NCBI RefSeq assembly: GCF_014490485.1
Contig: NZ_JACTVA010000016.1
Coordinates: forward strand, 1-64,000
Direction: 5' to 3'
DNA from: Teichococcus aerophilus
GTDB lineage: Bacteria; Pseudomonadota; Alphaproteobacteria; Acetobacterales; Acetobacteraceae
Length of the DNA stretch: 64,000 nucleotides
The translations under genes and the position numbers were made by a program. Positions 1 through 64,000 of the stretch are shown piece by piece. The notes beneath the pieces were generated by a model, which did not search any database, was not told the DNA's origin, and was given only the letters and a program-made list of their open reading frames with translations. How positions within the stretch are numbered: the first letter of the stretch is position 1; each line of letters begins with the position of its first letter.

Positions 1-2633
1 TCCGCCGGCACGTCCAGCGCGGCGGCCCAGCCCAGGGCGGGGCTGGCGTCCAGCGCCAGCCCGGGGCCGCCGTCGTGCTGCCCGGCCAGGAACGTCTCCA
101 TCCGGGTCAGCCAGCGGGACGGCACGGTGGGGGAGCCGGCGCGCTTGCGGGCGCGCGCCAGCACCGCCTGCGGGGCGGAAGCGGCGGCCAGCAGGAAATC
201 GGCGGCGACGCGGCCGATGCGGGCCTCCGGCGCCGGCAGGCCGAAATCGGCGCGCATCGGCCGGCTCATCCACGGCCCCGGGTCGGTGGCCTGGGGCCAG
301 ACGCCTTCCTCCAGCGCCCCCAGCACCGCCAGGTCGAAATGCTGCAGCCGGGCTTCCAGCAGGCCGAGGATGGCGACGCGCGGATGCCGCCCGCCCTCCC
401 GCCCCCGGCTGATGCGGATGCTGGGGGCCAGCGGCCCTTCCAGCGCCACGTCGAACAGCGCGGGCCAGGAGGCCGGGCTCATCGGCGCCAACTCGCGGAA
501 GGCCGGCGGCAGGCTGGCGAGGTGCACGGCCAGCGGCTCACCCTCCTCGCCCGCATAGAGGCGCAGGCCGCCCGGGCGGGTGTCGGTGGAAGCCAGCGCC
601 TCGGCGGCGATCAGGTGCGCGTCCAGCAGGTCGGCCGGCGGGCGGGCGGGGCTGTCCGGCAGCTCGCTGAAATCGGCGAGCGCGGCTTCCAGCGCGTCCA
701 GCAGGCCGAGGGCGCTGGCCAGCAGCGCGGCATCCCGCTCCCGCCCCAGCGCCTCCAGCACGCGGGCACGCAGGCCGGGCAGGCCAGGGGCGGGGCGGGG
801 GCCGCGCAGGGCCCGGCGTTCGATCAGCCGCACCGCCTCCATCCACGCCGCGCGCTGCATGCCGCCCGCAGCCAGCGGGTGCTTGATCAGTGCCAGCAGG
901 GGCACGGGTGCGAACCCTTCCGCCACGGCGCGGGCCAGCAGGCGCAGGAAGGCGCCGGCCGGGGTCTCGCCCAGCGGCTGGCCGGCGGAATCGTCGGCCA
1001 GCACACCATGCCGCGTCAGCTCGGCGGCCACGCGCCGGCCGAGGTCGCGGTCCGGGGTGATCAGCGCGGCACGGGCGCCGGGCGTCTCCAGCGCCTGGCG
1101 CAGCAGCAGGGCGATGGCCACCGCCTCCGCCTGCACATCGGCGGCTTCCAGCAGCGACAGGCCGGCCAGCGCCGGCTTCCAGTAATCCGGCTGCCGGTCC
1201 AGCCAGGCGCCGATGCCGGCGGCCGGGCGCATGACGCGGCCCAACAGTTCCGCCCGCCGTGCCAGGCCAGGGTCCCCCACCGGCACGCCCGCCGGTTCCA
1301 GATGCGCGCCGCCCAGCCCGTGCCAGGGCCGGATATCCGCCGGCACCGCGCCCATGTCCTGCAACAGCCTGCTCTGGCCGAACAGCGGGTGGGTCGGGCT
1401 CTGGCAGATCGCCTCCCACAGTTCCGGCGTCATCTTCTCCATGCCGTCATGCAGCACCACGGCACCGCGCGGCAGGCCCGCGATCACCTTCAGCAGCGCC
1501 GCGGCGGCGGGAATGGTGCCGCCGGCGCCGATGCCGGCGGCGAAGACCGGGTCGGCCGGCGGGTTTTCCCGCCATGCCTCCGCCTGCGCTTCCAGCGCTG
1601 CGACGCGGCGGGGGCCGATATCCATCAGCCCCTGCTCCTCCAGCCACTGGTTCCAGGCATCCAGCACGCCGCGCAGGAAGGTGATGGTCACCTGCCAGTG
1701 GGTGGCGAATTCCTCCGGCACCAGGCCGGGCAGCGCCAGGGGGTCGCAGCCCTCCAGCGCCATCTCGTCCAGCAATTCGGCCAAGGCCGTCGCCAGCCGC
1801 CAGGCCTGCTCCGGGCCGCTCGGGCCGCCGTAACGGGGGGGCAGGCGCAGCACCAGCGCGGTCAGCACCGCCTGCCGGCGCGGCGCGTCCACCGCCGGCG
1901 GCAGGTCCAGCAATCCCGGCAAGGCCAGTTCGTCCGCATCCTCGACCGACAGGCCGGTCAGCGCCCGCATCGCCGGCAGCAGCAGGGTGCGGCCCCCGGC
2001 GGCGCGCAGGAAGGCCTCCCGCAACGCCATCGCCGCACGCCGTGTGGGCAACAGGATCGTCACGCGCGCCAGCGTCGCCGGGTCATCCCCCAGCCCGCCC
2101 ATCTCCTCGATCACGCCCTGGGCCAGGGTGTCCAGGAAGGGCAGGTGCGCCGGGATGTTGTAGAGGCCGAGCACATGGCGCGGGCGGGGCGGGGCGCTGG
2201 GGTCCGTGCTCGCGGGGGCTTCGGCAGAGGCGGACGTGGAGGCGGGGGGAGAAGGCTGGGGAAGGAATTCCCCAGACCCCATCTTCTTTTCCTCGAGTTT
2301 TTCCGCATGCGCGGAGGACGGCGGCAGGTCTTCCTGGGCGGGGTTGCGCCGGAGATCTTTGGCCTGCGGCGGCTGCGCGTGCAGCCCACGTTGCCGCTTT
2401 GATGTTTTCGCGGCGCCGCCTTCAAGCGGCGCAGCCAGATCCTTCGATGTTCCGTCGGCCTGTCCCACCTCGGCCGCCCCCGATTCCAGCGCAGCTTTTT
2501 CTGGCAAAATGGAGGAAGGGGCCTGGGGAATTCCTTCCCCAGCCTTGCCGCTCGCCCTGCCAGCAGATGGCGGCGGCGACCCGAAATCCAGCTGCGGCTG
2601 CACGGCAGGGTCGGGCCGGGGGCCGCGTGGCAT
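1..2633 (-). CDS. addB: Double-strand break repair protein AddB (partial, runs off the window edge)
   Basis: AddB is the helicase-like, nuclease-bearing partner of AddA in the RecBCD-type recombination complex that resects DNA ends. The minus-strand frame is open from the ATG at 2633 to base 1 (about 877 codons). The C-terminal nuclease domain and addA would lie beyond the window. The family-like part begins near residue 152 (RHVLGLYNIPAHLPFLDT), followed by LLPTRRAAMALREAFL. The ATG overlaps the murU stop as ATGA, so the gene is the last visible member of tsaE-amgK-murU-addB. The N-terminus carries a low-complexity extension of about 150 residues. Residues ~30-128 of it are encoded by a dispersed inverted-repeat element (2252-2546) that stays in frame. 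A start nearer residue 150 is possible, but the ATGA coupling favours 2633. Identification rests on recognised family sequence and operon context. Confidence 0.88.
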   Translation of the reverse strand, partial: MPRGPRPDPAVQPQLDFGSPPPSAGRASGKAGEGIPQAPSSILPEKAALESGAAEVGQADGTSKDLAAPLEGGAAKTSKRQRGLHAQPPQAKDLRRNPAQEDLPPSSAHAEKLEEKKMGSGEFLPQPSPPASTSASAEAPASTDPSAPPRPRHVLGLYNIPAHLPFLDTLAQGVIEEMGGLGDDPATLARVTILLPTRRAAMALREAFLRAAGGRTLLLPAMRALTGLSVEDADELALPGLLDLPPAVDAPRRQAVLTALVLRLPPRYGGPSGPEQAWRLATALAELLDEMALEGCDPLALPGLVPEEFATHWQVTITFLRGVLDAWNQWLEEQGLMDIGPRRVAALEAQAEAWRENPPADPVFAAGIGAGGTIPAAAALLKVIAGLPRGAVVLHDGMEKMTPELWEAICQSPTHPLFGQSRLLQDMGAVPADIRPWHGLGGAHLEPAGVPVGDPGLARRAELLGRVMRPAAGIGAWLDRQPDYWKPALAGLSLLEAADVQAEAVAIALLLRQALETPGARAALITPDRDLGRRVAAELTRHGVLADDSAGQPLGETPAGAFLRLLARAVAEGFAPVPLLALIKHPLAAGGMQRAAWMEAVRLIERRALRGPRPAPGLPGLRARVLEALGRERDAALLASALGLLDALEAALADFSELPDSPARPPADLLDAHLIAAEALASTDTRPGGLRLYAGEEGEPLAVHLASLPPAFRELAPMSPASWPALFDVALEGPLAPSIRISRGREGGRHPRVAILGLLEARLQHFDLAVLGALEEGVWPQATDPGPWMSRPMRADFGLPAPEARIGRVAADFLLAAASAPQAVLARARKRAGSPTVPSRWLTRMETFLAGQHDGGPGLALDASPALGWAAALDVPA
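2252..2546. mobile_element. Family A inverted-repeat element inserted in frame in addB
   Basis: A 295-bp copy of the dispersed family A module. The left end begins AAGGCTGGGGAAGGAATTCC at 2252 and the right end is its inverted complement finishing at 2546. Each end has a GGGGAA/TTCCCC hairpin and a following pyrimidine tract. Unlike the intergenic copies, it contains no stop in the addB frame and encodes about 98 residues (GKAGEGIPQAPSS near the start, KKMGSGEFLPQPS near the end). On the addB coding strand the tract after the first hairpin is broken (TTCCTCCATTTT) instead of the usual near-uniform T run. This would weaken termination. That functional reading is inference. Confidence 0.85.
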
Positions 2634-3388
2634 CAGAACAGAACCCGGGTCAGCCCGGTGGCCAGCGCCACTTCCGCCCGCCGCAGGTCGATGGGGCGGG
2701 AGAGGTGGAACCACGCGCCGTCATGCACCAGGCCGAACAGCCGCCCGGCCTCCATGGCGCGGGCCCAGGGCTGGCGCATGCTGAACGGGCCTTCCGTGCT
2801 GCCGTCCAGCAGGCGCGGATGCACGACCTGCAGCCCGCCGAAGACATAGGGGGCCACTTCCTTCTCCTTCGGCCAGCGCACGTGGCCCAGCGGGTCCAGC
2901 AGGAAGTCGCCGTTCCCGACCTCGGCATCCACCTGGGCGGAGCGCACCATCAGCAGCAGCGCGTCCATCTGCTCCGGGTCGAAGCGCCCGGCCAGGCGCT
3001 GGATGGTGGGCACGGGGCCGTCCAGCCAGAAGGCATCGCCGTTGACGACCAGGAAGGGCTGGGTGCCGAGCAGCGGCAACGCGTTCTTCACGCCGCCGCC
3101 GGTCTCCAGCGCCGTCTCCTCCCGCAGCACGGTGGGGGGGTGGGTGCGGGTGGCGCACACCTCCTCGATCAGGTCGGGGAACCAGTGGGCGTTGACCACC
3201 ACGTTGCCGATGCCGGCATCCTCGATCCGGTCCAGCGCGTGTTCCAGCAGGGTGTGGCCGGCCAGCGGCAGCAACGGCTTCGGGCGTGCCTCGGTCAGCG
3301 GCCGCATGCGGGTGCCGAGGCCGGCGGCGAGCACCATCGCGGAAGCCAGGGGCGCCGGGTCCTGAAGGGTGGGGGAGGAAACGGTCAA
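2633..3388 (-). CDS. murU: Nucleotidyltransferase, MurU-like (N-acetylmuramate-1-phosphate uridylyltransferase)
   Basis: Expected to convert MurNAc-1-phosphate and UTP to UDP-MurNAc in the peptidoglycan recycling bypass that avoids MurA. The sequence opens with the nucleotidyltransferase signature AMVLAAGLGTRMRPLTEARP, then KPLLPLAGHTLLEHALDRI and VVNGDAFWLDG, whose aspartate sits at the metal-binding position. It is about 251 residues, a usual length for MurU. The best start is a TTG at 3388 overlapping the amgK stop (TTGA); an internal ATG gives a start near AMVLAAG. It is coupled to the kinase AmgK upstream and to addB downstream. The AmgK-MurU pairing makes the substrate assignment fairly safe, although it was not tested against other sugar nucleotidyltransferases. 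Confidence 0.85.
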   Translation of the reverse strand: MTVSSPTLQDPAPLASAMVLAAGLGTRMRPLTEARPKPLLPLAGHTLLEHALDRIEDAGIGNVVVNAHWFPDLIEEVCATRTHPPTVLREETALETGGGVKNALPLLGTQPFLVVNGDAFWLDGPVPTIQRLAGRFDPEQMDALLLMVRSAQVDAEVGNGDFLLDPLGHVRWPKEKEVAPYVFGGLQVVHPRLLDGSTEGPFSMRQPWARAMEAGRLFGLVHDGAWFHLSRPIDLRRAEVALATGLTRVLF

Positions 3389-4404
3389 GCAGCGTGTTCC
3401 TTGAGAGCGGCGGGGTTCTGGCGCAGCGGGAGCGGCACGTAGCGGTCGAGGAAGCGGGTCAGCGGCGCGGTGGAGGGATGATGCAGCGCCTGCGCCAGCA
3501 GCCCCCAGCAGCGCGGGCCGTGGCGCAGATAGCCGAACTTGCCATCCCGTTGCGCCAGCCGCACCCACAGCGAGGCGACGCGCAGATGCCGCTGCGCCGC
3601 CATCGCCGCCGTGGCGGCGGTGAAGGACGCGACATCCACATCGGGGCGGGCGGCGAAATAGGCTTCGGTGGCCGCCTGCCGCACCGCCGGCGCCACGTCG
3701 CGCCGGGCATCCTGCAGCAGGCTGACCAGGTCGTAGGCCGGATGGCCGCGCGCGGCATCCTGGAAGTCGATGATGCCGACGCGGCGCGCGCCCGGCCGCT
3801 GCGGCAGGTGCAGCAGGTTGGCCGGGAAATAGTCCCGGTGCACGAAGCCGCCGGCGCCCAGGAAGGGGTCCAGCATGGCGCGCATCGCCGCCTCGAATTC
3901 GTCCCGCACCTCCGGGCTGGCGGGGGTGCCGAAGGTCGCGGGCCACCACCAGTCCAGGAAGGTCAGCCCGGCCATCCGCGTCATGGTCGGCGCCTCGTAA
4001 TCCGGCAGGCCGGCGGGGGGCGGGGCGGCATGCAGCGCCGCCAGTGCCTCCGCCGCGCCGACATAGAGCGGCAGCGGGTCGGCGCCGGCATCCAGCAGCG
4101 CGGCATGAGTGTCGTGGCCCAGATCCTCCACCAGCAGCAGGCCGTTGGCACGGTCCTCCGCCAGGATGGCGGGGGCGGACAGGCCCAGCCCGCCCAGATG
4201 CGCGGCGACGCGCAGGAACGGCACCAGATCCTCCTCCGGCATCAGCCCGACCTTGGCGGCATCAGTGCAGTCCATCAGCAGGGCAGGCCGAGGCACCGCG
4301 CCGGAGAGGCGGGTGTAGCGGCGGTGCCCGGCATCCTGCGGCAGGGCGGCGCGACTGGCCTGGGCGTAGCCCTGGGTGTCCAGGAAGGTGTCGATGGCGT
4401 TCAT
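3385..4404 (-). CDS. amgK: AmgK-like anomeric MurNAc/GlcNAc kinase (aminoglycoside phosphotransferase fold)
   Basis: A 339-residue kinase of the APH family, predicted to phosphorylate the anomeric hydroxyl of MurNAc so that MurU can make UDP-MurNAc. The catalytic loop reads FVHRDYFPANLLHL (residues ~188-201), with the catalytic aspartate and metal-binding asparagine, followed by GIIDFQDA, the DFG-equivalent. The family's usual HRDFH is HRDYF here. The N-terminal LLVEDLGHDTHAALLD segment is typical of the nucleotide-binding lobe. The gene lies 64 bp after tsaE and overlaps murU, the order seen in many alphaproteobacteria (tsaE-amgK-murU-addB). Some databases label these proteins simply as phosphotransferases; the neighbour makes AmgK the best reading. 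Confidence 0.86.
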   Translation of the reverse strand: MNAIDTFLDTQGYAQASRAALPQDAGHRRYTRLSGAVPRPALLMDCTDAAKVGLMPEEDLVPFLRVAAHLGGLGLSAPAILAEDRANGLLLVEDLGHDTHAALLDAGADPLPLYVGAAEALAALHAAPPPAGLPDYEAPTMTRMAGLTFLDWWWPATFGTPASPEVRDEFEAAMRAMLDPFLGAGGFVHRDYFPANLLHLPQRPGARRVGIIDFQDAARGHPAYDLVSLLQDARRDVAPAVRQAATEAYFAARPDVDVASFTAATAAMAAQRHLRVASLWVRLAQRDGKFGYLRHGPRCWGLLAQALHHPSTAPLTRFLDRYVPLPLRQNPAALKEHAA

Positions 4405-4468
4405 GCTGCGGCAGGTTCCTGGCGGCGGCGGGCGGTTTTGCCAAGGGAAGGTTGCATGTACCGGCGCG

Positions 4469-4939
4469 TCATGCCGCCAGCGCCTCCAACCGGCCGGCCC
4501 ATCCGGTCAGGGTGGCGGTGCGCTGGTCGCCCTCCCCGGGCTCCAGCGCCAGGCACAACGCGTCCGTGGGGGCCAGGTGCTCCAGCCGCTGCGGCCACTC
4601 GACGATGACGATGCCGTCCCGCGCCTCGTCCCACCCCAGCTCGATCAGCTCATCCGGGCCGGAGAGGCGATACAGGTCGAAATGATGCGCCACGCCCGCC
4701 GGCAGCTCGTAGGCCTGGACCAGGGTGAAGCTGGGGGAAGGCACCTCCAGCCCCGAATCGCCGGCGGCGGCCCGCAGGAAGGCGCGGGCGAAGGCGGACT
4801 TGCCGGCCCCAAGCGGCCCCTCCAGCAGCAGTGCATCGCCCGGCCGGGCCAGGGCGGCGGCGCGGGCGGCCAAGGCCTCGGTCGCCGCCAGATTGGGCAG
4901 GGAAAGGGTCAGGACAGGGGGCGCGAGATCATGGGGCAT
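4469..4939 (-). CDS. tsaE: tRNA threonylcarbamoyladenosine biosynthesis ATPase TsaE
   Basis: TsaE is the ATPase that works with TsaB/TsaD to form t6A at position 37 of ANN-decoding tRNAs in the cytoplasm. The 156-residue protein has a P-loop at residues ~38-46 (GPLGAGKSAF), then VPSPSFTLVQAYE and HHFDLYRL, the family signatures, and IVIVEWPQRL. The ATG at 4939 (MPHDLAPPV) gives the normal length. The frame stays open upstream to 5128, but that stretch runs through a repeat end and is not family-like. First gene of the tsaE-amgK-murU-addB group; a promoter is expected in 4940-5100. Confidence 0.93.
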   Translation of the reverse strand: MPHDLAPPVLTLSLPNLAATEALAARAAALARPGDALLLEGPLGAGKSAFARAFLRAAAGDSGLEVPSPSFTLVQAYELPAGVAHHFDLYRLSGPDELIELGWDEARDGIVIVEWPQRLEHLAPTDALCLALEPGEGDQRTATLTGWAGRLEALAA

Positions 4940-5012
4940 CGGCCCCCCAATCTGCCCCGCCGCGCGCCCCGGCCACAAGGGCGGCGGCTTGTTTGCCTGA
5001 CCAGGGCTTTGT

Positions 5013-5072
5013 GAGAGGGGCGGTGCCCCTCTCACGCTCTCCCCGCCAAAGGACTGAGGCCTTTGGAAACCC
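5013..5072 (+). repeat. Solo end of dispersed family B repeat
   Basis: Two consecutive hairpins: GAGAGGGG/CCCCTCTC with a short loop, then CCAAAGGACTGAGGCCTTTGG followed by AAACCC and GGGTTTT. It matches the B-type end at 21059 and, inverted, the ends at 29606 and 58244. I see no convincing partner end on the other side, so this looks like a solo end or remnant. It sits about 75 bp upstream of tsaE. Confidence 0.75.
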
Positions 5073-5321
5073 GGGTTTTGGCACGCGTCAGGGATGCCGG
5101 CTGCCTGTCGAGACAGATATTTATACAATTTCAGTGCGTTGATCCCTCAGCCTAGGACCACGGGCTTCGGCGCCTGTTCAGTTCATCTCAGGGACCAGGA
5201 TCCTGTTCCGCCGACCACCGGCTTGCCGCCAGGCTGCAACCGGCGCTGTGCTATCCGACCGCCACCCATTCGCCAGGCGCGGCACCGCTCACCGAAACAG
5301 CGCACCCCTCCAACACCCGCA

Positions 5322-5372
5322 AACTGGCAGAAAAAAGGAAGGGGGTCCGGGGGAATTCATTCCCCCGGCCTT
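5322..5372 (+). repeat. Solo end of dispersed family A repeat
   Basis: An A-rich tract (AGAAAAAAGGAAGG), then GGGTCCGGGGGAATTCATTC and CCCCGGCCTT, the inverted-complement form of a family A end. No matching opposite end is found within the tsaE/binding-protein gap. The gap from 4940 to 5516 therefore holds a solo B end, this solo A end and a hairpin near the downstream gene; the rest shows nothing I can name. Confidence 0.7.
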
Positions 5373-5477
5373 CACATACGCCCCGGTTCGCGTGGTGCAT
5401 CGCGAAAGCGCGAGCATCCCGCAAGGCGCACCTTGCGCGGCCACCTGCCCCCCGTCTTAATCCGCGCCCCAGCGTTG

Positions 5478-5499
5478 CGAACCAGCAACGCCTGGTTCG
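5478..5499 (+). promoter_or_regulatory. Hairpin in the leader of the binding-protein gene
   Basis: CGAACCAG (5478-5485) and CTGGTTCG (5492-5499) form a perfect 8-bp stem with a 6-nt loop, 17 bases upstream of the ATG at 5517 and directly before the GGGAGGG ribosome-binding sequence. It could be an operator or an RNA structure controlling translation. The function is unknown. Confidence 0.4.
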
Positions 5500-5516
5500 G
5501 GAGGGAACAACCCATT

Positions 5517-6545
5517 ATGCGCCTGCTGGCATCCACCTGCCTCGGCGGCTTTGCTGCTGCCTTCGCCCTGCTCGCCACCCCGGCCGCTGCCCAGCCAGCG
5601 ACCGACGCGCTGGGTGCCATCCGCGCGCGGGGCGCCCTGGTCTGCGGCGTCACGCCCTCCACCGTCGGCTTCGCGACGCCCGGCAGCGATGGCCGCTTCC
5701 GCGGCATCGACGCCGATTACTGCCGCGCCATCGCCACGGCGATCTTCGGCGACCCTGACAAGGCGCGCATCGTCCCCACCACCACTCAGCAGCGCTTCAC
5801 GCAGTTGCAGTCGGGCGAGATCGACGTGCTCTCCCGCGTCACGACCCAGACGCTGTCGCGCGAGGCCTCGCTGGGCCTGGCCTTCGTCGGCACCAACGTG
5901 TTCGACGGCCAGGGCTTCCTGGTAAAGAAGTCCCTCGGCATCTCTTCGGCGCGGGAGCTGAACGGCGCCACCATCTGCATGCAGCCGGGCTCCACCACCG
6001 AGCTGAACGCGGCGGATTGGTTCCGCGCCCAGGGGCTGACCATGACCCCGCTGCTGATCGAGGATGTGGAGGAAGTCCGCAAAGCCTTCTTCTCCGGCCG
6101 CTGCGACGCCTACAGCACCGATTCCACCACCCTGGCTGCGCTGCGCTACAACCAGGGCGCCAATGCCGACCAGTTCGTCGTGCTGCCGGAGATCATCTCG
6201 AAGGAGCCGCTGAGCGTGGCCATCCGCAAGGGTGACTGGCGCTTCTTCGACATCGCCCGCTGGACCCACTTCGCCCTGCTGACGGCGGAAGAGCTGGGCC
6301 TGACGGCGGCAAATATCGACAGCCACGCCAACAGCACCAACCCGGACATCCAGCGCTTCATGGGCCGCACCGGCGACCTGGGGAAGATGATGGGGCTGGA
6401 GCCGGACTGGGCCGTGCGCATCATCAAGGCACTGGGCAACTACGGCGAGATCTGGGACCGCAATCTGGGTCCGATCGGCATCCCCCGCGGCGTGAACAAC
6501 CTGTGGACCAAGGGCGGCATCCAGTACGCGCCGCCGATGCGCTGA
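5517..6545 (+). CDS. Periplasmic amino-acid-type ABC transporter substrate-binding protein (AapJ/YhdW-like)
   Basis: A 342-residue family 3 solute-binding protein with an N-terminal signal peptide (MRLLASTCLGGFAAAFALL, cleavage near AAAQPA). The family motif LVCGVTPSTVGFATPGSDGR lies near residues 40-60, followed by FRGIDADYCRAIATAIFG. GRCDAYSTDSTTLAALR and the C-terminal GNYGEIWDRNLG are typical of the general L-amino-acid binding proteins AapJ/BztA. The ATG at 5517 follows a GGGAGGG ribosome-binding site at good spacing; the longer open frame upstream crosses a repeat and is rejected. No permease or ATPase gene is adjacent, so partner subunits must be encoded elsewhere. The ligand is not determined by the sequence. 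Confidence 0.88.
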   Translation: MRLLASTCLGGFAAAFALLATPAAAQPATDALGAIRARGALVCGVTPSTVGFATPGSDGRFRGIDADYCRAIATAIFGDPDKARIVPTTTQQRFTQLQSGEIDVLSRVTTQTLSREASLGLAFVGTNVFDGQGFLVKKSLGISSARELNGATICMQPGSTTELNAADWFRAQGLTMTPLLIEDVEEVRKAFFSGRCDAYSTDSTTLAALRYNQGANADQFVVLPEIISKEPLSVAIRKGDWRFFDIARWTHFALLTAEELGLTAANIDSHANSTNPDIQRFMGRTGDLGKMMGLEPDWAVRIIKALGNYGEIWDRNLGPIGIPRGVNNLWTKGGIQYAPPMR

Positions 6546-6572
6546 GCTGTACTGGGACTGAATGGGGGCAGG

Positions 6573-7178
6573 CCAGGGGGCACCGCCCCCTGGACCCCCG
6601 CCGGGGTGGAAAGTCCACCCCGGACCCCGCTGATCGTTTTGCCTTGGGTCTGGGTGTCTGGGCGATGCGGGGGTGAAGGCGGGCTCTCCGTGGATTTCCA
6701 AAGGGGATGCTTGCCCGGATCCGGGACGGTCGGCCTATGCATGGCGCTGTGCCGGGGCTCACCAGCGTCCCGTGAAGTTCGGGGATGTTTCTGGCCAAAT
6801 GCATGCATGCTTCCGTTCGGCCTTCGGAACTACAAGGCGAAGCCTGGATCAACACAAAAGCCGCGCGAGCTGAAGCTTCGGCCGTCAGTGACAGGCGCGA
6901 TCCCAGCCGGGCTTAAAGACGAAATCCGGCCAGGCCCACCGAAACTCATGCATTCGAGAAGGATCAAACCTGCAGGTTTGATCGGTGGCATTCCTTCTCG
7001 CCTGACTTGTCGCCTCTTCCTGGAACGTCGGCCAGCCGCCGTTCCAGGGAAACGCCTCCGCGGTCGCTGAGGCTCACGCCACCTCGACATCACCCATGGC
7101 TCTCTTGAACTCATGGCGGGGCCTGGGGTGGCCCTGCCACCCCAGCGGGGGCGTCCAGAGGGGCGGCGCCCCCTCTGG
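6573..7178. mobile_element. Dispersed family C element with inverted ends
   Basis: The left end (6573-6630) has two successive hairpins: CCAGGGGGC...GCCCCCTGG and GGGGTGGAAAGTCCACCCC, then GGACCCCGC. The right end (7116-7178) is the inverted counterpart. The roughly 480-bp interior has no convincing gene but includes a perfect palindrome (see 6955). It fills the gap between two same-direction genes. Interior segments near GCTGAAGC and GTCAGTGACAG recur, inverted, at 35530-35620, supporting common ancestry with the copy there. Origin is unknown; it resembles a miniature non-autonomous element. Confidence 0.72.
6955..7000. repeat. Compound palindrome inside a family C element
   Basis: GATCAAACCTG followed by CAGGTTTGATC is a perfect 22-bp palindrome (6962-6983), flanked by CGAGAAGG (6955-6962) and CCTTCTCG (6993-7000). 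The nested arms could form a cruciform or protein-binding site. No gene lies in this part of the gap. Confidence 0.6.
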
Positions 7179-7264
7179 CCCCGGGCCACCACATCATCCC
7201 CCCGGTTCCGGCGCGGCGCGATATGCCCTATGCACTCGCCCCTCGACACGCGGAGAGAGACCCG

Positions 7265-8314
7265 ATGGCCGACGCCACCCACCCCGCCGCCGTTGCGCAT
7301 GAGGCCGCCATCCAGGCCGATGTCGCCGTCATTGGCGCTGGCCCGACCGGGCTGTTCGCCGTGTTCGAATGCGGCATGCTGCGGATGAAATGCGTAGTGA
7401 TCGACACGCTGGAGGCCATCGGCGGCCAATGCGCCGCGCTGTACCCCGAGAAGCCGATCTTCGACATTCCCGCCCACCCCGCCATCGCCGGCGCGGAGCT
7501 GATCGCGCGGCTGGAGGAGCAGGCCCAGCCCTTCGCCCCCATCTACCTGATGGGCCGCCGCGTCGACGCACTGGCCGATGACGGCGAGGGCGGCTTCGTG
7601 CTGCGCACCAGCCAGGGCGAGCAGGTGCGCGCCAAGGCCGTCATCATCGCCGCCGGTGCCGGCGCCTTCGGCCCCAACCGCCCGCCCCTGAACGACCTGG
7701 AGGCCTACGAGGCCACCGGCGCCGTGCGCTACATGGTCTCCCGCCGCGAGGAACTGCGCGGCAAGCGCGTCGTCATCGCCGGCGGCGGCGATTCCGCAGT
7801 GGACTGGGCGCTGAGCCTGAAGGACATCGCCGCGCGCGTGACGGTCGTGCACCGGCGCCCCAAGTTCCGCGCCGCGCCCGAGACCGCCGCCCAGATGGAA
7901 GCCGCCGCCGAGAGGGGCGAGATCGACCTGGCGATCCCCTACCAGCTACACGGCCTGCAAGGCACCGACGGCAAGCTGGACCACGTGGTCCTGGCCACGC
8001 TGAAGGGCGAGGAGCGCAGCATCCCCGCCGACCACCTGCTGGCCTTCTTCGGCCTGTCGATGGAACTGGGCCCGATCGCGGAATGGGGGCTGGGCCTGGA
8101 ACGCAGCCACATCACGGTGGACCCCGCCACCCTTTCCACCAACCGCCCGGGCATCCACGCCATCGGCGATATCGCCACCTATCCCGGCAAGCTGAAGCTG
8201 ATCCTGCAAGGCTTCTCCGAAGCCGCCATGGCCGCCCACGCCATCCACCCCCGCATCTTCCCGGGCGAGGCGCTGCACTTCGAGTACAGCACGTCGAAGG
8301 GCGTGCCGGGCTGA
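7265..8314 (+). CDS. Ferredoxin/flavodoxin--NADP+ reductase, thioredoxin-reductase-like
   Basis: A 349-residue two-dinucleotide-domain flavoprotein. The FAD-binding GxGxxG motif is at residues ~20-25 (VAVIGAGPTGLFAVFE), followed by the GGQCAALYPEKPIFDIP block typical of the YumC/ONFR-type reductases. The NADP motif is VVIAGGGDSAVDWAL with VVHRRPKFRA. GIHAIGDIATYPGKLKLILQGFSEAA is the C-terminal FAD contact and carries no CxxC, so this is a ferredoxin reductase rather than a true thioredoxin reductase. The ATG at 7265 follows GGAGAGAGA; an in-frame ATG at 7223 is less likely. It could feed or drain the iron-sulfur proteins encoded nearby, but that link is inference. Confidence 0.9.
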   Translation: MADATHPAAVAHEAAIQADVAVIGAGPTGLFAVFECGMLRMKCVVIDTLEAIGGQCAALYPEKPIFDIPAHPAIAGAELIARLEEQAQPFAPIYLMGRRVDALADDGEGGFVLRTSQGEQVRAKAVIIAAGAGAFGPNRPPLNDLEAYEATGAVRYMVSRREELRGKRVVIAGGGDSAVDWALSLKDIAARVTVVHRRPKFRAAPETAAQMEAAAERGEIDLAIPYQLHGLQGTDGKLDHVVLATLKGEERSIPADHLLAFFGLSMELGPIAEWGLGLERSHITVDPATLSTNRPGIHAIGDIATYPGKLKLILQGFSEAAMAAHAIHPRIFPGEALHFEYSTSKGVPG

Positions 8315-8330
8315 TTGCTCAAGGGAAGTG

Positions 8331-8647
8331 AAGGCCGGGGAAGGAATTCCCCGGGCCCCTTCTTTTTTCTGCGCGTTTGGCGGGGCGCCTTGCGGTGGAG
8401 GGACGCGCCGGAAGATGCCGTAGCGGCACCGCCGAACCAAAGGCCTGACGGATTCAGGCGTGACCGCAGCCAGCAGGCGCACCAGCCATCGTCAAAAAGG
8501 CCACGGGCGCTGAACCCTCAGTCGCCGAAGGTCCTAGACCTCTGGCGCGCCCCGGCCCTGTCTCCAACCAGACCGCCCCTCAACAGCCACAGCGACAAAA
8601 ACTCGGAAAAGAAAAGAAGGGGCCCGGGGAATTCCTTCACCGGCCTT
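8331..8647. mobile_element. Family A element between convergent genes
   Basis: The left end starts AAGGCCGGGGAAGGAATTCC at 8331, 16 bp after the reductase stop, and runs into TTCTTTTTTCTGCG. The right end is the inverted counterpart finishing at 8647, 9 bp before the DUF3306 stop on the other strand. The interior carries the CAGTCGCCGAAGGTCC core. Each end reads as hairpin plus T-tract for the gene facing it, so the element can terminate both transcripts (inferred). The rest of the gap has no gene. Confidence 0.85.
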
Positions 8648-8656
8648 TCCTCGTCC

Positions 8657-9295
8657 TCACCCCAGGCGCGGCATCGCCCCACCATGCCGGCGCAGCACGG
8701 GCTGCGGCGGGGGCTCATCGTCCTCCAAGGCCGGCAAGGGCGGGGGTAGCGGTTCGGCCACGGTGAGGCGGACGGGGTCATCCGTCAGCGTCAATGGCGG
8801 GGCTTCGGCGATCATGGCCGGCTCCGCCGCATCGGGATCTCCTGTGCCGAGGTCGGGGCCGGCGAGAGTAGCGTCGGCGATGGTGGCGTCGGGCGGAGAT
8901 TCTTCCTCCGGCTCCTCGGGGGCGCCAATGGCCTGGGCCAGCAGCTTCTTCAGGTCGACATCGCCCAGGTCCAGCGCGAAGCCAGGCACGCCGTTGGGGT
9001 CGTTATAGTTCCAGGCGTAGTCGGCCGGGCCGGTGAAGTCGCGGATGCCGGGGTCGGCGGCCCAGACGCGGCGCAGGGCGGCCTGGCGCAGCAGCGCCGG
9101 CACCTTGGCGTGCAGGAAGGCGGACAGGTCGCTGCCCGCGCCCAGGCTTTCCAGCGGCGGCAGGGTGGAGAGGTCGAACTCTTCCTCGGCAGGCGGTTGC
9201 GGGACGGCGGCGGCGGGCGGCGCTAGCGGCGCCGGGGCCTCCGGTTCCACGCCCCGCTTGCGGCGGGACCAGCGGCTGAGGAAGCCGTCGCTCAT
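8657..9295 (-). CDS. DUF3306 domain-containing protein
   Basis: A 212-residue protein matching the DUF3306 family: it opens with MSDGFLSRWSRRK, followed by a proline-rich linker, then the conserved block LPPLESLGAGSDLSAFLHAKVP (residues ~47-68) and ADPGIRDFTGPADYAWNYND. The C-terminal third is acidic and proline-rich. No enzyme motif, membrane segment or cofactor site is visible. It overlaps DUF3305 by 4 bp (ATGA) and follows it in the same operon. The family is known from gene neighbourhoods with ferredoxin-type and molybdoenzyme maturation genes; its biochemical role is not established. Confidence 0.85.
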   Translation of the reverse strand: MSDGFLSRWSRRKRGVEPEAPAPLAPPAAAVPQPPAEEEFDLSTLPPLESLGAGSDLSAFLHAKVPALLRQAALRRVWAADPGIRDFTGPADYAWNYNDPNGVPGFALDLGDVDLKKLLAQAIGAPEEPEEESPPDATIADATLAGPDLGTGDPDAAEPAMIAEAPPLTLTDDPVRLTVAEPLPPPLPALEDDEPPPQPVLRRHGGAMPRLG

Positions 9296-9813
9296 GAATC
9301 GTCCCGGGGGCGCTGCCGGCGGGCCAGGGCCTCAGGGTCCGCGCGGTCCCGCCGGCGCTTGTGGAAGCCGCGGTCCTTGTGGTGGCGGGCGATGAAATCC
9401 AGCGCCGGGGCGTGCAGGAAGGCGGGCAGGGGCAGGCTTTCCAGCGTGTCGTTGCCGACATCGGCGTAGAGATGCGCCTCGCCCGGGTCCAGCGTCACCA
9501 GGTGCAGCACCATGCCGGGCGCGGCGTCGGCGGGCCGCAGCACCACCCAGACGCGTGGGTCCGGGCCTTCCAGGTTGTGCTTGTAGTTGTCCGTGTCGGT
9601 GGGATGCAGGGAGAGGGTGGCGTGCCCGGCCAGGAACAGGGTGCGGCCGGCCTCCTGGCGCAGCTCGGTCCAGGGCGGCAGGGCGGGCGCGTCCTCCAGC
9701 ACCTCCACCACGCGCCAGACATGGTCGATCCAGCGGCTGGTGGCAGGGCGGCGTTCCGCCACGACGGCCAGGTCGATGCGCAACGTGTCGGGGGTGCCGA
9801 AGGCGTCGCTCAT
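9292..9813 (-). CDS. DUF3305 domain-containing protein
   Basis: 173 residues, almost the whole length matching DUF3305. Features include VVAERRPATSRWIDHVWRVV near residue 18, NYKHNLEGPDPRVWVVLRP, and a short basic tail (KDRGFHKRRRDRADPEAL). No catalytic motif is recognisable. It is translationally coupled to DUF3306 downstream. A small family A element separates it from the DUF6352 gene downstream. The whole set probably acts in assembly or redox supply of a metalloenzyme encoded elsewhere, on neighbourhood evidence only. Confidence 0.85.
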   Translation of the reverse strand: MSDAFGTPDTLRIDLAVVAERRPATSRWIDHVWRVVEVLEDAPALPPWTELRQEAGRTLFLAGHATLSLHPTDTDNYKHNLEGPDPRVWVVLRPADAAPGMVLHLVTLDPGEAHLYADVGNDTLESLPLPAFLHAPALDFIARHHKDRGFHKRRRDRADPEALARRQRPRDDS

Positions 9814-9831
9814 GGCCGCGCTCCCAAAAGC

Positions 9832-9989
9832 AAGGTCGGGGGAATGAACTCCCCCGAGCCCCCTCCTTTTTCTGCCTGTTTGCCGCAGGCTTCAGTGGCA
9901 CGCTTCGGTGCCGCGCGGAGGCCTACCTCCCGCGCAACCCAAAACTGACAAAAAGAAGATGGGGTTCGGGGAATTCCTTCCCCGACCTT
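9832..9989. mobile_element. Short family A element
   Basis: A compact 158-bp copy: the left end AAGGTCGGGGGAATGAACTC begins at 9832 and the inverted right end finishes at 9989 (CTTCCCCGACCTT). The internal core found in longer copies is missing. It lies between two minus-strand genes (DUF3305 and DUF6352), one of the few non-convergent positions. Confidence 0.78.
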
Positions 9990-10003
9990 GCGTGCCACCC
10001 CTG

Positions 10004-11074
10004 TCACGACGCGGCCTCCGCCTGCAGCAGCGGCAGGCCGGTCAGCAAGTTCTGCGGCTTCAGGCGTACCCGCTGCGCCGCGTCCATCGCCAGCGCCAGG
10101 TACACCGGCTGGCCGGCGGCGCGCGGCAGCACGCGGCTGGGCTCGGTGAACTCCAGCACGCCGAGCCAGAGGATGCGCGCCAGCCGGGTCTGCGACACTT
10201 CCTTGCCGTGCCAGAGGTCGTTGGCGAGGGCGGTGGCCTCGGTATCCAGCCCGACATGCCAGGACCAGTTCTGGTCCTCGATGACCATGGCGGGGCGGAT
10301 GCTCACCTCCTCGCCCATCACATGCGCCAGGAAGCGCTCCAGGGCACGGGCCAGGGCGTGCTGGCCGGGGCGGGTCTCGGCGATGTCCAGCGCGTAGTCA
10401 TGCGCATCGGCGCGGGCGGCGTAGGGGGCGGGGTCGGGCGCGCCCAGCACGTCCAGCTCCACCTCGCGCGGCGGCGAGCCGGCTTCGGCCAAGAGTTGGC
10501 CCAGCGTGCCGAAATCGCCATCCTGCGCGCGGGCATCGACGGTTTCCTCATCCGCCAGCAGCAGCGCGCCCTGGTGAATGGCGGCGCGCTGCGGCCGGAA
10601 CAGGCATTCGGCGGCGCGCAGGACATACGCATCCTCCACCCCCTCCATCGCGGCGCGGGTGACGAGTTGCGTGAGCATCTGCAGGAACAGCGGCGGCACA
10701 CCCTGCACGCCGGCGCGATACAGGCCGATCCAGGCAGCCTCCAGCGTCGGGTGCGCCATCACCCGGTCGCGGAAGCCGAGGAAGACCTGCCAGTTCTCGG
10801 CGGCATCGGGGTCGGCCAGGCGGGCCAGCGTGGCGGCGTCCACCGGCCGCAGCGGGTCCCGCAACAGGGCGGCGTGCAGCACGCGCTCGGCCTCGCAGGC
10901 TTCCTCCGGCGGCAGCAGTTCCGGCCGGGCCAGGAAGGCGCGCCACAAATCGGGCGTCGGCATCAGCCTTCCCTGCGCGTCCCGGTCGCAGAGATGATGG
11001 CCGGAGGCGACCCAGAAATCGGGCCACAGGGCGCGGGGAGAGGGAGAGGGAGAGGGAGAGGGAGGGGCGTTCAT
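10004..11074 (-). CDS. DUF6352 family protein
   Basis: 356 residues. After a PS-repeat N-terminus the family sequence begins FWVASGHHLCDRDAQGRL (residues ~20-37), then LLPPEEACEAERVLHAALL, and LLADEETVDARAQDGDFGTLG in the middle. The long C-terminal part (WSWHVGLDTEATALANDLW) has no motif I can tie to a reaction. The family sits repeatedly beside DUF6505, ligase-like and ferredoxin-like genes, as here. The ATG is preceded by the DUF6505 stop, overlapping by 4 bp. The N-terminal (PS)n run is encoded by a hexanucleotide repeat and may vary in length between strains. Function unknown. Confidence 0.8.
   Translation of the reverse strand: MNAPPSPSPSPSPRALWPDFWVASGHHLCDRDAQGRLMPTPDLWRAFLARPELLPPEEACEAERVLHAALLRDPLRPVDAATLARLADPDAAENWQVFLGFRDRVMAHPTLEAAWIGLYRAGVQGVPPLFLQMLTQLVTRAAMEGVEDAYVLRAAECLFRPQRAAIHQGALLLADEETVDARAQDGDFGTLGQLLAEAGSPPREVELDVLGAPDPAPYAARADAHDYALDIAETRPGQHALARALERFLAHVMGEEVSIRPAMVIEDQNWSWHVGLDTEATALANDLWHGKEVSQTRLARILWLGVLEFTEPSRVLPRAAGQPVYLALAMDAAQRVRLKPQNLLTGLPLLQAEAAS
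11037..11066. repeat. Hexanucleotide tandem repeat in the DUF6352 5' coding end
   Basis: About five consecutive GGGAGA units on the + strand, encoding alternating Pro-Ser on the minus strand right after the start codon. The 6-bp unit preserves the reading frame if copy number changes. Confidence 0.85.
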
Positions 11075-11613
11075 CGGCGCGCCATCGCGCTCAGGTCGGG
11101 GGTCTCCATCGGTTCGTCCTCTCCCTCCACCTCGACCACGCCGAAGACGGGCAGGCTGCCGAAATCATGATGCGGGTTCTCCCGCCGGTGCAGGGTGCGG
11201 AAGCGTTCCCGCACCGCGCCATCCTCGATGCTGCGTGCCAGCGCCAGCACGGTGCCGGGCGGATGGTCGCACAGCGATTCCGCGAAGCGGATCTCTTCCT
11301 GCGCGGCGGCCTCCGCCGCTGCGTCGTCCGGCGCGCCATAGGCCTGGCGGATATGGCTGGCCAGGGCGGCCACGGCCGCGGCGCGCTGGTCGGGAGTCGC
11401 CTCCGCCACCTCCACCAGCGTCGACCAGCCGAAGCTGCCGAGGCCGAGGAAGCCGGCGCGGAAGGCCTGCCGCCGCTTGCCGGCCAGGCCGGCCGGGTCC
11501 TCGTCCCAGAAAGCGAAGCCGCCGGGCACGGCCCACTCGCCGGGCTCGGCGGCGGCGTCGAACACCACGGCGTCCGAGGCATCGAGGCGCAGGGTACGGG
11601 GCAGGCGCGTCAT
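11071..11613 (-). CDS. DUF6505 family protein
   Basis: A 180-residue protein. It starts MTRLPRTLRLDASDAVVFD and continues with GEWAVPGGFAFWDEDPAGLAG and KRRQAFRAGFLGLGSFGWST, the family's characteristic first half. The remainder is helical and acidic, without an active-site pattern I recognise. The ATG at 11613 overlaps the stop of the ligase-like gene upstream (ATGA). The frame extends upstream in the same phase, but only as a shadow of that gene. Part of the ligase-DUF6505-DUF6352 transcription unit. Confidence 0.8.
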   Translation of the reverse strand: MTRLPRTLRLDASDAVVFDAAAEPGEWAVPGGFAFWDEDPAGLAGKRRQAFRAGFLGLGSFGWSTLVEVAEATPDQRAAAVAALASHIRQAYGAPDDAAAEAAAQEEIRFAESLCDHPPGTVLALARSIEDGAVRERFRTLHRRENPHHDFGSLPVFGVVEVEGEDEPMETPDLSAMARR

Positions 11614-12350
11614 GGGCTGGTCGCCTCCAATGCGTGGCGGCGGCGCTGGCCGTCGCGCTCCAGCAGCAGGGCGCCGGTACGGGGGTCCAGCGCCCGGCGG
11701 GCGCCCTCCATCCAATCCTCCGGCTCCAGCCTCGCCAGGGTCTTCTCGGCCAGGCGGCGGATGCCGTCGTCCTGCCACTCCGCCAGCCCGGCCATTAAAT
11801 GGCGCGCCCAGGCGGCCACCAGTTCCGGCACCGGCACCTCGGTGAAGCCTTCCTCGCACAGCACGGTCCGGCCGGGGTGCAGGCCTGGCTCCGCCGCCTC
11901 CGCCTGCCGCATCCGCAGCCGGACGCCGACGACGATCCAGGCGGGCACAGCGTCCGCTGCCGCGCCCTGCGGCACGGCCAACACGGCCTCGCCGACCTGC
12001 CCACCATTCACCAGCAGCGTGGCGGGCCAGCGCAGCGTCACCGGGATTTCCGGTGGGCCGAGCACCACCAGCGCATCGGCCATGGCGTTGGCGGCCGCCA
12101 GCAGGGCGGGGTGGGCGGCCTCCAGCGGCGTTTCCGGCTCCAGCACCACCGCGGCGTCGATGCGCCCGGCGGAATCGGCCCAGACCAGGGTGCCGGCGCC
12201 ATGGCGCGGCGCCATCGCCACAGCCTCGGCCACCGCATCGGCCGCCGCCGTCAGGGCGTGCGGGGTAAAGACGCTGGGCAGGGGCGGCAGGGTGGCGGAC
12301 GGTTCCAGCGGCATCAGGCCGGCCCCTGGCTCAGAGACTGTTTCAGACAT
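11610..12350 (-). CDS. Biotin/lipoate--protein ligase family protein
   Basis: A 246-residue member of the BPL/LplA/LipB-related fold. Visible features are GAGTLVWADSAGRIDAAVVL (residues ~50-70), which aligns with the nucleotide/biotin loop region of the family, VTLRWPATLLVNGGQVGEA (the RWPNDLL-like stretch of biotin ligases, here RWPATLL) and VGVRLRM. The aspartate of the classic WPND motif is absent, so normal biotinylation may not occur. The stop overlaps the DUF6505 start. It is transcribed divergently from the ferredoxin-like gene, with 247 bp between them. The target, if any, is unknown. Confidence 0.78.
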   Translation of the reverse strand: MSETVSEPGAGLMPLEPSATLPPLPSVFTPHALTAAADAVAEAVAMAPRHGAGTLVWADSAGRIDAAVVLEPETPLEAAHPALLAAANAMADALVVLGPPEIPVTLRWPATLLVNGGQVGEAVLAVPQGAAADAVPAWIVVGVRLRMRQAEAAEPGLHPGRTVLCEEGFTEVPVPELVAAWARHLMAGLAEWQDDGIRRLAEKTLARLEPEDWMEGARRALDPRTGALLLERDGQRRRHALEATSP

Positions 12351-12597
12351 CGGCTGGCTAGGGGCGCGGTCGGGATTCTTCGTGCCGGCGCGGAGGCGGC
12401 GCCGGCCCAAGCAGTACCGGCCCGTTGCGCGGCGAGGCAGGGCAACGCCCCGGGGCGTTCCCGCCCCGGTTGTCCCGCTTTCCGGCTGGCGGCCCAAGGC
12501 GGCGTGGGCAGAGGCTGTCCTGGCGATCCGGGCATCCAAGCCATATATGCCCGGGTGCATCATCTCGCCACAGCGGCGTGGAAGGGTTCTGCACGAT

Positions 12598-14619
12598 ATG
12601 GATAACACCACGCGCCGCACGGTCTTCGCCTGCTCCTGCGAGGACACCATGCTGCTGGATGACGGCGCGCTGGCGAAGGGCTGCGGCGGCCGGCTGAAGA
12701 CGGCCGAGCAATTGTGCCGCAGCCAGTTGGACCGCTTCCTGGCCGCCATGGGCACCGACGCGGTAACGGTGGGCTGCACCCAGGAAGCCCCCCTGTTCCG
12801 CCAGGAGGCCGAGACCGCCGGCCATACCGGCCAGCTGGACTTCGTGAATATCCGCGAGCAGGCCGGCTGGTCCGAGGACGGCGCCGCCGCCGGGCCGAAA
12901 ATGGCCGCCCTGCTGGCCGCCGCCGCCGTGCCCATGCCGCCGACCCCTTTGGTGCCGCTGGCCAGCGAGGGCGTGACGCTGATCCTGGGCCGCGACGCCA
13001 CGGCGCTGCGCCTGGCCGAGAAGCTGAAGGGCAGCCTGGACCTGACCGTGCTGCTGACCGGGGAGGAGGAGGTGGAACCGCTCCGCCAGGCCGACTACCC
13101 GGTGCTGCGCGGCCGCGCCCGCGCCGCCGCCGGCTGGCTGGGGCAGTTCGAGGTGACGGTGGATGGCCATGCCGCCGCCTCCCCCGCCTCCCGCGCCGCC
13201 TATCGCTGGGGGCGGGCGCAGGACGGCGCCGTCAGCCGCTGCGACGTCATCCTGGACGTGACCGGCCGGGCGCCGCTGTTTCCGGCCGACGAGGTGCGGC
13301 TGGGCTACCTGCGCGCCGCGCCGGGCGACGACGCCGCGCTGGAGCGCCTGGCGACCGAGGCCGCCACCCTGACCGGCGCCTTCGACAAGCCCCGCTTCGT
13401 CACCTTCGATGCCGGGCTGTGCGCCCATGCGCGCAACCGCCGCACCGGCTGCACCCGCTGCCTGGACCTCTGCCCCACCGGCGCCATCACCCCCGGCGCC
13501 AAGGGTCATTGGGACAGCGTGGCCGTCAGCGCCGAGATCTGCGCCGGCTGCGGCGCCTGTGCCGCCGTCTGCCCCACCAGCGCCATCACCTACGCCCTGC
13601 CGCCTTCGGACGCGCTGTTGCGCCGCGCCCGTACCCTGCTGCGCGCCTACCACGCCGCCGGCGGCACCGCCCCCACCCTGCTGCTGCACGGGGAGGACGG
13701 CGAGGCGATGTTCGACGCTCTCTCCCGCCACGGGCCCGGCCTGCCGGCGGACGTGCTGCCGCTACGCGTCGGCCAGGTGACGGCGATGGACCTGGCCATG
13801 CTGGTCGCCCCCTATGCCTGGGGCGCCGGCTGCGTGCGGGTGCTGATGCCGGGCCGCCGCCCGCATGGCGCCGACGGGTTGCTGGGCAACCTGGATACCG
13901 CCATGGCGCTGCTCGGCGGGCTCGGCCTGTTCGCCGGCCCCGGCGCCATCGAGACCGACGACCCCTTCACCCTGCTGGACGCCCTGCACGCCGGCCCCCG
14001 CCGCGTGCCCCTGCCGCGCGAGGCCGACTTCCTGCCCATGGGCACGCCACGGGAGATGCTGAAGGCCGCCATGGCCTCCCTGCGCGACGCCATAGCGGTG
14101 CCGGCCACCAGCATCGCCTTGCCCGCCGGTGCCGCCTTCGGTGCCGCGCATGTGGCGGATGGCTGCACGCTGTGCCTGGCCTGTACCATGGTCTGCCCCG
14201 CCGGCGCCTTCGCCGCCAACCCGGAACGGCCCGAGCTGTCCTTCCTGGAAGATGCCTGCGTGCAGTGCGGCCTGTGCGTCGCCACCTGCCCGGAGAAGGT
14301 CATCAGCCTGGAACCGCGCCTGAACCTGCTGCCGGAAGCCGGCGCCCGCCAGGTCGTGCGGCAGGAACAACCGGCGGAATGCGCCGCCTGCCACAAGCCC
14401 TTCGGCACCCGCGCCTCGATCGACCGGGTGAAGGCGAAGCTGCAGGCCACCGGCCACTGGATGTTCGCGGATGATTCCCGTCTCGCCCTGCTGGAACTCT
14501 GCGAGGATTGCCGCGTCCACGCGGCCACCGACGCCGCCATCGACCCCTATGCCGGCCCAGCCCGGCCGCGGCCCCGCACGGAGGAAGACTACCGGCGCGA
14601 GGCGGGCGAACAAGGCTGA
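12598..14619 (+). CDS. Large 4Fe-4S ferredoxin-type protein with HdrA-like N-terminus
   Basis: 673 residues, cytoplasmic. The N-terminus has CSCEDTM (Cys 12, 14) and further cysteines around AEQLC and VGCTQEAPLF, a pattern reminiscent of HdrA-type proteins. Two pairs of [4Fe-4S] motifs follow: C285/288/292 with an extra upstream Cys, C315/318/321/325 (CAGCGACAAVCP), C523/526/529/533 (CTLCLACTMVCP) and C554/557/560/564 (CVQCGLCVATCP). A CAAC...CEDC pair near the C-terminus could bind zinc. ATG 12598 opens the family-like sequence. The upstream open stretch overlaps the divergent ligase gene and is rejected. Probably an electron-transfer hub for the neighbouring DUF3305/3306/6352/6505 set. No catalytic dehydrogenase is in the window. 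Confidence 0.87.
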   Translation: MDNTTRRTVFACSCEDTMLLDDGALAKGCGGRLKTAEQLCRSQLDRFLAAMGTDAVTVGCTQEAPLFRQEAETAGHTGQLDFVNIREQAGWSEDGAAAGPKMAALLAAAAVPMPPTPLVPLASEGVTLILGRDATALRLAEKLKGSLDLTVLLTGEEEVEPLRQADYPVLRGRARAAAGWLGQFEVTVDGHAAASPASRAAYRWGRAQDGAVSRCDVILDVTGRAPLFPADEVRLGYLRAAPGDDAALERLATEAATLTGAFDKPRFVTFDAGLCAHARNRRTGCTRCLDLCPTGAITPGAKGHWDSVAVSAEICAGCGACAAVCPTSAITYALPPSDALLRRARTLLRAYHAAGGTAPTLLLHGEDGEAMFDALSRHGPGLPADVLPLRVGQVTAMDLAMLVAPYAWGAGCVRVLMPGRRPHGADGLLGNLDTAMALLGGLGLFAGPGAIETDDPFTLLDALHAGPRRVPLPREADFLPMGTPREMLKAAMASLRDAIAVPATSIALPAGAAFGAAHVADGCTLCLACTMVCPAGAFAANPERPELSFLEDACVQCGLCVATCPEKVISLEPRLNLLPEAGARQVVRQEQPAECAACHKPFGTRASIDRVKAKLQATGHWMFADDSRLALLELCEDCRVHAATDAAIDPYAGPARPRPRTEEDYRREAGEQG

Positions 14620-14641
14620 CGGAAGGCTTCGGGGGAAAGGG

Positions 14642-15069
14642 AAGGCCAGGGAAGGAATTCCCCGGACCCCTTCTTTTCTTTTTTCGAGTTTTGGGTGGGG
14701 GTGGTCTGGCTTGGCCGGCGGGGCGTTTGGGAGGTCCGGGGCTTCCTGCGACTGAGGGGCAACCCGCGTGAGATTTTTGGAAATGGCTGGTGCGTCTGCT
14801 TGCTGAGGGCGCGGTCGGAATGCTCGTGCCAGCACGCAGGCGAATGAGAGACATTGGTCCAAGCCACCGACAATGTTGGCGCCGAACGGGTCGTTGCAAC
14901 CGACGCCACAGGCTTCTGAAACAGCTCCAAGAATTTTCCCGTGCCATGATTCGCCTGTCAGCGACGAATGGCGCTGCGAAACCTCCCCTCGCGCCACCCC
15001 TCCATCGTGAAGCGCAACGCCAAACTCGCAGAAAAGAGATGGGGTATGGGGAAATCCTTCCCCAGCCTT
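14642..15069. mobile_element. Family A element carrying a nested IS-derived repeat
   Basis: The left end AAGGCCAGGGAAGGAATTCC begins 23 bp after the ferredoxin gene and runs into a long T-tract (TTCTTTTCTTTTTTCGAG). The inverted right end finishes at 15069. At 428 bp it is longer than the usual ~244 bp because a ~160-bp IS-derived repeat sits inside (14770-14931). From 15070 to 15245, before the DMT gene, I see no gene or clear site. Confidence 0.8.
14770..14931 (+). mobile_element. IS-derived miniature element, copy 1
   Basis: It aligns along most of its length with the reverse complement of 38689-38845. Shared blocks include GCTGAGGGCGC, CGTGCCAGCAC and CCAAGCCACCGA, and the end CTTCTGAAACAGCTCCAAG resembles the other copy's CTTCTGAAACAACGTCTAA. 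The ends look like degenerate terminal inverted repeats of IS5-type elements. No transposase is present. Confidence 0.65.
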
Positions 15070-15245
15070 CCACCTTCCATCCCGGTCTCAACTCCGCAGG
15101 CCGGCCCAGGCGGAACCACCGTGGAAGGGCGCCATCACGCCGTCGCCGCCCGCTCAGCTTACGTCCGTTTCATCTGCGGACGTATCGCGAAACCGCTGGC
15201 TGGGGGTGCATGTTGTGCGCCTGTCCTTCAAGGCCCGCATCCCCG

Positions 15246-15599
15246 ATGAACCCTTCCATGTTCTGGCCCCCGCTGCTGCTGGTGGGTTCCAACATCGTCA
15301 TGACTTTCGCCTGGTACGGCCACCTGAAGCGTCCGGGCTGGGGCATGGCGACGGCGATCGTCATCAGCTGGGGCATCGCCTTCTTCGAGTACTGCCTGGC
15401 CGTGCCCGCCAACCGCATCGGGTATGAGAGCGGCGCCTATACGGGGCAGCAGCTCAAGGTGATCCAGGAGGTGATTACCCTGGCGGTCTTCGCCGGCTTC
15501 TCGGTGACGGTGCTGGGGGAGCCGCTGCGCTGGAACTATGGGGCGGCGATGCTGTGCCTGGTGGCGGCGGTGGGGTTCATCTTCCTCCCCGCGAAGTAA
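15246..15599 (+). CDS. DMT family membrane protein (DUF486)
   Basis: A 117-residue integral membrane protein with four predicted helices: FWPPLLLVGSNIVMTFAWY, MATAIVISWGIAFFEYCLA, VITLAVFAGFSVTVL and AAMLCLVAAVGFIFL. The GHLKRPGW and VPANRIGYESGAYTGQQLK segments match DUF486 of the drug/metabolite transporter superfamily. The length is normal for this single-domain family. The ATG at 15246 follows GGCCCGCATCCCCG, a weak ribosome-binding site. Substrate unknown. Confidence 0.87.
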   Translation: MNPSMFWPPLLLVGSNIVMTFAWYGHLKRPGWGMATAIVISWGIAFFEYCLAVPANRIGYESGAYTGQQLKVIQEVITLAVFAGFSVTVLGEPLRWNYGAAMLCLVAAVGFIFLPAK

Positions 15600-15799
15600 C
15601 CGGCAGGGGCGGTCGGTTCTTGCCTGCTCATGCATGGGCAGCCGGTGGCCATGCCAACCCAAGGCATCGGTGGGCGGGGCGCCAATGCGGCCGGCGCCGC
15701 TTGTAGGCCAGCCAGCGACGGTGCTGGCGGTTGGCCGCCAAGGCATTCCGCTGGTCCGCCCCCTTGGCCTGCTTCCCGCCAGGCCGTATCCGTCTGCCC

Positions 15800-16612
15800 A
15801 TGGCCCAGAATTCGCTCCGCATCGTCACCTGGAACATCAACTCCGTCCGCCTGCGCCTGCCGCTGCTGGCCGATCTGGTGCGGGACCTCGCGCCCGATGT
15901 CCTGTGCCTGCAGGAGACGAAGTGCCCGGACGAGTTCTTCCCGCATGAGGGGGTGGAGGCGCTGGGCTTCCCCTACCGCGCCATTCGCGGGATGAAGGGC
16001 TATAACGGCGTCGCCGTACTCTCCCGCATCCCGTTCACGGTGCGGCATGACGATCCGGACTGGTGCGCGCGGGGGGATTGCCGCCACCTGGGCGTGGACC
16101 TGGACGTGCCGGGCGGGCTGGAACTGCACGACTTCTATGTGCCGGCCGGCGGCGACATCCCGGACCGCGCGGTTAACCCGAAATTCGCCCACAAGCTGGA
16201 TTTCGTCGCCGAGGCCACCGCCTGGAACCGCGAGCGCGGCCCGACGAAGCGCTCCGTGCTGGTCGGCGACCTCAACATCGCGCCGCTGGAATCCGATGTC
16301 TGGAGCCACAAGCAGTTGCTGACCGTCGTCTCCCACACCCCGGTGGAGGTGGAGGCGATGACGGAGTGGCAGAAGGCGGGGGCATGGCATGACGCCATCC
16401 GCCACTTCGTGCCGCCGCCGGAGAAGGTCTACACATGGTGGTCCTACCGCAACAAGGACTGGGAAGCCTCCAACCGCGGCCGGCGGCTGGACCATATCTG
16501 GGTCAGCGGCGACCTGGTGGGGAAGCTCTCCAGCCACCGCATCCTGAAGCCGGCGCGCAACTGGACGCAGTCCAGCGACCATGTGCCGGTGATGGTGGAA
16601 CTGGCGCTCTAG
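15800..16612 (+). CDS. xth: Exodeoxyribonuclease III
   Basis: 270 residues of the exonuclease III/AP endonuclease family, which cuts 5' to abasic sites and degrades 3' ends during base excision repair. Motifs appear in order: IVTWNINSVRLRLP (metal-binding Asn), LCLQETKCPDEFFP (catalytic Glu in QETK), YNGVAVLS, VLVGDLNIAPLESDVWSH (Asp/Asn pair), and the C-terminal RLDHIWVS...SSDHVPV (catalytic Asp-His). All key residues are intact. It is monocistronic as far as can be seen, with no strong terminator directly downstream. Confidence 0.95.
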   Translation: MAQNSLRIVTWNINSVRLRLPLLADLVRDLAPDVLCLQETKCPDEFFPHEGVEALGFPYRAIRGMKGYNGVAVLSRIPFTVRHDDPDWCARGDCRHLGVDLDVPGGLELHDFYVPAGGDIPDRAVNPKFAHKLDFVAEATAWNRERGPTKRSVLVGDLNIAPLESDVWSHKQLLTVVSHTPVEVEAMTEWQKAGAWHDAIRHFVPPPEKVYTWWSYRNKDWEASNRGRRLDHIWVSGDLVGKLSSHRILKPARNWTQSSDHVPVMVELAL

Positions 16613-16821
16613 GGATGCCTCGGCTGGCGCCGGGTTGATCTGAAGCGAGCGCCGCAGGCGGCGTGAGGGCGCCTTCCCGGACGCTCCGCCGCTTTTGGCA
16701 GGACGGCGCTGGCGGCGAGAGCACGTGCTTGCTGCCGCAGGCTCTGCGGGCGTGACGGAGCTCGCCGTTGGGAGGGAACGGGAGGCCCCGGCCTTGCTGC
16801 CGGTCCCAGTTGTCGATGGCT

Positions 16822-16850
16822 ACCGACACCGACACCGACACCGACACCGG
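16822..16850. repeat. Hexanucleotide tandem repeat (ACCGAC)n
   Basis: Four complete ACCGAC units plus a partial one, about 140 bp upstream of the Zur box. The gap 16613-16987 has no gene otherwise; the repeat could vary in copy number. Confidence 0.85.
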
Positions 16851-16987
16851 TTTCGGTCGTCAGATCTGCGTCCTTCGCCCCCGCCTCGGTATCAGCCCTG
16901 GCCGCTGGCTGAAGCAGAGCCACGCCAGCAAACGCGAGCCTCCCCTGCGGCAAAAGCCGCTTGCGAGCGGGCAGCGGGTCAGGCAAT

Positions 16988-17002
16988 TGTTATGATATAA
17001 CA
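16988..17002. promoter_or_regulatory. Putative Zur operator upstream of znuA
   Basis: TGTTATGATATAACA is a 15-bp inverted repeat (TGTTAT, 3-nt centre, ATAACA) matching the established Zur-box pattern of proteobacteria. It is A/T-rich within very GC-rich surroundings and lies directly at the 5' end of the zinc-binding protein gene. Zinc-dependent repression of znuA is the natural inference. Confidence 0.8.
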
Positions 17003-17019
17003 TGACTGGACACCACCCG

Positions 17020-17928
17020 ATGCAACGTCGCGCCCTGCTGGCCCTTTCCCTCGCCACACCGTTCCTGGGCCGCGCGGCCCTGGCGCAAGCGGCGCCGCTG
17101 CCCGTGGTCGCCTCGTTCTCCATCCTGGGGGACATGGTGAAGCAGGTGGGCGTGGACCGCGTGGCGGTGCGGACCATCGCCGGGCCGGACGTGGATGCCC
17201 ACAGCTTCCAGCCCCGCCCCTCCGACGCCGAGGCCGTGCGGCAGGCCAGGCTGGTCGTGCGCAACGGGCTGGGCTTCGACACCTGGCTGGACCGGCTGGT
17301 CCGCTCCTCCGGCTATCGCGGGACGGTCGCCACGGCCAGCCAGGGCGTCACCCCGCGCGCCATGCAGGACAGCGGCCATGGCGGCCACGGCCATAGCCAT
17401 GCCCAGGACCCGCATGCCTGGCAGGATTTGCGCAACGGCCAGGCCTATATCCGCACCATCGCCGCCGCCCTGGCCGAGGCCGATGCCGCCGGTGCCGACA
17501 CCTACCGCACGAATGCCGACGCCTACCTGGCCAGGCTGGCCGCGCTGGACGCCTGGGTACGCGCACAGGTGGATACGGTGCCGCAGCCCCGTCGCCGAGT
17601 GGTGACCAGCCACGACGCCTTTGGCTACTTCGCCGTGGCCTATGGCGTCGAGTTTCTGGCCCCGCAGGGCGTCAGCACCGAAAGCGAGCCCTCCGCCGCC
17701 GAGGTCGCCCGGCTGATCCGGCTGCTGAAGCAGCAGAATATCTCCGCCGTGTTCCTGGAGAACATGGCCAACCCCGCCACCCTGCAGCGCCTGGCCACGG
17801 AAGCTGGCATCACGGTGAAGGGCCGCCTGTTCTCCGACGCCCTCTCCACCCCCAGCGGCCCGGCCCCGACCTATGAGGCGATGTTCCGGCACAATGTCGG
17901 GCTGCTGATCCCGGCGATGAAGGGCTGA
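17020..17928 (+). CDS. znuA: Zinc/manganese ABC transporter substrate-binding protein (ZnuA-like)
   Basis: A cluster A-I metal-binding protein of about 302 residues with an export signal starting MQRRALLALSLATPFLGRA and cleaved near ALAQAAP. The metal-ligand histidines are visible: DVDAHSFQPRP, a His-rich loop GHGGHGHSHAQDPHAWQDL, and VVTSHDAFGYFAVAYG, with a C-terminal acidic ligand in the DALSTPSGPAPTYEAMF region. The His-rich loop favours zinc. An ATG at 17002 is in frame, but it lies inside the Zur box. The ATG at 17020 is preferred. znuB and znuC are not adjacent on either side, so the transporter must be completed elsewhere. Confidence 0.88.
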   Translation: MQRRALLALSLATPFLGRAALAQAAPLPVVASFSILGDMVKQVGVDRVAVRTIAGPDVDAHSFQPRPSDAEAVRQARLVVRNGLGFDTWLDRLVRSSGYRGTVATASQGVTPRAMQDSGHGGHGHSHAQDPHAWQDLRNGQAYIRTIAAALAEADAAGADTYRTNADAYLARLAALDAWVRAQVDTVPQPRRRVVTSHDAFGYFAVAYGVEFLAPQGVSTESEPSAAEVARLIRLLKQQNISAVFLENMANPATLQRLATEAGITVKGRLFSDALSTPSGPAPTYEAMFRHNVGLLIPAMKG

Positions 17929-17946
17929 CAGGCGAGGACAGGAAGG

Positions 17947-18196
17947 AAGGCCGGGGAAGGAATTCCCCGGGCCCCTTCTTTTCTTTTTTCGAGTTTTGGC
18001 TGACGTGGCTGTTGAGAGGTTGGTCAGCGTCTCAATGCGCCAGTTCGCGCCGGAGGTCCCAGACTTCAGCGCCTGACGGTTCAGCTCGCGTAGCCATTGT
18101 AAAAAAAGCCATCGAAGAGCATCGCTCTCAGGCCCAAGCCCAACGCCAAACGCGCAAAAAAGAAGAAGGGGTCCGGGGAATTCTTTCCCCGGCCTT
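17947..18196. mobile_element. Family A element downstream of znuA
   Basis: A 250-bp copy. The left end begins AAGGCCGGGGAAGGAATTCC 19 bp after the znuA stop and continues into TTCTTTTCTTTTTTCGAG. The inverted right end finishes at 18196. The internal core hairpin (GCGCCGGAGGTCCCAGACTT) is in the opposite orientation to most other copies. The remaining 18197-18428 before the antiporter shows no gene. Confidence 0.85.
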
Positions 18197-18437
18197 CCCC
18201 TCCAACAAAAATCTTACCATTCCCTCATGTTGCGAGATCACATCGCCCCTCCGCCCATATGAAAGAGCGGGGCAAGGAGGCGCTGCCCGTCCGGCCAGGG
18301 CGGAGGGGGGGTTTCCGTGCCCCAGAGCTGCCCCAGTGCTGCGGCAAAGGGGCTGAAGCGAAAGGCCGTGGCCCGGGTGCGGCGGCGGCCTGGGCAACAG
18401 CCTGCCTTGCGGGCCTGGTACGGAAAGATTGACTGCG

Positions 18438-21050
18438 ATGCTGACCAGCCTTCCAGACACGCTGCTGGCGACGGCCCTGCTGCTGATCGTCATCAGTGCC
18501 ATCCAGCCGCTGGCCAGCCGCCTGATGTTGTCCAGCACCGTGTTGCTGGCGGTGGTCGGCGTCCTGCTGGGGGGTGGCGCCACGCTGGTGCTGAACACCT
18601 TCCACACCCAGGCGGTGGACGACGCGGCGAAGGTGCTGCTGCACTTTCCTATCAATGCCGAGGTGTTCCTCTACCTCTTCCTGCCGCTGCTGGTCTTCCA
18701 CGGCTCGCTCTCCATCGACGTACGGCGCCTGGCGCGGGATGCGACGCCGGTGCTGGTCATGGCCGTGGTGGCCGTGCTGGTTACCACCGCCGCCATCGGC
18801 TTCGCCCTGGCGCCGATCGCGGAAGTGCCGTTGACGGTGTGCCTGATGCTGGGCGCCATCGTCGCCACGACCGACCCTTCCGCCGTCGTCGGCATCTTCC
18901 GGGAAATCGGCGCCAACAGCCGGCTGACGCGGCTGGTGGAGGGCGAGAGCCTGCTGAACGATGCCGCTGCCATCTCCATCTTCACCATCCTGCTGGCGCA
19001 GGTGGTCAACCACCAGCCGGTGGATGCGACGGGCGCGGTCAGTAACTTCGTCTTCTCCTTCGCCGGCGGCATCGCCGTGGGCTTCGTGCTGGCGCGGCTG
19101 ATGGTGGCGGCGGTGCCGCTGCTGGGCGGCAACCGCACCGCGGAAGTCACGCTGACCCTGGCGCTGCCCTACGTGGCCTACATCGTCTGCCACCAGTTCC
19201 TGCATTCCTCCGGCGTCGTCGCCGCCGCCGTGGCGGGGCTGACGGTCAGTGCCATGGGGCCTTCCACCTTCCGGCCGCAGAGCTGGCAGTTCCTGCAGGA
19301 TGTGTGGGCGCAGCTCTCCTTCTGGTCGAGCTCCATGGTGTTCATCCTGGCCTCGATGCTGGTGCCGAAGCTGCTGCTGGGGGCCACGCAGTGGGATGCG
19401 GTGCTGGTCGGCGTCGTCGTCATTGCCGCCATGGCGGCGCGCGCGGCGGTGCTGTTCGGCATCCTGCCGCTGCTGGAACGGACCAAGCTGGCGCAACGCG
19501 TGCCGACGCCGGCCAAGGCCACCATGCTGTGGGGCGGGCTGCGCGGCGCCATCACCCTGGCGCTGGCGCTCTCCGTCACCGAGAATTACGGCGTCCCCGC
19601 CAACGTGCAGCGCTTCGTCGCCATCCTGGCCACCGGCTATGTGCTGTTCACCCTGCTGGTGAACGGCACCACGCTGCGCTGGCTGGTGCGCGCGCTGAAG
19701 CTGGACCACCTCTCGGCCTCCGACCAGGCGCTGCGCAACCAGGTGGTCGCCATCGGCCTGGGCGAGGTGCGGGACAAGATGCGCCAGACGGCGGCCGAGT
19801 TCGGCTTCTCCGCCCCCGCCAGCAGCCACGCGCTGGAATCCTATGACCGCCGCATCAAGATGGAGACCGCCGCCAATACCTTCGATACCGCGATCGGGGA
19901 CCGGGAGCGGGTGACGCTCGGCCTGATCACCTTCGCCAGCCAGGAACGCTCCGTGCTGCTGGAGATGTTCGAAGACCAGGTGCTCTCCCGCCGCGTCATG
20001 GAGAACCTGCTCTGGACCGCCGAGAGCATGATTGACGGCGCCCGGGCCGAGGGCCGCTACGGCTACATCCAGGCCGCCCGCCGCCGCCTGCAGCCGACGA
20101 TGCGCTTTGTCTTCGCGCAATGGCTGCACAAGAAGTTCCGCATCGACACGCCGCTGATGCACTGCATGGCGGAGCGGTTCGAGACCTTGCTGCTCACCCA
20201 CCTCGTCTCCGTCTCGATGAGCCGCTTCATGCACCGGAGGATGGAGCCTGTGCTGGGCCAGCGGGTGACCGAGGTGGTGGGCGACATCGTCGGCCGGCGG
20301 GAGGACCTGTTGCAGGACGCGATGGACGTGCTGCGCCTGCAATACCCGGGCTACGCCGAGGCGCTGGAATCCCGCATGCTGCGGCAGATCGGCCTACGGA
20401 TGGAGGCCGAGGAATATGCCGGCCTGCGCCGCGAATCCCTGATCGGCGAGGAACTGCACGAGGAGCTGATGCGGGGCCTGGACATGCTGCGCAAGCAGAT
20501 CTCCCGCCCGCTGCAATTCAACATCCAATCCGGCATCGACAACCGGATCAAGGAGTTCGAGGTGTTCAGCGGCCTGCAGGACGCGCTGATGCACGACCTG
20601 GCGATGAGCGTCTCCACCCGCTTCGTCGTGCCGGGGGAGCGCATCTATCGCGGCGGGCAGAAGGCTAACTCGGTCTTCCTGATCAGCCGCGGCATGGTGG
20701 CGGTGAAGCCCGGCGCCAGCAGCACCGAGGAAGTGGTGCTCGGCACCGGTGAGTTCTTCGGGGAGCGCGAGCTGCTGGACAGCCGCCCGCGCCGCGCCGG
20801 CCGCGCCCGCGCCGCCAGCTTCTGCCACCTGCTGGAGCTGAACGCCGCCGACTTCCTGCGCCTGCTGCACGAGGCGCCCGAGATCGCCGTACGCATGGAG
20901 CGCATCGCCATGAACCGGCAGCAAGCGGCGGCGGGCACGCCGGCGACGGGGCCGGAAAGCCGGGAATACATGAAGCTCGTCACCTTCGAAGGCGCCGCCC
21001 AGCCGGCCGTGCCGGCGCAGGGGGTGGAGACGCGGGCTTCGGCCGAGTAG
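18438..21050 (+). CDS. CPA1-type Na+/H+ antiporter with C-terminal cyclic-nucleotide-binding domain
   Basis: 870 residues. Residues 1-~410 form a multi-helix cation/proton antiporter domain with the family motifs FLYLFLPLLVFHGSLSID, GAIVATTDPSAVVGIF (ion-binding Asp) and LVEGESLLNDAAAISIF (NhaP-type ND). A long helical cytoplasmic region follows (~420-700). Residues ~705-830 look like a cNMP-binding domain: FSGLQDALMHDLAMSVSTRF, VPGERIYRGGQKANSVFLIS and GTGEFFGERELLDSRPRRA, the last matching the phosphate-binding cassette. This antiporter-plus-sensor layout is like sperm NHE and plant SOS1 proteins. The ATG at 18438 is used; one at 18429 adds three residues. Ion specificity and bound nucleotide are unknown. 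Confidence 0.88.
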   Translation: MLTSLPDTLLATALLLIVISAIQPLASRLMLSSTVLLAVVGVLLGGGATLVLNTFHTQAVDDAAKVLLHFPINAEVFLYLFLPLLVFHGSLSIDVRRLARDATPVLVMAVVAVLVTTAAIGFALAPIAEVPLTVCLMLGAIVATTDPSAVVGIFREIGANSRLTRLVEGESLLNDAAAISIFTILLAQVVNHQPVDATGAVSNFVFSFAGGIAVGFVLARLMVAAVPLLGGNRTAEVTLTLALPYVAYIVCHQFLHSSGVVAAAVAGLTVSAMGPSTFRPQSWQFLQDVWAQLSFWSSSMVFILASMLVPKLLLGATQWDAVLVGVVVIAAMAARAAVLFGILPLLERTKLAQRVPTPAKATMLWGGLRGAITLALALSVTENYGVPANVQRFVAILATGYVLFTLLVNGTTLRWLVRALKLDHLSASDQALRNQVVAIGLGEVRDKMRQTAAEFGFSAPASSHALESYDRRIKMETAANTFDTAIGDRERVTLGLITFASQERSVLLEMFEDQVLSRRVMENLLWTAESMIDGARAEGRYGYIQAARRRLQPTMRFVFAQWLHKKFRIDTPLMHCMAERFETLLLTHLVSVSMSRFMHRRMEPVLGQRVTEVVGDIVGRREDLLQDAMDVLRLQYPGYAEALESRMLRQIGLRMEAEEYAGLRRESLIGEELHEELMRGLDMLRKQISRPLQFNIQSGIDNRIKEFEVFSGLQDALMHDLAMSVSTRFVVPGERIYRGGQKANSVFLISRGMVAVKPGASSTEEVVLGTGEFFGERELLDSRPRRAGRARAASFCHLLELNAADFLRLLHEAPEIAVRMERIAMNRQQAAAGTPATGPESREYMKLVTFEGAAQPAVPAQGVETRASAE

Positions 21051-21058
21051 GACCGGTT

Positions 21059-21380
21059 GAGAGGGGCGCTGCCCCTCTCAAACTCTCCCCGCCAAAGGCC
21101 TGAGGCCTTTGGAAACCCATTTTTTGGGTGCTGCGTGACACAGGTTTTCACGCGCTGACATCTTCGAGAGATCGACGTCGTGGGGGAGATGCGATGAGGA
21201 CGCTCTCAAACCCTGTCAGGTTGCATGTCCTGCCGCGGCCAGAATCGATCGACCAGGATCGCGTCCCCACAGCCGTCGAGTCGAGCGCGCCTGCCGGCTA
21301 ATGCCGCCGGCATCCTCTGAATTGTGGGTGCTCGGAACCTTGTCCCCTGCCGGGGGAATTTGAGAGGGCAGAGCCCTGTC
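21059..21380. mobile_element. Family B element downstream of the antiporter gene
   Basis: The left end has GAGAGGGGCGCTGCCCCTCTC then CCAAAGGCCTGAGGCCTTTGG and a T-run (AAACCCATTTTTT), resembling an intrinsic terminator for the antiporter. The right end (about 21330-21380) is the other, GGCAGGGGACAAGG-type end seen inverted at 29402 and 57951. The interior has no gene. The rest of the gap, 21381-21578, shows only a GGCTAGAGGAGA ribosome-binding site before the next gene. Confidence 0.72.
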
Positions 21381-21578
21381 TTGCCGCCCGGCGCCTCGAA
21401 CCAGCCTGCCACACCGCCCATCTATGAAGGGGGCCGACCAGCGCCCCGGGCTGTTCCGCCCTCGCACCTCAGGCAAGGCCGCGCTGAAGCCTGGATGCAG
21501 ACGAAGGCGGGGATTTCGTGTTAGCGTCGTTCAGGGCACTCCGCACGGGTGCCTCGAACTGGGCTAGAGGAGAGCCAC

Positions 21579-22454
21579 ATGGCCTATCGCCGGCTGCTGC
21601 TGCCACTGACCGGGACCGCTGCCGGGGAGGCGGCGCTCCATACCGCGCTGATGGTCGCCCGGATCTGGAACGCCCATGTGCATTGCCTGCACGTGCGCGT
21701 CGATGCCCGCGACGTGGCCCCGCTGGCGGGCGAAGGCCTCTCCGGCGCCATGATCGAGGAGATGATGGCGGCGACCGAGCGTGAGAGCGGCGAGCGCGCC
21801 AACCGCGTGCACGCACTGTTCGAGCGCTTCGTCCAGGGCCGCGACGTCACCATTGCCCTGAATGCCGAGAGCGCGCTGAAGGCCGAGGGCCCGACCCTCT
21901 CCTTCGAAAGCATCGCCGGGCGAGAAGAGGATGTGGTGGCGCAGCAATCGCGTCTCTACGACATGGCCGTGGTGCCGCACCCGGAGGCGGATGACGATGT
22001 CTCGTCCTCGGACGCGCTGCACGCGGTGCTGTTCGATTCCGGCCGCCCCGTGCTGATCGCGCCGCGCCAGCCGCCGGCCACCATCGGCACCCGCGTCTGT
22101 TGTGCCTGGAACGGCACGGCGGAAAGCGCCGCCGCCGTCGCCGCCGCGTTGCCGTGGCTGCACCGGGCGGAGCAGGTGCAGTTGCTGTACTCGGACGACT
22201 ACCAGCGCCGTGGCCCCGCCGTGGAAGGCATCCAGGCCTATCTGCGCTGGCACGAGATCCAGTCCCAGGCCGTACCCTTCAAGCCGCAGACCCGCGAAGT
22301 CGGCGCCGGCCTGCTGGGCGCGGTGCGGGACTTCGATGCGGATTTGCTGTGCATGGGCGCCTATAGCCATTCCCGCCTGCGCCAGCTGATCCTGGGCGGC
22401 GTAACCCGGCATGTGCTGGAGAATGCGGACATCCCCGTGTTGATGTGCCGGTGA
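21579..22454 (+). CDS. Universal stress protein, tandem UspA domains
   Basis: 291 residues made of two UspA-type folds. The N-terminal half starts YRRLLLPLTGTAAGEAALHTAL and lacks a clean nucleotide-binding loop. The C-terminal half has VCCAWNGTAESAAAVAAALPWL and ends DADLLCMGAYSHSRLRQLILGGVTRHVLENADIPVLMCR, whose GxxxSRLRQxxxGG corresponds to the ATP-binding GxxG(x)9G(S/T) loop. Cytoplasmic. The start is supported by AGAGGAGA 8 bp upstream. A strong terminator follows. The role is stress tolerance in a general sense; no specific partner is evident. Confidence 0.88.
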   Translation: MAYRRLLLPLTGTAAGEAALHTALMVARIWNAHVHCLHVRVDARDVAPLAGEGLSGAMIEEMMAATERESGERANRVHALFERFVQGRDVTIALNAESALKAEGPTLSFESIAGREEDVVAQQSRLYDMAVVPHPEADDDVSSSDALHAVLFDSGRPVLIAPRQPPATIGTRVCCAWNGTAESAAAVAAALPWLHRAEQVQLLYSDDYQRRGPAVEGIQAYLRWHEIQSQAVPFKPQTREVGAGLLGAVRDFDADLLCMGAYSHSRLRQLILGGVTRHVLENADIPVLMCR

Positions 22455-22529
22455 ACTGAGCGTTACGGGCCCCGCACGGCGCGCGCTCTATAGGGCGGCG
22501 ACATTCGCCGTACCACCCATGCCATGATG

Positions 22530-22565
22530 AAACGGCCCCGGATTCTAACCTCTCCGGGGCCGTTT
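22530..22565 (+). terminator. Strong hairpin terminator after the universal stress gene
   Basis: AAACGGCCCCGGA (22530-22542) and TCCGGGGCCGTTT (22553-22565) form a perfect 13-bp stem with a 10-nt loop, ending in TTT. As its A-rich and T-rich bases are symmetric it could also act on the other strand. Confidence 0.88.
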
Positions 22566-22670
22566 CTATGGGAGCGACACGGATTTACGTTCACGTAAAC
22601 AATCGACACGTTCCGCCTTGCAAATCACTTGTCACCTGCCATCCTGCAGTGCGGTAGCAGAGAGGCGGCG

Positions 22671-23999
22671 ATGCTGACGGACGATGTGAGGTTGCGTGCG
22701 GATCATGCAGAACTTCGCTACGGACTGAACCTTCCGCCCGATGCCGCCATCTGGGCCATCCGCCTTCTATTGGGCCGTGAGCCGGAGAGTGACGACGAGG
22801 TGCGCCTCCTCTGCACCTGCCAGGATGCGGCAGAGTTGCGCGAGGCAGTGGGGCGCCTCTCCGCACCGGCGGATGTCGACCCCCAGGCGCCGGAGAAGCT
22901 GCTGTCAGCCGACCGACAGCACTGGCGTGACATGGCGGATTCACTGCACAGCCGTACCGGCTCACCCACTTCGCTCGACCAGGCAGCCTGGGCCATTCGA
23001 CTGTTCCTGGACCGCGAGCCTCGGACCTTCGAGGAAATCCGCTATCACCGGCAGCACAAGGATGGCATGGCCCTGCGCCACGCCTTTCTGGACAGCCCTG
23101 AATTCGTCAACCGCCGCCTGTGGAAGCAGAAAAAGGATTTCCGCCTGCCGCTGTTCATGCTGCAGCCGCCGGAAGATAGCCGCATCCCCTGGCAATTCAG
23201 CCCGCCGACGATGGCGGCGCCCGTGACCCAGGTGGCCACCGAAGGCCAGTTTCACGAACCTGACTACAAGCGGCTAACGGCACTGTATCGAGTGGTTCCC
23301 AATCTGCACCGCAAGCAGTGGGAATTCATGTATATCCACCGGGTGCTGGAACAGGCTGGCATGTTGCAGCCCGGCCGAAGGCTGCTGGGCTTCGGCACGG
23401 GGAAGGAGCCGTTGCCCGCGGCTTTCACGGCCTGCGGTGCGGAAGTGATGGCGACCGACGCACCGGCGGAGGATGACAACCTGCAAGGCTGGTCCTCCAC
23501 CAACCAGTACAGCACCAGTGTCGAAGACCTGTTCATGCCGCATCTCGTCTCGCGTGAGGTGTTCGACAAAGGCATCGATTTCCAGCCCGCCGACATGAAC
23601 GCCATTCCGACAAACCTGCGTGGATTTGATGCCTGCTGGTCCGCCTGCGCCTTCGAACACCTGGGCTCAATCGAGCATGGCCTGCGCTTCTTTCAGAATA
23701 GCCTGGAGACGCTGAAGCCGGGCGGCATCGCCGTCCATACCACGGAGCTGAACTACAGCTCGAACGACGAGACATTGGAAAGTCGTGGCCTGTCCCTGTT
23801 CAGGCGCCAGGATTTTGAACGACTGCTATCCCGCCTGCTGGATGAGGGGCATGAGGTCGCACCGCTCAACCTGCATCCCGGGACCGGGCCAGCGGACCAC
23901 CATGTTGATACGCCGCCATGGTCCCTGCCACATCTGCGCCTGGACGCAGGAAAATATGTGACAACGAGCATCGGCATCGTCGCGCGCCGTCGGCGCTAA
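22671..23999 (+). CDS. Class I SAM-dependent methyltransferase with duplicated N-terminal motif
   Basis: 442 residues. The N-terminus has two related segments: AIWAIRLLLGREPESDDEVR (residues ~26-45) and AAWAIRLFLDREPRTFEEIR (~106-125), the second running to LRHAFLDSPEFVNRR. This is like the DUF4214-type repeat of surface and glycan-associated proteins. From ~230 a Rossmann methyltransferase follows: RRLLGFGTGKEPLPAAFTAC (motif I), VMATDAPAED, FDACWSACAFEHLGSIEHGL and SLETLKPGGIAVHTTE. ATG 22671 follows AGAGAGGCGG. The codon use looks less GC-biased than its neighbours, hinting at transfer. No glycan gene is adjacent, so the substrate is unknown. Confidence 0.8.
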   Translation: MLTDDVRLRADHAELRYGLNLPPDAAIWAIRLLLGREPESDDEVRLLCTCQDAAELREAVGRLSAPADVDPQAPEKLLSADRQHWRDMADSLHSRTGSPTSLDQAAWAIRLFLDREPRTFEEIRYHRQHKDGMALRHAFLDSPEFVNRRLWKQKKDFRLPLFMLQPPEDSRIPWQFSPPTMAAPVTQVATEGQFHEPDYKRLTALYRVVPNLHRKQWEFMYIHRVLEQAGMLQPGRRLLGFGTGKEPLPAAFTACGAEVMATDAPAEDDNLQGWSSTNQYSTSVEDLFMPHLVSREVFDKGIDFQPADMNAIPTNLRGFDACWSACAFEHLGSIEHGLRFFQNSLETLKPGGIAVHTTELNYSSNDETLESRGLSLFRRQDFERLLSRLLDEGHEVAPLNLHPGTGPADHHVDTPPWSLPHLRLDAGKYVTTSIGIVARRRR

Positions 24000-24053
24000 A
24001 GGGACTTACGCTTTGCGGTAAACCCGCTTCAGGGCCGCATCACCCTGTAGCAT

Positions 24054-24079
24054 GTCCGCCGCAAGCGAGCGCGGCGGAC
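24054..24079. terminator. Hairpin between convergent methyltransferase and hpf genes
   Basis: GTCCGCCGC (24054-24062) and GCGGCGGAC (24071-24079) form a 9-bp GC stem with an 8-nt loop. There is no T-tract on either strand, so it is only a weak terminator candidate. This is the one convergent junction in the window without a family A, B or C element. Confidence 0.45.
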
Positions 24080-24181
24080 ACCCCGTAAATGATGTGACCC
24101 ACATCCCTGGCTGATCCCGCCTGACATCATCTGCAAGGCAGCCGGTTGACGGAAGGCGCGGGCAAACCCGCGCCCCCCTCC

Positions 24182-24853
24182 TCAACCCGAAGCAGCGGCG
24201 GTATCGATCCACCCCACATGCCCATCCGGGCGGCGATACACCACGTTCAGCTGCCCGCTGGCGCGGTTGCGGAACATCATCACCGGCTGCTGGCCCAGAT
24301 CCAGTCGCATCACGGCCTCGCTGACGGTCAGGCGGGAAATCTCGGTCGGCGTCTCGGCGATGATGGCACCGCCGCCATCCTGCTTGTGCAGCAGGTCGTC
24401 ATGCTCCTTCGCCGTCAGGCCATCGGCCACGGTACCGTCATCCGGGTGGGCTTCCACCAGCGCGTCGTCCTGGTCGTCCGGTTCCTCGATGGGGCCGGCC
24501 AGGATCACCTGGCGCGCGGTCTCGGCCGTCACCGGCAGGCGCTCATCGGCCATGTCGCGGGCATGCTCGTTCACCCGGCGTCGGTAGCGGCGCAGCCGCT
24601 TGCCGATATGCTCGGCCGCCACGTCAAAGGCACGGTGGGCATCGGGACCTTCACCCTCGCCCCGCACGCTCAGGCCACGGCCGGCGTGGACGTCGATGGC
24701 ACATGTGAAGAAGGCTCGGTTCTTTGCAAAGGTGACGCGGGCTTCGAGGGCGTGATCGAAGTACTTCTTCGTCACGGCCTTCAGGCCATCGGAGACATGG
24801 ACCTTCAGAGCGTCCCCGGTCTCGACCTGCTTCCCAGCGACAGTGATATGCAT
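24182..24853 (-). CDS. hpf: Long-form ribosome hibernation-promoting factor
   Basis: A 223-residue long HPF, which dimerises 70S ribosomes into 100S particles in stationary phase. The N-terminal S30AE domain is MHITVAGKQVETGDALKVHV...KKYFDHALEARVTF up to ~100. An acidic linker follows (IEEPDDQDDALVEAHPDDG), then the C-terminal dimerisation domain RLTVSEAVMRLDLGQQPVMMFRN with LNVVYRRPDGHVGWID. It lies 100 bp downstream of rpoN on the same strand, the conserved rpoN-hpf order. Confidence 0.93.
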   Translation of the reverse strand: MHITVAGKQVETGDALKVHVSDGLKAVTKKYFDHALEARVTFAKNRAFFTCAIDVHAGRGLSVRGEGEGPDAHRAFDVAAEHIGKRLRRYRRRVNEHARDMADERLPVTAETARQVILAGPIEEPDDQDDALVEAHPDDGTVADGLTAKEHDDLLHKQDGGGAIIAETPTEISRLTVSEAVMRLDLGQQPVMMFRNRASGQLNVVYRRPDGHVGWIDTAAASG

Positions 24854-24953
24854 GGCGAGCTATCCCCTTTCCCAGATTGGGGAGGGGCCGCCCCGGAGGA
24901 CGGCGAGCGGGCTCTTTCTCTGGCGCTGCACGCGCCCCAGCCCGCGCTCCGGA

Positions 24954-26465
24954 TCAGGCCGGGACGGCCTTCTCCCGTTTGCGCTGCACCGAAGATGGAA
25001 TGTGCAGCGCCTCTCGATATTTGGCCACCGTCCGGCGGGCGATGTCCACACCTTCTCTCTTCAACATGGCGACGATTGCGTCATCTGAAAGGATGTCGGC
25101 GGCAGATTCGGCATCCACCATGGTGCGGATACGGTGCCGGATGGCCTCCGCGCTGAAGGTTTCACCGCCGGTGCCGCCGATCGCCGTGGTGAAGAAGTAC
25201 TTGAGCTCAAAATTTCCGCGAGGTGTCGCGATGTACTTGTTGGCAGTGACGCGGCTGACGGTGGATTCGTGCATCTCCACCGCCTCCGCCACATCGCGCA
25301 GAATCAGCGGACGCAGGTGCGAGACGCCGTGGTGGAAGAACGCGTCCTGCCGGCGGACGATCTCGGCCGAGACCTTCAGGATGGTATTGGCCCGCTGCTC
25401 CAGGCTCTTCACCAGCCAGTTGGCGGACTGGTACTGCTCCGCCAGGAAGGCCCGTACCTCCCGGTTGGCGCCGACCAGGGTACGGGCGTGGAAGCCACGG
25501 TTGACCAGCACGCGCGGCAGCGTCTCCGGGTTCAGCTCCAGGATCCAGTCAGGTGCATCGGGTTCGGGCGCGATGGGGGCGCGGCGCATCAGCACGTCCG
25601 GCACCAGCACCGGGGCGGGGTCGTCATCGAAGCCGGCGCCGGGCTTGGGGTCCAGCCGCTTCAGCTCGGCCACCATCTCGGCCATGTCCTCGGCGTCGAC
25701 GCCGCAGATGCGCATCAACGCCCGCAGGTCGCGCCTTGCCAGCAGCTCGAGGTTGTCCAGCAGCGCCTGCATGGCGGGGTCCAGCCGGTTCCGCTCCGCC
25801 AGTTGCACCGCCAGGCACTCGGCCAGGCCGTGGCAGAACATGCCCACCGGCTCGAAGCGCTGCATGCGGGCGCGGATGGCGGCAACGCGCGCTTCCGCGC
25901 AGCCCAGCGCGGCGGCGATCTGCGCATCCGCCACGGAGAGCCGGCCGGCGGCATCCACCAAGGCCAGCAATTGGGCGGCGATCATCCGGTCGGCATGGTC
26001 GCGGAAGGTCAGCCGCACCTGCTCGGCCAGCTCCTCCCGCAGGTTGCGGCGGCGCTCTGCGGCCAGTTCGTCGATGCCGCGGTCGTCATCGGCGAAGTCG
26101 GCACGGCCGCCGCGCCCGGGGGCCTCGCTGCTGTCGTAGACATTGCTCCAGTCGCCGATATCCAGCGGCGCCTCGGCCTCCGCCGGCAGGGTGGCGGCGC
26201 CGGTGCTGTCATAGCTATCGGGCTGGGCGGGGGTGGCCACGGGCTGGGCCTCGCCGAAGGCTTCCCGCGCCCGCTGCTGCGCCTCGGCGCCCGGCTCGGC
26301 GGCGCCTTCGTCGCGCTCCAGCAGCGGGTTGCGCTCCAGCTCCTCCTCGATGAAGGCCGTGACCTCGATGTTGGAGGATTGCAGCAGCTTGATGGCTTGC
26401 CGCAATTGCGGCGTCATCACCAGCGACTGGGTGTGGCGCAGGTCCAGACGGGGGCCGATCGCCAT
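24954..26465 (-). CDS. rpoN: RNA polymerase sigma-54 factor
   Basis: 503 residues. Region I at the N-terminus is glutamine/leucine-rich (RLDLRHTQSLVMTPQLRQAI, KLLQSSNIEV), and binds activators. An acidic region II (~60-130) is followed by the core-binding domain. The C-terminal DNA-binding part has the helix-turn-helix stretch DVAEAVEMHESTVSRVTANKY and the RpoN box ARRTVAKYRE (residues ~475-484). The ATG at 26465 (MAIGPRLDLRHTQ) is the family start; the upstream in-frame extension is unlike the family. It sits between lptB and hpf, as in many proteobacteria. Confidence 0.95.
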   Translation of the reverse strand: MAIGPRLDLRHTQSLVMTPQLRQAIKLLQSSNIEVTAFIEEELERNPLLERDEGAAEPGAEAQQRAREAFGEAQPVATPAQPDSYDSTGAATLPAEAEAPLDIGDWSNVYDSSEAPGRGGRADFADDDRGIDELAAERRRNLREELAEQVRLTFRDHADRMIAAQLLALVDAAGRLSVADAQIAAALGCAEARVAAIRARMQRFEPVGMFCHGLAECLAVQLAERNRLDPAMQALLDNLELLARRDLRALMRICGVDAEDMAEMVAELKRLDPKPGAGFDDDPAPVLVPDVLMRRAPIAPEPDAPDWILELNPETLPRVLVNRGFHARTLVGANREVRAFLAEQYQSANWLVKSLEQRANTILKVSAEIVRRQDAFFHHGVSHLRPLILRDVAEAVEMHESTVSRVTANKYIATPRGNFELKYFFTTAIGGTGGETFSAEAIRHRIRTMVDAESAADILSDDAIVAMLKREGVDIARRTVAKYREALHIPSSVQRKREKAVPA

Positions 26466-26614
26466 CGTCGCAGCCCTCAGGGGCGGGGGGTCGCGGCCGC
26501 GCGGCGCGGCCCGACCCTGCTGCAGCATGACGGACAAGGGCGGAGGCGCCGGGAAGCCCGCATCATGCGATCACCCACGCGAGCGGCGTCTGCGGGGCGG
26601 CATCCCGGCCACCC

Positions 26615-27393
<779 letters not shown>

Positions 27394-27397
<4 letters not shown>

Positions 27398-28404
27398 CGG
27401 CTCTGGCCCTGCTGGTTCTGGCGTGGCTGGGCCCCCGGGGCCTGCAAGGCATCCCGGCTCTGCTGGTTGGGCACGATCAGGCCCTGCACGCGCTGGCCCG
27501 GCGTATTCACCAACCGGGCGACCCCGCTCCGCATATTCACAATGGCTTCCTGACCGTTCAGCTGGTTCTCGCCCCGGGTGATGCGCACGCCACCCAGCAG
27601 CCGCGCCATGCCAGTGACGGCGCTGTAGACACCCCGGTCGCCGCGCACGACTTCCGTGGGGGTGCGGATCTCAACATTCCCGAAGGCCTCGACACGCTCC
27701 AGCTGGCTGCCGGCGCCGGGTACCTGGCGGGGTGCGCCCGGGGTAGCGGCGGCATTCGCCGGGCGCTGCGCCGCGGCCGGGGCGGTCTGCCCCTGCTCCA
27801 GGAAATAGCCCACCAGCGTATCGGCCTGGATGCGTCGGTTGTCGCTGGTCACGACCACGGCGGCGCCGCGCGCGACGGACATGCGGCGGCCCGGCCAGTA
27901 TTCCAGGCTGTCCCGCGCCGTCAGCACATCGGTCGGCGTGGTCAGCTTCAGGCCGTTGCCGGTCAGCACCATCACGCCCTGGTCCATGTCGTACACGGCG
28001 CGGTCGCCCACGGCGGTATCGGTCGCGGTGCTGATGCGGACATGGCCTTCCGCTTCCAGCCGCCAGATCTCGTTGCCGCCGCTCGGCCCCTCGGCCACGG
28101 CGGAAGGCGCGCCGGGTGCGGGCGCGGCCGGGTTCTGGCCGGCACGCGGGCGGTAGCGGGCGATCAGCCGGTCGCCCTCCAGCGTCACGCCCTCGCGGAT
28201 CGCGCGGGCATTGCCGCGGGCGATGACGACCTGCTCGGCCTGCCGCCACTCGATGCCATCGGTGGAGGTCACGTCCACCGGGCCGCCCTGGGTCATGTCC
28301 AGCGCCTGCGCGGCAGCCGGGGCTGCCAGTGGGCCGGCCGCCAGCGCCATCAGCCCGGCGGCCAGGACAGGAGTGAGCAGGGGGGCAAAGCGGCGGGCCA
28401 TCAT
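27394..28404 (-). CDS. lptA: LPS transport periplasmic protein LptA (OstA-like)
   Basis: 336 residues with a signal peptide (LLTPVLAAGLMALAAGPLA, cleavage near AAAQALD). Two OstA-type beta-jellyroll blocks are visible: VTSTDGIEWRQAEQVVIARGNARAIREGVTLEGDRL (shared with the LptA/LptD family) and VEAFGNVEIRTPTEVVRGDRGVYS. It is longer than E. coli LptA owing to Pro/Ala-rich linkers and a Gln-rich tail (QPRQNQQGQ). LptA forms the periplasmic bridge between LptC and LptDE. It overlaps lptC upstream and lptB downstream by 4 bp each. Confidence 0.9.
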
Positions 28405-29099
28405 TGGCGCCCTTCCAGGATCGCGTGGCTGCGGCCGGTGAAGATCACCACCTGGCCACGCTCCCGCAGCCGGAAGCCCTCGGCCTCCAGCGTGCCGAAG
28501 GGGCCCTGGGCGGTGGTCGGGCTGTCGCTGTCCGCCTCGGCGGCATGGACGTCGATATGGGCGGCTTCGGTCTTCATCGTGGTGCCGTTGTCATGCCAGA
28601 GCGTGACATTGCCCTGCAGGTTCAGCTGGCTCTGCGGGCGGTCGTACTGGCCCTGGTGGGATTCCAGCAGCATCCAGGCGCCGTTGGTCAGCAGGATGTC
28701 CGCGCGCGGCTGCGTCAGGTCGATCAGCCCGCTCTCATCCCGCTGCACGGCGGAGGTGGCGGTGACGTTGTAGGGGCGGTTCTGCTCGTCCACGCCTTGG
28801 TAGCGGGCGCCGGAAATCCGCATCGCATCCGCCGTGGTCTGGCTGACGCGGCGGAAGGCCATGCGGCCGCGATCCTCCGCGCTGTCGAACTCCGGCCACA
28901 GGGCGACCGCCGCCAGCAAAGCCAGCGCGCCGACCGGCAGCAGCAGCTTGGCCAGCTTCACCAGTGCGCGGCGGCGGGCGATGGCGCCCGTCGTCACCTG
29001 CACCCGCGCGCGGGACGGCAGCAGGGTGCGGCGGTTGCCGGAGCCACGCTCGATGCCGGGGGCGGCCAAGCTGTCACGCGGAGGGAAAGAGAGCTTCAT
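28401..29099 (-). CDS. lptC: LPS export system protein LptC
   Basis: 232 residues with a single N-terminal membrane anchor (ALVKLAKLLLPVGALALLAAVAL, residues ~45-68) after a basic cytoplasmic tail, then a periplasmic OstA-like domain: GVDEQNRPYNVTATSAVQRD and GQYDRPQSQLNLQGNVTLW. LptC passes LPS from LptBFG to LptA. First visible gene of the lptCAB operon. The 3' end overlaps lptA. The gap upstream (29100-29401) has no gene; it holds a small CCCCCATGTATGGGG hairpin. Confidence 0.88.
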   Translation of the reverse strand: MKLSFPPRDSLAAPGIERGSGNRRTLLPSRARVQVTTGAIARRRALVKLAKLLLPVGALALLAAVALWPEFDSAEDRGRMAFRRVSQTTADAMRISGARYQGVDEQNRPYNVTATSAVQRDESGLIDLTQPRADILLTNGAWMLLESHQGQYDRPQSQLNLQGNVTLWHDNGTTMKTEAAHIDVHAAEADSDSPTTAQGPFGTLEAEGFRLRERGQVVIFTGRSHAILEGRQ

Positions 29100-29401
29100 G
29101 CACCTGGGCCAAGTGGCTTGGCCGGCGCGGCGGCGGAGGCCTGGCGGGGCCCACGCGGCACAGCTTGCGGCCAGCCGGAATGGAGAAGAGTAATCCTCAC
29201 TCCCCCATGTATGGGGTCGCGGGTGGAGTGGGTCAACGCAGGAGTGGGCGCGGCCCTACCAAAAACCGTGCCAACAGTTTGACACAATCGGGAGTTGCGG
29301 AGGGTCGTCGGCACTTTGTCCCCGCATTGGCTGTCGGCTTTCTCGGGCCGTTCATGACAGGTCTCGACTACCGTCGTTAGGAAGAACGGCCTGGCGCCAT
29401 T

Positions 29402-29606
29402 GAGGGGGCTCTGCTCCCTCAAACTCCCCTGGCAGGGGATACGATCCCTGCACCCGCGATCTGTTGAGGCGGTGCCGTGCTCAGAAGGCCATGCCCCGAG
29501 AACCATCACATCAGCCGCCGACCCAACTCGGCCAGACCAACCCAAACGGGTTTCCAAAGGCCTCAGGCCTTGGCCAGGAGACTTTGAGACGGGCAGCGCC
29601 CCTCTC
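29402..29606. mobile_element. Family B element between rnd and lptC
   Basis: The left end, GAGGGGGCTCTGCTCCCTC then CTGGCAGGGGATACGATCCC, is the A-like end of family B. The right end is the inverted CCAAAGGCCTCAGGCC and GGGCAGCGCCCCTCTC form. The 205-bp interior lacks a gene. It ends 20 bp from the rnd stop, so its right-hand hairpins lie just downstream of rnd on the minus strand. Confidence 0.7.
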
Positions 29607-29625
29607 AGGAGCGCGCCGGCCTGGC

Positions 29626-30249
29626 TCAGTGCGCGAAGATATCCGGGTCCTCGTAGCCCATTAGGTCCAGTTGCCCCCGTGCGGGCAGGAAGCGGAAGCA
29701 GGCCTCGGCCAGTTCCAGCCGTCCCTCGCGAATCAGCAGCCCTTCCAGGCGCGCCCACAGGGCATGCAGGTACAGCACGTCGGACGCCGCATAGGCCAGT
29801 TGCTCCGGCGTTAGTTCCGGCGCGCCCCAGTCGGAGGATTGCTGCTGCTTGGAGATATCGACGCCCACCAATTCCCGCAGCAGGTCCTTCAACCCGTGCC
29901 GCTCGGTGAAGGTGCGCACCAGCTTGGCGGCGACCTTGGTGCAGCGGACCGGCGCCACCTCCACCCCCAGCGCCTGCCGCAGGATAGCGACGTCGAAGCG
30001 GGCGAAGTGGAACAGCTTTACCTGATCGGGATTGGCCAGCAGACGCTTCAAGTTGGGGCAATCAGCGCCGCGCCCACCCAGCGTTTCGGGGATGATCTGC
30101 ACGCAATGCGCGTTGCCATCTCCCGCCGAGAGCTGGACGAGGCACAACCGGTCCCGATGCGGGTTCAACCCCATCGTCTCGGTATCGATGGCGACGACAG
30201 GACCGAGGTCCAGGCCGTCCGGCAGATCATGTTTGTGGAGCTTGATCAT
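29626..30249 (-). CDS. rnd: Ribonuclease D (3'-5' exonuclease)
   Basis: A 207-residue DEDDy exonuclease of the short alphaproteobacterial RNase D type, acting on tRNA and other RNA 3' ends. Motifs: VVAIDTETMGLN (D-x-E), LFHFARFDVAILRQAL and LAYAASDVLYLHALW (Tyr and Asp of motif III). ATG 30249 (MIKLHKHDLPDGL) gives the usual start; the frame extends to 30294 without family similarity. It lies about 100 bp downstream of tRNA-Leu on the same strand. Confidence 0.9.
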   Translation of the reverse strand: MIKLHKHDLPDGLDLGPVVAIDTETMGLNPHRDRLCLVQLSAGDGNAHCVQIIPETLGGRGADCPNLKRLLANPDQVKLFHFARFDVAILRQALGVEVAPVRCTKVAAKLVRTFTERHGLKDLLRELVGVDISKQQQSSDWGAPELTPEQLAYAASDVLYLHALWARLEGLLIREGRLELAEACFRFLPARGQLDLMGYEDPDIFAH

Positions 30250-30347
30250 GGTGCCTGACTTGGTGGCGTTGGGGGCGAAAAGGGTCTGTCCCATTCTCGC
30301 ATTCCCTGCCTTCCAGTCGGCCCCTCATCAACTGGATGAGGGGAATA

Positions 30348-30432
<85 letters not shown>

Positions 30433-30618
30433 AGGGGTCGAATACGCCGTTTGGCGTGGACGGGCTTTTATGGGCGGCAAAGGCCGCCGTCAAGCGACCT
30501 CCGACAAAAATCTGCAACCTCATTCACACCGTCCATCACGGTCATGCAGGGCGCTGCATCGCAGGGCCGGAAGCGCCCGACTATCTGTGCTAGCGACACG
30601 CACAGGACACCCCACGCC

Positions 30619-31320
30619 ATGATCGATATCCGCCCCTTCGCTAGCCTCGGCGCCGCCCGGCACGGCTGGCTGAACGCCCGCCACCACTTCGCCTTCGGCC
30701 AGTACCGGAACCCGGACCGGACAAGCTGGGGCCGCGTGCGCGTCTGGAACGATGACGAGATCGCCGCCGGCACCGGCTTCGACCCGCATCCTCACCGTGA
30801 CATGGAAATCATCACCTATGTCCGCCAGGGCGCCATTACCCACCGGGACAATCTGGGCAACGAAGGCCGCATCGTCGCCGGCGACGTGCAGGTGATGAGC
30901 GCCGGCAGCGGCGTGGTGCATTCCGAATACAACCTGGAAGACGAGACCACCGCCCTGTTCCAGATCTGGATCATGCCGGACACGCTGGGCGCCAAGCCGC
31001 ACTGGGGCACCAAGCCCTTCCCGCGCACCACCGGCCAAGGCTTCGTCACACTGGCCAGCGGCCAGCCCGATGCCGGCGACGCCCTGCCCCTGAACGCGGA
31101 TGCCAACCTGCGCGCCGCCACCCTGGCCGCCGGCGAAGCCACCACCCTGGCCTTGCCCGCCGGCCGCGCCGCCTACCTGGTGGTGGCGAAAGGCGCAGCC
31201 ACCGTGAACGGCCTACGCCTGGACGAACGCGACGCCGCGGCGATCGTGGCCGAGGCGACGCTGACCATCCTCGCGGACGCCGAGGGGGCCGAGCTGGTGC
31301 TGGTGGACACGGAGGAATAA
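30619..31320 (+). CDS. Pirin family protein
   Basis: A 233-residue bicupin. The N-terminal cupin carries the metal-binding pattern: FDPHPHRDMEIITYV (His-x-His) and GSGVVHSEYN (His and Glu). WIMPDTLGAKPHWGTKPFP marks the inter-domain segment, and the second cupin is degenerate. Bacterial pirins such as YhhW can act as quercetin dioxygenases or as regulators; the sequence does not decide. It is transcribed away from tRNA-Leu and convergent with dnaQ, with a family A element in the junction. Confidence 0.92.
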   Translation: MIDIRPFASLGAARHGWLNARHHFAFGQYRNPDRTSWGRVRVWNDDEIAAGTGFDPHPHRDMEIITYVRQGAITHRDNLGNEGRIVAGDVQVMSAGSGVVHSEYNLEDETTALFQIWIMPDTLGAKPHWGTKPFPRTTGQGFVTLASGQPDAGDALPLNADANLRAATLAAGEATTLALPAGRAAYLVVAKGAATVNGLRLDERDAAAIVAEATLTILADAEGAELVLVDTEE

Positions 31321-31329
31321 GACAAAGAA

Positions 31330-31573
31330 AAGGCCGGGGAAGGAATTCCCCGGACCCCTTCTTTTCTTTTTCGAATTTTCGGACGTGGCTGTTGAAGGGG
31401 CGCGCCGGGAGATACGGTTGGGTGCGCCGGAGGTCCTAGACCTCCGGCGACTGACGTTTCAGCCCGCGTGGCCCATTATTAAAATCATCAGAAGAGCCCG
31501 TTCTCAGTCCTGAAGCGCCACGCCAAACTCGCAGAAAAAAAGAAGGGGTCTGGGGAATTCATTCCCCAGCCTT
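31330..31573. mobile_element. Family A element between pirin and dnaQ
   Basis: A 244-bp copy, the modal length. The left end begins 10 bp after the pirin stop (AAGGCCGGGGAAGGAATTCC, then TTCTTTTCTTTTTCG). The inverted right end finishes 25 bp before the dnaQ stop. The core hairpin GCGCCGGAGGTCC...GACCTCCGGCG is in the reverse orientation. Likely a terminator for both converging genes. Confidence 0.88.
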
Positions 31574-31597
31574 GCCGCTTCCTTGCCAACCCCCACG

Positions 31598-32290
31598 CTA
31601 CCCCTCCACCGTCGCCCAGATCGGTTCTTTTAGCTTCGCGACGAACGCAGCGTGGGTGGCCAGTTCGGCCTCGGTGGGAATGATGGGGCGCGGGGTGCGG
31701 TGGACTGGCTCGGCTTCCAGCAGCACCGGGCCGGTGGTCTTGGCCATGCGGGCTGTCGCCAGTTCGAAGCCTGGCTGTTTGCCGCCCATCAGTTCCAGGT
31801 AGACCTGCGCCAGCAGTTGCACGTCCAGCAGCGCGTTGTGCGAGGTGCGCATGGAGTTGTCGATGCCGTAGCGCCGGCACAGCGCGTCCAGGCTGTTGGG
31901 CAGGCCGGGGAAGCGCTTCTTGGCCAGCATCAGCGTATCGACCATGCGGCTGCGCGGGATGGGCGGCCGGCCGGCGCGCTTGAACTCGTGGTCGAGGAAG
32001 TTGAAGTCGAAGCTGGCATTGTGAGCGACGATGGGGTCGTCGTCCAGGAACTCCAGCAGCGCGGGCAGGATCTCGGCGAATTTCGGCTTGCCGATCAGCA
32101 TTTCGCGCGTGAAGCCGTGGATGCGGCTGGCTTCCTCCGGCACATCGCGCTCGGGGTCGATGACGACGTGGAAGGTCTGGCCGGTGGGCACCAGGTTGAC
32201 CAGTTCCACCGCCGCCACCTCCAGCACGCGGTCTCCCGTGGCGGGGTCCAGGCCAGTGGTCTCGGTATCCAGGACCAGGGTGCGGCTCAT
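31598..32290 (-). CDS. dnaQ: DNA polymerase III epsilon subunit (proofreading exonuclease)
   Basis: A 230-residue DEDDh 3'-5' exonuclease that proofreads for the replicative polymerase. ExoI: LVLDTETTGLDPATGDRVLE; ExoII: IVAHNASFDFNFLDHEF; ExoIII: SHNALLDVQLLAQVYLELMGG (catalytic His and Asp). The C-terminal ~45 residues are a variable, Pro-rich segment for binding the polymerase subunit. The start overlaps the coaE stop by 4 bp, in the alphaproteobacterial aroE-coaE-dnaQ order. Confidence 0.95.
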   Translation of the reverse strand: MSRTLVLDTETTGLDPATGDRVLEVAAVELVNLVPTGQTFHVVIDPERDVPEEASRIHGFTREMLIGKPKFAEILPALLEFLDDDPIVAHNASFDFNFLDHEFKRAGRPPIPRSRMVDTLMLAKKRFPGLPNSLDALCRRYGIDNSMRTSHNALLDVQLLAQVYLELMGGKQPGFELATARMAKTTGPVLLEAEPVHRTPRPIIPTEAELATHAAFVAKLKEPIWATVEG

Positions 32291-32886
32291 CGCATTCTCC
32301 TCAACAACGCCAGGATGTGGCGACGGCTGGTATGGCGGGACAAGCCCGTATGGATCACGGCATCCGCCCGGGCCCGGCGCAGCCGGTCCGGCATCTGCCG
32401 CTTCAGGATGGAGGCCAGGCGGGCCTTGTTCATGTCCGGCCGGGCCAGCACCCGCGCCCGCTGGATGGAAGGGGGGGCGGAGACGACGACGACAGCATCG
32501 CAGCGCCGTTCGCCGCGTGTCTCGAACAGCAGGGGTATGTCCAGCACCACCAAAGGGCGGCGGCGGCGGCGGGCGGCGGCCAGGAAGCGGCGTTCCTCCG
32601 CCCGCACCAGCGGGTGCACGATACGCTCCAGCCGCCGCAGGGCAGCGCGCTGGCCGTGCGGGTCCTCGAACACCGCTTGGCGCAGGGCTTCGCGCACCAC
32701 CACGCCGTCCCGCACCGCGTCCGGGAATGCGGCGGCGATCGGTGCCACGGCGCGGCCGCCGTGCGCCTGCAGGGCGTGCACGGTGGCATCCGCATCGAAG
32801 ACCGGCACGTGGTGGCGGCGGAAGGTGGCCGAGGCGGTGGACTTCCCCATGCCGATGCCGCCGGTCAGCCCGAGCACCTTGACCAC
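32287..32886 (-). CDS. coaE: Dephospho-CoA kinase
   Basis: 199 residues; phosphorylates dephospho-CoA in the last step of coenzyme A synthesis. The P-loop is GLTGGIGMGKSTASATF (residues ~6-22), the CoA-site segment is VFDADATVHALQ, and VLDIPLLFET is the central family motif. The basic-rich stretch AAARRRRRP is unremarkable for this GC-rich genome. It starts 6 bp after the aroE stop and overlaps dnaQ. Confidence 0.93.
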   Translation of the reverse strand: MVKVLGLTGGIGMGKSTASATFRRHHVPVFDADATVHALQAHGGRAVAPIAAAFPDAVRDGVVVREALRQAVFEDPHGQRAALRRLERIVHPLVRAEERRFLAAARRRRRPLVVLDIPLLFETRGERRCDAVVVVSAPPSIQRARVLARPDMNKARLASILKRQMPDRLRRARADAVIHTGLSRHTSRRHILALLRRMR

Positions 32887-32892
32887 CGGGTG

Positions 32893-33729
32893 CTACCGGC
32901 CCCGGGGAATGTCGGCGGCGACGAAATGCCGCAACTCGGCGTCCACCACCGGCATCACGCCGAACCACTCGGCGAAGCCCGGGCGCGCCTGGTGCAGCAG
33001 CATGCCCAGCCCGTCCACACCGCGCAGCCCGCGTGCCCGCGCCGCCGCCAGCAGCGGCGTCTCCAGCGGTACGTAGACGGCATCCGCCACCACGGCACCC
33101 GCTGGCATGGGGGCGAGGTCGATCTCCAGCGGCGGCTGGCCTTCCATGCCCAGGCTGGTGCTGTTCACCAGCAGCATCGCATCCGCCAGCGGCGGGGTGG
33201 CGGAGACCTCGACCGGGCCATCCAGCCCGGCGGCCAGTTCCTCCGCCCGCGCCAGGCCGCGGTTGACGATGGTCAGCTTCGGGCAGCCGGCCTGCAGCAG
33301 CGCCACGGCAATGGCCCGCGCCGCGCCGCCAGCGCCCAGCAGCACCGCCGGGCCATCGGCCGCCCGCCAGCCGGGTGCCTGTTCCGCCAGGCTTTCCGTG
33401 AAGCCGAAGCCATCGGTGTTGGAACCGTGGATGCGCCCGTCCCGGAACACCAGCGTATTGGCCGCGCCCATGCGGCGGGCGATGTCATCCACCTCGTCGC
33501 ACAGCGCGAAGGCGGCTTCCTTGTGCGGGATAGTGACATTGACACCGCGGAAGCCCAGCGCCACCAGGGCGCGCACCGCGCCGGCAAAATCCTCCGGCGC
33601 CACGGGCAGCGGCAGGTAGGCGCCATCGATGCCATGCCGGCGCAGCCAGAAGCCATGCAGGCGGGGGGAGCGTGAATGGGCCACGGGCCAGCCCAGCACC
33701 CCGGCCAGCCGGGCCTTGCCGGTCAGCAT
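32893..33729 (-). CDS. aroE: Shikimate dehydrogenase
   Basis: 278 residues; reduces 3-dehydroshikimate with NADPH. Shikimate-binding [10 protein letters not shown] (residues ~19-28), catalytic lysine in [21 protein letters not shown], and the nucleotide motif [24 protein letters not shown] and the C-terminal GLGMLLHQA are also present. The ATG at 33729 ([16 protein letters not shown]) gives the family start; the frame is open further upstream but unlike AroE. First gene of aroE-coaE-dnaQ. maf, its usual upstream neighbour in this group, lies 2 kb away beyond gshB. Confidence 0.94.
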
Positions 33730-34014
33730 CGCGCCCACCGGTATCGGGCTGGCAGGCGCGGCATCACCCGCTCGCTGGCACCGAGCGGCCGCGCCGCCTT
33801 CCGCCAGGGCCGAAGCAGCAGGCGCCGGACCAGGAAGCCCAGGGTTCGGATCGGTCGTCATGACCCCATCCATTCGGCTGCCGGGCCGTCCGGGTCAACC
33901 GGCAACGCGCCGGGCCCGCCGGGCATTTTCACCCGCCGGCCGGAATGCGCCCCTGGCAATCCGCCGCCCGCGATGCCACCACTTCACCCGACGAAGAACT
34001 CACGAGGACCACCC

Positions 34015-34962
34015 ATGACGCGTGCCTTGCAGGTCGCGGTCCAGATGGACCCGATCCAGAGCATCAATATCGACGGCGACAGCACGTTTGTTCTCATGCT
34101 GGAAGCGCAGTCCCGTGGCCACACCCTCTGGCACTACCACGTCAAGGACCTGACCCTGGCCAACGGCAAGGTCCTGGCCCGGATGCAGCCCGTGGAAGTC
34201 CGCCGGGAGAAGGGCAACCACTTCACCCTGGGCGAAGCACGGGAAGTGGACCTCTCCACCATGGACGTGGTGCTGATGCGCCAGGACCCGCCCTTCGACA
34301 TGGCCTACATCACGGCCACCCATATCCTGGAGATGATCCACCCCAAGACCCTGGTGGTGAACGACCCGGCCAGCGTGCGCAACGCCCCGGAAAAGCTGTT
34401 CGTGATGCAGTTCCCGGACCTGATGCCGGACACCATCATCACCCACGACCCGCTGGAAGTGCGCAAGTTCCGGGAGAAGCATGGCGACATCATCGTCAAG
34501 CCGCTGTTCGGCAACGGCGGTGCCGGCGTGTTCCACCTGCGGCCCGAGGACAGCAACCTCAACTCCCTGCTGGAACTCTACGCGGAGAAATCGCGCGAGC
34601 CGCTGATGATCCAGAAATACGTCCCTGCGGTGCGGGAAGGCGACAAGCGCATCATCCTGGTGGACGGCGTGCCGATGGGCGCCATCAACCGCGTGCCCGC
34701 CGCCGGCGAGAGCCGCAGCAACATGCATGTCGGCGGCCGCCCGGAACAGATCGCCCTGACCGAGCGCGACAAGGAAATCTGCGCCCGCATCGGGCCGGAA
34801 CTGAAGAAGCGCGGGCTGATCTTCGTCGGTATCGACGTGATCGGGGACTACCTGACGGAAATCAACGTGACCTCGCCCACCGGCCTCCAGGAAATCGCCC
34901 GCTTCGATGGCGTGCAGCTGGAGAAGGCGATCTGGGATGCGATCGAGGCGAAGCGGGCCTGA
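34015..34962 (+). CDS. gshB: Glutathione synthetase
   Basis: 315 residues; joins gamma-glutamylcysteine and glycine using ATP. The N-terminal domain has [20 protein letters not shown] and [14 protein letters not shown]. The ATP-grasp domain has [38 protein letters not shown], and the metal-binding [23 protein letters not shown] 34015 follows an ACGAGGA ribosome-binding site. It is transcribed divergently from aroE and separates the aroE and maf groups. The downstream gap is full of repeats. Confidence 0.95.
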
Positions 34963-34981
34963 TTGGCAGGGGTGGTAGGCT

Positions 34982-35688
34982 GGGGGCGCTGCCCCTAGAC
35001 CCCCGCCGGGGTGGAAGGTCCACCCCGGACCCCGCTGTCAGTTTTCCCCCGAACTTGGCGATGGCGCGGTAGCGCATTCAGAAGGCCGCAGAGACGCTAC
35101 CTCGGTGGCTAAAGGGCGGCGGCCCTGGGCAGGACGCGGGACCCAGGTGCAGTGAGCGGTGGCTGTGGCAGGCGCCGGAGCACACGCTATGATCCCGCTT
35201 TCCGTGTTCCTATACCTTGAGGCCTAGAGGCTGTTATGGACCACCCATAAACAGCTGAAATTGCTTGACTTTCTATATAAGGGCTCGGCGCGGAAAGCCT
35301 GCAAAATCAAGCTTCTAGCGGCAGGTCCATAACAGCCTCTAAGCGTTGTGCTGGCCGCAAGCGGGTTCAAAGTATTCCTAAAAGCTGCGCAGGCTACAGC
35401 GTCACTCGCCAAGAAATCCCGGTTCTTTGCGGACGCGCTTGTCTGAAACTGATGTCGGGGTCTGGGGTGGCACTGCCACCCCAGCGGGGTCCAGGGGCAG
35501 AGCCCCTGGCAGCGGCCGATTTGGAACTCCTGTCACTGACAGCTTCCACGGCCCCTCTCTGACGCCTGCGCAAGGAAGCCGCGCAGGCTGAAGCAGCAGC
35601 CTACCAACAATCACCGGCCTTCTGAAAACTGACGGCGGGGTCTGGGGTGGCACTGCCACCCTGGGGGGTCCAGGGGCAGCGCCCCTGG
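34982..35688. mobile_element. Family C element(s) between gshB and maf
   Basis: One end in forward orientation (34982-35035: GGGGGCGCTGCCCC, then CCGGGGTGGAAGGTCCACCC) and two in reverse orientation (35455-35509 and 35635-35688: GGGGTGGCACTGCCACC then CCAGGGGCAG..GCCCCTGG). The most economical reading is one 528-bp element plus a duplicated right end. A separate 117-bp miniature element lies inside. No gene is seen in 34963-35707. Confidence 0.7.
35225..35341. mobile_element. 117-bp miniature inverted-repeat element with perfect 18-bp ends
   Basis: TAGAGGCTGTTATGGACC at 35225-35242 is the exact inverse of the 18 bases ending at 35341. The outermost TA on both sides may be a target duplication, as in IS5-group elements of the IS427 type, leaving 16-bp terminal repeats. 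The interior is relatively A/T-rich and has no open frame of note. A transposase must act in trans. Confidence 0.8.
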
Positions 35689-35707
35689 CGGATGCGCGCC
35701 CAGCGAA

Positions 35708-36334
35708 TCAGCGCAGCACCGCCCCGTGTTGCCGCAGGAAATCCAGCAGGGGCAGCATCGGCAGCCCCAGGATGGCGGCGTGCTCGCCTTCCACCTTGCG
35801 GAACAGGTGCATCCCCAGCCCTTCCAGCCGGTAGGCGCCGACCGAGTGGGTGATGGCGTCGCCTTCTTCCGCCAGGTAGGCGTCGAGGAACTCGTCGGAA
35901 AACTCGCGCATCGAAAGGTGGCAGACCGCCGCGTGGTGCCAGATACGGCTGCCGTGGCGCCAGCAGACCACGGCGGAGATCAGCTCATGCGTCCGGCCGC
36001 GCAGGGCCTGCAGCTGGGCGCGGGCACCGGCCAGGCCTTCCGGCTTGTCGAACCACCGGCCTTCGCACACCACCAGGGAGTCCGCGCCAATCACCAGGGC
36101 CTCCGGCTGCTCCGCCAGCAGGCGGCGGGCGATGCGCTGGGCCTTGGCGTCGGCCAGCATCACGGCGGCCTCGGCCGGCGGCATCTGCTCGGCCTGGGCG
36201 GATTCCTTCAGGCTGGCTTCGTCCACCGCCGCCGCCCGGGCCTCGAAGGGCAGGCCGGCGGCGCGCAGCAGCGTGGCGCGGGTGGCGGAGGAGGAGGCGA
36301 GCACCAGCGGCGGTGCGCCCGGCGCCAACATCAT
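35708..36334 (-). CDS. maf: Maf family nucleotide pyrophosphatase
   Basis: 208 residues; Maf proteins hydrolyse non-canonical or modified nucleoside triphosphates. N-terminal [21 protein letters not shown] (residues ~10-30, the conserved S-x-R phosphate site), VDEASLKES, and [18 protein letters not shown] with the catalytic aspartate. The start (ATG 36334) overlaps the ppsR stop as ATGA, so the two are translated together. The C-terminal end is next to a family C repeat. Confidence 0.92.
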
Positions 36335-37197
36335 GCGCCGATCCCCCCAACGGGCGGGCCGCCGGCGCCGCGGCGGGCATGCCAGGCCTCCATCAGCTGC
36401 AGCACCGTGGCGGCGGTTTCCTCTATCGAGCGGCGGGTGACGTCGATCACCGGCCAACCGTGGCTGGTGCACAGCCGCCGGGCAGCCAGGATCTCGGCCT
36501 TCACCGCCTCGTGGTCGATATAGTCGTTGGTGTCCTGCCGCACGCCCCCGGCGCCGATGATCTTCAGCCGGTGCCGGCGGATCTCAATCAACGCCCCCAC
36601 GTCGATGGTCAGGCCGATCACCGGGCAGGGGCTGTCGTCCAGCTCCGGCGGCAGGGGGGAGGTCGGGACAATCGGCACATTAGCGGCTTTGACGCCGCGA
36701 TTGGCCAGGTAGAAGCAGGTCGGTGTCTTGCTGCTGCGGGAGACACCGACGAGCACGCAATCGGCTTCCTCGATCCCGGCCACGCCCTGGCCGTCGTCAT
36801 GCGCCAGCACGTAGTGCATGGCGTCGATCCGGCGGAAATAATCGGCGTCCATCACGTGCTGGGCGGCGCGCTTCTCCCGCGCCTGCTCGCCGATCTCGGC
36901 CTGCAGCAGGTCGATCACCGGGTCCAGCACCGACAGGCAGGTGACGCCCATCTGCTTGCAGACCTCCTCCAGCGAGTGGCGGAGCGAGCGGTCGACCAGG
37001 GTGAACATCACCGGCCCGGGCTCCGCCTTGATCCCCTCCAGCACCTGTTCCAGCTGGAAGCGGGACCGGACGAGGGACCAGCGATGGTACAGCACATGCG
37101 GGTCCGGGAACCGCGCCAACACGGCGCGCGCCATGGAGTTCAGCGTCTCTCCGGTGCTGTCGGAAACGAGGTGCAGGTTGAACGAGCGGTTCGGCAT
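36331..37197 (-). CDS. ppsR: PpsR-type kinase/pyrophosphorylase (DUF299)
   Basis: 288 residues of the bifunctional serine/threonine kinase and phosphorylase family that regulates PEP synthetase or pyruvate phosphate dikinase. [19 protein letters not shown] opens the protein; the nucleotide-binding loop is [20 protein letters not shown] (residues ~149-168). Conserved [18 protein letters not shown] follows. In Caulobacter and Rickettsia the homologue (RP001) borders the replication origin opposite hemE, exactly as here. Confidence 0.92.
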
Positions 37198-37514
37198 CGG
37201 CTTCCGGTCAGGCAGGTGTGGGAATCATGGGGACGGGGGTGGGAGTCGTGGACAACTTCTGGCCTATGAGGGGGTCCCTGGGTGAGTCGGGGATGGAAAG
37301 CACATTCTGCTCCCCCTGGGGGTTTTTGTTGGGAACGGTCGGTTCGAATCTCCCATAACCGGCGCAACCCCGCGGAAAAGCTGGGTTTTCTAGTGAGCCT
37401 CGCCTGTGGAGGAGACTGTGGATGAAATGCGCCGCCGATTGCGTCCCCCTTATCCACAGGGTCTATCTACCCCCCCACTTTTCTTAAAGACTCTTTTTCT
37501 ATGAAAGAGGGCCC
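37198..37514. other. Candidate chromosomal replication origin region (ppsR-hemE gap)
   Basis: A 317-bp divergent gap. It holds a perfect DnaA box TTATCCACA (37450-37458), a near match on the other strand TGTGGATGA (37417-37425), and weaker ones CGTGGACAA (37247-37255) and TGTGGAGGA (37405-37413). A T-rich, low-GC stretch (ACTTTTCTTAAAGACTCTTT, 37477-37497) sits next to hemE and could melt. The hemE/RP001 position is an established origin site in alphaproteobacteria. Only one box is perfect, so this remains a candidate. Confidence 0.55.
37450..37458 (+). promoter_or_regulatory. DnaA box
   Basis: TTATCCACA matches the consensus exactly, followed by GGG. A partial inverted partner, TGTGGATGA, lies 24 bp upstream. 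Confidence 0.7.
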
Positions 37515-38558
37515 ATGGACCCTGTGCAAAAGCCCCTCCTGCGTGCCCTGACCGGGGAGGCCGTCTGGCCCCCGCCCTTCTGGCTGATGCGCCAGGCAGG
37601 CCGCTACCTGCCCGAGTACCGCCTGCTGCGTGCCCAGGCGGGCGATTTCATCGCCCTCTGCACCACGCCCGAGCTGGCGGCCGAGGTGACGCTGCAACCG
37701 CTGCGCCGCTACGGGATGGATGGCGCCATCCTGTTCAGCGACATCCTGATGCTGCCCTGGGCCATGGGGCAGGGGCTACGCTATGCAGAGGGGGAAGGCC
37801 CGCTGTTGGACCCCATCCGCGACGCCGAAGGCCTGGCGCGGCTGGACCCCGCCGGCATGGGCGCGCGCATCGCCCCCATCATGGAAACCGTCGCCCGGGT
37901 GAAGGCGGGGCTGGAGCAGGAAGCACCGAAGACCGCGCTGATCGGCTTCGCCGGCAGCCCGTTCACCGTCGCCTGCTACATGGTGGAAGGCCGGGGGGGT
38001 GGCGAGTTCATGACCGCCCGCCGCCTGGCCTATTCCGACCCGGCGCTGTTCGGCCGGCTGATCCGGCTGCTGGTGGACACCACCGTCGAATACCTGCTGG
38101 CCCAGGCCGCGGCGGGCGCCGAGGCCCTGATGCTGTTCGACAGCTGGGCCGGCCTGCTGCCCCCCGGCCAGTTCCGCCGCTGGAGCATCGAGCCCTCCGC
38201 CGCCATCGTCCGAGGCATCCGCAAGGTGCTGCCGGATATCCCGCTGATCGGCTTCCCGCGCCTGGCGGGGCCGTTGCTGCCGGAATACGCGCTGCGCACC
38301 GGCGTCAGTACCGTGGCGATGGATACCGGCATGGACCCGCGCTGGGCCGCCGCCAACGTGCCGGCGGAATTCGGCCTGCAAGGCAACATGGACCCGCAGG
38401 TGCTGGTGGCGGGCGGCGCGGCAATGGAAGCGGAAGCGCGCTCCATCCTGGCAGCGATGCGCGGCCGGCCCTTCGTGTTCAACCTGGGCCACGGCATCGT
38501 GCCGCCGACGCCGCCGGAACATGTGGCGGCCCTGGCGCGCCTCTTGCGGATGGGGTGA
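37515..38558 (+). CDS. hemE: Uroporphyrinogen decarboxylase
   Basis: 347 residues; decarboxylates uroporphyrinogen III to coproporphyrinogen III in haem synthesis. Signature 1 is PFWLMRQAGRYLPEYR (residues ~20-35), the substrate-binding aspartate is in ILFSDILMLPWAMG, signature 2 is GFAGSPFTVACYMVEG, and FNLGHGIVPPTPPEHV closes the protein. The ATG at 37515 is preceded by GAAAGAGGG. Downstream, the usual alphaproteobacterial continuation (rho, mnmE, mnmG, parAB) is absent. A family C element and a transporter gene follow instead. Confidence 0.95.
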   Translation: MDPVQKPLLRALTGEAVWPPPFWLMRQAGRYLPEYRLLRAQAGDFIALCTTPELAAEVTLQPLRRYGMDGAILFSDILMLPWAMGQGLRYAEGEGPLLDPIRDAEGLARLDPAGMGARIAPIMETVARVKAGLEQEAPKTALIGFAGSPFTVACYMVEGRGGGEFMTARRLAYSDPALFGRLIRLLVDTTVEYLLAQAAAGAEALMLFDSWAGLLPPGQFRRWSIEPSAAIVRGIRKVLPDIPLIGFPRLAGPLLPEYALRTGVSTVAMDTGMDPRWAAANVPAEFGLQGNMDPQVLVAGGAAMEAEARSILAAMRGRPFVFNLGHGIVPPTPPEHVAALARLLRMG

Positions 38559-38688
38559 GGCAGGGCGGCTGGGGCCGGGCCACCAGGGGCGCTGCCCCTG
38601 GACCCCGCTAGGGTGGCAGGGCCACCCCAGACCCCGCCGTCAGTTTTCTCAGGTGCCGGTTCGTTGAGGGGTTGGTGACCCTGGCGAC

Positions 38689-38845
38689 TTAGAAGCTGTT
38701 TTAAGAGCCTTCCGGGTCGGTCAAAGCGGGCTTCTTCGCGCCAGCTTTATCGGTGGCTTGGCCCATTATCCCTGCATGACCTCAGTGCTGGCACGAAACA
38801 TTCCAGCAGCGCCCTCAGCCAGCAGACTTCTGAAACAACGTCTAA
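38689..38845 (-). mobile_element. IS-derived miniature element, copy 2
   Basis: 157 bp with imperfect inverted ends (TTAGAAGCTGTTTTAAGAG and, on the other strand, TTAGACGTTGTTTCAGAAG). The reverse complement aligns with 14770-14931 over nearly the whole length. No transposase frame. Confidence 0.68.
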
Positions 38846-38976
38846 GAGACTGTTTTAAAATCCTGTTTGGTCGGGCGCGCTGGTCCTTTCCAAGTCGGCA
38901 GCTTGGCCTGCGTTTTGCAGCGCCTGCGTGCTGGCACAAGATTTCTACCATCCCACCAGCAGACTGCTGAAGAAGC
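38843..38976 (-). mobile_element. IS-derived miniature element, copy 3 (diverged, abutting copy 2)
   Basis: It begins TAAGAGACTGTTTTAAAATC, directly continuing from the end of copy 2, and ends around CAGCAGACTGCTGAAG. The reverse complement shares GTCTGCTGG, TTGTGCCAGCACGCAGGCG and CCAAGCTGCCGAC with copies 1 and 2. Tandem insertion at the same TA-type site is likely. Confidence 0.55.
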
Positions 38977-39142
38977 CCCGGGGCCGCAGCGCGCGTCGTT
39001 TCATAGAATTCTTTGAACGCGCTCTTGGCCCAGCGCCGCACCAGGGCAACAAGCCCCGGAAAAACTGGCAGCGGGGTCCGGGGTGGACTTTCCACCCCGG
39101 CGGGGGTCCAGGGGGCAGTGCCCCCTGGCAGCGCGACGCTCC

Positions 39143-40849
39143 TTAGCGAACCCGCGCCGTGGTGGCGTCGGGTGGCGCGACCGCGTTGAATTCATCCGAG
39201 AAGATGTCGCGGTCCTTGGTTTCCGGCACGAAGAAGACGCCGATCACCACGGTCGCCAGCGCAATGACCACGGGGTACCAGAGCCCGTAATAGACGTCGC
39301 CGGTCTGTGCGATCATGGCGAAGGAGGTGGCTGGCAGCAGCCCGCCGAACCAGCCGTTGCCGATATGGTAGGGCAGCGACATGGAGGTGTAGCGGATGCG
39401 GGTGGGGAACAATTCCACCAGCGCCGCCGCGATCGGGCCGTAGACCATGGTGACGAAGATCACCAGGATCGTCAGCACGAAGATGGAGACGATGACCTGT
39501 TCCCGGAACAGGTCGAACGGGTGCGCCATCTTCACGACGGACGGGTTGGAGGCCGGCGGGTAACCGGCGGCGGTGACGGCTGTGCCCAGGGCCTGGACGA
39601 AGTTGGGCGTATTGGCCGGGATGGCGGTCTGGCCGATCCGCACCGTGGCGACGCTGCCGGCGGGCGCGTTCTCGACCGTGTAGTTCACCGAGAGGCGCGC
39701 CAGCGCGGATTTGGCGATGTCGCAGCTATTGGTGAAGCGGGCGGTACCGACCGGGTTGAACTGGAAGGAGCAGTCGGCCGGGTCCGCCGCGACGACCACC
39801 GTGATGTCCCGGTGTGCGGCATGCAGGGCCGGGTTGGCCTCGGCGCTGAGCAGCTTGAACAGCGGGAAGTAGGTCAGCGCCGCCAGCAGGCAGCCACCGA
39901 GGATGATGGGCTTGCGGCCGATCTTGTCCGACAGCCAGCCGAACAGCACGAAGCCGCCGGAGCCGAGCAGCAGGCCCCAGGCGATCAGCAGGTTGGAGGT
40001 GTAGCCATCCACCTTGAGGATCGTGTTGATGAAGAACAGCGCGTAGAACTGCCCCGTGTACCAGACCACCGCCTGGCCGGCGACGAGGCCGAACAGGGCG
40101 ATGATGGCCACCTTGGCGTTCTTCCACTGGCCGAAGGCCTCCGTCAGCGGGGCCTTGGAGCCGGTGCCTTCCTCCTTCATTTTCTTGAAGGCAGGGCTTT
40201 CGTTCAGCTGCAGCCGGATCCAGACCGAGATGCCAAGCAGCAGGATCGAGACCAGGAACGGGATACGCCAACCCCAGTCCAGGAACGCCGCCTCACCGAG
40301 CGCGGAGCGGGTGAACAGGATCACCAGCAGCGAGAGGAACAGGCCACCCGTGGCGGTGACCTGGATGAAACTGGTATAGAAGCCGCGGCGGCCATTGGGT
40401 GCGTGCTCGGCCACATAGGTCGCGGCGCCGCCATACTCGCCGCCCAGCGCCAGGCCCTGGAGGCAGCGCAGGACGATCAGGATGATGGCGGCGGAGATGC
40501 CGATCTGGTCCGAGGTCGGCAGGATGCCGACGATAAAGGTGGAGGCACCCATGATCAGGATGGTGATCAGGAAGGTGTACTTACGCCCCACCAGGTCCCC
40601 CAGCCGGCCGAACACCAGCGCGCCGAAGGGCCGCACCAGGAAGCCCGCCGCGAAGGCCAGCAGGGCGAAGATGTTGCGGGTGCCCTCGGGGAACTGGCTG
40701 AAGAACTTGGCCCCGATGATCACGGCCAGTGAGCCGTAGAGGTAGAAATCGTACCACTCGAAGACAGTGCCGAGGGAGGAGGCGATGATGACCTTCCTCT
40801 CCTCGCGCGTCATGGGCCGGGTTGCGGCCGCGGCGGTTGCGGATGGCAT
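39143..40849 (-). CDS. MFS transporter, metabolite:H+ symporter (MHS) family
   Basis: 568 residues, 12 predicted membrane helices. IASSLGTVFEWYDFYLYGSL opens TM1; the MFS motif GRLGDLVGRKYTF follows TM2; LRCLQGLALGGEYGGAATYV is typical of the MHS/ProP-ShiA group. GWLSDKIGRKPIILGG marks the second half. About 110 residues lie between the ninth and tenth helices (KLLSAEANPALHAAH to PFDLFREQV), with two cysteines (ADCSF, NSCD) that could form a disulfide in the periplasm. This makes it longer than ProP. Substrate is probably a small carboxylate or similar and is not determined. Confidence 0.87.
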   Translation of the reverse strand: MPSATAAAATRPMTREERKVIIASSLGTVFEWYDFYLYGSLAVIIGAKFFSQFPEGTRNIFALLAFAAGFLVRPFGALVFGRLGDLVGRKYTFLITILIMGASTFIVGILPTSDQIGISAAIILIVLRCLQGLALGGEYGGAATYVAEHAPNGRRGFYTSFIQVTATGGLFLSLLVILFTRSALGEAAFLDWGWRIPFLVSILLLGISVWIRLQLNESPAFKKMKEEGTGSKAPLTEAFGQWKNAKVAIIALFGLVAGQAVVWYTGQFYALFFINTILKVDGYTSNLLIAWGLLLGSGGFVLFGWLSDKIGRKPIILGGCLLAALTYFPLFKLLSAEANPALHAAHRDITVVVAADPADCSFQFNPVGTARFTNSCDIAKSALARLSVNYTVENAPAGSVATVRIGQTAIPANTPNFVQALGTAVTAAGYPPASNPSVVKMAHPFDLFREQVIVSIFVLTILVIFVTMVYGPIAAALVELFPTRIRYTSMSLPYHIGNGWFGGLLPATSFAMIAQTGDVYYGLWYPVVIALATVVIGVFFVPETKDRDIFSDEFNAVAPPDATTARVR

Positions 40850-41054
40850 TGGTCGAACGAGTCCCTGCCCTGTCCCGGTATCTGTGCCCGGGATCGTGTT
40901 GACGGTCTTTGTCAGCGCGCCCGCGTCTGCGGCGGGTCGGGGCCCTGGCCGGTGCCAGTGGAACTTGTCCGATGACGAGACGAGCCGGGCCTTGAGCGGA
41001 GTGTGACGCTGCCTGTGGGCCGGGCGGAATCATTGATGCAACGCGGAACGAAAT

Positions 41055-41070
41055 ATCACAAACTTGTGAT
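41055..41070. promoter_or_regulatory. Palindromic operator candidate
   Basis: ATCACAA-AC-TTGTGAT, a perfect 7-bp inverted repeat with a 2-bp centre in the divergent gap between the MHS transporter and the small membrane protein gene. Typical size for a dimeric repressor site; the regulator is unknown. The rest of 40850-41247 shows no gene. Confidence 0.5.
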
Positions 41071-41247
41071 GTCGATCTCCGGGCGATTCATCTGGGAAAG
41101 ACGGATTTGCACGCAAGTCACCGGCAACGCTTCTCCTCCGCGCAAGTTGGCCCATATGATTATCCTGAAGCCTGGCGAGGCCGAGGGATGGAAAGGACTG
41201 GCATCCTGTCCGTTCCAGCGGCAGCATCGCCGGGTATGGGGGCCTCC

Positions 41248-41631
41248 ATGGACACGCTCCGCAGTCTTGCCGACCACACCATCCGGCGCGCCATGGGCTG
41301 CGCCGCCTTCAGCATTGCCCTGGTGATGCTGATGCTCGCCGGGCGCCCGCTGCTGGCGATGCAAAGTGGTGCGCTGATGACGGCGGCGTTGTGGCTCGGC
41401 CTGTGGGCGGCGGCGCTGCGGGTACCGCGTATGGACCTGCGCGGCACGCGGCTCTGGCCCGTGCTGGCCGGGGAGAATGCCCGCAAGTTGCGTGGCCCGG
41501 AGGGCCAGCGGAAAATGGCGGCGATCCTGGCTGAGCGGTTGATGTGGCACGCGGACCGCGCCGGCATGGTCGCGCTCGGCCTCGGTGGGCTGACGCTCGC
41601 GATGTTCGGCTTCCGCTTCCTGCCGGGCTAA
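41248..41631 (+). CDS. Small membrane protein of unknown function
   Basis: About 127 residues from the ATG at 41248, which has GGGGGCC just upstream. Longer in-frame starts exist at 41236 and further upstream. Two hydrophobic segments near residues 18-55 (FSIALVMLMLAGRPLL, ALMTAALWLGLWAAAL) and a C-terminal one (GMVALGLGGLTLAMFGFRFL) suggest three membrane passes, with a basic loop (LRVPRMDLRGTRLW) between. I recognise no family. It lies between a divergent transporter and a marR-type gene. Confidence 0.6.
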   Translation: MDTLRSLADHTIRRAMGCAAFSIALVMLMLAGRPLLAMQSGALMTAALWLGLWAAALRVPRMDLRGTRLWPVLAGENARKLRGPEGQRKMAAILAERLMWHADRAGMVALGLGGLTLAMFGFRFLPG

Positions 41632-41912
41632 CTGTGCCGGGCTGACCGGGCGACCGGCCGGCCTGGACGACACAGCAGGGCCCCATCCCTGCGCCGGACA
41701 TGGTGCTTCTGCTGACCTGCCCTTCCTGGCATCCATCGACACAGAGGCTCACACCCGTTTCCGCCATGGGTTACGCGAAAAAACCTGTCATCGCCGCCGG
41801 CCTGAAGCTGCTTCCAAATCCGGCCACGCCGGCGGCGGAGCCAGGCCCTGGCTGGTTGACGCGACCCCCCCAGTTGCGGAAGGTGGAACCGAACTGCGGA
41901 GAGGCTGGGGGC

Positions 41913-42389
41913 ATGAGTCAGGCGCTGCTCACGATGATGCCGGATGCCATCGAGCCGGAGCGCGCGCCCCTGCCGTCCTACCGACTGGACGAATCGGTCG
42001 GCCATCTGCTGCGCCGGGCGCACCAGCGCCACGCCGCGCTGTTCCAGGACCGCGGCACCGCGGGCGGCCTGACCTCCACCCAGTTCGCCACGCTGGTCAA
42101 GCTGGCGGAGCTCGGCCGGGCGACGCAGAACGCGTTGGGCCGGGCCGTGGCGCTGGACCCCGCGACCATCCAGGGCGTCGTCGCCCGCCTGCGGGACCGT
42201 GGGCTGGTGGCTGTGGGCCGGGACCCGCTGGACCGCCGGACCCTGGTGCTCTCCCTCTCCGAGGCCGGTGAAGCGGCGCTGGAGGATGCGGTGCGCCAGG
42301 GCGCCACGGCCAATGACCGCCTGCTGGCCCCGCTGACCGGCGAGGAACGCAAGGCCCTGATCCGTCTGCTGCGGCGCCTGCTGGGCTGA
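41913..42389 (+). CDS. MarR family transcriptional regulator
   Basis: 158 residues. The winged-helix core covers STQFATLVKLAELGRATQNALGRAVALDPATIQGVVARL (given here as adjoining pieces: STQFATLVKLAELGRA, then TQNALGRAVALDPATIQGVV) and the wing DRGLVAVGRDPLDRRTLVLSLS. This corresponds to MarR helices 2-5 and the beta-wing with the conserved DPxDRRxxxxxL pattern. Flanking helices give dimerisation. ATG 41913 follows GAGGCTGGGGGC. Ends 28 bp before ubiE, so both may share a transcript. Target genes and ligand unknown. Confidence 0.9.
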   Translation: MSQALLTMMPDAIEPERAPLPSYRLDESVGHLLRRAHQRHAALFQDRGTAGGLTSTQFATLVKLAELGRATQNALGRAVALDPATIQGVVARLRDRGLVAVGRDPLDRRTLVLSLSEAGEAALEDAVRQGATANDRLLAPLTGEERKALIRLLRRLLG

Positions 42390-42417
42390 CGGAGCGTTTG
42401 CGCGTAAAGAGACCCCC

Positions 42418-43155
42418 ATGACCCAGACCACGGATTTCGGCTTCCGCACCGTTGACCGCGAGAGCAAGGCCTCGATGGTGCGGGAGGTGTTCGACAGCGT
42501 CGCGCCCAAATACGACGTCATGAACGACCTGATGTCGCTCGGCCTGCACCGCGCCTGGAAGCACGCCTTCGTCGCCGCCATCGGCGCCGGGGCGTCGGAC
42601 ACGCTGCTGGACCTGGCCGCCGGCACCGGGGATGTGGCCTTCCTGGCCAAGAAGCGCGGCGCCGGAAAGGTCATCCTGGCCGATATCAACGCCGCCATGC
42701 TGACCGTGGGCCAGGGCCGCGCGCTGAAGAAGGGCCTGGCCGAGGGGCTGGAATTCATCTGCTGCGACGCCGAGAAGATCCCGCTGCCCTCCGGCAGTGT
42801 CGAGCGGGTCTCGATGGCCTTCGGCCTGCGCAACTGCACGGACAAGGACGCGGTGCTGCGGGAGGGCTTCCGCGTGCTGCGCCCGGGCGGCCGCATGTGC
42901 GTGCTGGAATTCTCCAACCTGGAGATTGAGGCGCTCAAGCCGCTCTACGATACATGGTCCTTCAAGGTGCTACCGGCCATCGGCGGCCGCATCGCCCAGG
43001 ATGCCGACAGCTACCAGTACCTGGCCGAGAGCATCCGCATGTTCCCCGACCAGCCAACCCTGGCCGGCATGATGGAACGCGCCGGGTTCGAGCGGGTGAA
43101 GTGGCAGAACCTCTCCGGCGGGATCGTGGCGATCCATAGCGGCTGGAAGTTCTGA
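42418..43155 (+). CDS. ubiE: Ubiquinone/menaquinone C-methyltransferase UbiE
   Basis: 245 residues; SAM-dependent C-methylation of the demethylated quinone head group. The UbiE signatures are FDSVAPKYDVMNDLMSLGLHRAWK (as FDSVAPKYDVMND and LMSLGLHRAWK) near residues 26-50, motif I LLDLAAGTGDVAFLA, YDTWSFKVLPAIGG and ESIRMFPDQPTLAGMMERAGF near the C-terminus. Full length. Convergent with murJ, with a compound family A element between. Confidence 0.95.
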   Translation: MTQTTDFGFRTVDRESKASMVREVFDSVAPKYDVMNDLMSLGLHRAWKHAFVAAIGAGASDTLLDLAAGTGDVAFLAKKRGAGKVILADINAAMLTVGQGRALKKGLAEGLEFICCDAEKIPLPSGSVERVSMAFGLRNCTDKDAVLREGFRVLRPGGRMCVLEFSNLEIEALKPLYDTWSFKVLPAIGGRIAQDADSYQYLAESIRMFPDQPTLAGMMERAGFERVKWQNLSGGIVAIHSGWKF

Positions 43156-43162
43156 AGCGTTG

Positions 43163-43740
43163 AAGACTGGGGGAAGGCTTTCCCCCCAGGCCCCCTTCCA
43201 TTTTTACGGTTTTGGTTTTTGCGGCCTTCGGGCTGCGGTGCTGTGACCGAGCCATGTGTGAGCCGGTGTTCCAGGCGGAGCTGCGGGTCCCACTTGGCGT
43301 AGCCCGTCAATCTCATCACCAGATGCGCGTAGGCGCCCATCGGCGTCGGTGTGAACCAAGCCGGATCGATATTCGGTCTTGGACAGGAAAGGCCGGGGAA
43401 GGAATTCCCCGGACCCCATCTGTCTTCTGCGAGTCTTTCGGTCTGGCCGATGCGGCGTCGGCCTTTCCAGACCAATGGTGGGGTGACGCCGGAGGCTGAT
43501 GGTTGAGCCCAGTGGCCCGTGACCTTTCTCACGGCCACGCCTGCCGACCCAAAGCCGCATGCCAACTGACAGGAAAAGATAAGGTTTCAGGGAAATTCCT
43601 CCCCCTGATCTTCTCACCCGAATGTCGATCGGTCGTAGAGCCTCCGTCAGTGGCCCATCCCGCGAAACAGCGCCAAAGGCCCACCCGAAAACTCGAAGAA
43701 AAAAGATGGGGGTCCGGGGGAATTCCTTCCCCCGGTCTTG
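43163..43740. mobile_element. Compound family A region between ubiE and murJ
   Basis: Four family A ends occur: forward at 43163 (AAGACTGGGGGAAGGCTTTC) and 43389 (AAGGCCGGGGAAGGAATTCC), inverted ends finishing at 43612 and 43740. Either one copy inserted into another or two overlapping, partly duplicated copies. The outermost ends lie 8 bp from ubiE and 10 bp from murJ. No gene in this gap. Confidence 0.75.
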
Positions 43741-43749
43741 AAGCCGGTT

Positions 43750-45288
43750 TCAGGCCGCCCGGCGGCGACGGCGGCGCAGGAACTCCCGCAGGTCGAAGGC
43801 ACCCAGGGCCATGGTGGCGCCGAAGTAGCTGACCAGCCCTAGCCCAACCAGCCCGCCAAGGCCCAGGAAGCGCCACAGGCCCGTGGCGGGGAAGATGACG
43901 GCCGCCAGGCCCCACAGGATGGCGCCCATGGCCACGGCAGCCCCCAGCAGGCGCCAGGCGTTGCGGCGCAGTTGGCGGTCCGCCACCCACTGCCCGCGGC
44001 GGGCCAGCATGAAGGCCAGCATGCCCGCATTGGCCCAGGAGGAGAGCGAGGTGGCCAGCGCGATGCCGACATGCTGCAGATGCGGCGTCAGCAACAGGTT
44101 GAGGCACAGATTGAACGCCACGGTGATGATGCCGATCTTCACCGGCGTCGCCGTATCGCCACGGGCGAAGAAGCCGGGGGCCAGCGACTTGATCAGCACG
44201 AAGGCCGGTAGCCCGGCGGCGTAGGCGGCCAGGGCCGGCGCGGTCTGCGCCACCTTCTCCGCCGTGAAGGCGCCGCGCTGGAACAGCACGGCGATGATCG
44301 GCTCCGCGGTCACGATCAGGGCGATGGCGGCCGGCAGCGTCAGCGCCAGGGACAACTCGATCCCGCGGTTCATGCTGCGGTGGGCGGAGAGCGCCTTGCC
44401 CGAGCGCAACTGGCGGGAGAGCACCGGCAGCAACGCCGTGCTCATCGCGGCACCGACGACGCCGAGCGGCAGCTGCGCCAGCCGGTCCGCGTAGTTCAGG
44501 TAGCTGATGGCGCCCGCCGGCAGCCAGGAGGCGATGAACATGTCGATGGCGAGATTCAGCTGCGTCACGCTGGCACCCAGCACCCCCGGCACCATGCGGC
44601 GCAGCACCTGCTTGGCGTCCTCGGTGATGCGCGGGAAGGACACCAGCGGGAAGCCGAGCCCGACCTTGTAGGCGGCCCACACCACCACGCCGAGCTGCAG
44701 GATACCGGAAACCATGGTGCCCCAGGCCAGCGCGTGCGCCGGCGTCGCCACGAAAGGCGTCAGCGCGAAGAGCGAGACGATGGCGCAGAGGTTGAACAGC
44801 AGCGGCGCCCCGGCGGCGAGGGCGAACTTGTCCGCCGCGTTCAGCACGCCGGAGACCAGCGCCGTCAGGCAGATGAACAGCAGATAGGGGAAGGTGATGC
44901 GCGACAGCTCCACCACCAGGTCGAAGCGCAGCGGCTCGTCCACCAGGCCGGGGGTCAGCACGGTCATGATCTGCGGCATGAACAGCATGCCCAGCACCAC
45001 CAGCAGGGAAAGCCACATCGCCATCAGCGTGGACATGCGCGCGGCCAGCATGCGCGCCTTGGCCGGGCCATCCAGCGTCAGCGCAGCCGTGAAGGCGGGG
45101 ACGAAGGCGGCGTTGAAGGCACCCTCGCCGAACAGGCGGCGGAACATGTTGGGCAACCGCAGCGCCAGGAAGAACGCATCGGCAATCGGCCCCGCACCCA
45201 GCATGGCGGCGATCAGCATGTCCCGCGCGAAGCCCAGGATGCGGCTGGCAAAGGTCCAGCCACCGATGGTCAGGATATTGCGGAGCAT
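43750..45288 (-). CDS. murJ: Lipid II flippase MurJ
   Basis: 512 residues, 14 predicted helices of the MOP superfamily; flips the peptidoglycan precursor lipid II to the periplasm. RNILTIGGWTFASRILGFAR and DMLIAAMLGAGPIADAFFLA open the protein with the conserved SRxxGFxRD motif; FRRLFGEGAFNAAFVP and PAAIALIVTAEPIIAVLFQRG are also typical. The normal central arginines are present. Ends with a basic tail REFLRRRRRRAA. It is monocistronic, with repeats both sides. Confidence 0.95.
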   Translation of the reverse strand: MLRNILTIGGWTFASRILGFARDMLIAAMLGAGPIADAFFLALRLPNMFRRLFGEGAFNAAFVPAFTAALTLDGPAKARMLAARMSTLMAMWLSLLVVLGMLFMPQIMTVLTPGLVDEPLRFDLVVELSRITFPYLLFICLTALVSGVLNAADKFALAAGAPLLFNLCAIVSLFALTPFVATPAHALAWGTMVSGILQLGVVVWAAYKVGLGFPLVSFPRITEDAKQVLRRMVPGVLGASVTQLNLAIDMFIASWLPAGAISYLNYADRLAQLPLGVVGAAMSTALLPVLSRQLRSGKALSAHRSMNRGIELSLALTLPAAIALIVTAEPIIAVLFQRGAFTAEKVAQTAPALAAYAAGLPAFVLIKSLAPGFFARGDTATPVKIGIITVAFNLCLNLLLTPHLQHVGIALATSLSSWANAGMLAFMLARRGQWVADRQLRRNAWRLLGAAVAMGAILWGLAAVIFPATGLWRFLGLGGLVGLGLVSYFGATMALGAFDLREFLRRRRRRAA

Positions 45289-45330
45289 GGGGTGGGCGAG
45301 GTCCTGCTTCTAACGGGATGGTCAGCCCGG

Positions 45331-45386
45331 GAAGGGCCCTGCCCCTTGGAACCCCGCCAGGGTGGAAAGTCCAGCCCGGACCCCGC
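45331..45386 (+). repeat. Solo end of family C repeat
   Basis: AAGGGCCCTGCCCCTT then CCAGGGTGGAAAGTCCAGCC and CGGACCCCGC, matching a family C forward end, about 40 bp upstream of murJ. No partner end is seen. Confidence 0.65.
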
Positions 45387-45432
45387 TTGGTCGGATGTCC
45401 TGGCTGGTGTGCTGGCAAGGCAGCAGTGGGGG

Positions 45433-45680
45433 AAGGCCGGGGAAAGAGTTCCCCGGACCCCTTCTTATCTTTTTACGAGTTTGGCGTGGTGCTGCAGGGC
45501 TGAGAGCGGACGCTGCTTGATGATTTTATCGATGGGCCACGCGGGCTGAACCCTCAGTCGCCGGAGGTCCTGGACCTCCGGCGCACCCAGCCGTGTTCCA
45601 GACCAAACCCCTCCGAAGCCACACAGGCAAAACGCGCAGAAAGAAAAGAAGGGGCCTGGGGAATTCTTTCCCCAGTCCTT
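45433..45680. mobile_element. Family A element upstream of murJ
   Basis: 248 bp: the left end AAGGCCGGGGAAAGAGTTCC is at 45433 and the inverted right end finishes at 45680. The core is CAGTCGCCGGAGGTCCTGGA followed by CCTCCGGCG. It lies between two minus-strand genes (murJ and secB). The neighbouring solo end at 45723-45780 belongs to the same family. Confidence 0.83.
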
Positions 45681-45722
45681 CTTCCTCGGCTCTCGAGCCC
45701 GCCATCGCATCAGGCGTCCGGT

Positions 45723-45780
45723 AAAACTCGCAAAAAGAAGATGGGTTCGGGGAGCGCCTTCCCCGGCCTTTTCGCTCTGA
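45723..45780 (+). repeat. Solo family A end downstream of secB
   Basis: AAACTCGCAAAAAGAAGATG then GGTTCGGGGAGCGCCTTCCC and CGGCCTT: the inverted form of a family A end. On the minus strand it gives hairpin plus T-tract about 50 bp after the secB stop. Confidence 0.7.
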
Positions 45781-45831
45781 GGCAGCAGGCTCAAGGGGGC
45801 TGACGACCCCCTTGGAGCCCGCCCCGTCACA

Positions 45832-46368
45832 TCAGGCGTTGGCGACCGGCGCGCCGGCGGCCGAGTTCTGGCCGCGGCGGCTCTGCCACAGGGCCACGAA
45901 GTCGATGGGGGAGAGCAGCACGGGCGGGAAGCCGCCGTCGCGCGTCACGTCCGCCAGGATGTTGCGGGCGAAGGGGAACAGCAGGCGCGGGCATTCCACC
46001 AGCAGCAGCGGCTCCACCATGTCGGGCTGCACGTTCAGGGTGAAGATGCCGCAATAGACCAGCTCGGCGATGAAGGCGGTCTGGCTGGCGCCGTTGATGT
46101 TCGCCTGGGCGTCGGCGCGGATCTGCAGCGACACCTCGTAGACATTGGCGCCTTCCTGCAGCGGGCGGGCCTGCACGTCCAGCGCCAGGTCGATGCGCGG
46201 CTGCTCGCGCAGAGTGGTGAAGATCTCCGGCGCGCCCGGCACCTCGAAGGAGAGGTCCTTGGTGTATTGCAGGTTCATCAGCAGCGGGCCGACGGGCTGG
46301 CCCTGGTTCGGCTGGCCTTCGAGAGCGCCGTTGACGCCATTGGGAAGCTGGTTCTGGTTGTCGGACAT
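45832..46368 (-). CDS. secB: Protein-export chaperone SecB
   Basis: 178 residues; tetrameric cytoplasmic chaperone that keeps preproteins unfolded and hands them to SecA. LMNLQYTKDLSFEVPGAPEIF (residues ~30-50), YEVSLQIRADAQ, AFIAELVYCGIFTL and CPRLLFPFARNILADVTRDGGFPP (the SecB signature, shown in part) are all present. An N-terminal Gln/Asn-rich stretch (~25 residues) is longer than in E. coli. The ATG at 46368 gives MSDNQNQLP. Confidence 0.95.
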   Translation of the reverse strand: MSDNQNQLPNGVNGALEGQPNQGQPVGPLLMNLQYTKDLSFEVPGAPEIFTTLREQPRIDLALDVQARPLQEGANVYEVSLQIRADAQANINGASQTAFIAELVYCGIFTLNVQPDMVEPLLLVECPRLLFPFARNILADVTRDGGFPPVLLSPIDFVALWQSRRGQNSAAGAPVANA

Positions 46369-46440
46369 GCGGGCCTCGCGGGGTCGGATGAGGGATGCGG
46401 TCGGATCAGGCGCGCGGGGTAGCACGCCCTCGGGCCGCTG

Positions 46441-47007
46441 TCAGGGATGCTTCCAGGAAATGGCCTCGGGCTCCGGCCCCGTCGGGTCGCAGCGCAGCCA
46501 CTGGCCGTTGGCGACCGATTGCCCGGTCATGGAGAGGATGAAGCCCCAATGGGAGACGACGACGGTATGCGCCCAGTCGTCCAGCGCGCTCATCTCCTGC
46601 CGGAACAGGCGGGCGCGGGCTTCCACCTGCTCGGCCGGTTCCTCGATGGCGGGCCACCAGACCTCGTCGATATGCGCCAGGTCGTGGTCCGGCCATTCCA
46701 GCGCCAGGGTGGTGCGGGGGGTGCCGATGTCGCAGGCGAAGGCGTAGCGCTCCCGCACCAGGGGCTGGATGGTCACGGGCAGGCCCAGCCGGCGGGCCAG
46801 GGGTGCCGCGGTCTGCATGGCGCGGGTGTAGGGGCTGGCGACGATGCGGCGGATCTCGCCGCCCGTCTCCGCCATCAGGGCTTCCGCCGCGGCTTCGGCC
46901 TGCTGGTGGCCGAGGTCGGTCAGCTTCGGGTCCTTGATGCCCGGGTCCCGGCGCGTCGCGGTGAAGTGCAGGTTGAATTCGCTTTGGCCGTGCCGCAACA
47001 GGATCAT
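46441..47007 (-). CDS. Histidine phosphatase family protein
   Basis: 188 residues of the phosphoglycerate-mutase-like superfamily. The catalytic motif LLRHGQSEFN starts at residue 3; VASPYTRAMQTAAPLA and VVVSHWGFILSMTGQS supply the second arginine and histidine. WWPAIEEPAEQVEARARLF is a variable segment. Substrate is not predictable: PGAM-type phosphatases act on sugars, nucleotides or proteins. It lies 72 bp upstream of secB on the same strand and may share its transcript. Confidence 0.88.
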   Translation of the reverse strand: MILLRHGQSEFNLHFTATRRDPGIKDPKLTDLGHQQAEAAAEALMAETGGEIRRIVASPYTRAMQTAAPLARRLGLPVTIQPLVRERYAFACDIGTPRTTLALEWPDHDLAHIDEVWWPAIEEPAEQVEARARLFRQEMSALDDWAHTVVVSHWGFILSMTGQSVANGQWLRCDPTGPEPEAISWKHP

Positions 47008-47214
47008 GGCAACTCCTCCGGTCTCTGCGGGTAGAGCAGATCAGGGGCGGGCGGAACAGCCCGCGGGCCTGGATTCCAGCGGCTGAAGCTGGGCATAACG
47101 GTGCGATTCCGCCTTTACGGCGTTACACCTGGGATGATCCGTCAACGGATGGCACCCTGTGCCGTTGCGGATGCGGGGTACGCGCCCTAAGTGTCGGAAC
47201 ATGAGGAGATTGCA

Positions 47215-47874
47215 ATGTCGGGCGCCTTTCCGGTCGATCTGATCCTGTTCGCGATGATCGCGGCCTTCCTGGTGCTGCGGCTGCGCAGCGTGCTGGGGCG
47301 CCGCCAGGGCTTCGAGCGGCCGCCGCAGGAGCAGCGTGCGCAGGCCGATGCGCTGCGCCCGGTGCCACGCGCGGTGCCCGATGCCATGCCGGCTGCCGCG
47401 GCCCGTGGCGTGCCGGATGCCCGCACGCCCGCCGGGCAGGGCCTGGCGCGGATCCGCCAGCAGGACCCGTCCTTCGACCCCTCCGCCTTCCTGGGCGGTG
47501 CCGAGGGCGCCTTCCGCATGATCGTGGAAGCCTTCGCCAACGGGGACCGGGAGACGCTGAAGAACCTGCTCTCCACCGAGACCTATGGCGGGTTCGAGCA
47601 GGCCATCTCGTCGCGGGAGGCCGCTGGTGAGCGCCAGCGCACCGAGATCCGCACGATCCAGGACATGGCGATCGAGGGTGCCGAGCTGCGTGGCTCGGTG
47701 GCTGAGGTGACGGTGCGCATCGTCTCCGACCAGATCAACATCACCACCGGCCCCGATGGGCAGGTGACGGCCGGGCATGATGGCGTGACCGAGATCATCG
47801 ACGTCTGGACCTTCCAGCGCGACCTGCAGACCCAGGACCCGACCTGGAAGCTGGTGGGCACCGGGGCGGCTTGA
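47215..47874 (+). CDS. Tim44/TimA-like domain protein
   Basis: 219 residues. A short N-terminal hydrophobic anchor (VDLILFAMIAAFLVLRLRSVLG, shown here as VDLILFAMIAAFLVLRL) precedes an Ala/Pro-rich linker and a C-terminal Tim44-like domain: GGAEGAFRMIVEAFANGDRE, LKNLLSTETYGGFEQAI and GVTEIIDVWTFQRDLQTQDP. Alphaproteobacterial homologues (TimA) are membrane-associated relatives of mitochondrial Tim44. AGGAG lies 9 bp before the ATG. It overlaps mltA by 4 bp (TTGA), and this pairing opposite secB is common in alphaproteobacteria. Confidence 0.88.
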   Translation: MSGAFPVDLILFAMIAAFLVLRLRSVLGRRQGFERPPQEQRAQADALRPVPRAVPDAMPAAAARGVPDARTPAGQGLARIRQQDPSFDPSAFLGGAEGAFRMIVEAFANGDRETLKNLLSTETYGGFEQAISSREAAGERQRTEIRTIQDMAIEGAELRGSVAEVTVRIVSDQINITTGPDGQVTAGHDGVTEIIDVWTFQRDLQTQDPTWKLVGTGAA

Positions 47875-48923
47875 TCCGCCCCGCTTTCGCCGCCGCCCTG
47901 CTGCTGGGGCTGGCGGCCTGCACCGAGCCGGCTCCCCGGACTGTTTCCGAACTTCCGGGTTGGGCCGAGGATGATCTGGCGGCCGCCGTGCCGCCCTTCC
48001 TCGCCGGTTGCCGCCCGCCCGCCATGCCCGCCGCACTCTGCGCCGAGGCGCGGGCCCTGCCGCCCGGTGACAACGCCGCCGCCCGCGCCTTCTTCGAGCG
48101 CCGCTTCACCCTGCGCCTGGCCGGCGAAGGCCTGATGACCGGCTACTACGAGCCGGAGATGCGCGGCGCCGCCGCCCCCTCCGCCACTTACGCCATTCCA
48201 CTGCACACTCGCCCGGCCGACCTCGTCGAAGTCGATCTCGGCCAGTTCGCCACGGATCTGCGTGGCCGCCGCACCGCCGGCCGCGTGCGGGATGGCCGGC
48301 TGGTGCCCTATGACGACCGTGCCGCCATCGAGGCCGGCAACGGCCCAGCCCTGCTCTGGCTGGCCGACCCGGTGGATCGGTTCTTCCTGCAGATCCAGGG
48401 CTCCGGCCGCGTGGTGCTGCCGGATGGCGGCGTCCGCCGCGTGGGCTTCGACGGGCAGAACGGCCGCGCCTATGTCCCCATCGGTCGCATCCTGGCCGAC
48501 CAGGGCGAGATCCCGCGCGAGCAGGTCTCGATGCAGACCATCCGCGCCTGGCTGGAAGCCGCCGGCCCGGAACGCGCCCAGGCGCTGATGGACCAGAACC
48601 CCTCCTACGTCTTCTTCCGCGAGGTGCCGGCCCGCGCCGACCAGGGCCCGACCGGCGCCCAGGGCGTGCCGCTGACGCCAATGCGTTCCATCGCCGTGGA
48701 CCGGACGGAGATCCCGCTGGGCAGCCCGGTCTGGATCGTCACCCGCCACCCGCTGACCGGGCAGGCCATGCGCCGGCTGGTCATGGCCCAGGATACCGGC
48801 GGCGCCATCCGCGGCCCGGCCCGCGCCGACCTGTTCTGGGGCTGGGGCGACACCGCCGGCCATGCCGCCGGGCCGATGAAGGAACCCTCCACGCTGTATG
48901 TGCTGGTGCCGGTCGGGTCCTGA
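47871..48923 (+). CDS. mltA: Membrane-bound lytic murein transglycosylase A
   Basis: 350 residues. A signal with lipobox LLGLAAC (Cys 16) makes it an outer-membrane lipoprotein that cleaves peptidoglycan to 1,6-anhydro products. MltA-domain sequences include GEGLMTGYYEPEMRG and YAIPLHTRPADLVEVDLGQF; LLWLADPVDRFFLQIQGSGR is the family core. The C-terminal 3D domain holds MAQDTGGAIRGPARADLFWG with the catalytic aspartate. Start is TTG at 47871, overlapping the preceding stop. A family A element begins 27 bp after the stop. Confidence 0.93.
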   Translation: MIRPAFAAALLLGLAACTEPAPRTVSELPGWAEDDLAAAVPPFLAGCRPPAMPAALCAEARALPPGDNAAARAFFERRFTLRLAGEGLMTGYYEPEMRGAAAPSATYAIPLHTRPADLVEVDLGQFATDLRGRRTAGRVRDGRLVPYDDRAAIEAGNGPALLWLADPVDRFFLQIQGSGRVVLPDGGVRRVGFDGQNGRAYVPIGRILADQGEIPREQVSMQTIRAWLEAAGPERAQALMDQNPSYVFFREVPARADQGPTGAQGVPLTPMRSIAVDRTEIPLGSPVWIVTRHPLTGQAMRRLVMAQDTGGAIRGPARADLFWGWGDTAGHAAGPMKEPSTLYVLVPVGS

Positions 48924-48949
48924 ACGGCGCTGTTGGTGGGGGGCAGGGG

Positions 48950-49193
48950 AAGGCCGGGGAAGGAATTCCCCGGTCCCCTTCTTTTTTCTGCGAGTTGGCG
49001 TTGGCGCTTCAGGACTGAGAGCGGACGCTCTTCGGTGACTTAAGATATGGGCACGCGGGCTGAACCCTCAGTCGCGGGAGGTCCAGGACCTCCGGCGCAC
49101 CCAGCCGTCTCTGAAACGCACTGCTTCAACAGCCACGCCAACCAGAAACTCGAAAAGAGAAGATGGGGTCCGGGGAATTCCTTCCCCGGCCTT
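48950..49193. mobile_element. Family A element between mltA and wzx
   Basis: Exactly 244 bp, with AAGGCCGGGGAAGGAATTCC at 48950 and the inverted end finishing at 49193, the last base of the wzx stop codon. The core is CAGTCGCGGGAGGTCCAGGA followed by CCTCCGGCG. Hairpin and T-tract (CCCCTTCTTTTTTCTGCGAG) face mltA. Confidence 0.88.
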
Positions 49194-50464
49194 CAGCCAG
49201 CTTCGGCGCGCAGCGTCACTCGGCGGCGGTGCCCCAGGGCTTGCAGCCCCTTCAGGACACCGTAGGCCAGCAGGGCCACCTGCACGCAGCCACCGATGAT
49301 GATGGCGACCAGCGCGCCGGGCGGGGCCAGCAGCCACAGCAGGGGCGGCATGGCGATGGCGCAGGTGATGGCGCCGCCGACTTCGGCGATGGCCAGGGAA
49401 CGCAGCCGGGCCAGGGATTGCAGCCCGGCCAGCCCGGCGACCCAGAAGCAGCTGATGGCCATGACCACCGACCACAGCAGCACCACGTTCTCCAGCCCGG
49501 CATAGCGGCCGGCGTAGAGCCAGGCACTGACCCACGGCCACAGCGCGGCGATGAGGCCGCCGAGCACCAGGGTGATGATGGCGGGCGCCGTGCCGCCCAG
49601 CACCAGCAGCTTCAGGAAGCCATGGGTGTCGCCGGCGTGGCGGCGGGAGGCCAGTGGGCCACGGGCGGCGGAGCCGAAAGCGCCTGCCAGAAGGGTGGCA
49701 GGGCGCAGCATGGTCTGCGCGGCGGTCAGCGTCGCCAGGGCCGGGGCGCCGAACCAGGCGAAGACCATGAAGATGTACAGGCGGGTGAAGGTCTCGTTGG
49801 CCATGCCGGCCAGCAGGGACCAGCCGGAGCGCCGGGCCAGCACCCGCCAGCGCCGGCGAGCGGAGGCGCTGAAATCAGCAGCGCCGGGGCCACAGAGGCG
49901 CAGGATGATGACGATGCCGGCGACGCCCTGGGAGAGGCCGTTGACCAGCAGCAGCAGCGGCACCGACGGCGGCGCGCCCAGCCAGGCCTCGGCCACCACC
50001 ACCGCCAGGACGGCGACGAAGGGCACAGCGGAGATGGCGGCGGCGGAGCCCATGTCCCCCCGTGCCGTGGCGACGGCGCGGGCATGCAGGCCGATGACGA
50101 TGCCGGGCACGAAGGCGGCGGCGGCGTAGAGGCCGAGCGGATGCCCCAGCAGCGGCACCACGGCGAGGGTGAGCAACGCGGCCAGCGCCGCCATGGTGAG
50201 GTTGGCGGAGAGGATGGCGCGTTCGGTGGCATAGCGGCCGGAGGTCGGCGGCAGGCGGTAGATATGCACCGAGGTGAAGGCGGTGATGAAGGTGCCGATG
50301 ACCAGCACCGTGTTGGCCCAGAACACATAGGTGCCAAGCTGCTCGGCCGAACCGCGGCGGATCAGCCACAGCGTGACGCCGAGGGAGAGCAGCGCGTTCA
50401 GCCCCTGGTCCGCGAAGGCCAGCACGTAGCGCAGCCCGCCTTTGCGGAAGAGCCGGGCGATCAT
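49193..50464 (-). CDS. Polysaccharide flippase (Wzx-like, MOP superfamily)
   Basis: 423 residues with ~12 predicted helices. It starts LFRKGGLRYVLAFADQGLNA, then LSLGVTLWLIRRGSAEQLGTYVF, a typical MOP N-terminus (residues given in two pieces). Predicted to flip undecaprenyl-linked repeat units to the periplasm. The ATG at 50464 gives MIARLFRKGG; the frame extends to 50689 but only as low-complexity sequence. About 120 bp separate it from the export-protein gene upstream, all on the minus strand. Low sequence conservation of this class means substrate cannot be read from it. Confidence 0.82.
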   Translation of the reverse strand: MIARLFRKGGLRYVLAFADQGLNALLSLGVTLWLIRRGSAEQLGTYVFWANTVLVIGTFITAFTSVHIYRLPPTSGRYATERAILSANLTMAALAALLTLAVVPLLGHPLGLYAAAAFVPGIVIGLHARAVATARGDMGSAAAISAVPFVAVLAVVVAEAWLGAPPSVPLLLLVNGLSQGVAGIVIILRLCGPGAADFSASARRRWRVLARRSGWSLLAGMANETFTRLYIFMVFAWFGAPALATLTAAQTMLRPATLLAGAFGSAARGPLASRRHAGDTHGFLKLLVLGGTAPAIITLVLGGLIAALWPWVSAWLYAGRYAGLENVVLLWSVVMAISCFWVAGLAGLQSLARLRSLAIAEVGGAITCAIAMPPLLWLLAPPGALVAIIIGGCVQVALLAYGVLKGLQALGHRRRVTLRAEAG

Positions 50465-50585
50465 GTCGCGCGGCCCATGGCGGGCGTGGCCCCGGGCGGA
50501 AGGGATGACAGCTTCGCCGTGCCCGACGGGGCCGGGCGGGTCATGCGGGCGGCCGTGGCCGCCTGGGGGGCGCCGCCCGCCATGC

Positions 50586-51320
50586 TCAGGGGTTGCTGCC
50601 CGGGTTGTTGCGGTTGATGGCGTAGGAGAAGGAGCGGGAGAAGGGGACGATCCGGTTGATCGCCTGGTCCACCCACTGCCCGACCTCACCCAGGCGGGAC
50701 CGTGGCACGAAGACGATGTCGCCCGAGGCCAGCGGCACGTCGGCTGCCAGGTCGGTGCCGGACATGAAGGCCTGCAGGTTCACCGTGCGCAGCATCGGCT
50801 GGTCGGTGGGGGAGCGGCGGATCAGCACGATCTGGTCCATGCGGGCGGATTCATCGACGCCGCCGGCCCGGGTGATGATCTCGGCGATGCCCTGGCGCCC
50901 GGTGAGCGGATAGGCGCCGGCCCGCTGCACGGAGCCGCCGACATACACGACGGCGGAGCCCGCTTCCTCCAGCCCCGTGGTGACGATCGGGTTGGTCAGC
51001 ACGCGGCGGGAGGCGGTAGAGACGGCCTGCTCCAGCTCCTCCGTCGTCAGGCCAGAGGCGACGACGCGGCCGGCGACGCGCAGGGACATGGCGCCGTCCG
51101 GGGCGATCAGGGAGGTCTCGTTCACTTCCGGCGTCAGCAGGAACTGCACCTTCACCCGGTCGCCCGGCCCGAAGCGGTAGGGGGCCGGCGCGTCCGTCCA
51201 GGTCGCGAAACCTTCCGGCATGCGCTCGGTGATGCGGATGGACTGGGTGGTGGAGAAATTGTCGGTGCCGGACGCGCAGGCGGAAACCGAGAGCATCGCG
51301 GCAAGCAGAAGAAAGCGCAT
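50586..51320 (-). CDS. Polysaccharide export lipoprotein (Wza/GumB-type)
   Basis: 244 residues. Signal with lipobox LSVSAC (Cys 15). The PES domain follows: YRFGPGDRVKVQFLLTPEVN (residues ~48-67) and LIAPDGAMSLRVAGRVVASG; a SLBB domain VVYVGGSVQRAGAYPLTG and LASGDIVFVPRSRLGEVG complete it. It forms the outer-membrane export channel for polysaccharide together with the Wzc-type protein encoded immediately upstream (1-bp overlap). Shorter than Wza (one SLBB domain, no long C-terminal amphipathic helix), hence GumB-like. Confidence 0.88.
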   Translation of the reverse strand: MRFLLLAAMLSVSACASGTDNFSTTQSIRITERMPEGFATWTDAPAPYRFGPGDRVKVQFLLTPEVNETSLIAPDGAMSLRVAGRVVASGLTTEELEQAVSTASRRVLTNPIVTTGLEEAGSAVVYVGGSVQRAGAYPLTGRQGIAEIITRAGGVDESARMDQIVLIRRSPTDQPMLRTVNLQAFMSGTDLAADVPLASGDIVFVPRSRLGEVGQWVDQAINRIVPFSRSFSYAINRNNPGSNP

Positions 51321-53476
51321 CAGGACACCAGCTTGGCGAGGAAGCGGGGCAGGACCCGCCGCTCGCTGGACATCACGAAGCCGACCATGCGGCCACCGGC
51401 GGCCAGTACGGCGTTACGGGCGGCGCGGGCCACGCCCTTGTCGGTGCGTTCGGCGCGCAGGGCCAGCAGGTTCACATCCACCATCGCGGTCAGGCGCCGC
51501 ATGGCGTAGCTGTCGGCCGCCGTGGGCGCCACCAGCACCACCACATCCAGTTCCCGCCGCAGCCGGTCCAGCAGGGCGCGCAGGCGGTCGATGCCGGCAT
51601 GCGGGTCCCCCAACACGCTGTCCCGCGCCTCATAGGCCACCCAGAGGTTGGGGATGACGGTGTTGAAGGCCAGCAGCTTGTCCGGGTCCTTCGCCTCGTG
51701 CACGGGGTGGGAGCCCATGGCGCTCATATAGGCGCGGCCATCGGTCTCCAGGTCCACCAGCAGGGTGCGCAGGCCGCGCGCGCGGGCGATCTCGGCCGCG
51801 ACGGCGAGAGCGACGGCGCTGCGGCCATCGTCCTTCCCGGTCGCGACGAACTGGACGAGGGAAAGCCGCTCGCCACTGGCACGGGCATCCAGCAGCATCG
51901 CCGCCAGGTCGGTCACCGGCGGAATGGTCTCGCCGGCATCCAGCTTCGCCCGGGGCGGGATGGAGGCGAGGCCCGGCAGGCTGAGGCCGCGCTCCGCCTC
52001 ATCCGTCGTGGCGAAGGTACGGCGGAACAGGGTGAGCAGGATGGCCGAGGCCATGGCGGCGACGATGGCGCCGAACAGCCCGGCCGCCACCAGGGCGGGG
52101 CGGATATCGCGCGGCTTGGCCGCCGCCTCGGGCGGCTGGGCGACGATGACGGAGGGGGAGCGGGAGCGCTGCGCATCCTCGGCGATGCGCGCCCCGGTCT
52201 CCCGCCCCGCGATCTGGCGGTAGGAGGCTTCCAGCGCGTCCCGCCGGCGGGTCAGGTCGCGCAGCGTGGCCTCGGCCTGCAGCAACTGGCTGGCGCGGGC
52301 CTGGGCTTCCTGCTGCTGCGCCTCCAGCGCCTCCATCTGCCGGCCAGTCGAGGCGGCCTCCACCTCCAGCGACGCCATGTGCAGGGAGAGCTGGTTGATG
52401 GCGGGGTTGCGGATCTCCCGCACCGTCTCGAACCGGTTGCGGTTGGCGGCGGTGATGTTCTGCCGCAGCGTGGCGATGCGCGAGTCCAGCTCCCGCAACG
52501 GCGGCCAGTCGGCCGCGTACTGGGACGCCATCCGCCGCCGCTCCAGGATCAGCTGGGAGAGTTCGTTGCGGGTGGTGTCGTTGGGGGCCAGGTTGGTGGT
52601 CTCGGCCTCCGCCACCACGCGGCTGGGGTATTGGGCCAGGCGCTCCCGCCCCGCCGCCAACTGGGAATCCGTGATCGCCTTGCGCTCGCGCAGCGCATCG
52701 ATGCGGCCGGTGACGCTGGCGAGGCGGGCGCTGGCCACCGTGATGTCGTTCGGCAGGTCCAGGATGCGGTTCTCGGCCCGCAGCCTGGCGATCTGGTCGT
52801 CCAGCTCGTGCAGGGCGGTGGCCATGCGCTCGGTCTCGGCCAGCAGCAGGCGCGAGTCACCCTGGACGAAGATGTCCTGCCGGTGGGCCATGTAGGCCGC
52901 CAGCACGGCATTCAGCGCCGCGATCGACTGTTCCGGCGTGGCCAGCGAGGCGCTGAGCCGCAGCAGGTTGGACGTGTTGGAGGACAGCACCAGCAAGGCG
53001 CTGCGCAGCTTCGCCGCCTGCGCCGGTATCGATTCCTCCTGCGCCGGCAGCAGGCCGAACAAGCGTGGCTCCGCCGCCGGGAAGAACGTGCCGGGCGGGG
53101 CGGAGGAGACGGCGCGGCGCAGCACGACATCGGAGAGGATCATGTCCACCTCCGACTGCACCAGCTTCGGCATCTCGACACTGACGATGGTGGGGCCGGT
53201 GCCGGTCAGGTCCGAGGCGCCGGCGGCCTCCCGGCTCACCTGCACCAGCAGCAGGCCCTCGGCCGACCATTTCACCGGCAGCACCGCGGCGGCGGCGATG
53301 GAAATGGCGGCCGGCACCACGAAGGCCAGTGCGATCAGCTTCTTGCGGACGAAGATGGTGGTCAGGATGTCGCGTGGCGTCAGCGACATCGATGGGTCGG
53401 GCGGCGGCGCCTGCGGCAGGGGCGGGAAGGGCTCGGCCTGGGTTGTTGCATGGCGCGTAACTGGAACGAGGTTCAT
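51320..53476 (-). CDS. Exopolysaccharide chain-length/transport protein (Wzc/GumC-type) with degenerate kinase domain
   Basis: 718 residues. TM1 at ~44-66 (LIALAFVVPAAISIAAAAVL), a Wzz domain, a long periplasmic coiled coil (~180-430, e.g. LEALEAQQQEAQARASQLLQ) with GNVR-like segments, and TM2 ~455-480. The C-terminal domain resembles a BY-kinase: VDLETDGRAYM matches Walker A' (~568-580). However, the Walker A position reads VATGKDDGRSAVALAV without a proper GxxxxGK(T/S), and no tyrosine cluster follows. Probably a structural or regulatory pseudo-kinase. Coupled to the export lipoprotein gene. Expression is divergent from the epimerase gene. Confidence 0.85.
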   Translation of the reverse strand: MNLVPVTRHATTQAEPFPPLPQAPPPDPSMSLTPRDILTTIFVRKKLIALAFVVPAAISIAAAAVLPVKWSAEGLLLVQVSREAAGASDLTGTGPTIVSVEMPKLVQSEVDMILSDVVLRRAVSSAPPGTFFPAAEPRLFGLLPAQEESIPAQAAKLRSALLVLSSNTSNLLRLSASLATPEQSIAALNAVLAAYMAHRQDIFVQGDSRLLLAETERMATALHELDDQIARLRAENRILDLPNDITVASARLASVTGRIDALRERKAITDSQLAAGRERLAQYPSRVVAEAETTNLAPNDTTRNELSQLILERRRMASQYAADWPPLRELDSRIATLRQNITAANRNRFETVREIRNPAINQLSLHMASLEVEAASTGRQMEALEAQQQEAQARASQLLQAEATLRDLTRRRDALEASYRQIAGRETGARIAEDAQRSRSPSVIVAQPPEAAAKPRDIRPALVAAGLFGAIVAAMASAILLTLFRRTFATTDEAERGLSLPGLASIPPRAKLDAGETIPPVTDLAAMLLDARASGERLSLVQFVATGKDDGRSAVALAVAAEIARARGLRTLLVDLETDGRAYMSAMGSHPVHEAKDPDKLLAFNTVIPNLWVAYEARDSVLGDPHAGIDRLRALLDRLRRELDVVVLVAPTAADSYAMRRLTAMVDVNLLALRAERTDKGVARAARNAVLAAGGRMVGFVMSSERRVLPRFLAKLVS

Positions 53477-53712
53477 GAACGGCTTAACCCCATGCCTTCA
53501 GCGCCCGGGCGGGGCGGAAACGCCGTGGCCAGATGCCTCAAGAACGCTTCGAAGTGGTTCACCCGCACCAGCACCCCGCCAAGCACCGGGACGTTCTAGC
53601 AAGCCCCGGCGTCAAGTTTGGTTAACACGCCCCTGGACAGGAGCAAATCAGCAAATGCGCCACGCTGTAGCTTCACTTTCCAGCGGAAAGCTGGGTTTCC
53701 GCCCGATATCGG

Positions 53713-53734
53713 CCGCAACCGACCCTGGTTGCGG
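53713..53734 (+). promoter_or_regulatory. Hairpin upstream of the epimerase gene
   Basis: CCGCAACC (53713-53720) pairs with GGTTGCGG (53727-53734), an 8-bp stem and 6-nt loop, about 26 bp before the epimerase ATG. The divergent gap 53477-53760 also has a small CCAGC/GCTGG hairpin. Promoters for both polysaccharide half-operons are expected here, but no consensus is clear. Confidence 0.4.
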
Positions 53735-53760
53735 GGCAGGTACGATGTAACATGTGGGGC

Positions 53761-54708
53761 ATGACCGATCCTGTCCTCGTTCTCGGCGCCGGTGGCTTCA
53801 TCGGCGATCACATGTTGCATGGCCTCGCCCGGCAGGGCGTACGCGTTATCGCGGGCATGCGCAGCCCGCGCGCTGTGCCGGACGGTATCGAATTGCGCCA
53901 AGTGAATGCGCTGGACGCCGGCTCCATGGCCCAGGCGCTGGAAGGCGTCGGCGCGGTGGTGAACTGCGTGGCGGCGTCGCCCGAGGACATGGGCAAGGCC
54001 ACCCAGGTGCTGGCCCAGGCCGCCGGGCCGCGCCGCATCGTCCATCTCAGCACCATGTCCGTCTACGGCGCGGCCACCGGGCTGGTAATGGAAGACAGCC
54101 CGCTGCGCCCCGAAGGCGCCTATGGCGAGAGCAAGGCCGAGAGCGAGGCGCTGCTGCGCGCCCACGCTGCCCAGGGTGGCTCCGTCATCATGCTGCGGCC
54201 CGGCTGCGTGCACGGCCCCGGCTCTGAAAGCTGGACCGCCCGGCCGGCGCGGCTGTTGCGCGCCGGCCGGCTGGGTGACCTCGGCCCCGCTGGGGATGGC
54301 ATCTGCAACCTGACCTCGGTCGCCGACCTCGTCTCCGCCGCCGCCGCGGCGCTGCGGGTGAGCGACGGCACCGGCCAGGCCTTCAACGTCTCCGACCCCG
54401 AGCCGGAGGAATGGAACGCCTATTTCACGAAGCTCGGCCGCGCCATCGGCGCCACGCCGGTACGCCGCCTCAGCGGCCGGCGCATGAAGGTCGAGAAACT
54501 GGCGGCCTTCCCGCTGAAGGCGATGGAGATCCTCGGCCGCAAGGCCAAACTGCGCACGCCGGACCCGATGCCGCCCTCCCTGCTGCGGCTGTTCCAGCAG
54601 GACATCGTGCTGGACCATCGCCAGGCCGATGCCGGCCTGGGCTTCCGCCGCACCCCACCCGCCGAAGCCCTGGCGGACGCCGCCTCCTGGGCGATGAAGG
54701 CGGCCTGA
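53761..54708 (+). CDS. NAD-dependent epimerase/dehydratase family protein
   Basis: 315 residues of the extended SDR fold. LVLGAGGFIGDHMLHGLARQG is the NAD-binding GxxGxxG (residues ~6-26, shown with overlap); HLSTMSVYG and AYGESKAESEALLRA contain the catalytic Ser/Tyr-x3-Lys (YGESK). LRPGCVHGPGSESW and a C-terminal stretch ending LGFRRTPPAEALADAASW fit sugar-nucleotide epimerases. The ATG at 53761 has GTGGGGC just before it; an in-frame ATG at 53752 is also possible. Likely supplies or modifies a sugar nucleotide for the polysaccharide. Confidence 0.85.
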   Translation: MTDPVLVLGAGGFIGDHMLHGLARQGVRVIAGMRSPRAVPDGIELRQVNALDAGSMAQALEGVGAVVNCVAASPEDMGKATQVLAQAAGPRRIVHLSTMSVYGAATGLVMEDSPLRPEGAYGESKAESEALLRAHAAQGGSVIMLRPGCVHGPGSESWTARPARLLRAGRLGDLGPAGDGICNLTSVADLVSAAAAALRVSDGTGQAFNVSDPEPEEWNAYFTKLGRAIGATPVRRLSGRRMKVEKLAAFPLKAMEILGRKAKLRTPDPMPPSLLRLFQQDIVLDHRQADAGLGFRRTPPAEALADAASWAMKAA

Positions 54709-54743
54709 CCCGGGAGGTTCGCCCTTCGTTGGATGGGAGGGAG

Positions 54744-55123
54744 AAGGCCGGGGAAGGAATTCCCCGGGCCCCATCTTCTTTTTGCGAGTTTGGTGGTGCG
54801 CTTTGGGTTCGGGGGCGGAGGTGGGTGGGCCGGTTGCCGATGTCACGCCGGCTTCGGCGGTCATTGCTCTGATGGCTGGGAAGGCTGGGGAAAGAATTCC
54901 CCAGACCCCATCTTTTTCTGCGAGTTTGGCGGCGCGCTGCAGGTTTGAGAGCTGTCGCTGCTTGATGATCATTGAAATGGGCCATGAGGGCTGAACCCTC
55001 AGTCGCCGGAGGTCCAAGACCTCCGGCGCACCCAGCCGTCTCTCAGTCCCGCCCCAACAACAGCCACACGCAAAAACTCGAAAAAAGAAAAGACGGGGTC
55101 TGGGGAATTCTTTCCCCAGCCTT
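54744..55123. mobile_element. Family A element plus extra end between epimerase and GMC genes
   Basis: Forward ends at 54744 (AAGGCCGGGGAAGGAATTCC) and 54891 (AAGGCTGGGGAAAGAATTCC); one inverted end finishing at 55123. The inner pair (54891-55123, 233 bp) is a complete element with the CAGTCGCCGGAGGTCC core; the outer end is a solo duplicate 36 bp after the epimerase stop. No gene in the 455-bp gap. Confidence 0.82.
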
Positions 55124-55163
55124 CTTCCGCCTTGAGCCCGACGCCAGAACCAAGGTGTGGGCC

Positions 55164-56864
55164 TCAGCCCTGGACAACCGCCTCGGGCTTGGTGGCCTGG
55201 GAAGGCTGCCCCATGTCCCGCTTCAGTTGGGCTGCCATTCGCAGGGCCAGGGCCACGATGGTCAGGGTGGGGTTGGCCTGGCTGGAGGTGGGGAAGACGG
55301 CGGCGCTGGCGACCCACAGATTGTGCATGCCGTGCACGCGGCAATCGGCGTCCACCACGCCAGTGGTGGGGCTGGCGCTCATCCGGGCGGTGCCGATGTG
55401 GTGGCCGCCATAGGCGCCGTCCCGCAGCATGTCGTGGGCGATCTCCTTGGGGTCGAAGTCCAGCGAGCCCTTGCCCCATTTTGCCAGCTCGGTGGCGAGC
55501 AGGCCGTAGGTGGCTTCGGCGGTCCGCAGGTCGCCGGCGGCCCAGCGCCAGTCCACCCGCAGGCGGGGCATGCCCAGCGCGTCCTGGCTGTTGGCCAGGG
55601 TGACGCGGCTGTCCGGGTTCGGCTCCTGCTCCCCATGGAAGTCGAGGGAGAAGACGTTGCCGGGCGGCCGGACGATGATGGAGGGGAATTTGCGCGCGGA
55701 GAGCTTGCGCTTGCGCAGCATGGTCCAGGCGAAGTCCATGGCGCTGAACGGGTCTGACACCATGTTGCGCAGGTGGCGCAGGGTGGGGCCGACGCCCTCG
55801 CCCTCCGTGCCGGCCAGGCGCTTGCGGTATTCGTAGGGCAGCAGCCAGCGCATCAGGTACAGGCCGGAGAGCACGCTGCTGCCGTGGCTGGGGTCCGGGA
55901 TGCGGGGGAAGTGCAGCCGCATCACCGCGTTGCCGACGCCCAGGCGCTCCTGCGCCTCCGGCGTCAGGCTGAGGCGGCGGCGGATATAGGTGCCGTCCCA
56001 CGCTACTTCGTAGCCGTGCTGCACGGCGCCGCGCGGCAGGTTGAGCCGCAGGCGGCCGGAGGTGCCGGCGATGTGGCACATGTAGTAGCGGCCGACGAGG
56101 TCGTGCGCGTTGCCCAGCCCGTTCTCATGCCCCGGGCCGCGGGCGGCCAGCAGCAGCCGCGGCACTTCCAGCCCGCCGGTGGCCAGCACCACGCGGGTGG
56201 CGGCGATGGTGGCGTCCCGGCCGGAGAGGGTGCGCAGGCGCAGGGTCTGCACCGTGGTGCCGTCCGCCGAGCATTCGATGCCGGTGCAGCTGGTGCCCAT
56301 CAGCACCTTCACATGCGGGCTGGCTTCCAGGCGGTGGCCGTAGCGGGCGCCAAAATTCGTGGGCAGGGAGAAGCGCTCGATCCCCTCGGCGCTGAAATCG
56401 GCGGGGGTGAAGCCGGCGATCATCGGCTTCATGCCACCGGGCATGGCGGTGCGGGCGTCGTAATCGTACTCGCCGGCCTCGCACAGCTTGTTGGCGGGCG
56501 GGTACCAGGGTGCCAGCGTCTCCGGCCCGATCGGCCAGCCGGAGTTCGGCATCCAGGACCGGGCGCGGAAATCGATCGGGTCCAGCGGCATGCAGCGGCC
56601 GCCCCAGAGGGTGGTGGAGCCGCCGAACTGCCGCTGGCGGTAGGTATCGGGCGGGGAATGCAGGGCGGGGTCGGCGACCTCCCCGGCATAGAGCGCCTGG
56701 CTGGCGGCATCGGGGATGCGCTGGCCGGCCTCCACCAGAATGACCCGGGCGGGTCCGTTCAGGAATTGCAGGGCCAGGGAAATGCCTGCCGCGCCGGCGC
56801 CGATGATGCACAGGTCAGCCTCCAGCGAGGCGCCATGTTCCAGCGTTTCGGCATCGAGGATCAT
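55164..56864 (-). CDS. GMC family FAD-dependent oxidoreductase
   Basis: 566 residues. FAD-binding DLCIIGAGAAGISLALQFL near residues 17-35; GSTTLWGGRCMPLDPIDF is the second GMC segment; RVVLATGGLEVPRLLLAA the third; C-terminal GGHHIGTARM (488-495 for HHIGTARM) and NPTLTIVALALRMA hold the catalytic His/Asn-type region. GMC enzymes oxidise alcohols or sugars. ATG 56864 gives MILDAETLEHG. It lies between a family A element and a divergent glycosyltransferase-like gene. A sugar-oxidising step on the exopolysaccharide or its precursor is plausible but unproven. Confidence 0.87.
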   Translation of the reverse strand: MILDAETLEHGASLEADLCIIGAGAAGISLALQFLNGPARVILVEAGQRIPDAASQALYAGEVADPALHSPPDTYRQRQFGGSTTLWGGRCMPLDPIDFRARSWMPNSGWPIGPETLAPWYPPANKLCEAGEYDYDARTAMPGGMKPMIAGFTPADFSAEGIERFSLPTNFGARYGHRLEASPHVKVLMGTSCTGIECSADGTTVQTLRLRTLSGRDATIAATRVVLATGGLEVPRLLLAARGPGHENGLGNAHDLVGRYYMCHIAGTSGRLRLNLPRGAVQHGYEVAWDGTYIRRRLSLTPEAQERLGVGNAVMRLHFPRIPDPSHGSSVLSGLYLMRWLLPYEYRKRLAGTEGEGVGPTLRHLRNMVSDPFSAMDFAWTMLRKRKLSARKFPSIIVRPPGNVFSLDFHGEQEPNPDSRVTLANSQDALGMPRLRVDWRWAAGDLRTAEATYGLLATELAKWGKGSLDFDPKEIAHDMLRDGAYGGHHIGTARMSASPTTGVVDADCRVHGMHNLWVASAAVFPTSSQANPTLTIVALALRMAAQLKRDMGQPSQATKPEAVVQG

Positions 56865-56940
56865 TGGGGCAGGGAGCACGGAACTGCGCTTAAAGAAAAG
56901 AGGGCTGTTCAATTTTTTCGCGTCACGATACCTATCCAAC

Positions 56941-57906
56941 ATGGAATTGCGTCGTTCTGCCGCCAAGTTCGTTCGCGATCGTCCCTATCTGTGGGACATT
57001 TTGCACCCGACCTATGACTGGGTCCGGCAAAGGGTGCGGGATGCGCGCATCAAGCGCCTGTTCTCGGACAGGCTCGCCCCCACGGATGAGGCAGGGCAGG
57101 CGCTGATCGCCCAGGCCATCGCCAGTGGGCGGCCCGCCGGCATCGGCAAGATCGGTGGGTTGGAGGGTGAGGCCGCAGGCTTCTTCCTGAACAACCGCCC
57201 GAAGGGCGAACCCTACCCGCCGATGCTGCGGGAGCAGATGTTCCTCAATGTCGGGCTGTTCCCGGTCAATGACGATTCGCTGGACCGCTTCTGCGCCGCG
57301 CTGATCGACGCGGCCAAGCAGCTCGATGTCATGGGCGTCATGGGCTACACCGGCGAGCCGGACGTGCTGCTGAACCACGCCACCCAGGCACGGCTGATTT
57401 CGCTGAAGGCGCTGGACCCCTGGTATTTCGACCAGCCCTGGTCCGCCCAGCTGGCCGGCAAGCGCGTCTGCGTCGTCACGCCCTTCGCCCGCACCATCGA
57501 GGACCAGTATGCCCGCCGGGCCGAGATCTGGCCGGGGCGAGACATCCTGCCGGAATTCCAGCTGCGTACCGTGAAGATGCCCCTCTCCCCCGGCCTGGCC
57601 GATCCGGACGAGGCGAACTGGGAAGAGCGGCTGGAGCGGATCAAGACCGCCGTGGATGCCGAGCCTTATGACGTGCTGCTGGTGGGTGCCGGCGGCATTT
57701 CCCTGCTGCTGGCGGCGCATGCGAAGAAGACCGGCCATGTCGGCTTCCACATGGGCGGGCCGACGCAGGTGCTGTTCGGCGTGCGCGGCCGGCGCTGGGA
57801 CGTGGACGAGTTCTTCCAGAAGCTGATGACCCCGGCCTGGACCCGCCCGAGCGGTGAGGAAGCCCCCTCCGCCGCGCAGAAGATCGAGCGCGGCTGCTAC
57901 TGGTGA
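56941..57906 (+). CDS. Putative GT-D fold glycosyltransferase-like protein
   Basis: 321 residues, no signal or membrane segment. The middle has GRPAGIGKIGGLEGEAAGF (residues ~59-77), at the position of the acidic substrate-binding region of GT-D enzymes, and the C-terminal part YDVLLVGAGGISLLLAAHAK with HMGGPTQVLFGVRGRRW resembles the conserved end of these proteins. No classic DxD is seen. The assignment is by motif resemblance and locus context, so moderate. It starts 76 bp from the divergent GMC gene and converges with the WecG-type gene across a family B element. Confidence 0.62.
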   Translation: MELRRSAAKFVRDRPYLWDILHPTYDWVRQRVRDARIKRLFSDRLAPTDEAGQALIAQAIASGRPAGIGKIGGLEGEAAGFFLNNRPKGEPYPPMLREQMFLNVGLFPVNDDSLDRFCAALIDAAKQLDVMGVMGYTGEPDVLLNHATQARLISLKALDPWYFDQPWSAQLAGKRVCVVTPFARTIEDQYARRAEIWPGRDILPEFQLRTVKMPLSPGLADPDEANWEERLERIKTAVDAEPYDVLLVGAGGISLLLAAHAKKTGHVGFHMGGPTQVLFGVRGRRWDVDEFFQKLMTPAWTRPSGEEAPSAAQKIERGCYW

Positions 57907-57950
57907 GGCGACTCCCTCGGGGCGTGCCCCGGGGTTTGTGAGGGTGGAAC

Positions 57951-58244
57951 GAGGGGGCGCTGCCCTCTCGAACTCCCCTGGCAAGGGATGCGATCCCCTG
58001 CATCCGCGACTCAGGGTGGCGCCTCGATGCGGCCTGGTTCGCCATAAGGATGCTAGATAACAAGGCCGGAGAATGGGTGCGTAGCCACGCCCACTATGTT
58101 TCATATCCGCCGCGCGGTTCGTACCATCCCCGCCAGATAGCCATATTCGGGCGATCCACTTACGGCTGAAGAATATCCAAGAATGGGTTTCCAAAGGCCT
58201 CAGGCCTTTGGCGGGGAGAGTGTGAGAGGGGCGGCGCCCCTCTC
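57951..58244. mobile_element. Family B element between two glycosyltransferase genes
   Basis: The left end (GAGGGGGCGCTGCCCTCTC, CTGGCAAGGGATGCGATCCC) is of the type at 29402; the right end is the inverted form of the other type (CCAAAGGCCTCAGGCCTTTGG and GAGAGGGGCGGCGCCCCTCTC), ending 10 bp from the WecG-type stop. The whole is 294 bp and without a gene. Confidence 0.78.
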
Positions 58245-58253
58245 GCCCATCCT

Positions 58254-59039
58254 TCAGCCGCCGCCGCGCGGCACCTTCATCATCAGCCGCACCAGCGCGG
58301 GCGCCTCCAGGATGTAGCGCTTCCACAGCCGGCGGGGCTCGCTGGCCAGCCGGTGCAGCCATTCCAGATGCGCCTGCTGCACCCAGACCGGCGCCCGCTT
58401 CTTCGCCCCCACCACGAACTCGACCGAGGCACCGACGCACAGCCCGATGCCCACCGCCTGGCCGGAGGCGGTGATCGCCGCCGCCAGCTTCTCCTGCTGC
58501 GGAGAGCCGACACAGAGCAGGACGAAGCGGGAGGGGTGGGCCAGGATGAAGTCCACGCAGGCCTTCACCGCGTCCGGGTTGCGGATGAAGCCCATCGGTG
58601 GGTTGTGGTGCGCCAGGCACTGCAGGCCGTACTTGTCCCGCAACTGCTGCACCATCTCCTCCGTCGCGCCGATGACCGTGACGGGGGTGTCCGGCTGGAT
58701 CACCTCATCGAACAGGCGCTGCGTCAGGTCGGAGCCCGGGGCCACCTGCAGCTTCACGCCGCGCTGGCCGGCCAGCAATTGCAGGATGCGGCTGTCGCAC
58801 AGGGAGAGCCAGGCCGGCTCGTAGAGCGGCAGCAGTTCCGGCTGGCGCTGCAGGCGAATCCAATGATCCGCGTTCGGTGTCACAATGTAGACGAACGGTG
58901 CCGCCGGGTCGCGCTCCGCCAACAAAGCCATGGCCTGGTCCAGGCCGACATCGTCGAAACGGACCGAGAGCAGGTATTGCGATGAAAATGTCACGGTACT
59001 CGGGGCGGTGGGCGTTGCGCTCATTTCAACCTGTACCAT
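58254..59039 (-). CDS. WecG/TagA/CpsF family glycosyltransferase
   Basis: About 261 residues. Family features: FVYIVTPNADHWIRLQRQPE (N-terminal TPNADH), PAWLSLCDSRILQLLAGQRG, GSDLTQRLFDEVI, VTVIGATEEMVQQLRDKYG and a C-terminal LLCVGSPQQEKLAAAI with GASVEFVVGAKKRAPVWVQQ and LEWLHRLASEPRRLWKRY. The enzyme normally adds ManNAc-type or related sugars to an undecaprenyl-linked acceptor. ATG 59039 is used; ATG 59024 with AGGTTGAA before it is equally possible. Divergent from the priming transferase gene, which fits a second assembly step. Confidence 0.9.
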   Translation of the reverse strand: MVQVEMSATPTAPSTVTFSSQYLLSVRFDDVGLDQAMALLAERDPAAPFVYIVTPNADHWIRLQRQPELLPLYEPAWLSLCDSRILQLLAGQRGVKLQVAPGSDLTQRLFDEVIQPDTPVTVIGATEEMVQQLRDKYGLQCLAHHNPPMGFIRNPDAVKACVDFILAHPSRFVLLCVGSPQQEKLAAAITASGQAVGIGLCVGASVEFVVGAKKRAPVWVQQAHLEWLHRLASEPRRLWKRYILEAPALVRLMMKVPRGGG

Positions 59040-59356
59040 GGGGGTTTCTGCTTGATGCCATGATACGGAACGCTTCCTCATGGGCCAGCGCCGATGTGCA
59101 GAAAGAATAATTATTTCGCCCCATGCAGATCACATGTAGAGAGGTAATAATCCCGTGCCCCGGCGTGGGATGCGGCGATGGCCGCCGCGGCGTGACCTCT
59201 CGGCGATCCTTTTGCTGGAATCAGGGGGCTCCTTGAGCAGTCAGGTAAGAGACCGCGTTCCAACCCTTCAGGCCGCGCGGGGCTTCGCATGCCGCCGGCC
59301 GTCCGGGGCCCGCTATCCCTCCAACCGGCGCACGCGCCGCGCATGGGCAGACAGCC
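59040..59356. promoter_or_regulatory. Divergent intergenic region of the exopolysaccharide locus
   Basis: 317 bp between the WecG-type gene and the sugar transferase. It contains a rare A/T-rich patch with a perfect palindrome AATAATTATT (59106-59115) and the nearby GAGAGGTAATAAT. Likely holds both promoters; no consensus is strong enough to mark. No gene is seen. Confidence 0.45.
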
Positions 59357-60817
59357 TTGCCTGATTCATCTCCTCCTCCCTCTCCCATCCTGCAGGACGA
59401 CCGCCAGCTTTCCACCTTCCGGTGGACGCACGGGCTGCTGAACCGCGTCGTCCGCGCCGCGGACGTGGTGGCCATCCTGCTGGCCACGCTGGTGGCCGCC
59501 ACGATCTGGCACCAGCCGCTGATGTGGGACCAGCGGATCGTCACGATGCTGGCCGGCATCTGGGCCTTCCTCTCCGTGCTTGGCCAGATCCGCGCCTACC
59601 GGGTGGAGAACTACGTCACCCTCTGGTCGCAGCTGGGCCAGGTGCTGCTCGGCAGCGCCGCCAGCTGGGTGGTCATGACGGCGGTGCTGCATGCCTGCCT
59701 GCGCGACGTCTCGGTCACCGAGAGCTGGGTGCTGGGCTGGTTCGCCCTGCTGCTGGGCATGGTGCTGGTCAATCGCGGGCTGCAGAGCATCCTGACCCGC
59801 GTGGTCGAGTGGAAGCACCTGCTGCGCCGCAAGACCGTAGTGATCGGCACCAACGCGGTGGGCGAGGCCACGCTGCGCCGGCTGATGGCCGATACCGCGC
59901 ACCATGAGATCGTCGGCGTCTATCGCGGCCTGTCGGACGACATCACGGTGCGCGACGTCGCCGGCATCCCCGTCGCCGGCGGGATGGAAGACCTGGCCAT
60001 CTATGCGCAGGACAACACGATCGACCTGATCGTACTGGCCGAAGGCTGGGCCAAGGCGCCCGAGATCTTCCGCATGATCGACGCGGTGGAATGGATCGCC
60101 GCCGACGTCGTCGTGCCGTTCGAGGAAGCGGGCGTGCGCCCGAGCTTCGCGCGCATCGCGCCGGTTTCCGGCATGTCGACGCTGCAGGTGATGTACCGGC
60201 CGTTCAAGGGCAGCCAGGGCATCACCAAGGCGCTGGAGGATTATGTCGTCGCCGGCCTGGCGCTGCTGATCCTCAGCCCGATGCTGCTGCTGGTGGCGCT
60301 GGCCATCCGGCTGGACAGCCCGGGGCCGGCCCTGTTCCGCCAGCCGCGTACCGGCCTGGGGCAGAAGGCCTTCTCCATCTACAAGTTCCGCACCATGACG
60401 GTGGACCCGACCGACGACGGCTCGGTCGGCACCAACAGCAAGCACAACCCGCGCATCACCCGCATCGGCGGCATCCTGCGCAAGCTGTCGATCGACGAGA
60501 TCCCGCAGCTGCTGAACGTGCTGAAAGGCGACATGTCGGTCGTTGGACCACGTCCCTACGTGGCCAACATGCTGGTCGGGCAGGAACGTTTCTCGGACAT
60601 GGTGCGCCGCTACGCGGTGCGGCACCGCATCAAGCCCGGCCTGACCGGCTACGCCCAGGCCAACGGCATGCGCAGCAACGCCCTGCGCGACCCCGAGAAT
60701 GCGCGCAAATCCATCGAGATGGACCTGTACTACATCACCCACTGGTCCCTCTGGCTCGACATCCGCATCATGGTGCGCACCATCTTCGTCGGCCTCGCCG
60801 GGCGCAACGTCTTTTGA
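59357..60817 (+). CDS. Undecaprenyl-phosphate sugar phosphotransferase (priming transferase)
   Basis: 486 residues of the WcaJ/PssY type. Four N-terminal helices (VVAILLATLVAATIW, MLAGIWAFLSVLG, VVMTAVLHACLRDV, GWFALLLGMVLVNRG), a Rossmann-like CoA-binding-type domain (TVVIGTNAVGEATLRRL), a fifth hydrophobic segment YVVAGLALLILSPMLLLVAL, and the catalytic C-terminus FRQPRTGLGQKAFSIYKFRTM, with LSIDEIPQLLNVLKGDMSVV and GPRPYVANM, then KPGLTGYAQANG. It transfers a sugar-1-phosphate to undecaprenyl phosphate to start the repeat unit. Start is TTG 59357; no ATG fits the frame nearby. Confidence 0.92.
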   Translation: MPDSSPPPSPILQDDRQLSTFRWTHGLLNRVVRAADVVAILLATLVAATIWHQPLMWDQRIVTMLAGIWAFLSVLGQIRAYRVENYVTLWSQLGQVLLGSAASWVVMTAVLHACLRDVSVTESWVLGWFALLLGMVLVNRGLQSILTRVVEWKHLLRRKTVVIGTNAVGEATLRRLMADTAHHEIVGVYRGLSDDITVRDVAGIPVAGGMEDLAIYAQDNTIDLIVLAEGWAKAPEIFRMIDAVEWIAADVVVPFEEAGVRPSFARIAPVSGMSTLQVMYRPFKGSQGITKALEDYVVAGLALLILSPMLLLVALAIRLDSPGPALFRQPRTGLGQKAFSIYKFRTMTVDPTDDGSVGTNSKHNPRITRIGGILRKLSIDEIPQLLNVLKGDMSVVGPRPYVANMLVGQERFSDMVRRYAVRHRIKPGLTGYAQANGMRSNALRDPENARKSIEMDLYYITHWSLWLDIRIMVRTIFVGLAGRNVF

Positions 60818-60883
60818 GGCGTCTGGCCGGGATGGGGCGGTGCCCCTTTCCCGGCTGTCTTGGCTTTGGGGTGGGGCGAAGCG

Positions 60884-61126
60884 AAGGCCGGGGAAGGAAT
60901 TCCCCGGCCCCTTCTTTTTTCTGCGAGTTTGGCGAAGCGCGTCAGGACTGAGAGCGGACGCTGCTTGATGATTTTGATAATGGGCCACCAGGGCTGAACC
61001 CTCAGTCGCCGGAGGTCCAGGCCTCCGGCGCACCCAGCCGTCTCCCAAGACCGCGCCCTCAACAGCCACAGCCGAAAAACTCAAAAAAAGAAAAGAAGGG
61101 GTCCGGGGAATTCTTTCCCCGGCCTT
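60884..61126. mobile_element. Family A element between priming transferase and polymerase genes
   Basis: A 243-bp copy. The left end AAGGCCGGGGAAGGAATTCC is 66 bp after the transferase stop, followed by CCTTCTTTTTTCTGCGAG. The inverted right end finishes at 61126. The core is CAGTCGCCGGAGGTCCAGGC. No gene in 60818-61217; 61127-61217 shows nothing else. Confidence 0.88.
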
Positions 61127-61217
61127 CCCGCACCTGTCTGGATCTGCCGCACGCCAGGCGCGTGCATCTGCCCTGATGCCCGGCCGTAGCCCGCCTGCCG
61201 TGAAGGTAGCTCGCCGC

Positions 61218-62516
61218 CTATAATGGAATGCGGCCGCGGGCCCAGGCTGGGGTCTGCAGCGGTGCTGTGGTGCGGGTGGGGCGCCAGCCGGTCTGGTCCT
61301 GGGTGAAGCCGGCTTCGTCGCGCATGCGCAGCCACCAGGCCAGGGCGGCCACGGTGACGACGCCGCCGGGCGCGTACATGACCGAGTAGATGGCCGAGCA
61401 GAGGATTTCGAACACCACGTAGTCCCCCAGCGCGGCGCGGAAGGCACTGCCGTTGCGCACGGCCAGCGCGGTCTTGAGGGAGCGGGCGTGGATGAACACG
61501 ATCATCCCGGTCCCGATCAGCCCGTATTCCATCAGCACGCCCAGCCAGCCGATATCGGTCAGCCAGAAATCCGAGTTGCCGAAGAAATCCGCCAGGGTGA
61601 GTTCGGAGAAGGAGGAGATGGAGCCGGAGCCGAACAGCAGCTTGGACGGGTCGCTGGTGATCCAGTCCCAGGCGATGACGACGGAGCGCAGGCGGATGAA
61701 CAGAGATTCGTCGAAGATCCGCCCCAGCAGTTCCGGCACGCCGGGACCGTAGATCAGCGCGACGATGATGACCGGCAGCATGCTGATGGCGCCGAGGCCC
61801 CACAGCCAGTTGGCCGGCATGCGGAACACCATGATCATCATCAGCACGATGACGGTGACGCCGGTGGGCAGCCGCGCCTTGTAGATGATGACCATGGAGA
61901 CGATGGCCCCCACCAGCAGCGCCAGCTGCCACAGCTTGCGTTCCCGCACCAGGCGCTCGCCCAGCCAGAACAGCATCAGCTCGGCCAGCATCATGGGCAT
62001 GCGGATATACATGCCGCGCCCGTCATCCCAGGAGAACATGTTGGCGCCGGCCACGGTGGGCTGGAAGCGCGCGGCGGGGACTGTGACCCACAGGATCCAC
62101 ATCACCGCGAAGGTGGCGATGCCGAAGCTGATGGCGCCGCGTGCCACGTCCCGCTCGGATGGCCGCAGCAGCACGAGTGCCGCGGGCACGGCGAAATAGT
62201 AGGTGAGCGGCCAGGCCTTGATGGAGGAGAGCAGCGCATCCGCCAGCCCGGTCGGGAAATAGATCAGGGAGAGGATGGGGGTGAAGCCCAGCGCATAGGC
62301 CAGCAGCACCAGGTAGACCGGGCTATCCGGCAGGCGCAGCTTGACCATGCCATACAGAGTCAGCGGCACCGTGACGATGGGCCAGCCTTTGGAGAGGGCG
62401 TAGAAAGGCCCGGCTTCCACCTTGTAGTGGAAGATCTGGAAGAACATGGACAGCAGGCCGAACCATTGGGCGGTGCGGCGCCGGCTGCCGGGCAGGGCTT
62501 TCGCCCGTTCCGTCAC
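61218..62516 (-). CDS. O-antigen polymerase/ligase-type membrane protein (Wzy-like)
   Basis: 432 residues with ~11 predicted helices and a large periplasmic loop near residues 250-330 (PELLGRIFDESLFIRLRSVV), the layout of Wzy polymerases and WaaL ligases. WITSDPSKLLFGSGSISSF contains the short LLFGxG pattern common to this family. No other catalytic signature exists. The start is likely GTG 62516, overlapping the acyltransferase stop (GTGA). A longer start at 62567 adds an Ala-rich tail. In a locus with flippase, priming transferase and Wza/Wzc homologues, polymerase is the more likely role. Confidence 0.78.
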   Translation of the reverse strand: MTERAKALPGSRRRTAQWFGLLSMFFQIFHYKVEAGPFYALSKGWPIVTVPLTLYGMVKLRLPDSPVYLVLLAYALGFTPILSLIYFPTGLADALLSSIKAWPLTYYFAVPAALVLLRPSERDVARGAISFGIATFAVMWILWVTVPAARFQPTVAGANMFSWDDGRGMYIRMPMMLAELMLFWLGERLVRERKLWQLALLVGAIVSMVIIYKARLPTGVTVIVLMMIMVFRMPANWLWGLGAISMLPVIIVALIYGPGVPELLGRIFDESLFIRLRSVVIAWDWITSDPSKLLFGSGSISSFSELTLADFFGNSDFWLTDIGWLGVLMEYGLIGTGMIVFIHARSLKTALAVRNGSAFRAALGDYVVFEILCSAIYSVMYAPGGVVTVAALAWWLRMRDEAGFTQDQTGWRPTRTTAPLQTPAWARGRIPL

Positions 62517-63682
62517 GATGGCTGCCGCAGGAAGCGCCGCAGCCGCTGCGGCGGCCGTTCCACCCATTCATAGGATACGGCGGCAATGGCGGTGGAGATG
62601 GCGGCCAGCGCGGGCATTACCACCAGCAGCCAGAACAGGCTGGGCCGCATGTCCAGGATGGCGGGCTTCCACAATGCTTCCGGCAGCAGCGGCACGGCGC
62701 AGACCAGCACGGCGAGGTGCCAGAGATAGAGCGAGTAGCTCCACCGGCCGAGCAGCACGGCCGGGCGGCTGGCCAGCAGCCGCCGGGTCCAGCCATGGCG
62801 CGGGCCGAACAGCACGCAGCCGAAGCCGAGGAACAGCCCGATGCCTTGCATGGTGTAGCGCAGGCTGGAGCGGAAAGTGGGGTCGCGGATGGCCAGGCTG
62901 GCCAGCACGATCAGCAGGGAGACGACGAGCGTGGCGCGCGCATTGAACAGGCGCAGCAACAGCGGTGCCGCGCCGGTGTTGAGCAGCAGCGACATCAGGA
63001 CGCCGTAAAGGATGGAATCGAGCCGCATGTCGGTGGAGAAGGCGGTGCGGAAGGCGCCGAGCCCCTCGGTGCAGGCGGGCCCGGTGGCGACGCACTGCCC
63101 GGCCAGCACGGTGCGCCAGGCGATGATGGCGACGATCAGCACGGCCAGGATGCCGATCAGCCGCGCCCGGCTGCGCACCGCCACGAACAGGAAGGGGAAC
63201 AGGGCGTAGAAATGCAGCTCCACCGCGATCGACCACAGCGGCGCCAGCGGACTGTCCATGCCACCGGGGCCGGTGTTGTAGGGCTCGAACAACGCCATGT
63301 AGTTGGTGAAGTAGAACAGCCCGGCCATGACCTGGGAGGGGCTGGTGGTGCCGCCCGCCTGCACGTTGATGAGCGAGGCGATGGGAACAACGACGATCAG
63401 CGCCGGCCACAGCCGCAGCAACCGCCGCGCCAGGAACGGGCCGAGCCGCACGCGGCCCTTCCGCTGCTGTTCCAGCATCAACTGACGCGTGATGAGGAAG
63501 CCGGAGATGAAGAAGAACACCGTAACGCCGAAGGTGCCCGGCAGCAGCGAGCCGAGCCCGTAATGCCCCAGCACCACCAGCAGGATGGACAGCGCCCGCA
63601 GCCCGTCGAGCGGCGCCACGTAGTCGTGGGACGGGCCGACGCTCCAGGTGATGCTGCCATTCTCGGCTTTGGGCAGGCTCAT
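62513..63682 (-). CDS. Acyltransferase 3 family membrane protein (polysaccharide O-acylation)
   Basis: 389 residues with ~10 helices. PLDGLRALSILLVVLGHYGL is the N-terminal family motif with the catalytic histidine (LGHYG); FFFISGFLITRQLM and FLARRLLRLWPALIVVVPIA (R-x10 region) follow, then SPLAPLWSIAVELHFYALFP with the WSIAVE motif. Such proteins move acetyl or similar groups onto extracytoplasmic glycans. It overlaps the wzy-like gene. ATG 63682 gives MSLPKAENGS. Confidence 0.92.
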   Translation of the reverse strand: MSLPKAENGSITWSVGPSHDYVAPLDGLRALSILLVVLGHYGLGSLLPGTFGVTVFFFISGFLITRQLMLEQQRKGRVRLGPFLARRLLRLWPALIVVVPIASLINVQAGGTTSPSQVMAGLFYFTNYMALFEPYNTGPGGMDSPLAPLWSIAVELHFYALFPFLFVAVRSRARLIGILAVLIVAIIAWRTVLAGQCVATGPACTEGLGAFRTAFSTDMRLDSILYGVLMSLLLNTGAAPLLLRLFNARATLVVSLLIVLASLAIRDPTFRSSLRYTMQGIGLFLGFGCVLFGPRHGWTRRLLASRPAVLLGRWSYSLYLWHLAVLVCAVPLLPEALWKPAILDMRPSLFWLLVVMPALAAISTAIAAVSYEWVERPPQRLRRFLRQPS

Positions 63683-63870
63683 CGGGCCATGCCGGCCGCC
63701 TGCCTTGCCCCGATGAGGGCCGGCCGTCCACGGAATTGGCTGGCGATCATGAACGGCGCGGGCATCGTGCTCTTTGAAAGATACGCAGAACGTAAAAATC
63801 ACCGATCCAGCGGAAAGCGGCAAGGTCAAAGGGTGACGCAAAGCCAGCCATCCTCTCATGGTGCGCAGGC

Positions 63871-64000
63871 GTGACGGGCTTGCAGCTGAGGCGGCGCGGT
63901 TTGCTGGCGGGGTTGGCGGGGCTTTCCCCCGCGCTGGCCGCCGCGGCCCCTTCGCCCGCCGCGCCGCCGGCATGGGGCGGGATGGGGCAGGCGGCCGGGC
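63871..64000 (+). CDS. Tat-type secreted protein, N-terminus only (runs off the window edge)
   Basis: From the GTG at 63871 the frame encodes MTGLQLRRRGLLAGLAGLSP and ALAAAAPSPAAPPAWGG, a twin-arginine-like signal (RRRGLL) and Ala-rich cleavage region. A TTG at 63880 is an alternative start. The gene is divergent from the acyltransferase, with ~190 bp between them, and no more than ~43 codons are visible. The mature function cannot be judged. Position suggests a periplasmic or secreted polysaccharide-handling protein, but that is only context. Confidence 0.55.
   Translation, partial: MTGLQLRRRGLLAGLAGLSPALAAAAPSPAAPPAWGGMGQAAG

Follow-up and report, generated by a model that had tools for sequence, protein, structure and literature searches.

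A dispersed inverted-repeat module lying in frame within the 5' region of addB in Teichococcus aerophilus, probably translated as part of AddB

Insertion of repeated sequences in frame with protein-coding genes is already documented in several bacteria. Rickettsia palindromic elements (RPE) are short palindromic repeats lying in frame within genes, which they have entered recurrently (PMC10969869). The enterobacterial RU/ERIC repeats are MITE-like intergenic sequences whose ORFs have been found joined to annotated genes, away from conserved domains; in the case of super-family proteins, the fusions affect C-terminal regions (PMC2759123). Coxiella QMITE1 and QMITE2 are MITEs with direct repeats at their ends that overlap ORFs, in some cases in frame (PMC5896051), while the pneumococcal SPRITE is described as a dispersed hairpin followed by a U-rich tract and enriched between convergent genes (PMC3049150).

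Here we describe a copy of a dispersed inverted-repeat module located at positions 2252-2546 (minus strand) of a 64,000-nt stretch of the T. aerophilus genome (hereafter the window), within the 5' region of addB. Like the RU/ERIC repeats and the QMITEs, this family is MITE-like, and its copy in addB is in frame with a gene and outside the conserved domain; it differs from the former in affecting the N-terminus of a DNA-repair protein and from the latter in that no direct repeats were seen by eye at its ends. It shares with SPRITE the dispersed hairpin, the tract and the preference for convergent genes, and differs, when the two are compared by description, in having two ends that point inward, with a conserved core between them, and in its GC-rich host. 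The first-pass annotation of this DNA had likened the addB copy to the RPE. This comparison is fair in the sense of "works like", since a palindromic repeat lies in frame in a housekeeping gene and would add residues where the protein tolerates them, as judged from the reading frame and from relatives. In contrast to the RPE, which are described as entering many genes and as coding for a conserved peptide (PMC10969869), we found neither recurrent gene entry (one of 66 sampled distinct pairs) nor a conserved peptide in one frame (each of the six consensus frames contains stops), and the module, again compared by description, is longer and resides in another host.

The hairpin core of the module ends (at most one mismatch) occurs 512 times in the genome (forward count), the reversed control pattern not at all, and it is present in 16 of 17 genomes of the genus, with 16 to 297 occurrences in each other positive genome. 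With a typical full module (60884-61126) as query, matches were obtained in 19 of 58 relatives searched, i.e. in 16 of the 17 same-genus genomes and in three others, two of which (G019 and G039) gave E values of about 6e-4 and the third (G027) five matches, the best of 3.8e-9. Of 55 pairs, 48 were oriented and served to build the consensus (249 nt); the remaining 7, whose orientation could not be assigned, were omitted from the stop and tract counts given below. The family has several traits of MITEs, namely short length, many copies, inverted ends, a consensus with stops in six frames and no gene of its own. Its presumed mobility is supported by one filled/empty site: the module at 9833-9989 parts two minus-strand genes whose counterparts in Acetobacteraceae bacterium AT-5844 (L108, about 7030-7160) overlap by ATGA. 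This module sits within a likely operon. No target-site duplication was seen by eye at two sites. A REP/RAYT reading was rejected, the Y1 transposase PF01797 having no match in this genome and being present in 1 of 16 genomes of the genus. Rfam held no family for the module and identified a single tRNA in the 64-kb window, and literature searches on Roseomonas palindromic repeats (screened by title), on Roseomonas miniature inverted repeats and on Acetobacteraceae interspersed repeats yielded no description of it. The window also contains a second, intergenic-looking repeat family with GGGGTGG...CCACCCC ends, at 6587-6643, 34992-35048, 38594-38650 and 45343-45399, with further sites at 7103-7150, 35442-35489, 35622-35669 and 39058-39105.

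The genomic placement of the modules was surveyed using gene calls of a home-made hexamer model. The first sample (51 stretches around 92 exact cores, plus the window) contained 55 pairs and 34 single ends, and the second 51 pairs and 22 single ends, their union comprising 66 distinct pairs from at most a fifth of the genome. In an 864-kb sample, consisting of six contigs plus the contig of the window, 29 of the 49 paired modules flanked on both sides by called genes lay between convergent genes, 19 between codirectional and one between divergent genes, against a background, over all 506 neighbouring gene pairs, of 92, 326 and 88, respectively. There is a strong excess of paired modules between convergent genes, with almost none between divergent ones. 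The addB copy was the sole paired module entirely within a called gene in the first sample; no such pair was found in the second, where addB was uncallable since the contig end cuts the gene. Of the 66 distinct paired modules, the addB copy is thus the only one to lie in a gene whose coding character is supported on either side of the module. A stricter test of both flanks likewise failed to select addB, its upstream score being -23.1 over a stretch that took in the linker and out-of-frame sequence of the upstream gene.

Other apparent in-gene copies were discarded. In the first sample, the L077 candidate (1556-1583) lies in a genuine gene but is a core that occurs there by chance, with two mismatches, and those at L080 1293-1320, L057 1895-1922, L091 5270-5521 and 5344-5371 of the window were judged, on sequence and Pfam positions, to lie in overcalled ORFs whose true start follows the element; a partly overlapped pair of the second sample (C1 62791-62985) represents the same place as the L057 copy. 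Four single ends of the second sample lay within called ORFs: three had negative upstream scores, and the fourth, at 5330-5373 of the window, had an upstream score of +17.8 but is followed by a signal-peptide-like start.

The family had been called terminator-like in the first-pass annotation, a description that fits its placement mainly between convergent genes and is weak by a strict terminator scan. Only three module ends were called in the parts scanned (1-20000 and 50001-64000), at 9836-9857 and 14646-14665 (both reading outward) and at 60886-60909, and none in addB; calls are few because the tract usually begins several bases past the stem. Folding produced the expected hairpin at two intergenic ends and, on either strand, at the distal end of the addB copy, while the minimum-energy fold of its proximal end differs from this hairpin. 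The term is retained here for a putative function suggested by hairpin, tract and placement between convergent genes.

The addB gene is carried on the minus strand, as an ORF starting with ATG 2633 and truncated at base 1 by the contig end. Codons 1-29 (2547-2633) encode an N-terminus alignable with that of AT-5844, the closest named relative by AddB (the host group being Roseomonas/Pseudoroseomonas). They are followed by the module (codons 30-127), by a Pro/Ala/Ser-rich linker (2175-2251) leading to the AddB fold, and by conserved AddB sequence (3-2174), which the contig end cuts. The TIGR02786 model (addB_alphas) matches the product from residue 157 onward (E 4.7e-173); a Pfam search of the AddB fragment gave no match. 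The start codon overlaps the TGA of an upstream gene (2633-3394, minus strand) for a MurU-like nucleotidyltransferase, whose best NCBIfam models fall below cut-offs and to which addB is apparently coupled (TGATG). No SD-like sequence was found before ATG 2633, so that initiation there would depend on this coupling.

The ends of the addB module, distal 2252-2286 (plus strand) and proximal 2512-2546 (minus strand, first reached by addB transcription), form an inverted match of 91% over 35 nt, and the module-end profile detects both (E 2.2e-14 and 1.2e-11). The distal part (2246-2395) is 71-76% identical to other copies in the same genome (best E 1.9e-21), and the 295 nt correspond to 98 codons (30-127) with zero stops in frame, whose predicted product includes AALESGAAEVGQADGTSK. 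This confirms what had been claimed from the letters alone, that a complete module with both inverted ends lies in the addB 5' region and is free of stops in the addB frame. Overall, the copy is 59% identical to the 249-nt consensus, with well-kept ends and a diverged core, about 60 nt of which (2405-2463) remained uncovered among the matches listed.

In AT-5844, addB likewise starts at TGATG, and its N-terminus can be aligned with the one here (MPRxP...QxQLDFGxPP; MPRRPGSEAQQQLDFGAPP... there against MPRGPRPDPAVQPQLDFGSPP... here, with a two-codon gap), but it is followed by the AddB fold without the module. The conserved LGLY (LGLYNIPAH) is preceded by 38 residues in AT-5844 and by 154 here; in G007, whose addB also has a TGATG start, by 21; and in four other species examined by 6 or 8. 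The AddB N-terminal tail thus appears to be a variable region in the genus, whose first 20 or so residues probably predate the insert, as judged from one species. A search of the literature on the AddB N-terminus in Roseomonas found nothing. In the 900 nt upstream of the AddB fold at 13 other same-genus loci, the profile found no module ends (one chance-level match, E 0.54). Three of the 16 other genomes (G009, G010 and G011; 97-99% complete) yielded no match to AddB when its first 877 residues were used, and their addB may be lost, replaced or in gaps. A match of the element peptide in G009 was rejected, since it comes from an intergenic copy located in sequence that contains runs of N. Residues 12-18 of AddB (about 2580-2600) form a QxQLDFG segment common to AT-5844, where G007 has MDLFADQ; we take the QxQLDFG segment to resemble a clamp-binding short motif.

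The expectation that relatives would lack exactly residues 30-128 was borne out for the module itself, which is absent from AT-5844, but the low-complexity linkers on both sides differ as well, leaving no base-exact empty site. Likewise, the predicted gain of about 98 residues agrees with the 98 codons of the module, whereas the excess over AT-5844 is 116, about 18 of which come from the linkers.

The addB copy is also unusual in its stops and T-tracts. Over 299 nt its six frames contain only two stops, a density below that of every other copy among the 48 (median 4.0 per 100 nt); counted for the coding strand alone, its density is the second lowest. Open frames number 15 of 141 in the same orientation and 21 of 141 in the opposite one across the other 47 oriented copies, which makes the open frame in addB unusual, not extraordinary; an open join keeping the frame would arise without selection in about 3.5% of cases (15/141 times 1/3 for the exit frame). 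The 18 other diverged copies have 8 open frames among 54 in the same orientation, and even the one poorest in stops has twice the stop density of the addB copy. At the proximal end the hairpin core is retained, and on the coding strand the 22-nt tract following this first hairpin includes 6 T, the lowest count among 82 measurable tracts (next 7; a further 14 of 96 had no recognisable core), while that of the distal end, on the antisense strand, is ordinary (13 T, rank 55 of 82). The tract is therefore broken on the addB coding strand in comparison with other copies, as had been proposed. Removal of a putative termination by selection is plausible. The ranks describe a single copy, selected by a reader to whom the window was already known, and are no more than suggestive.

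The composition of the module is a different matter. The hexamer model scores it as non-coding, and its third-position GC is 0.65, whereas the two linkers have 0.79 and 0.85 and the AddB fold 0.93. Such values would be expected if the insert were recent or loosely constrained, or if it were untranslated. AlphaFold2 (15 aligned sequences) assigned pLDDT below 50 to residues 1-144 and placed the first strand at 157-161, and the fraction of disorder-promoting residues is 0.77 both in residues 1-155 and in the module alone, against 0.59 in residues 156-876. The non-coding character suits a true start moved downstream to ATG 2282 (2280-2282, residue 118) in the distal end, from which only about ten module residues would be translated (the product beginning MGSGEFLPQP), the remainder forming an untranslated leader. 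This codon has an SD-like GAGG 8 nt upstream; an ATG occupies the equivalent place in 22 of 93 family ends, accompanied by an SD-like 4-mer in only four, that of addB included. Elsewhere, moreover, long ORFs traverse modules though the likely start lies past them. Such a start, the main rival to ATG 2633, would nevertheless fail to account for the join being open and in frame, for the scarcity of stops (the lowest density in the family sample) and for the retained TGATG start with its N-terminus, and we regard it as unlikely.

We consider it probable that a mobile repeat entered the addB 5' coding region and that translation runs from ATG 2633 through the module, about 98 disordered residues being tolerated. 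Insertion into a pre-existing addB coding region is well supported, because AT-5844 has the same start and N-terminus without the module and because only the coding-strand tract is broken. Taking into account the frame, the start context and the relatives, the module is very probably translated. The dispersed, MITE-like module would have inserted between some 20 older N-terminal residues and the AddB fold, in a tail whose variability and lack of structure in the genus may have allowed the extra residues; initiation would be coupled to the MurU-like gene via TGATG, and selection for addB expression probably favoured the open frame and the broken tract after the first hairpin. Both this selection and a near-neutral effect on AddB are inferred. 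In favour of translated insertion we count the AT-5844 start and N-terminus, the failure of the profile to find module ends at the 13 other same-genus loci, the one in-gene copy in 66, the stop and T-tract ranks, the 3.5% join and the pLDDT; against it, the non-coding score, the third-position GC, the internal ATG with GAGG, the lack of an SD-like sequence at ATG 2633 and an N-terminus common to one species only.

A step further would be domestication, in which the terminator-like repeat, its sense-strand termination disabled and its stops purged, serves as a long disordered AddB linker tethering the QLDFG segment to the fold; this seems quite unlikely. A start at GTG 2174, just before the fold, with everything upstream as leader, is highly improbable: short-tailed relatives do start near the equivalent point, but this codon has no SD-like sequence, and the open join, the scarcity of stops and the retention of the TGATG start with its N-terminus would again be unaccounted for. 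Equally remote is the absence of any insertion (an extension of ancestral origin that relatives have lost, or a join made at the repeat during assembly), for which the uncovered core and the 59% identity might speak, since the family is recognisable in both ends and in the distal part, the module is in none of the 13 other same-genus loci, and both flanks belong to one locus in AT-5844, which makes an assembly chimera unlikely.

With regard to annotation, the long ORFs running in frame through several modules (5344-5371, L057, L080 and L091) by overcalled starts are a warning. Translated insertion into addB is what the first-pass annotation had in mind in proposing that a mobile repeat may have become protein sequence; the insertion part is upheld by AT-5844, which has the same start and lacks the module, and the translation part follows as a probable reading from frame, start context and relatives. 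The addB copy is a clear single example of in-frame repeat insertion, in a family for which we found no description in the literature searched. Present here and absent in a close relative with the same start, it provides a clean case of an intergenic repeat probably becoming protein, with measurable change limited to the sense-strand tract.
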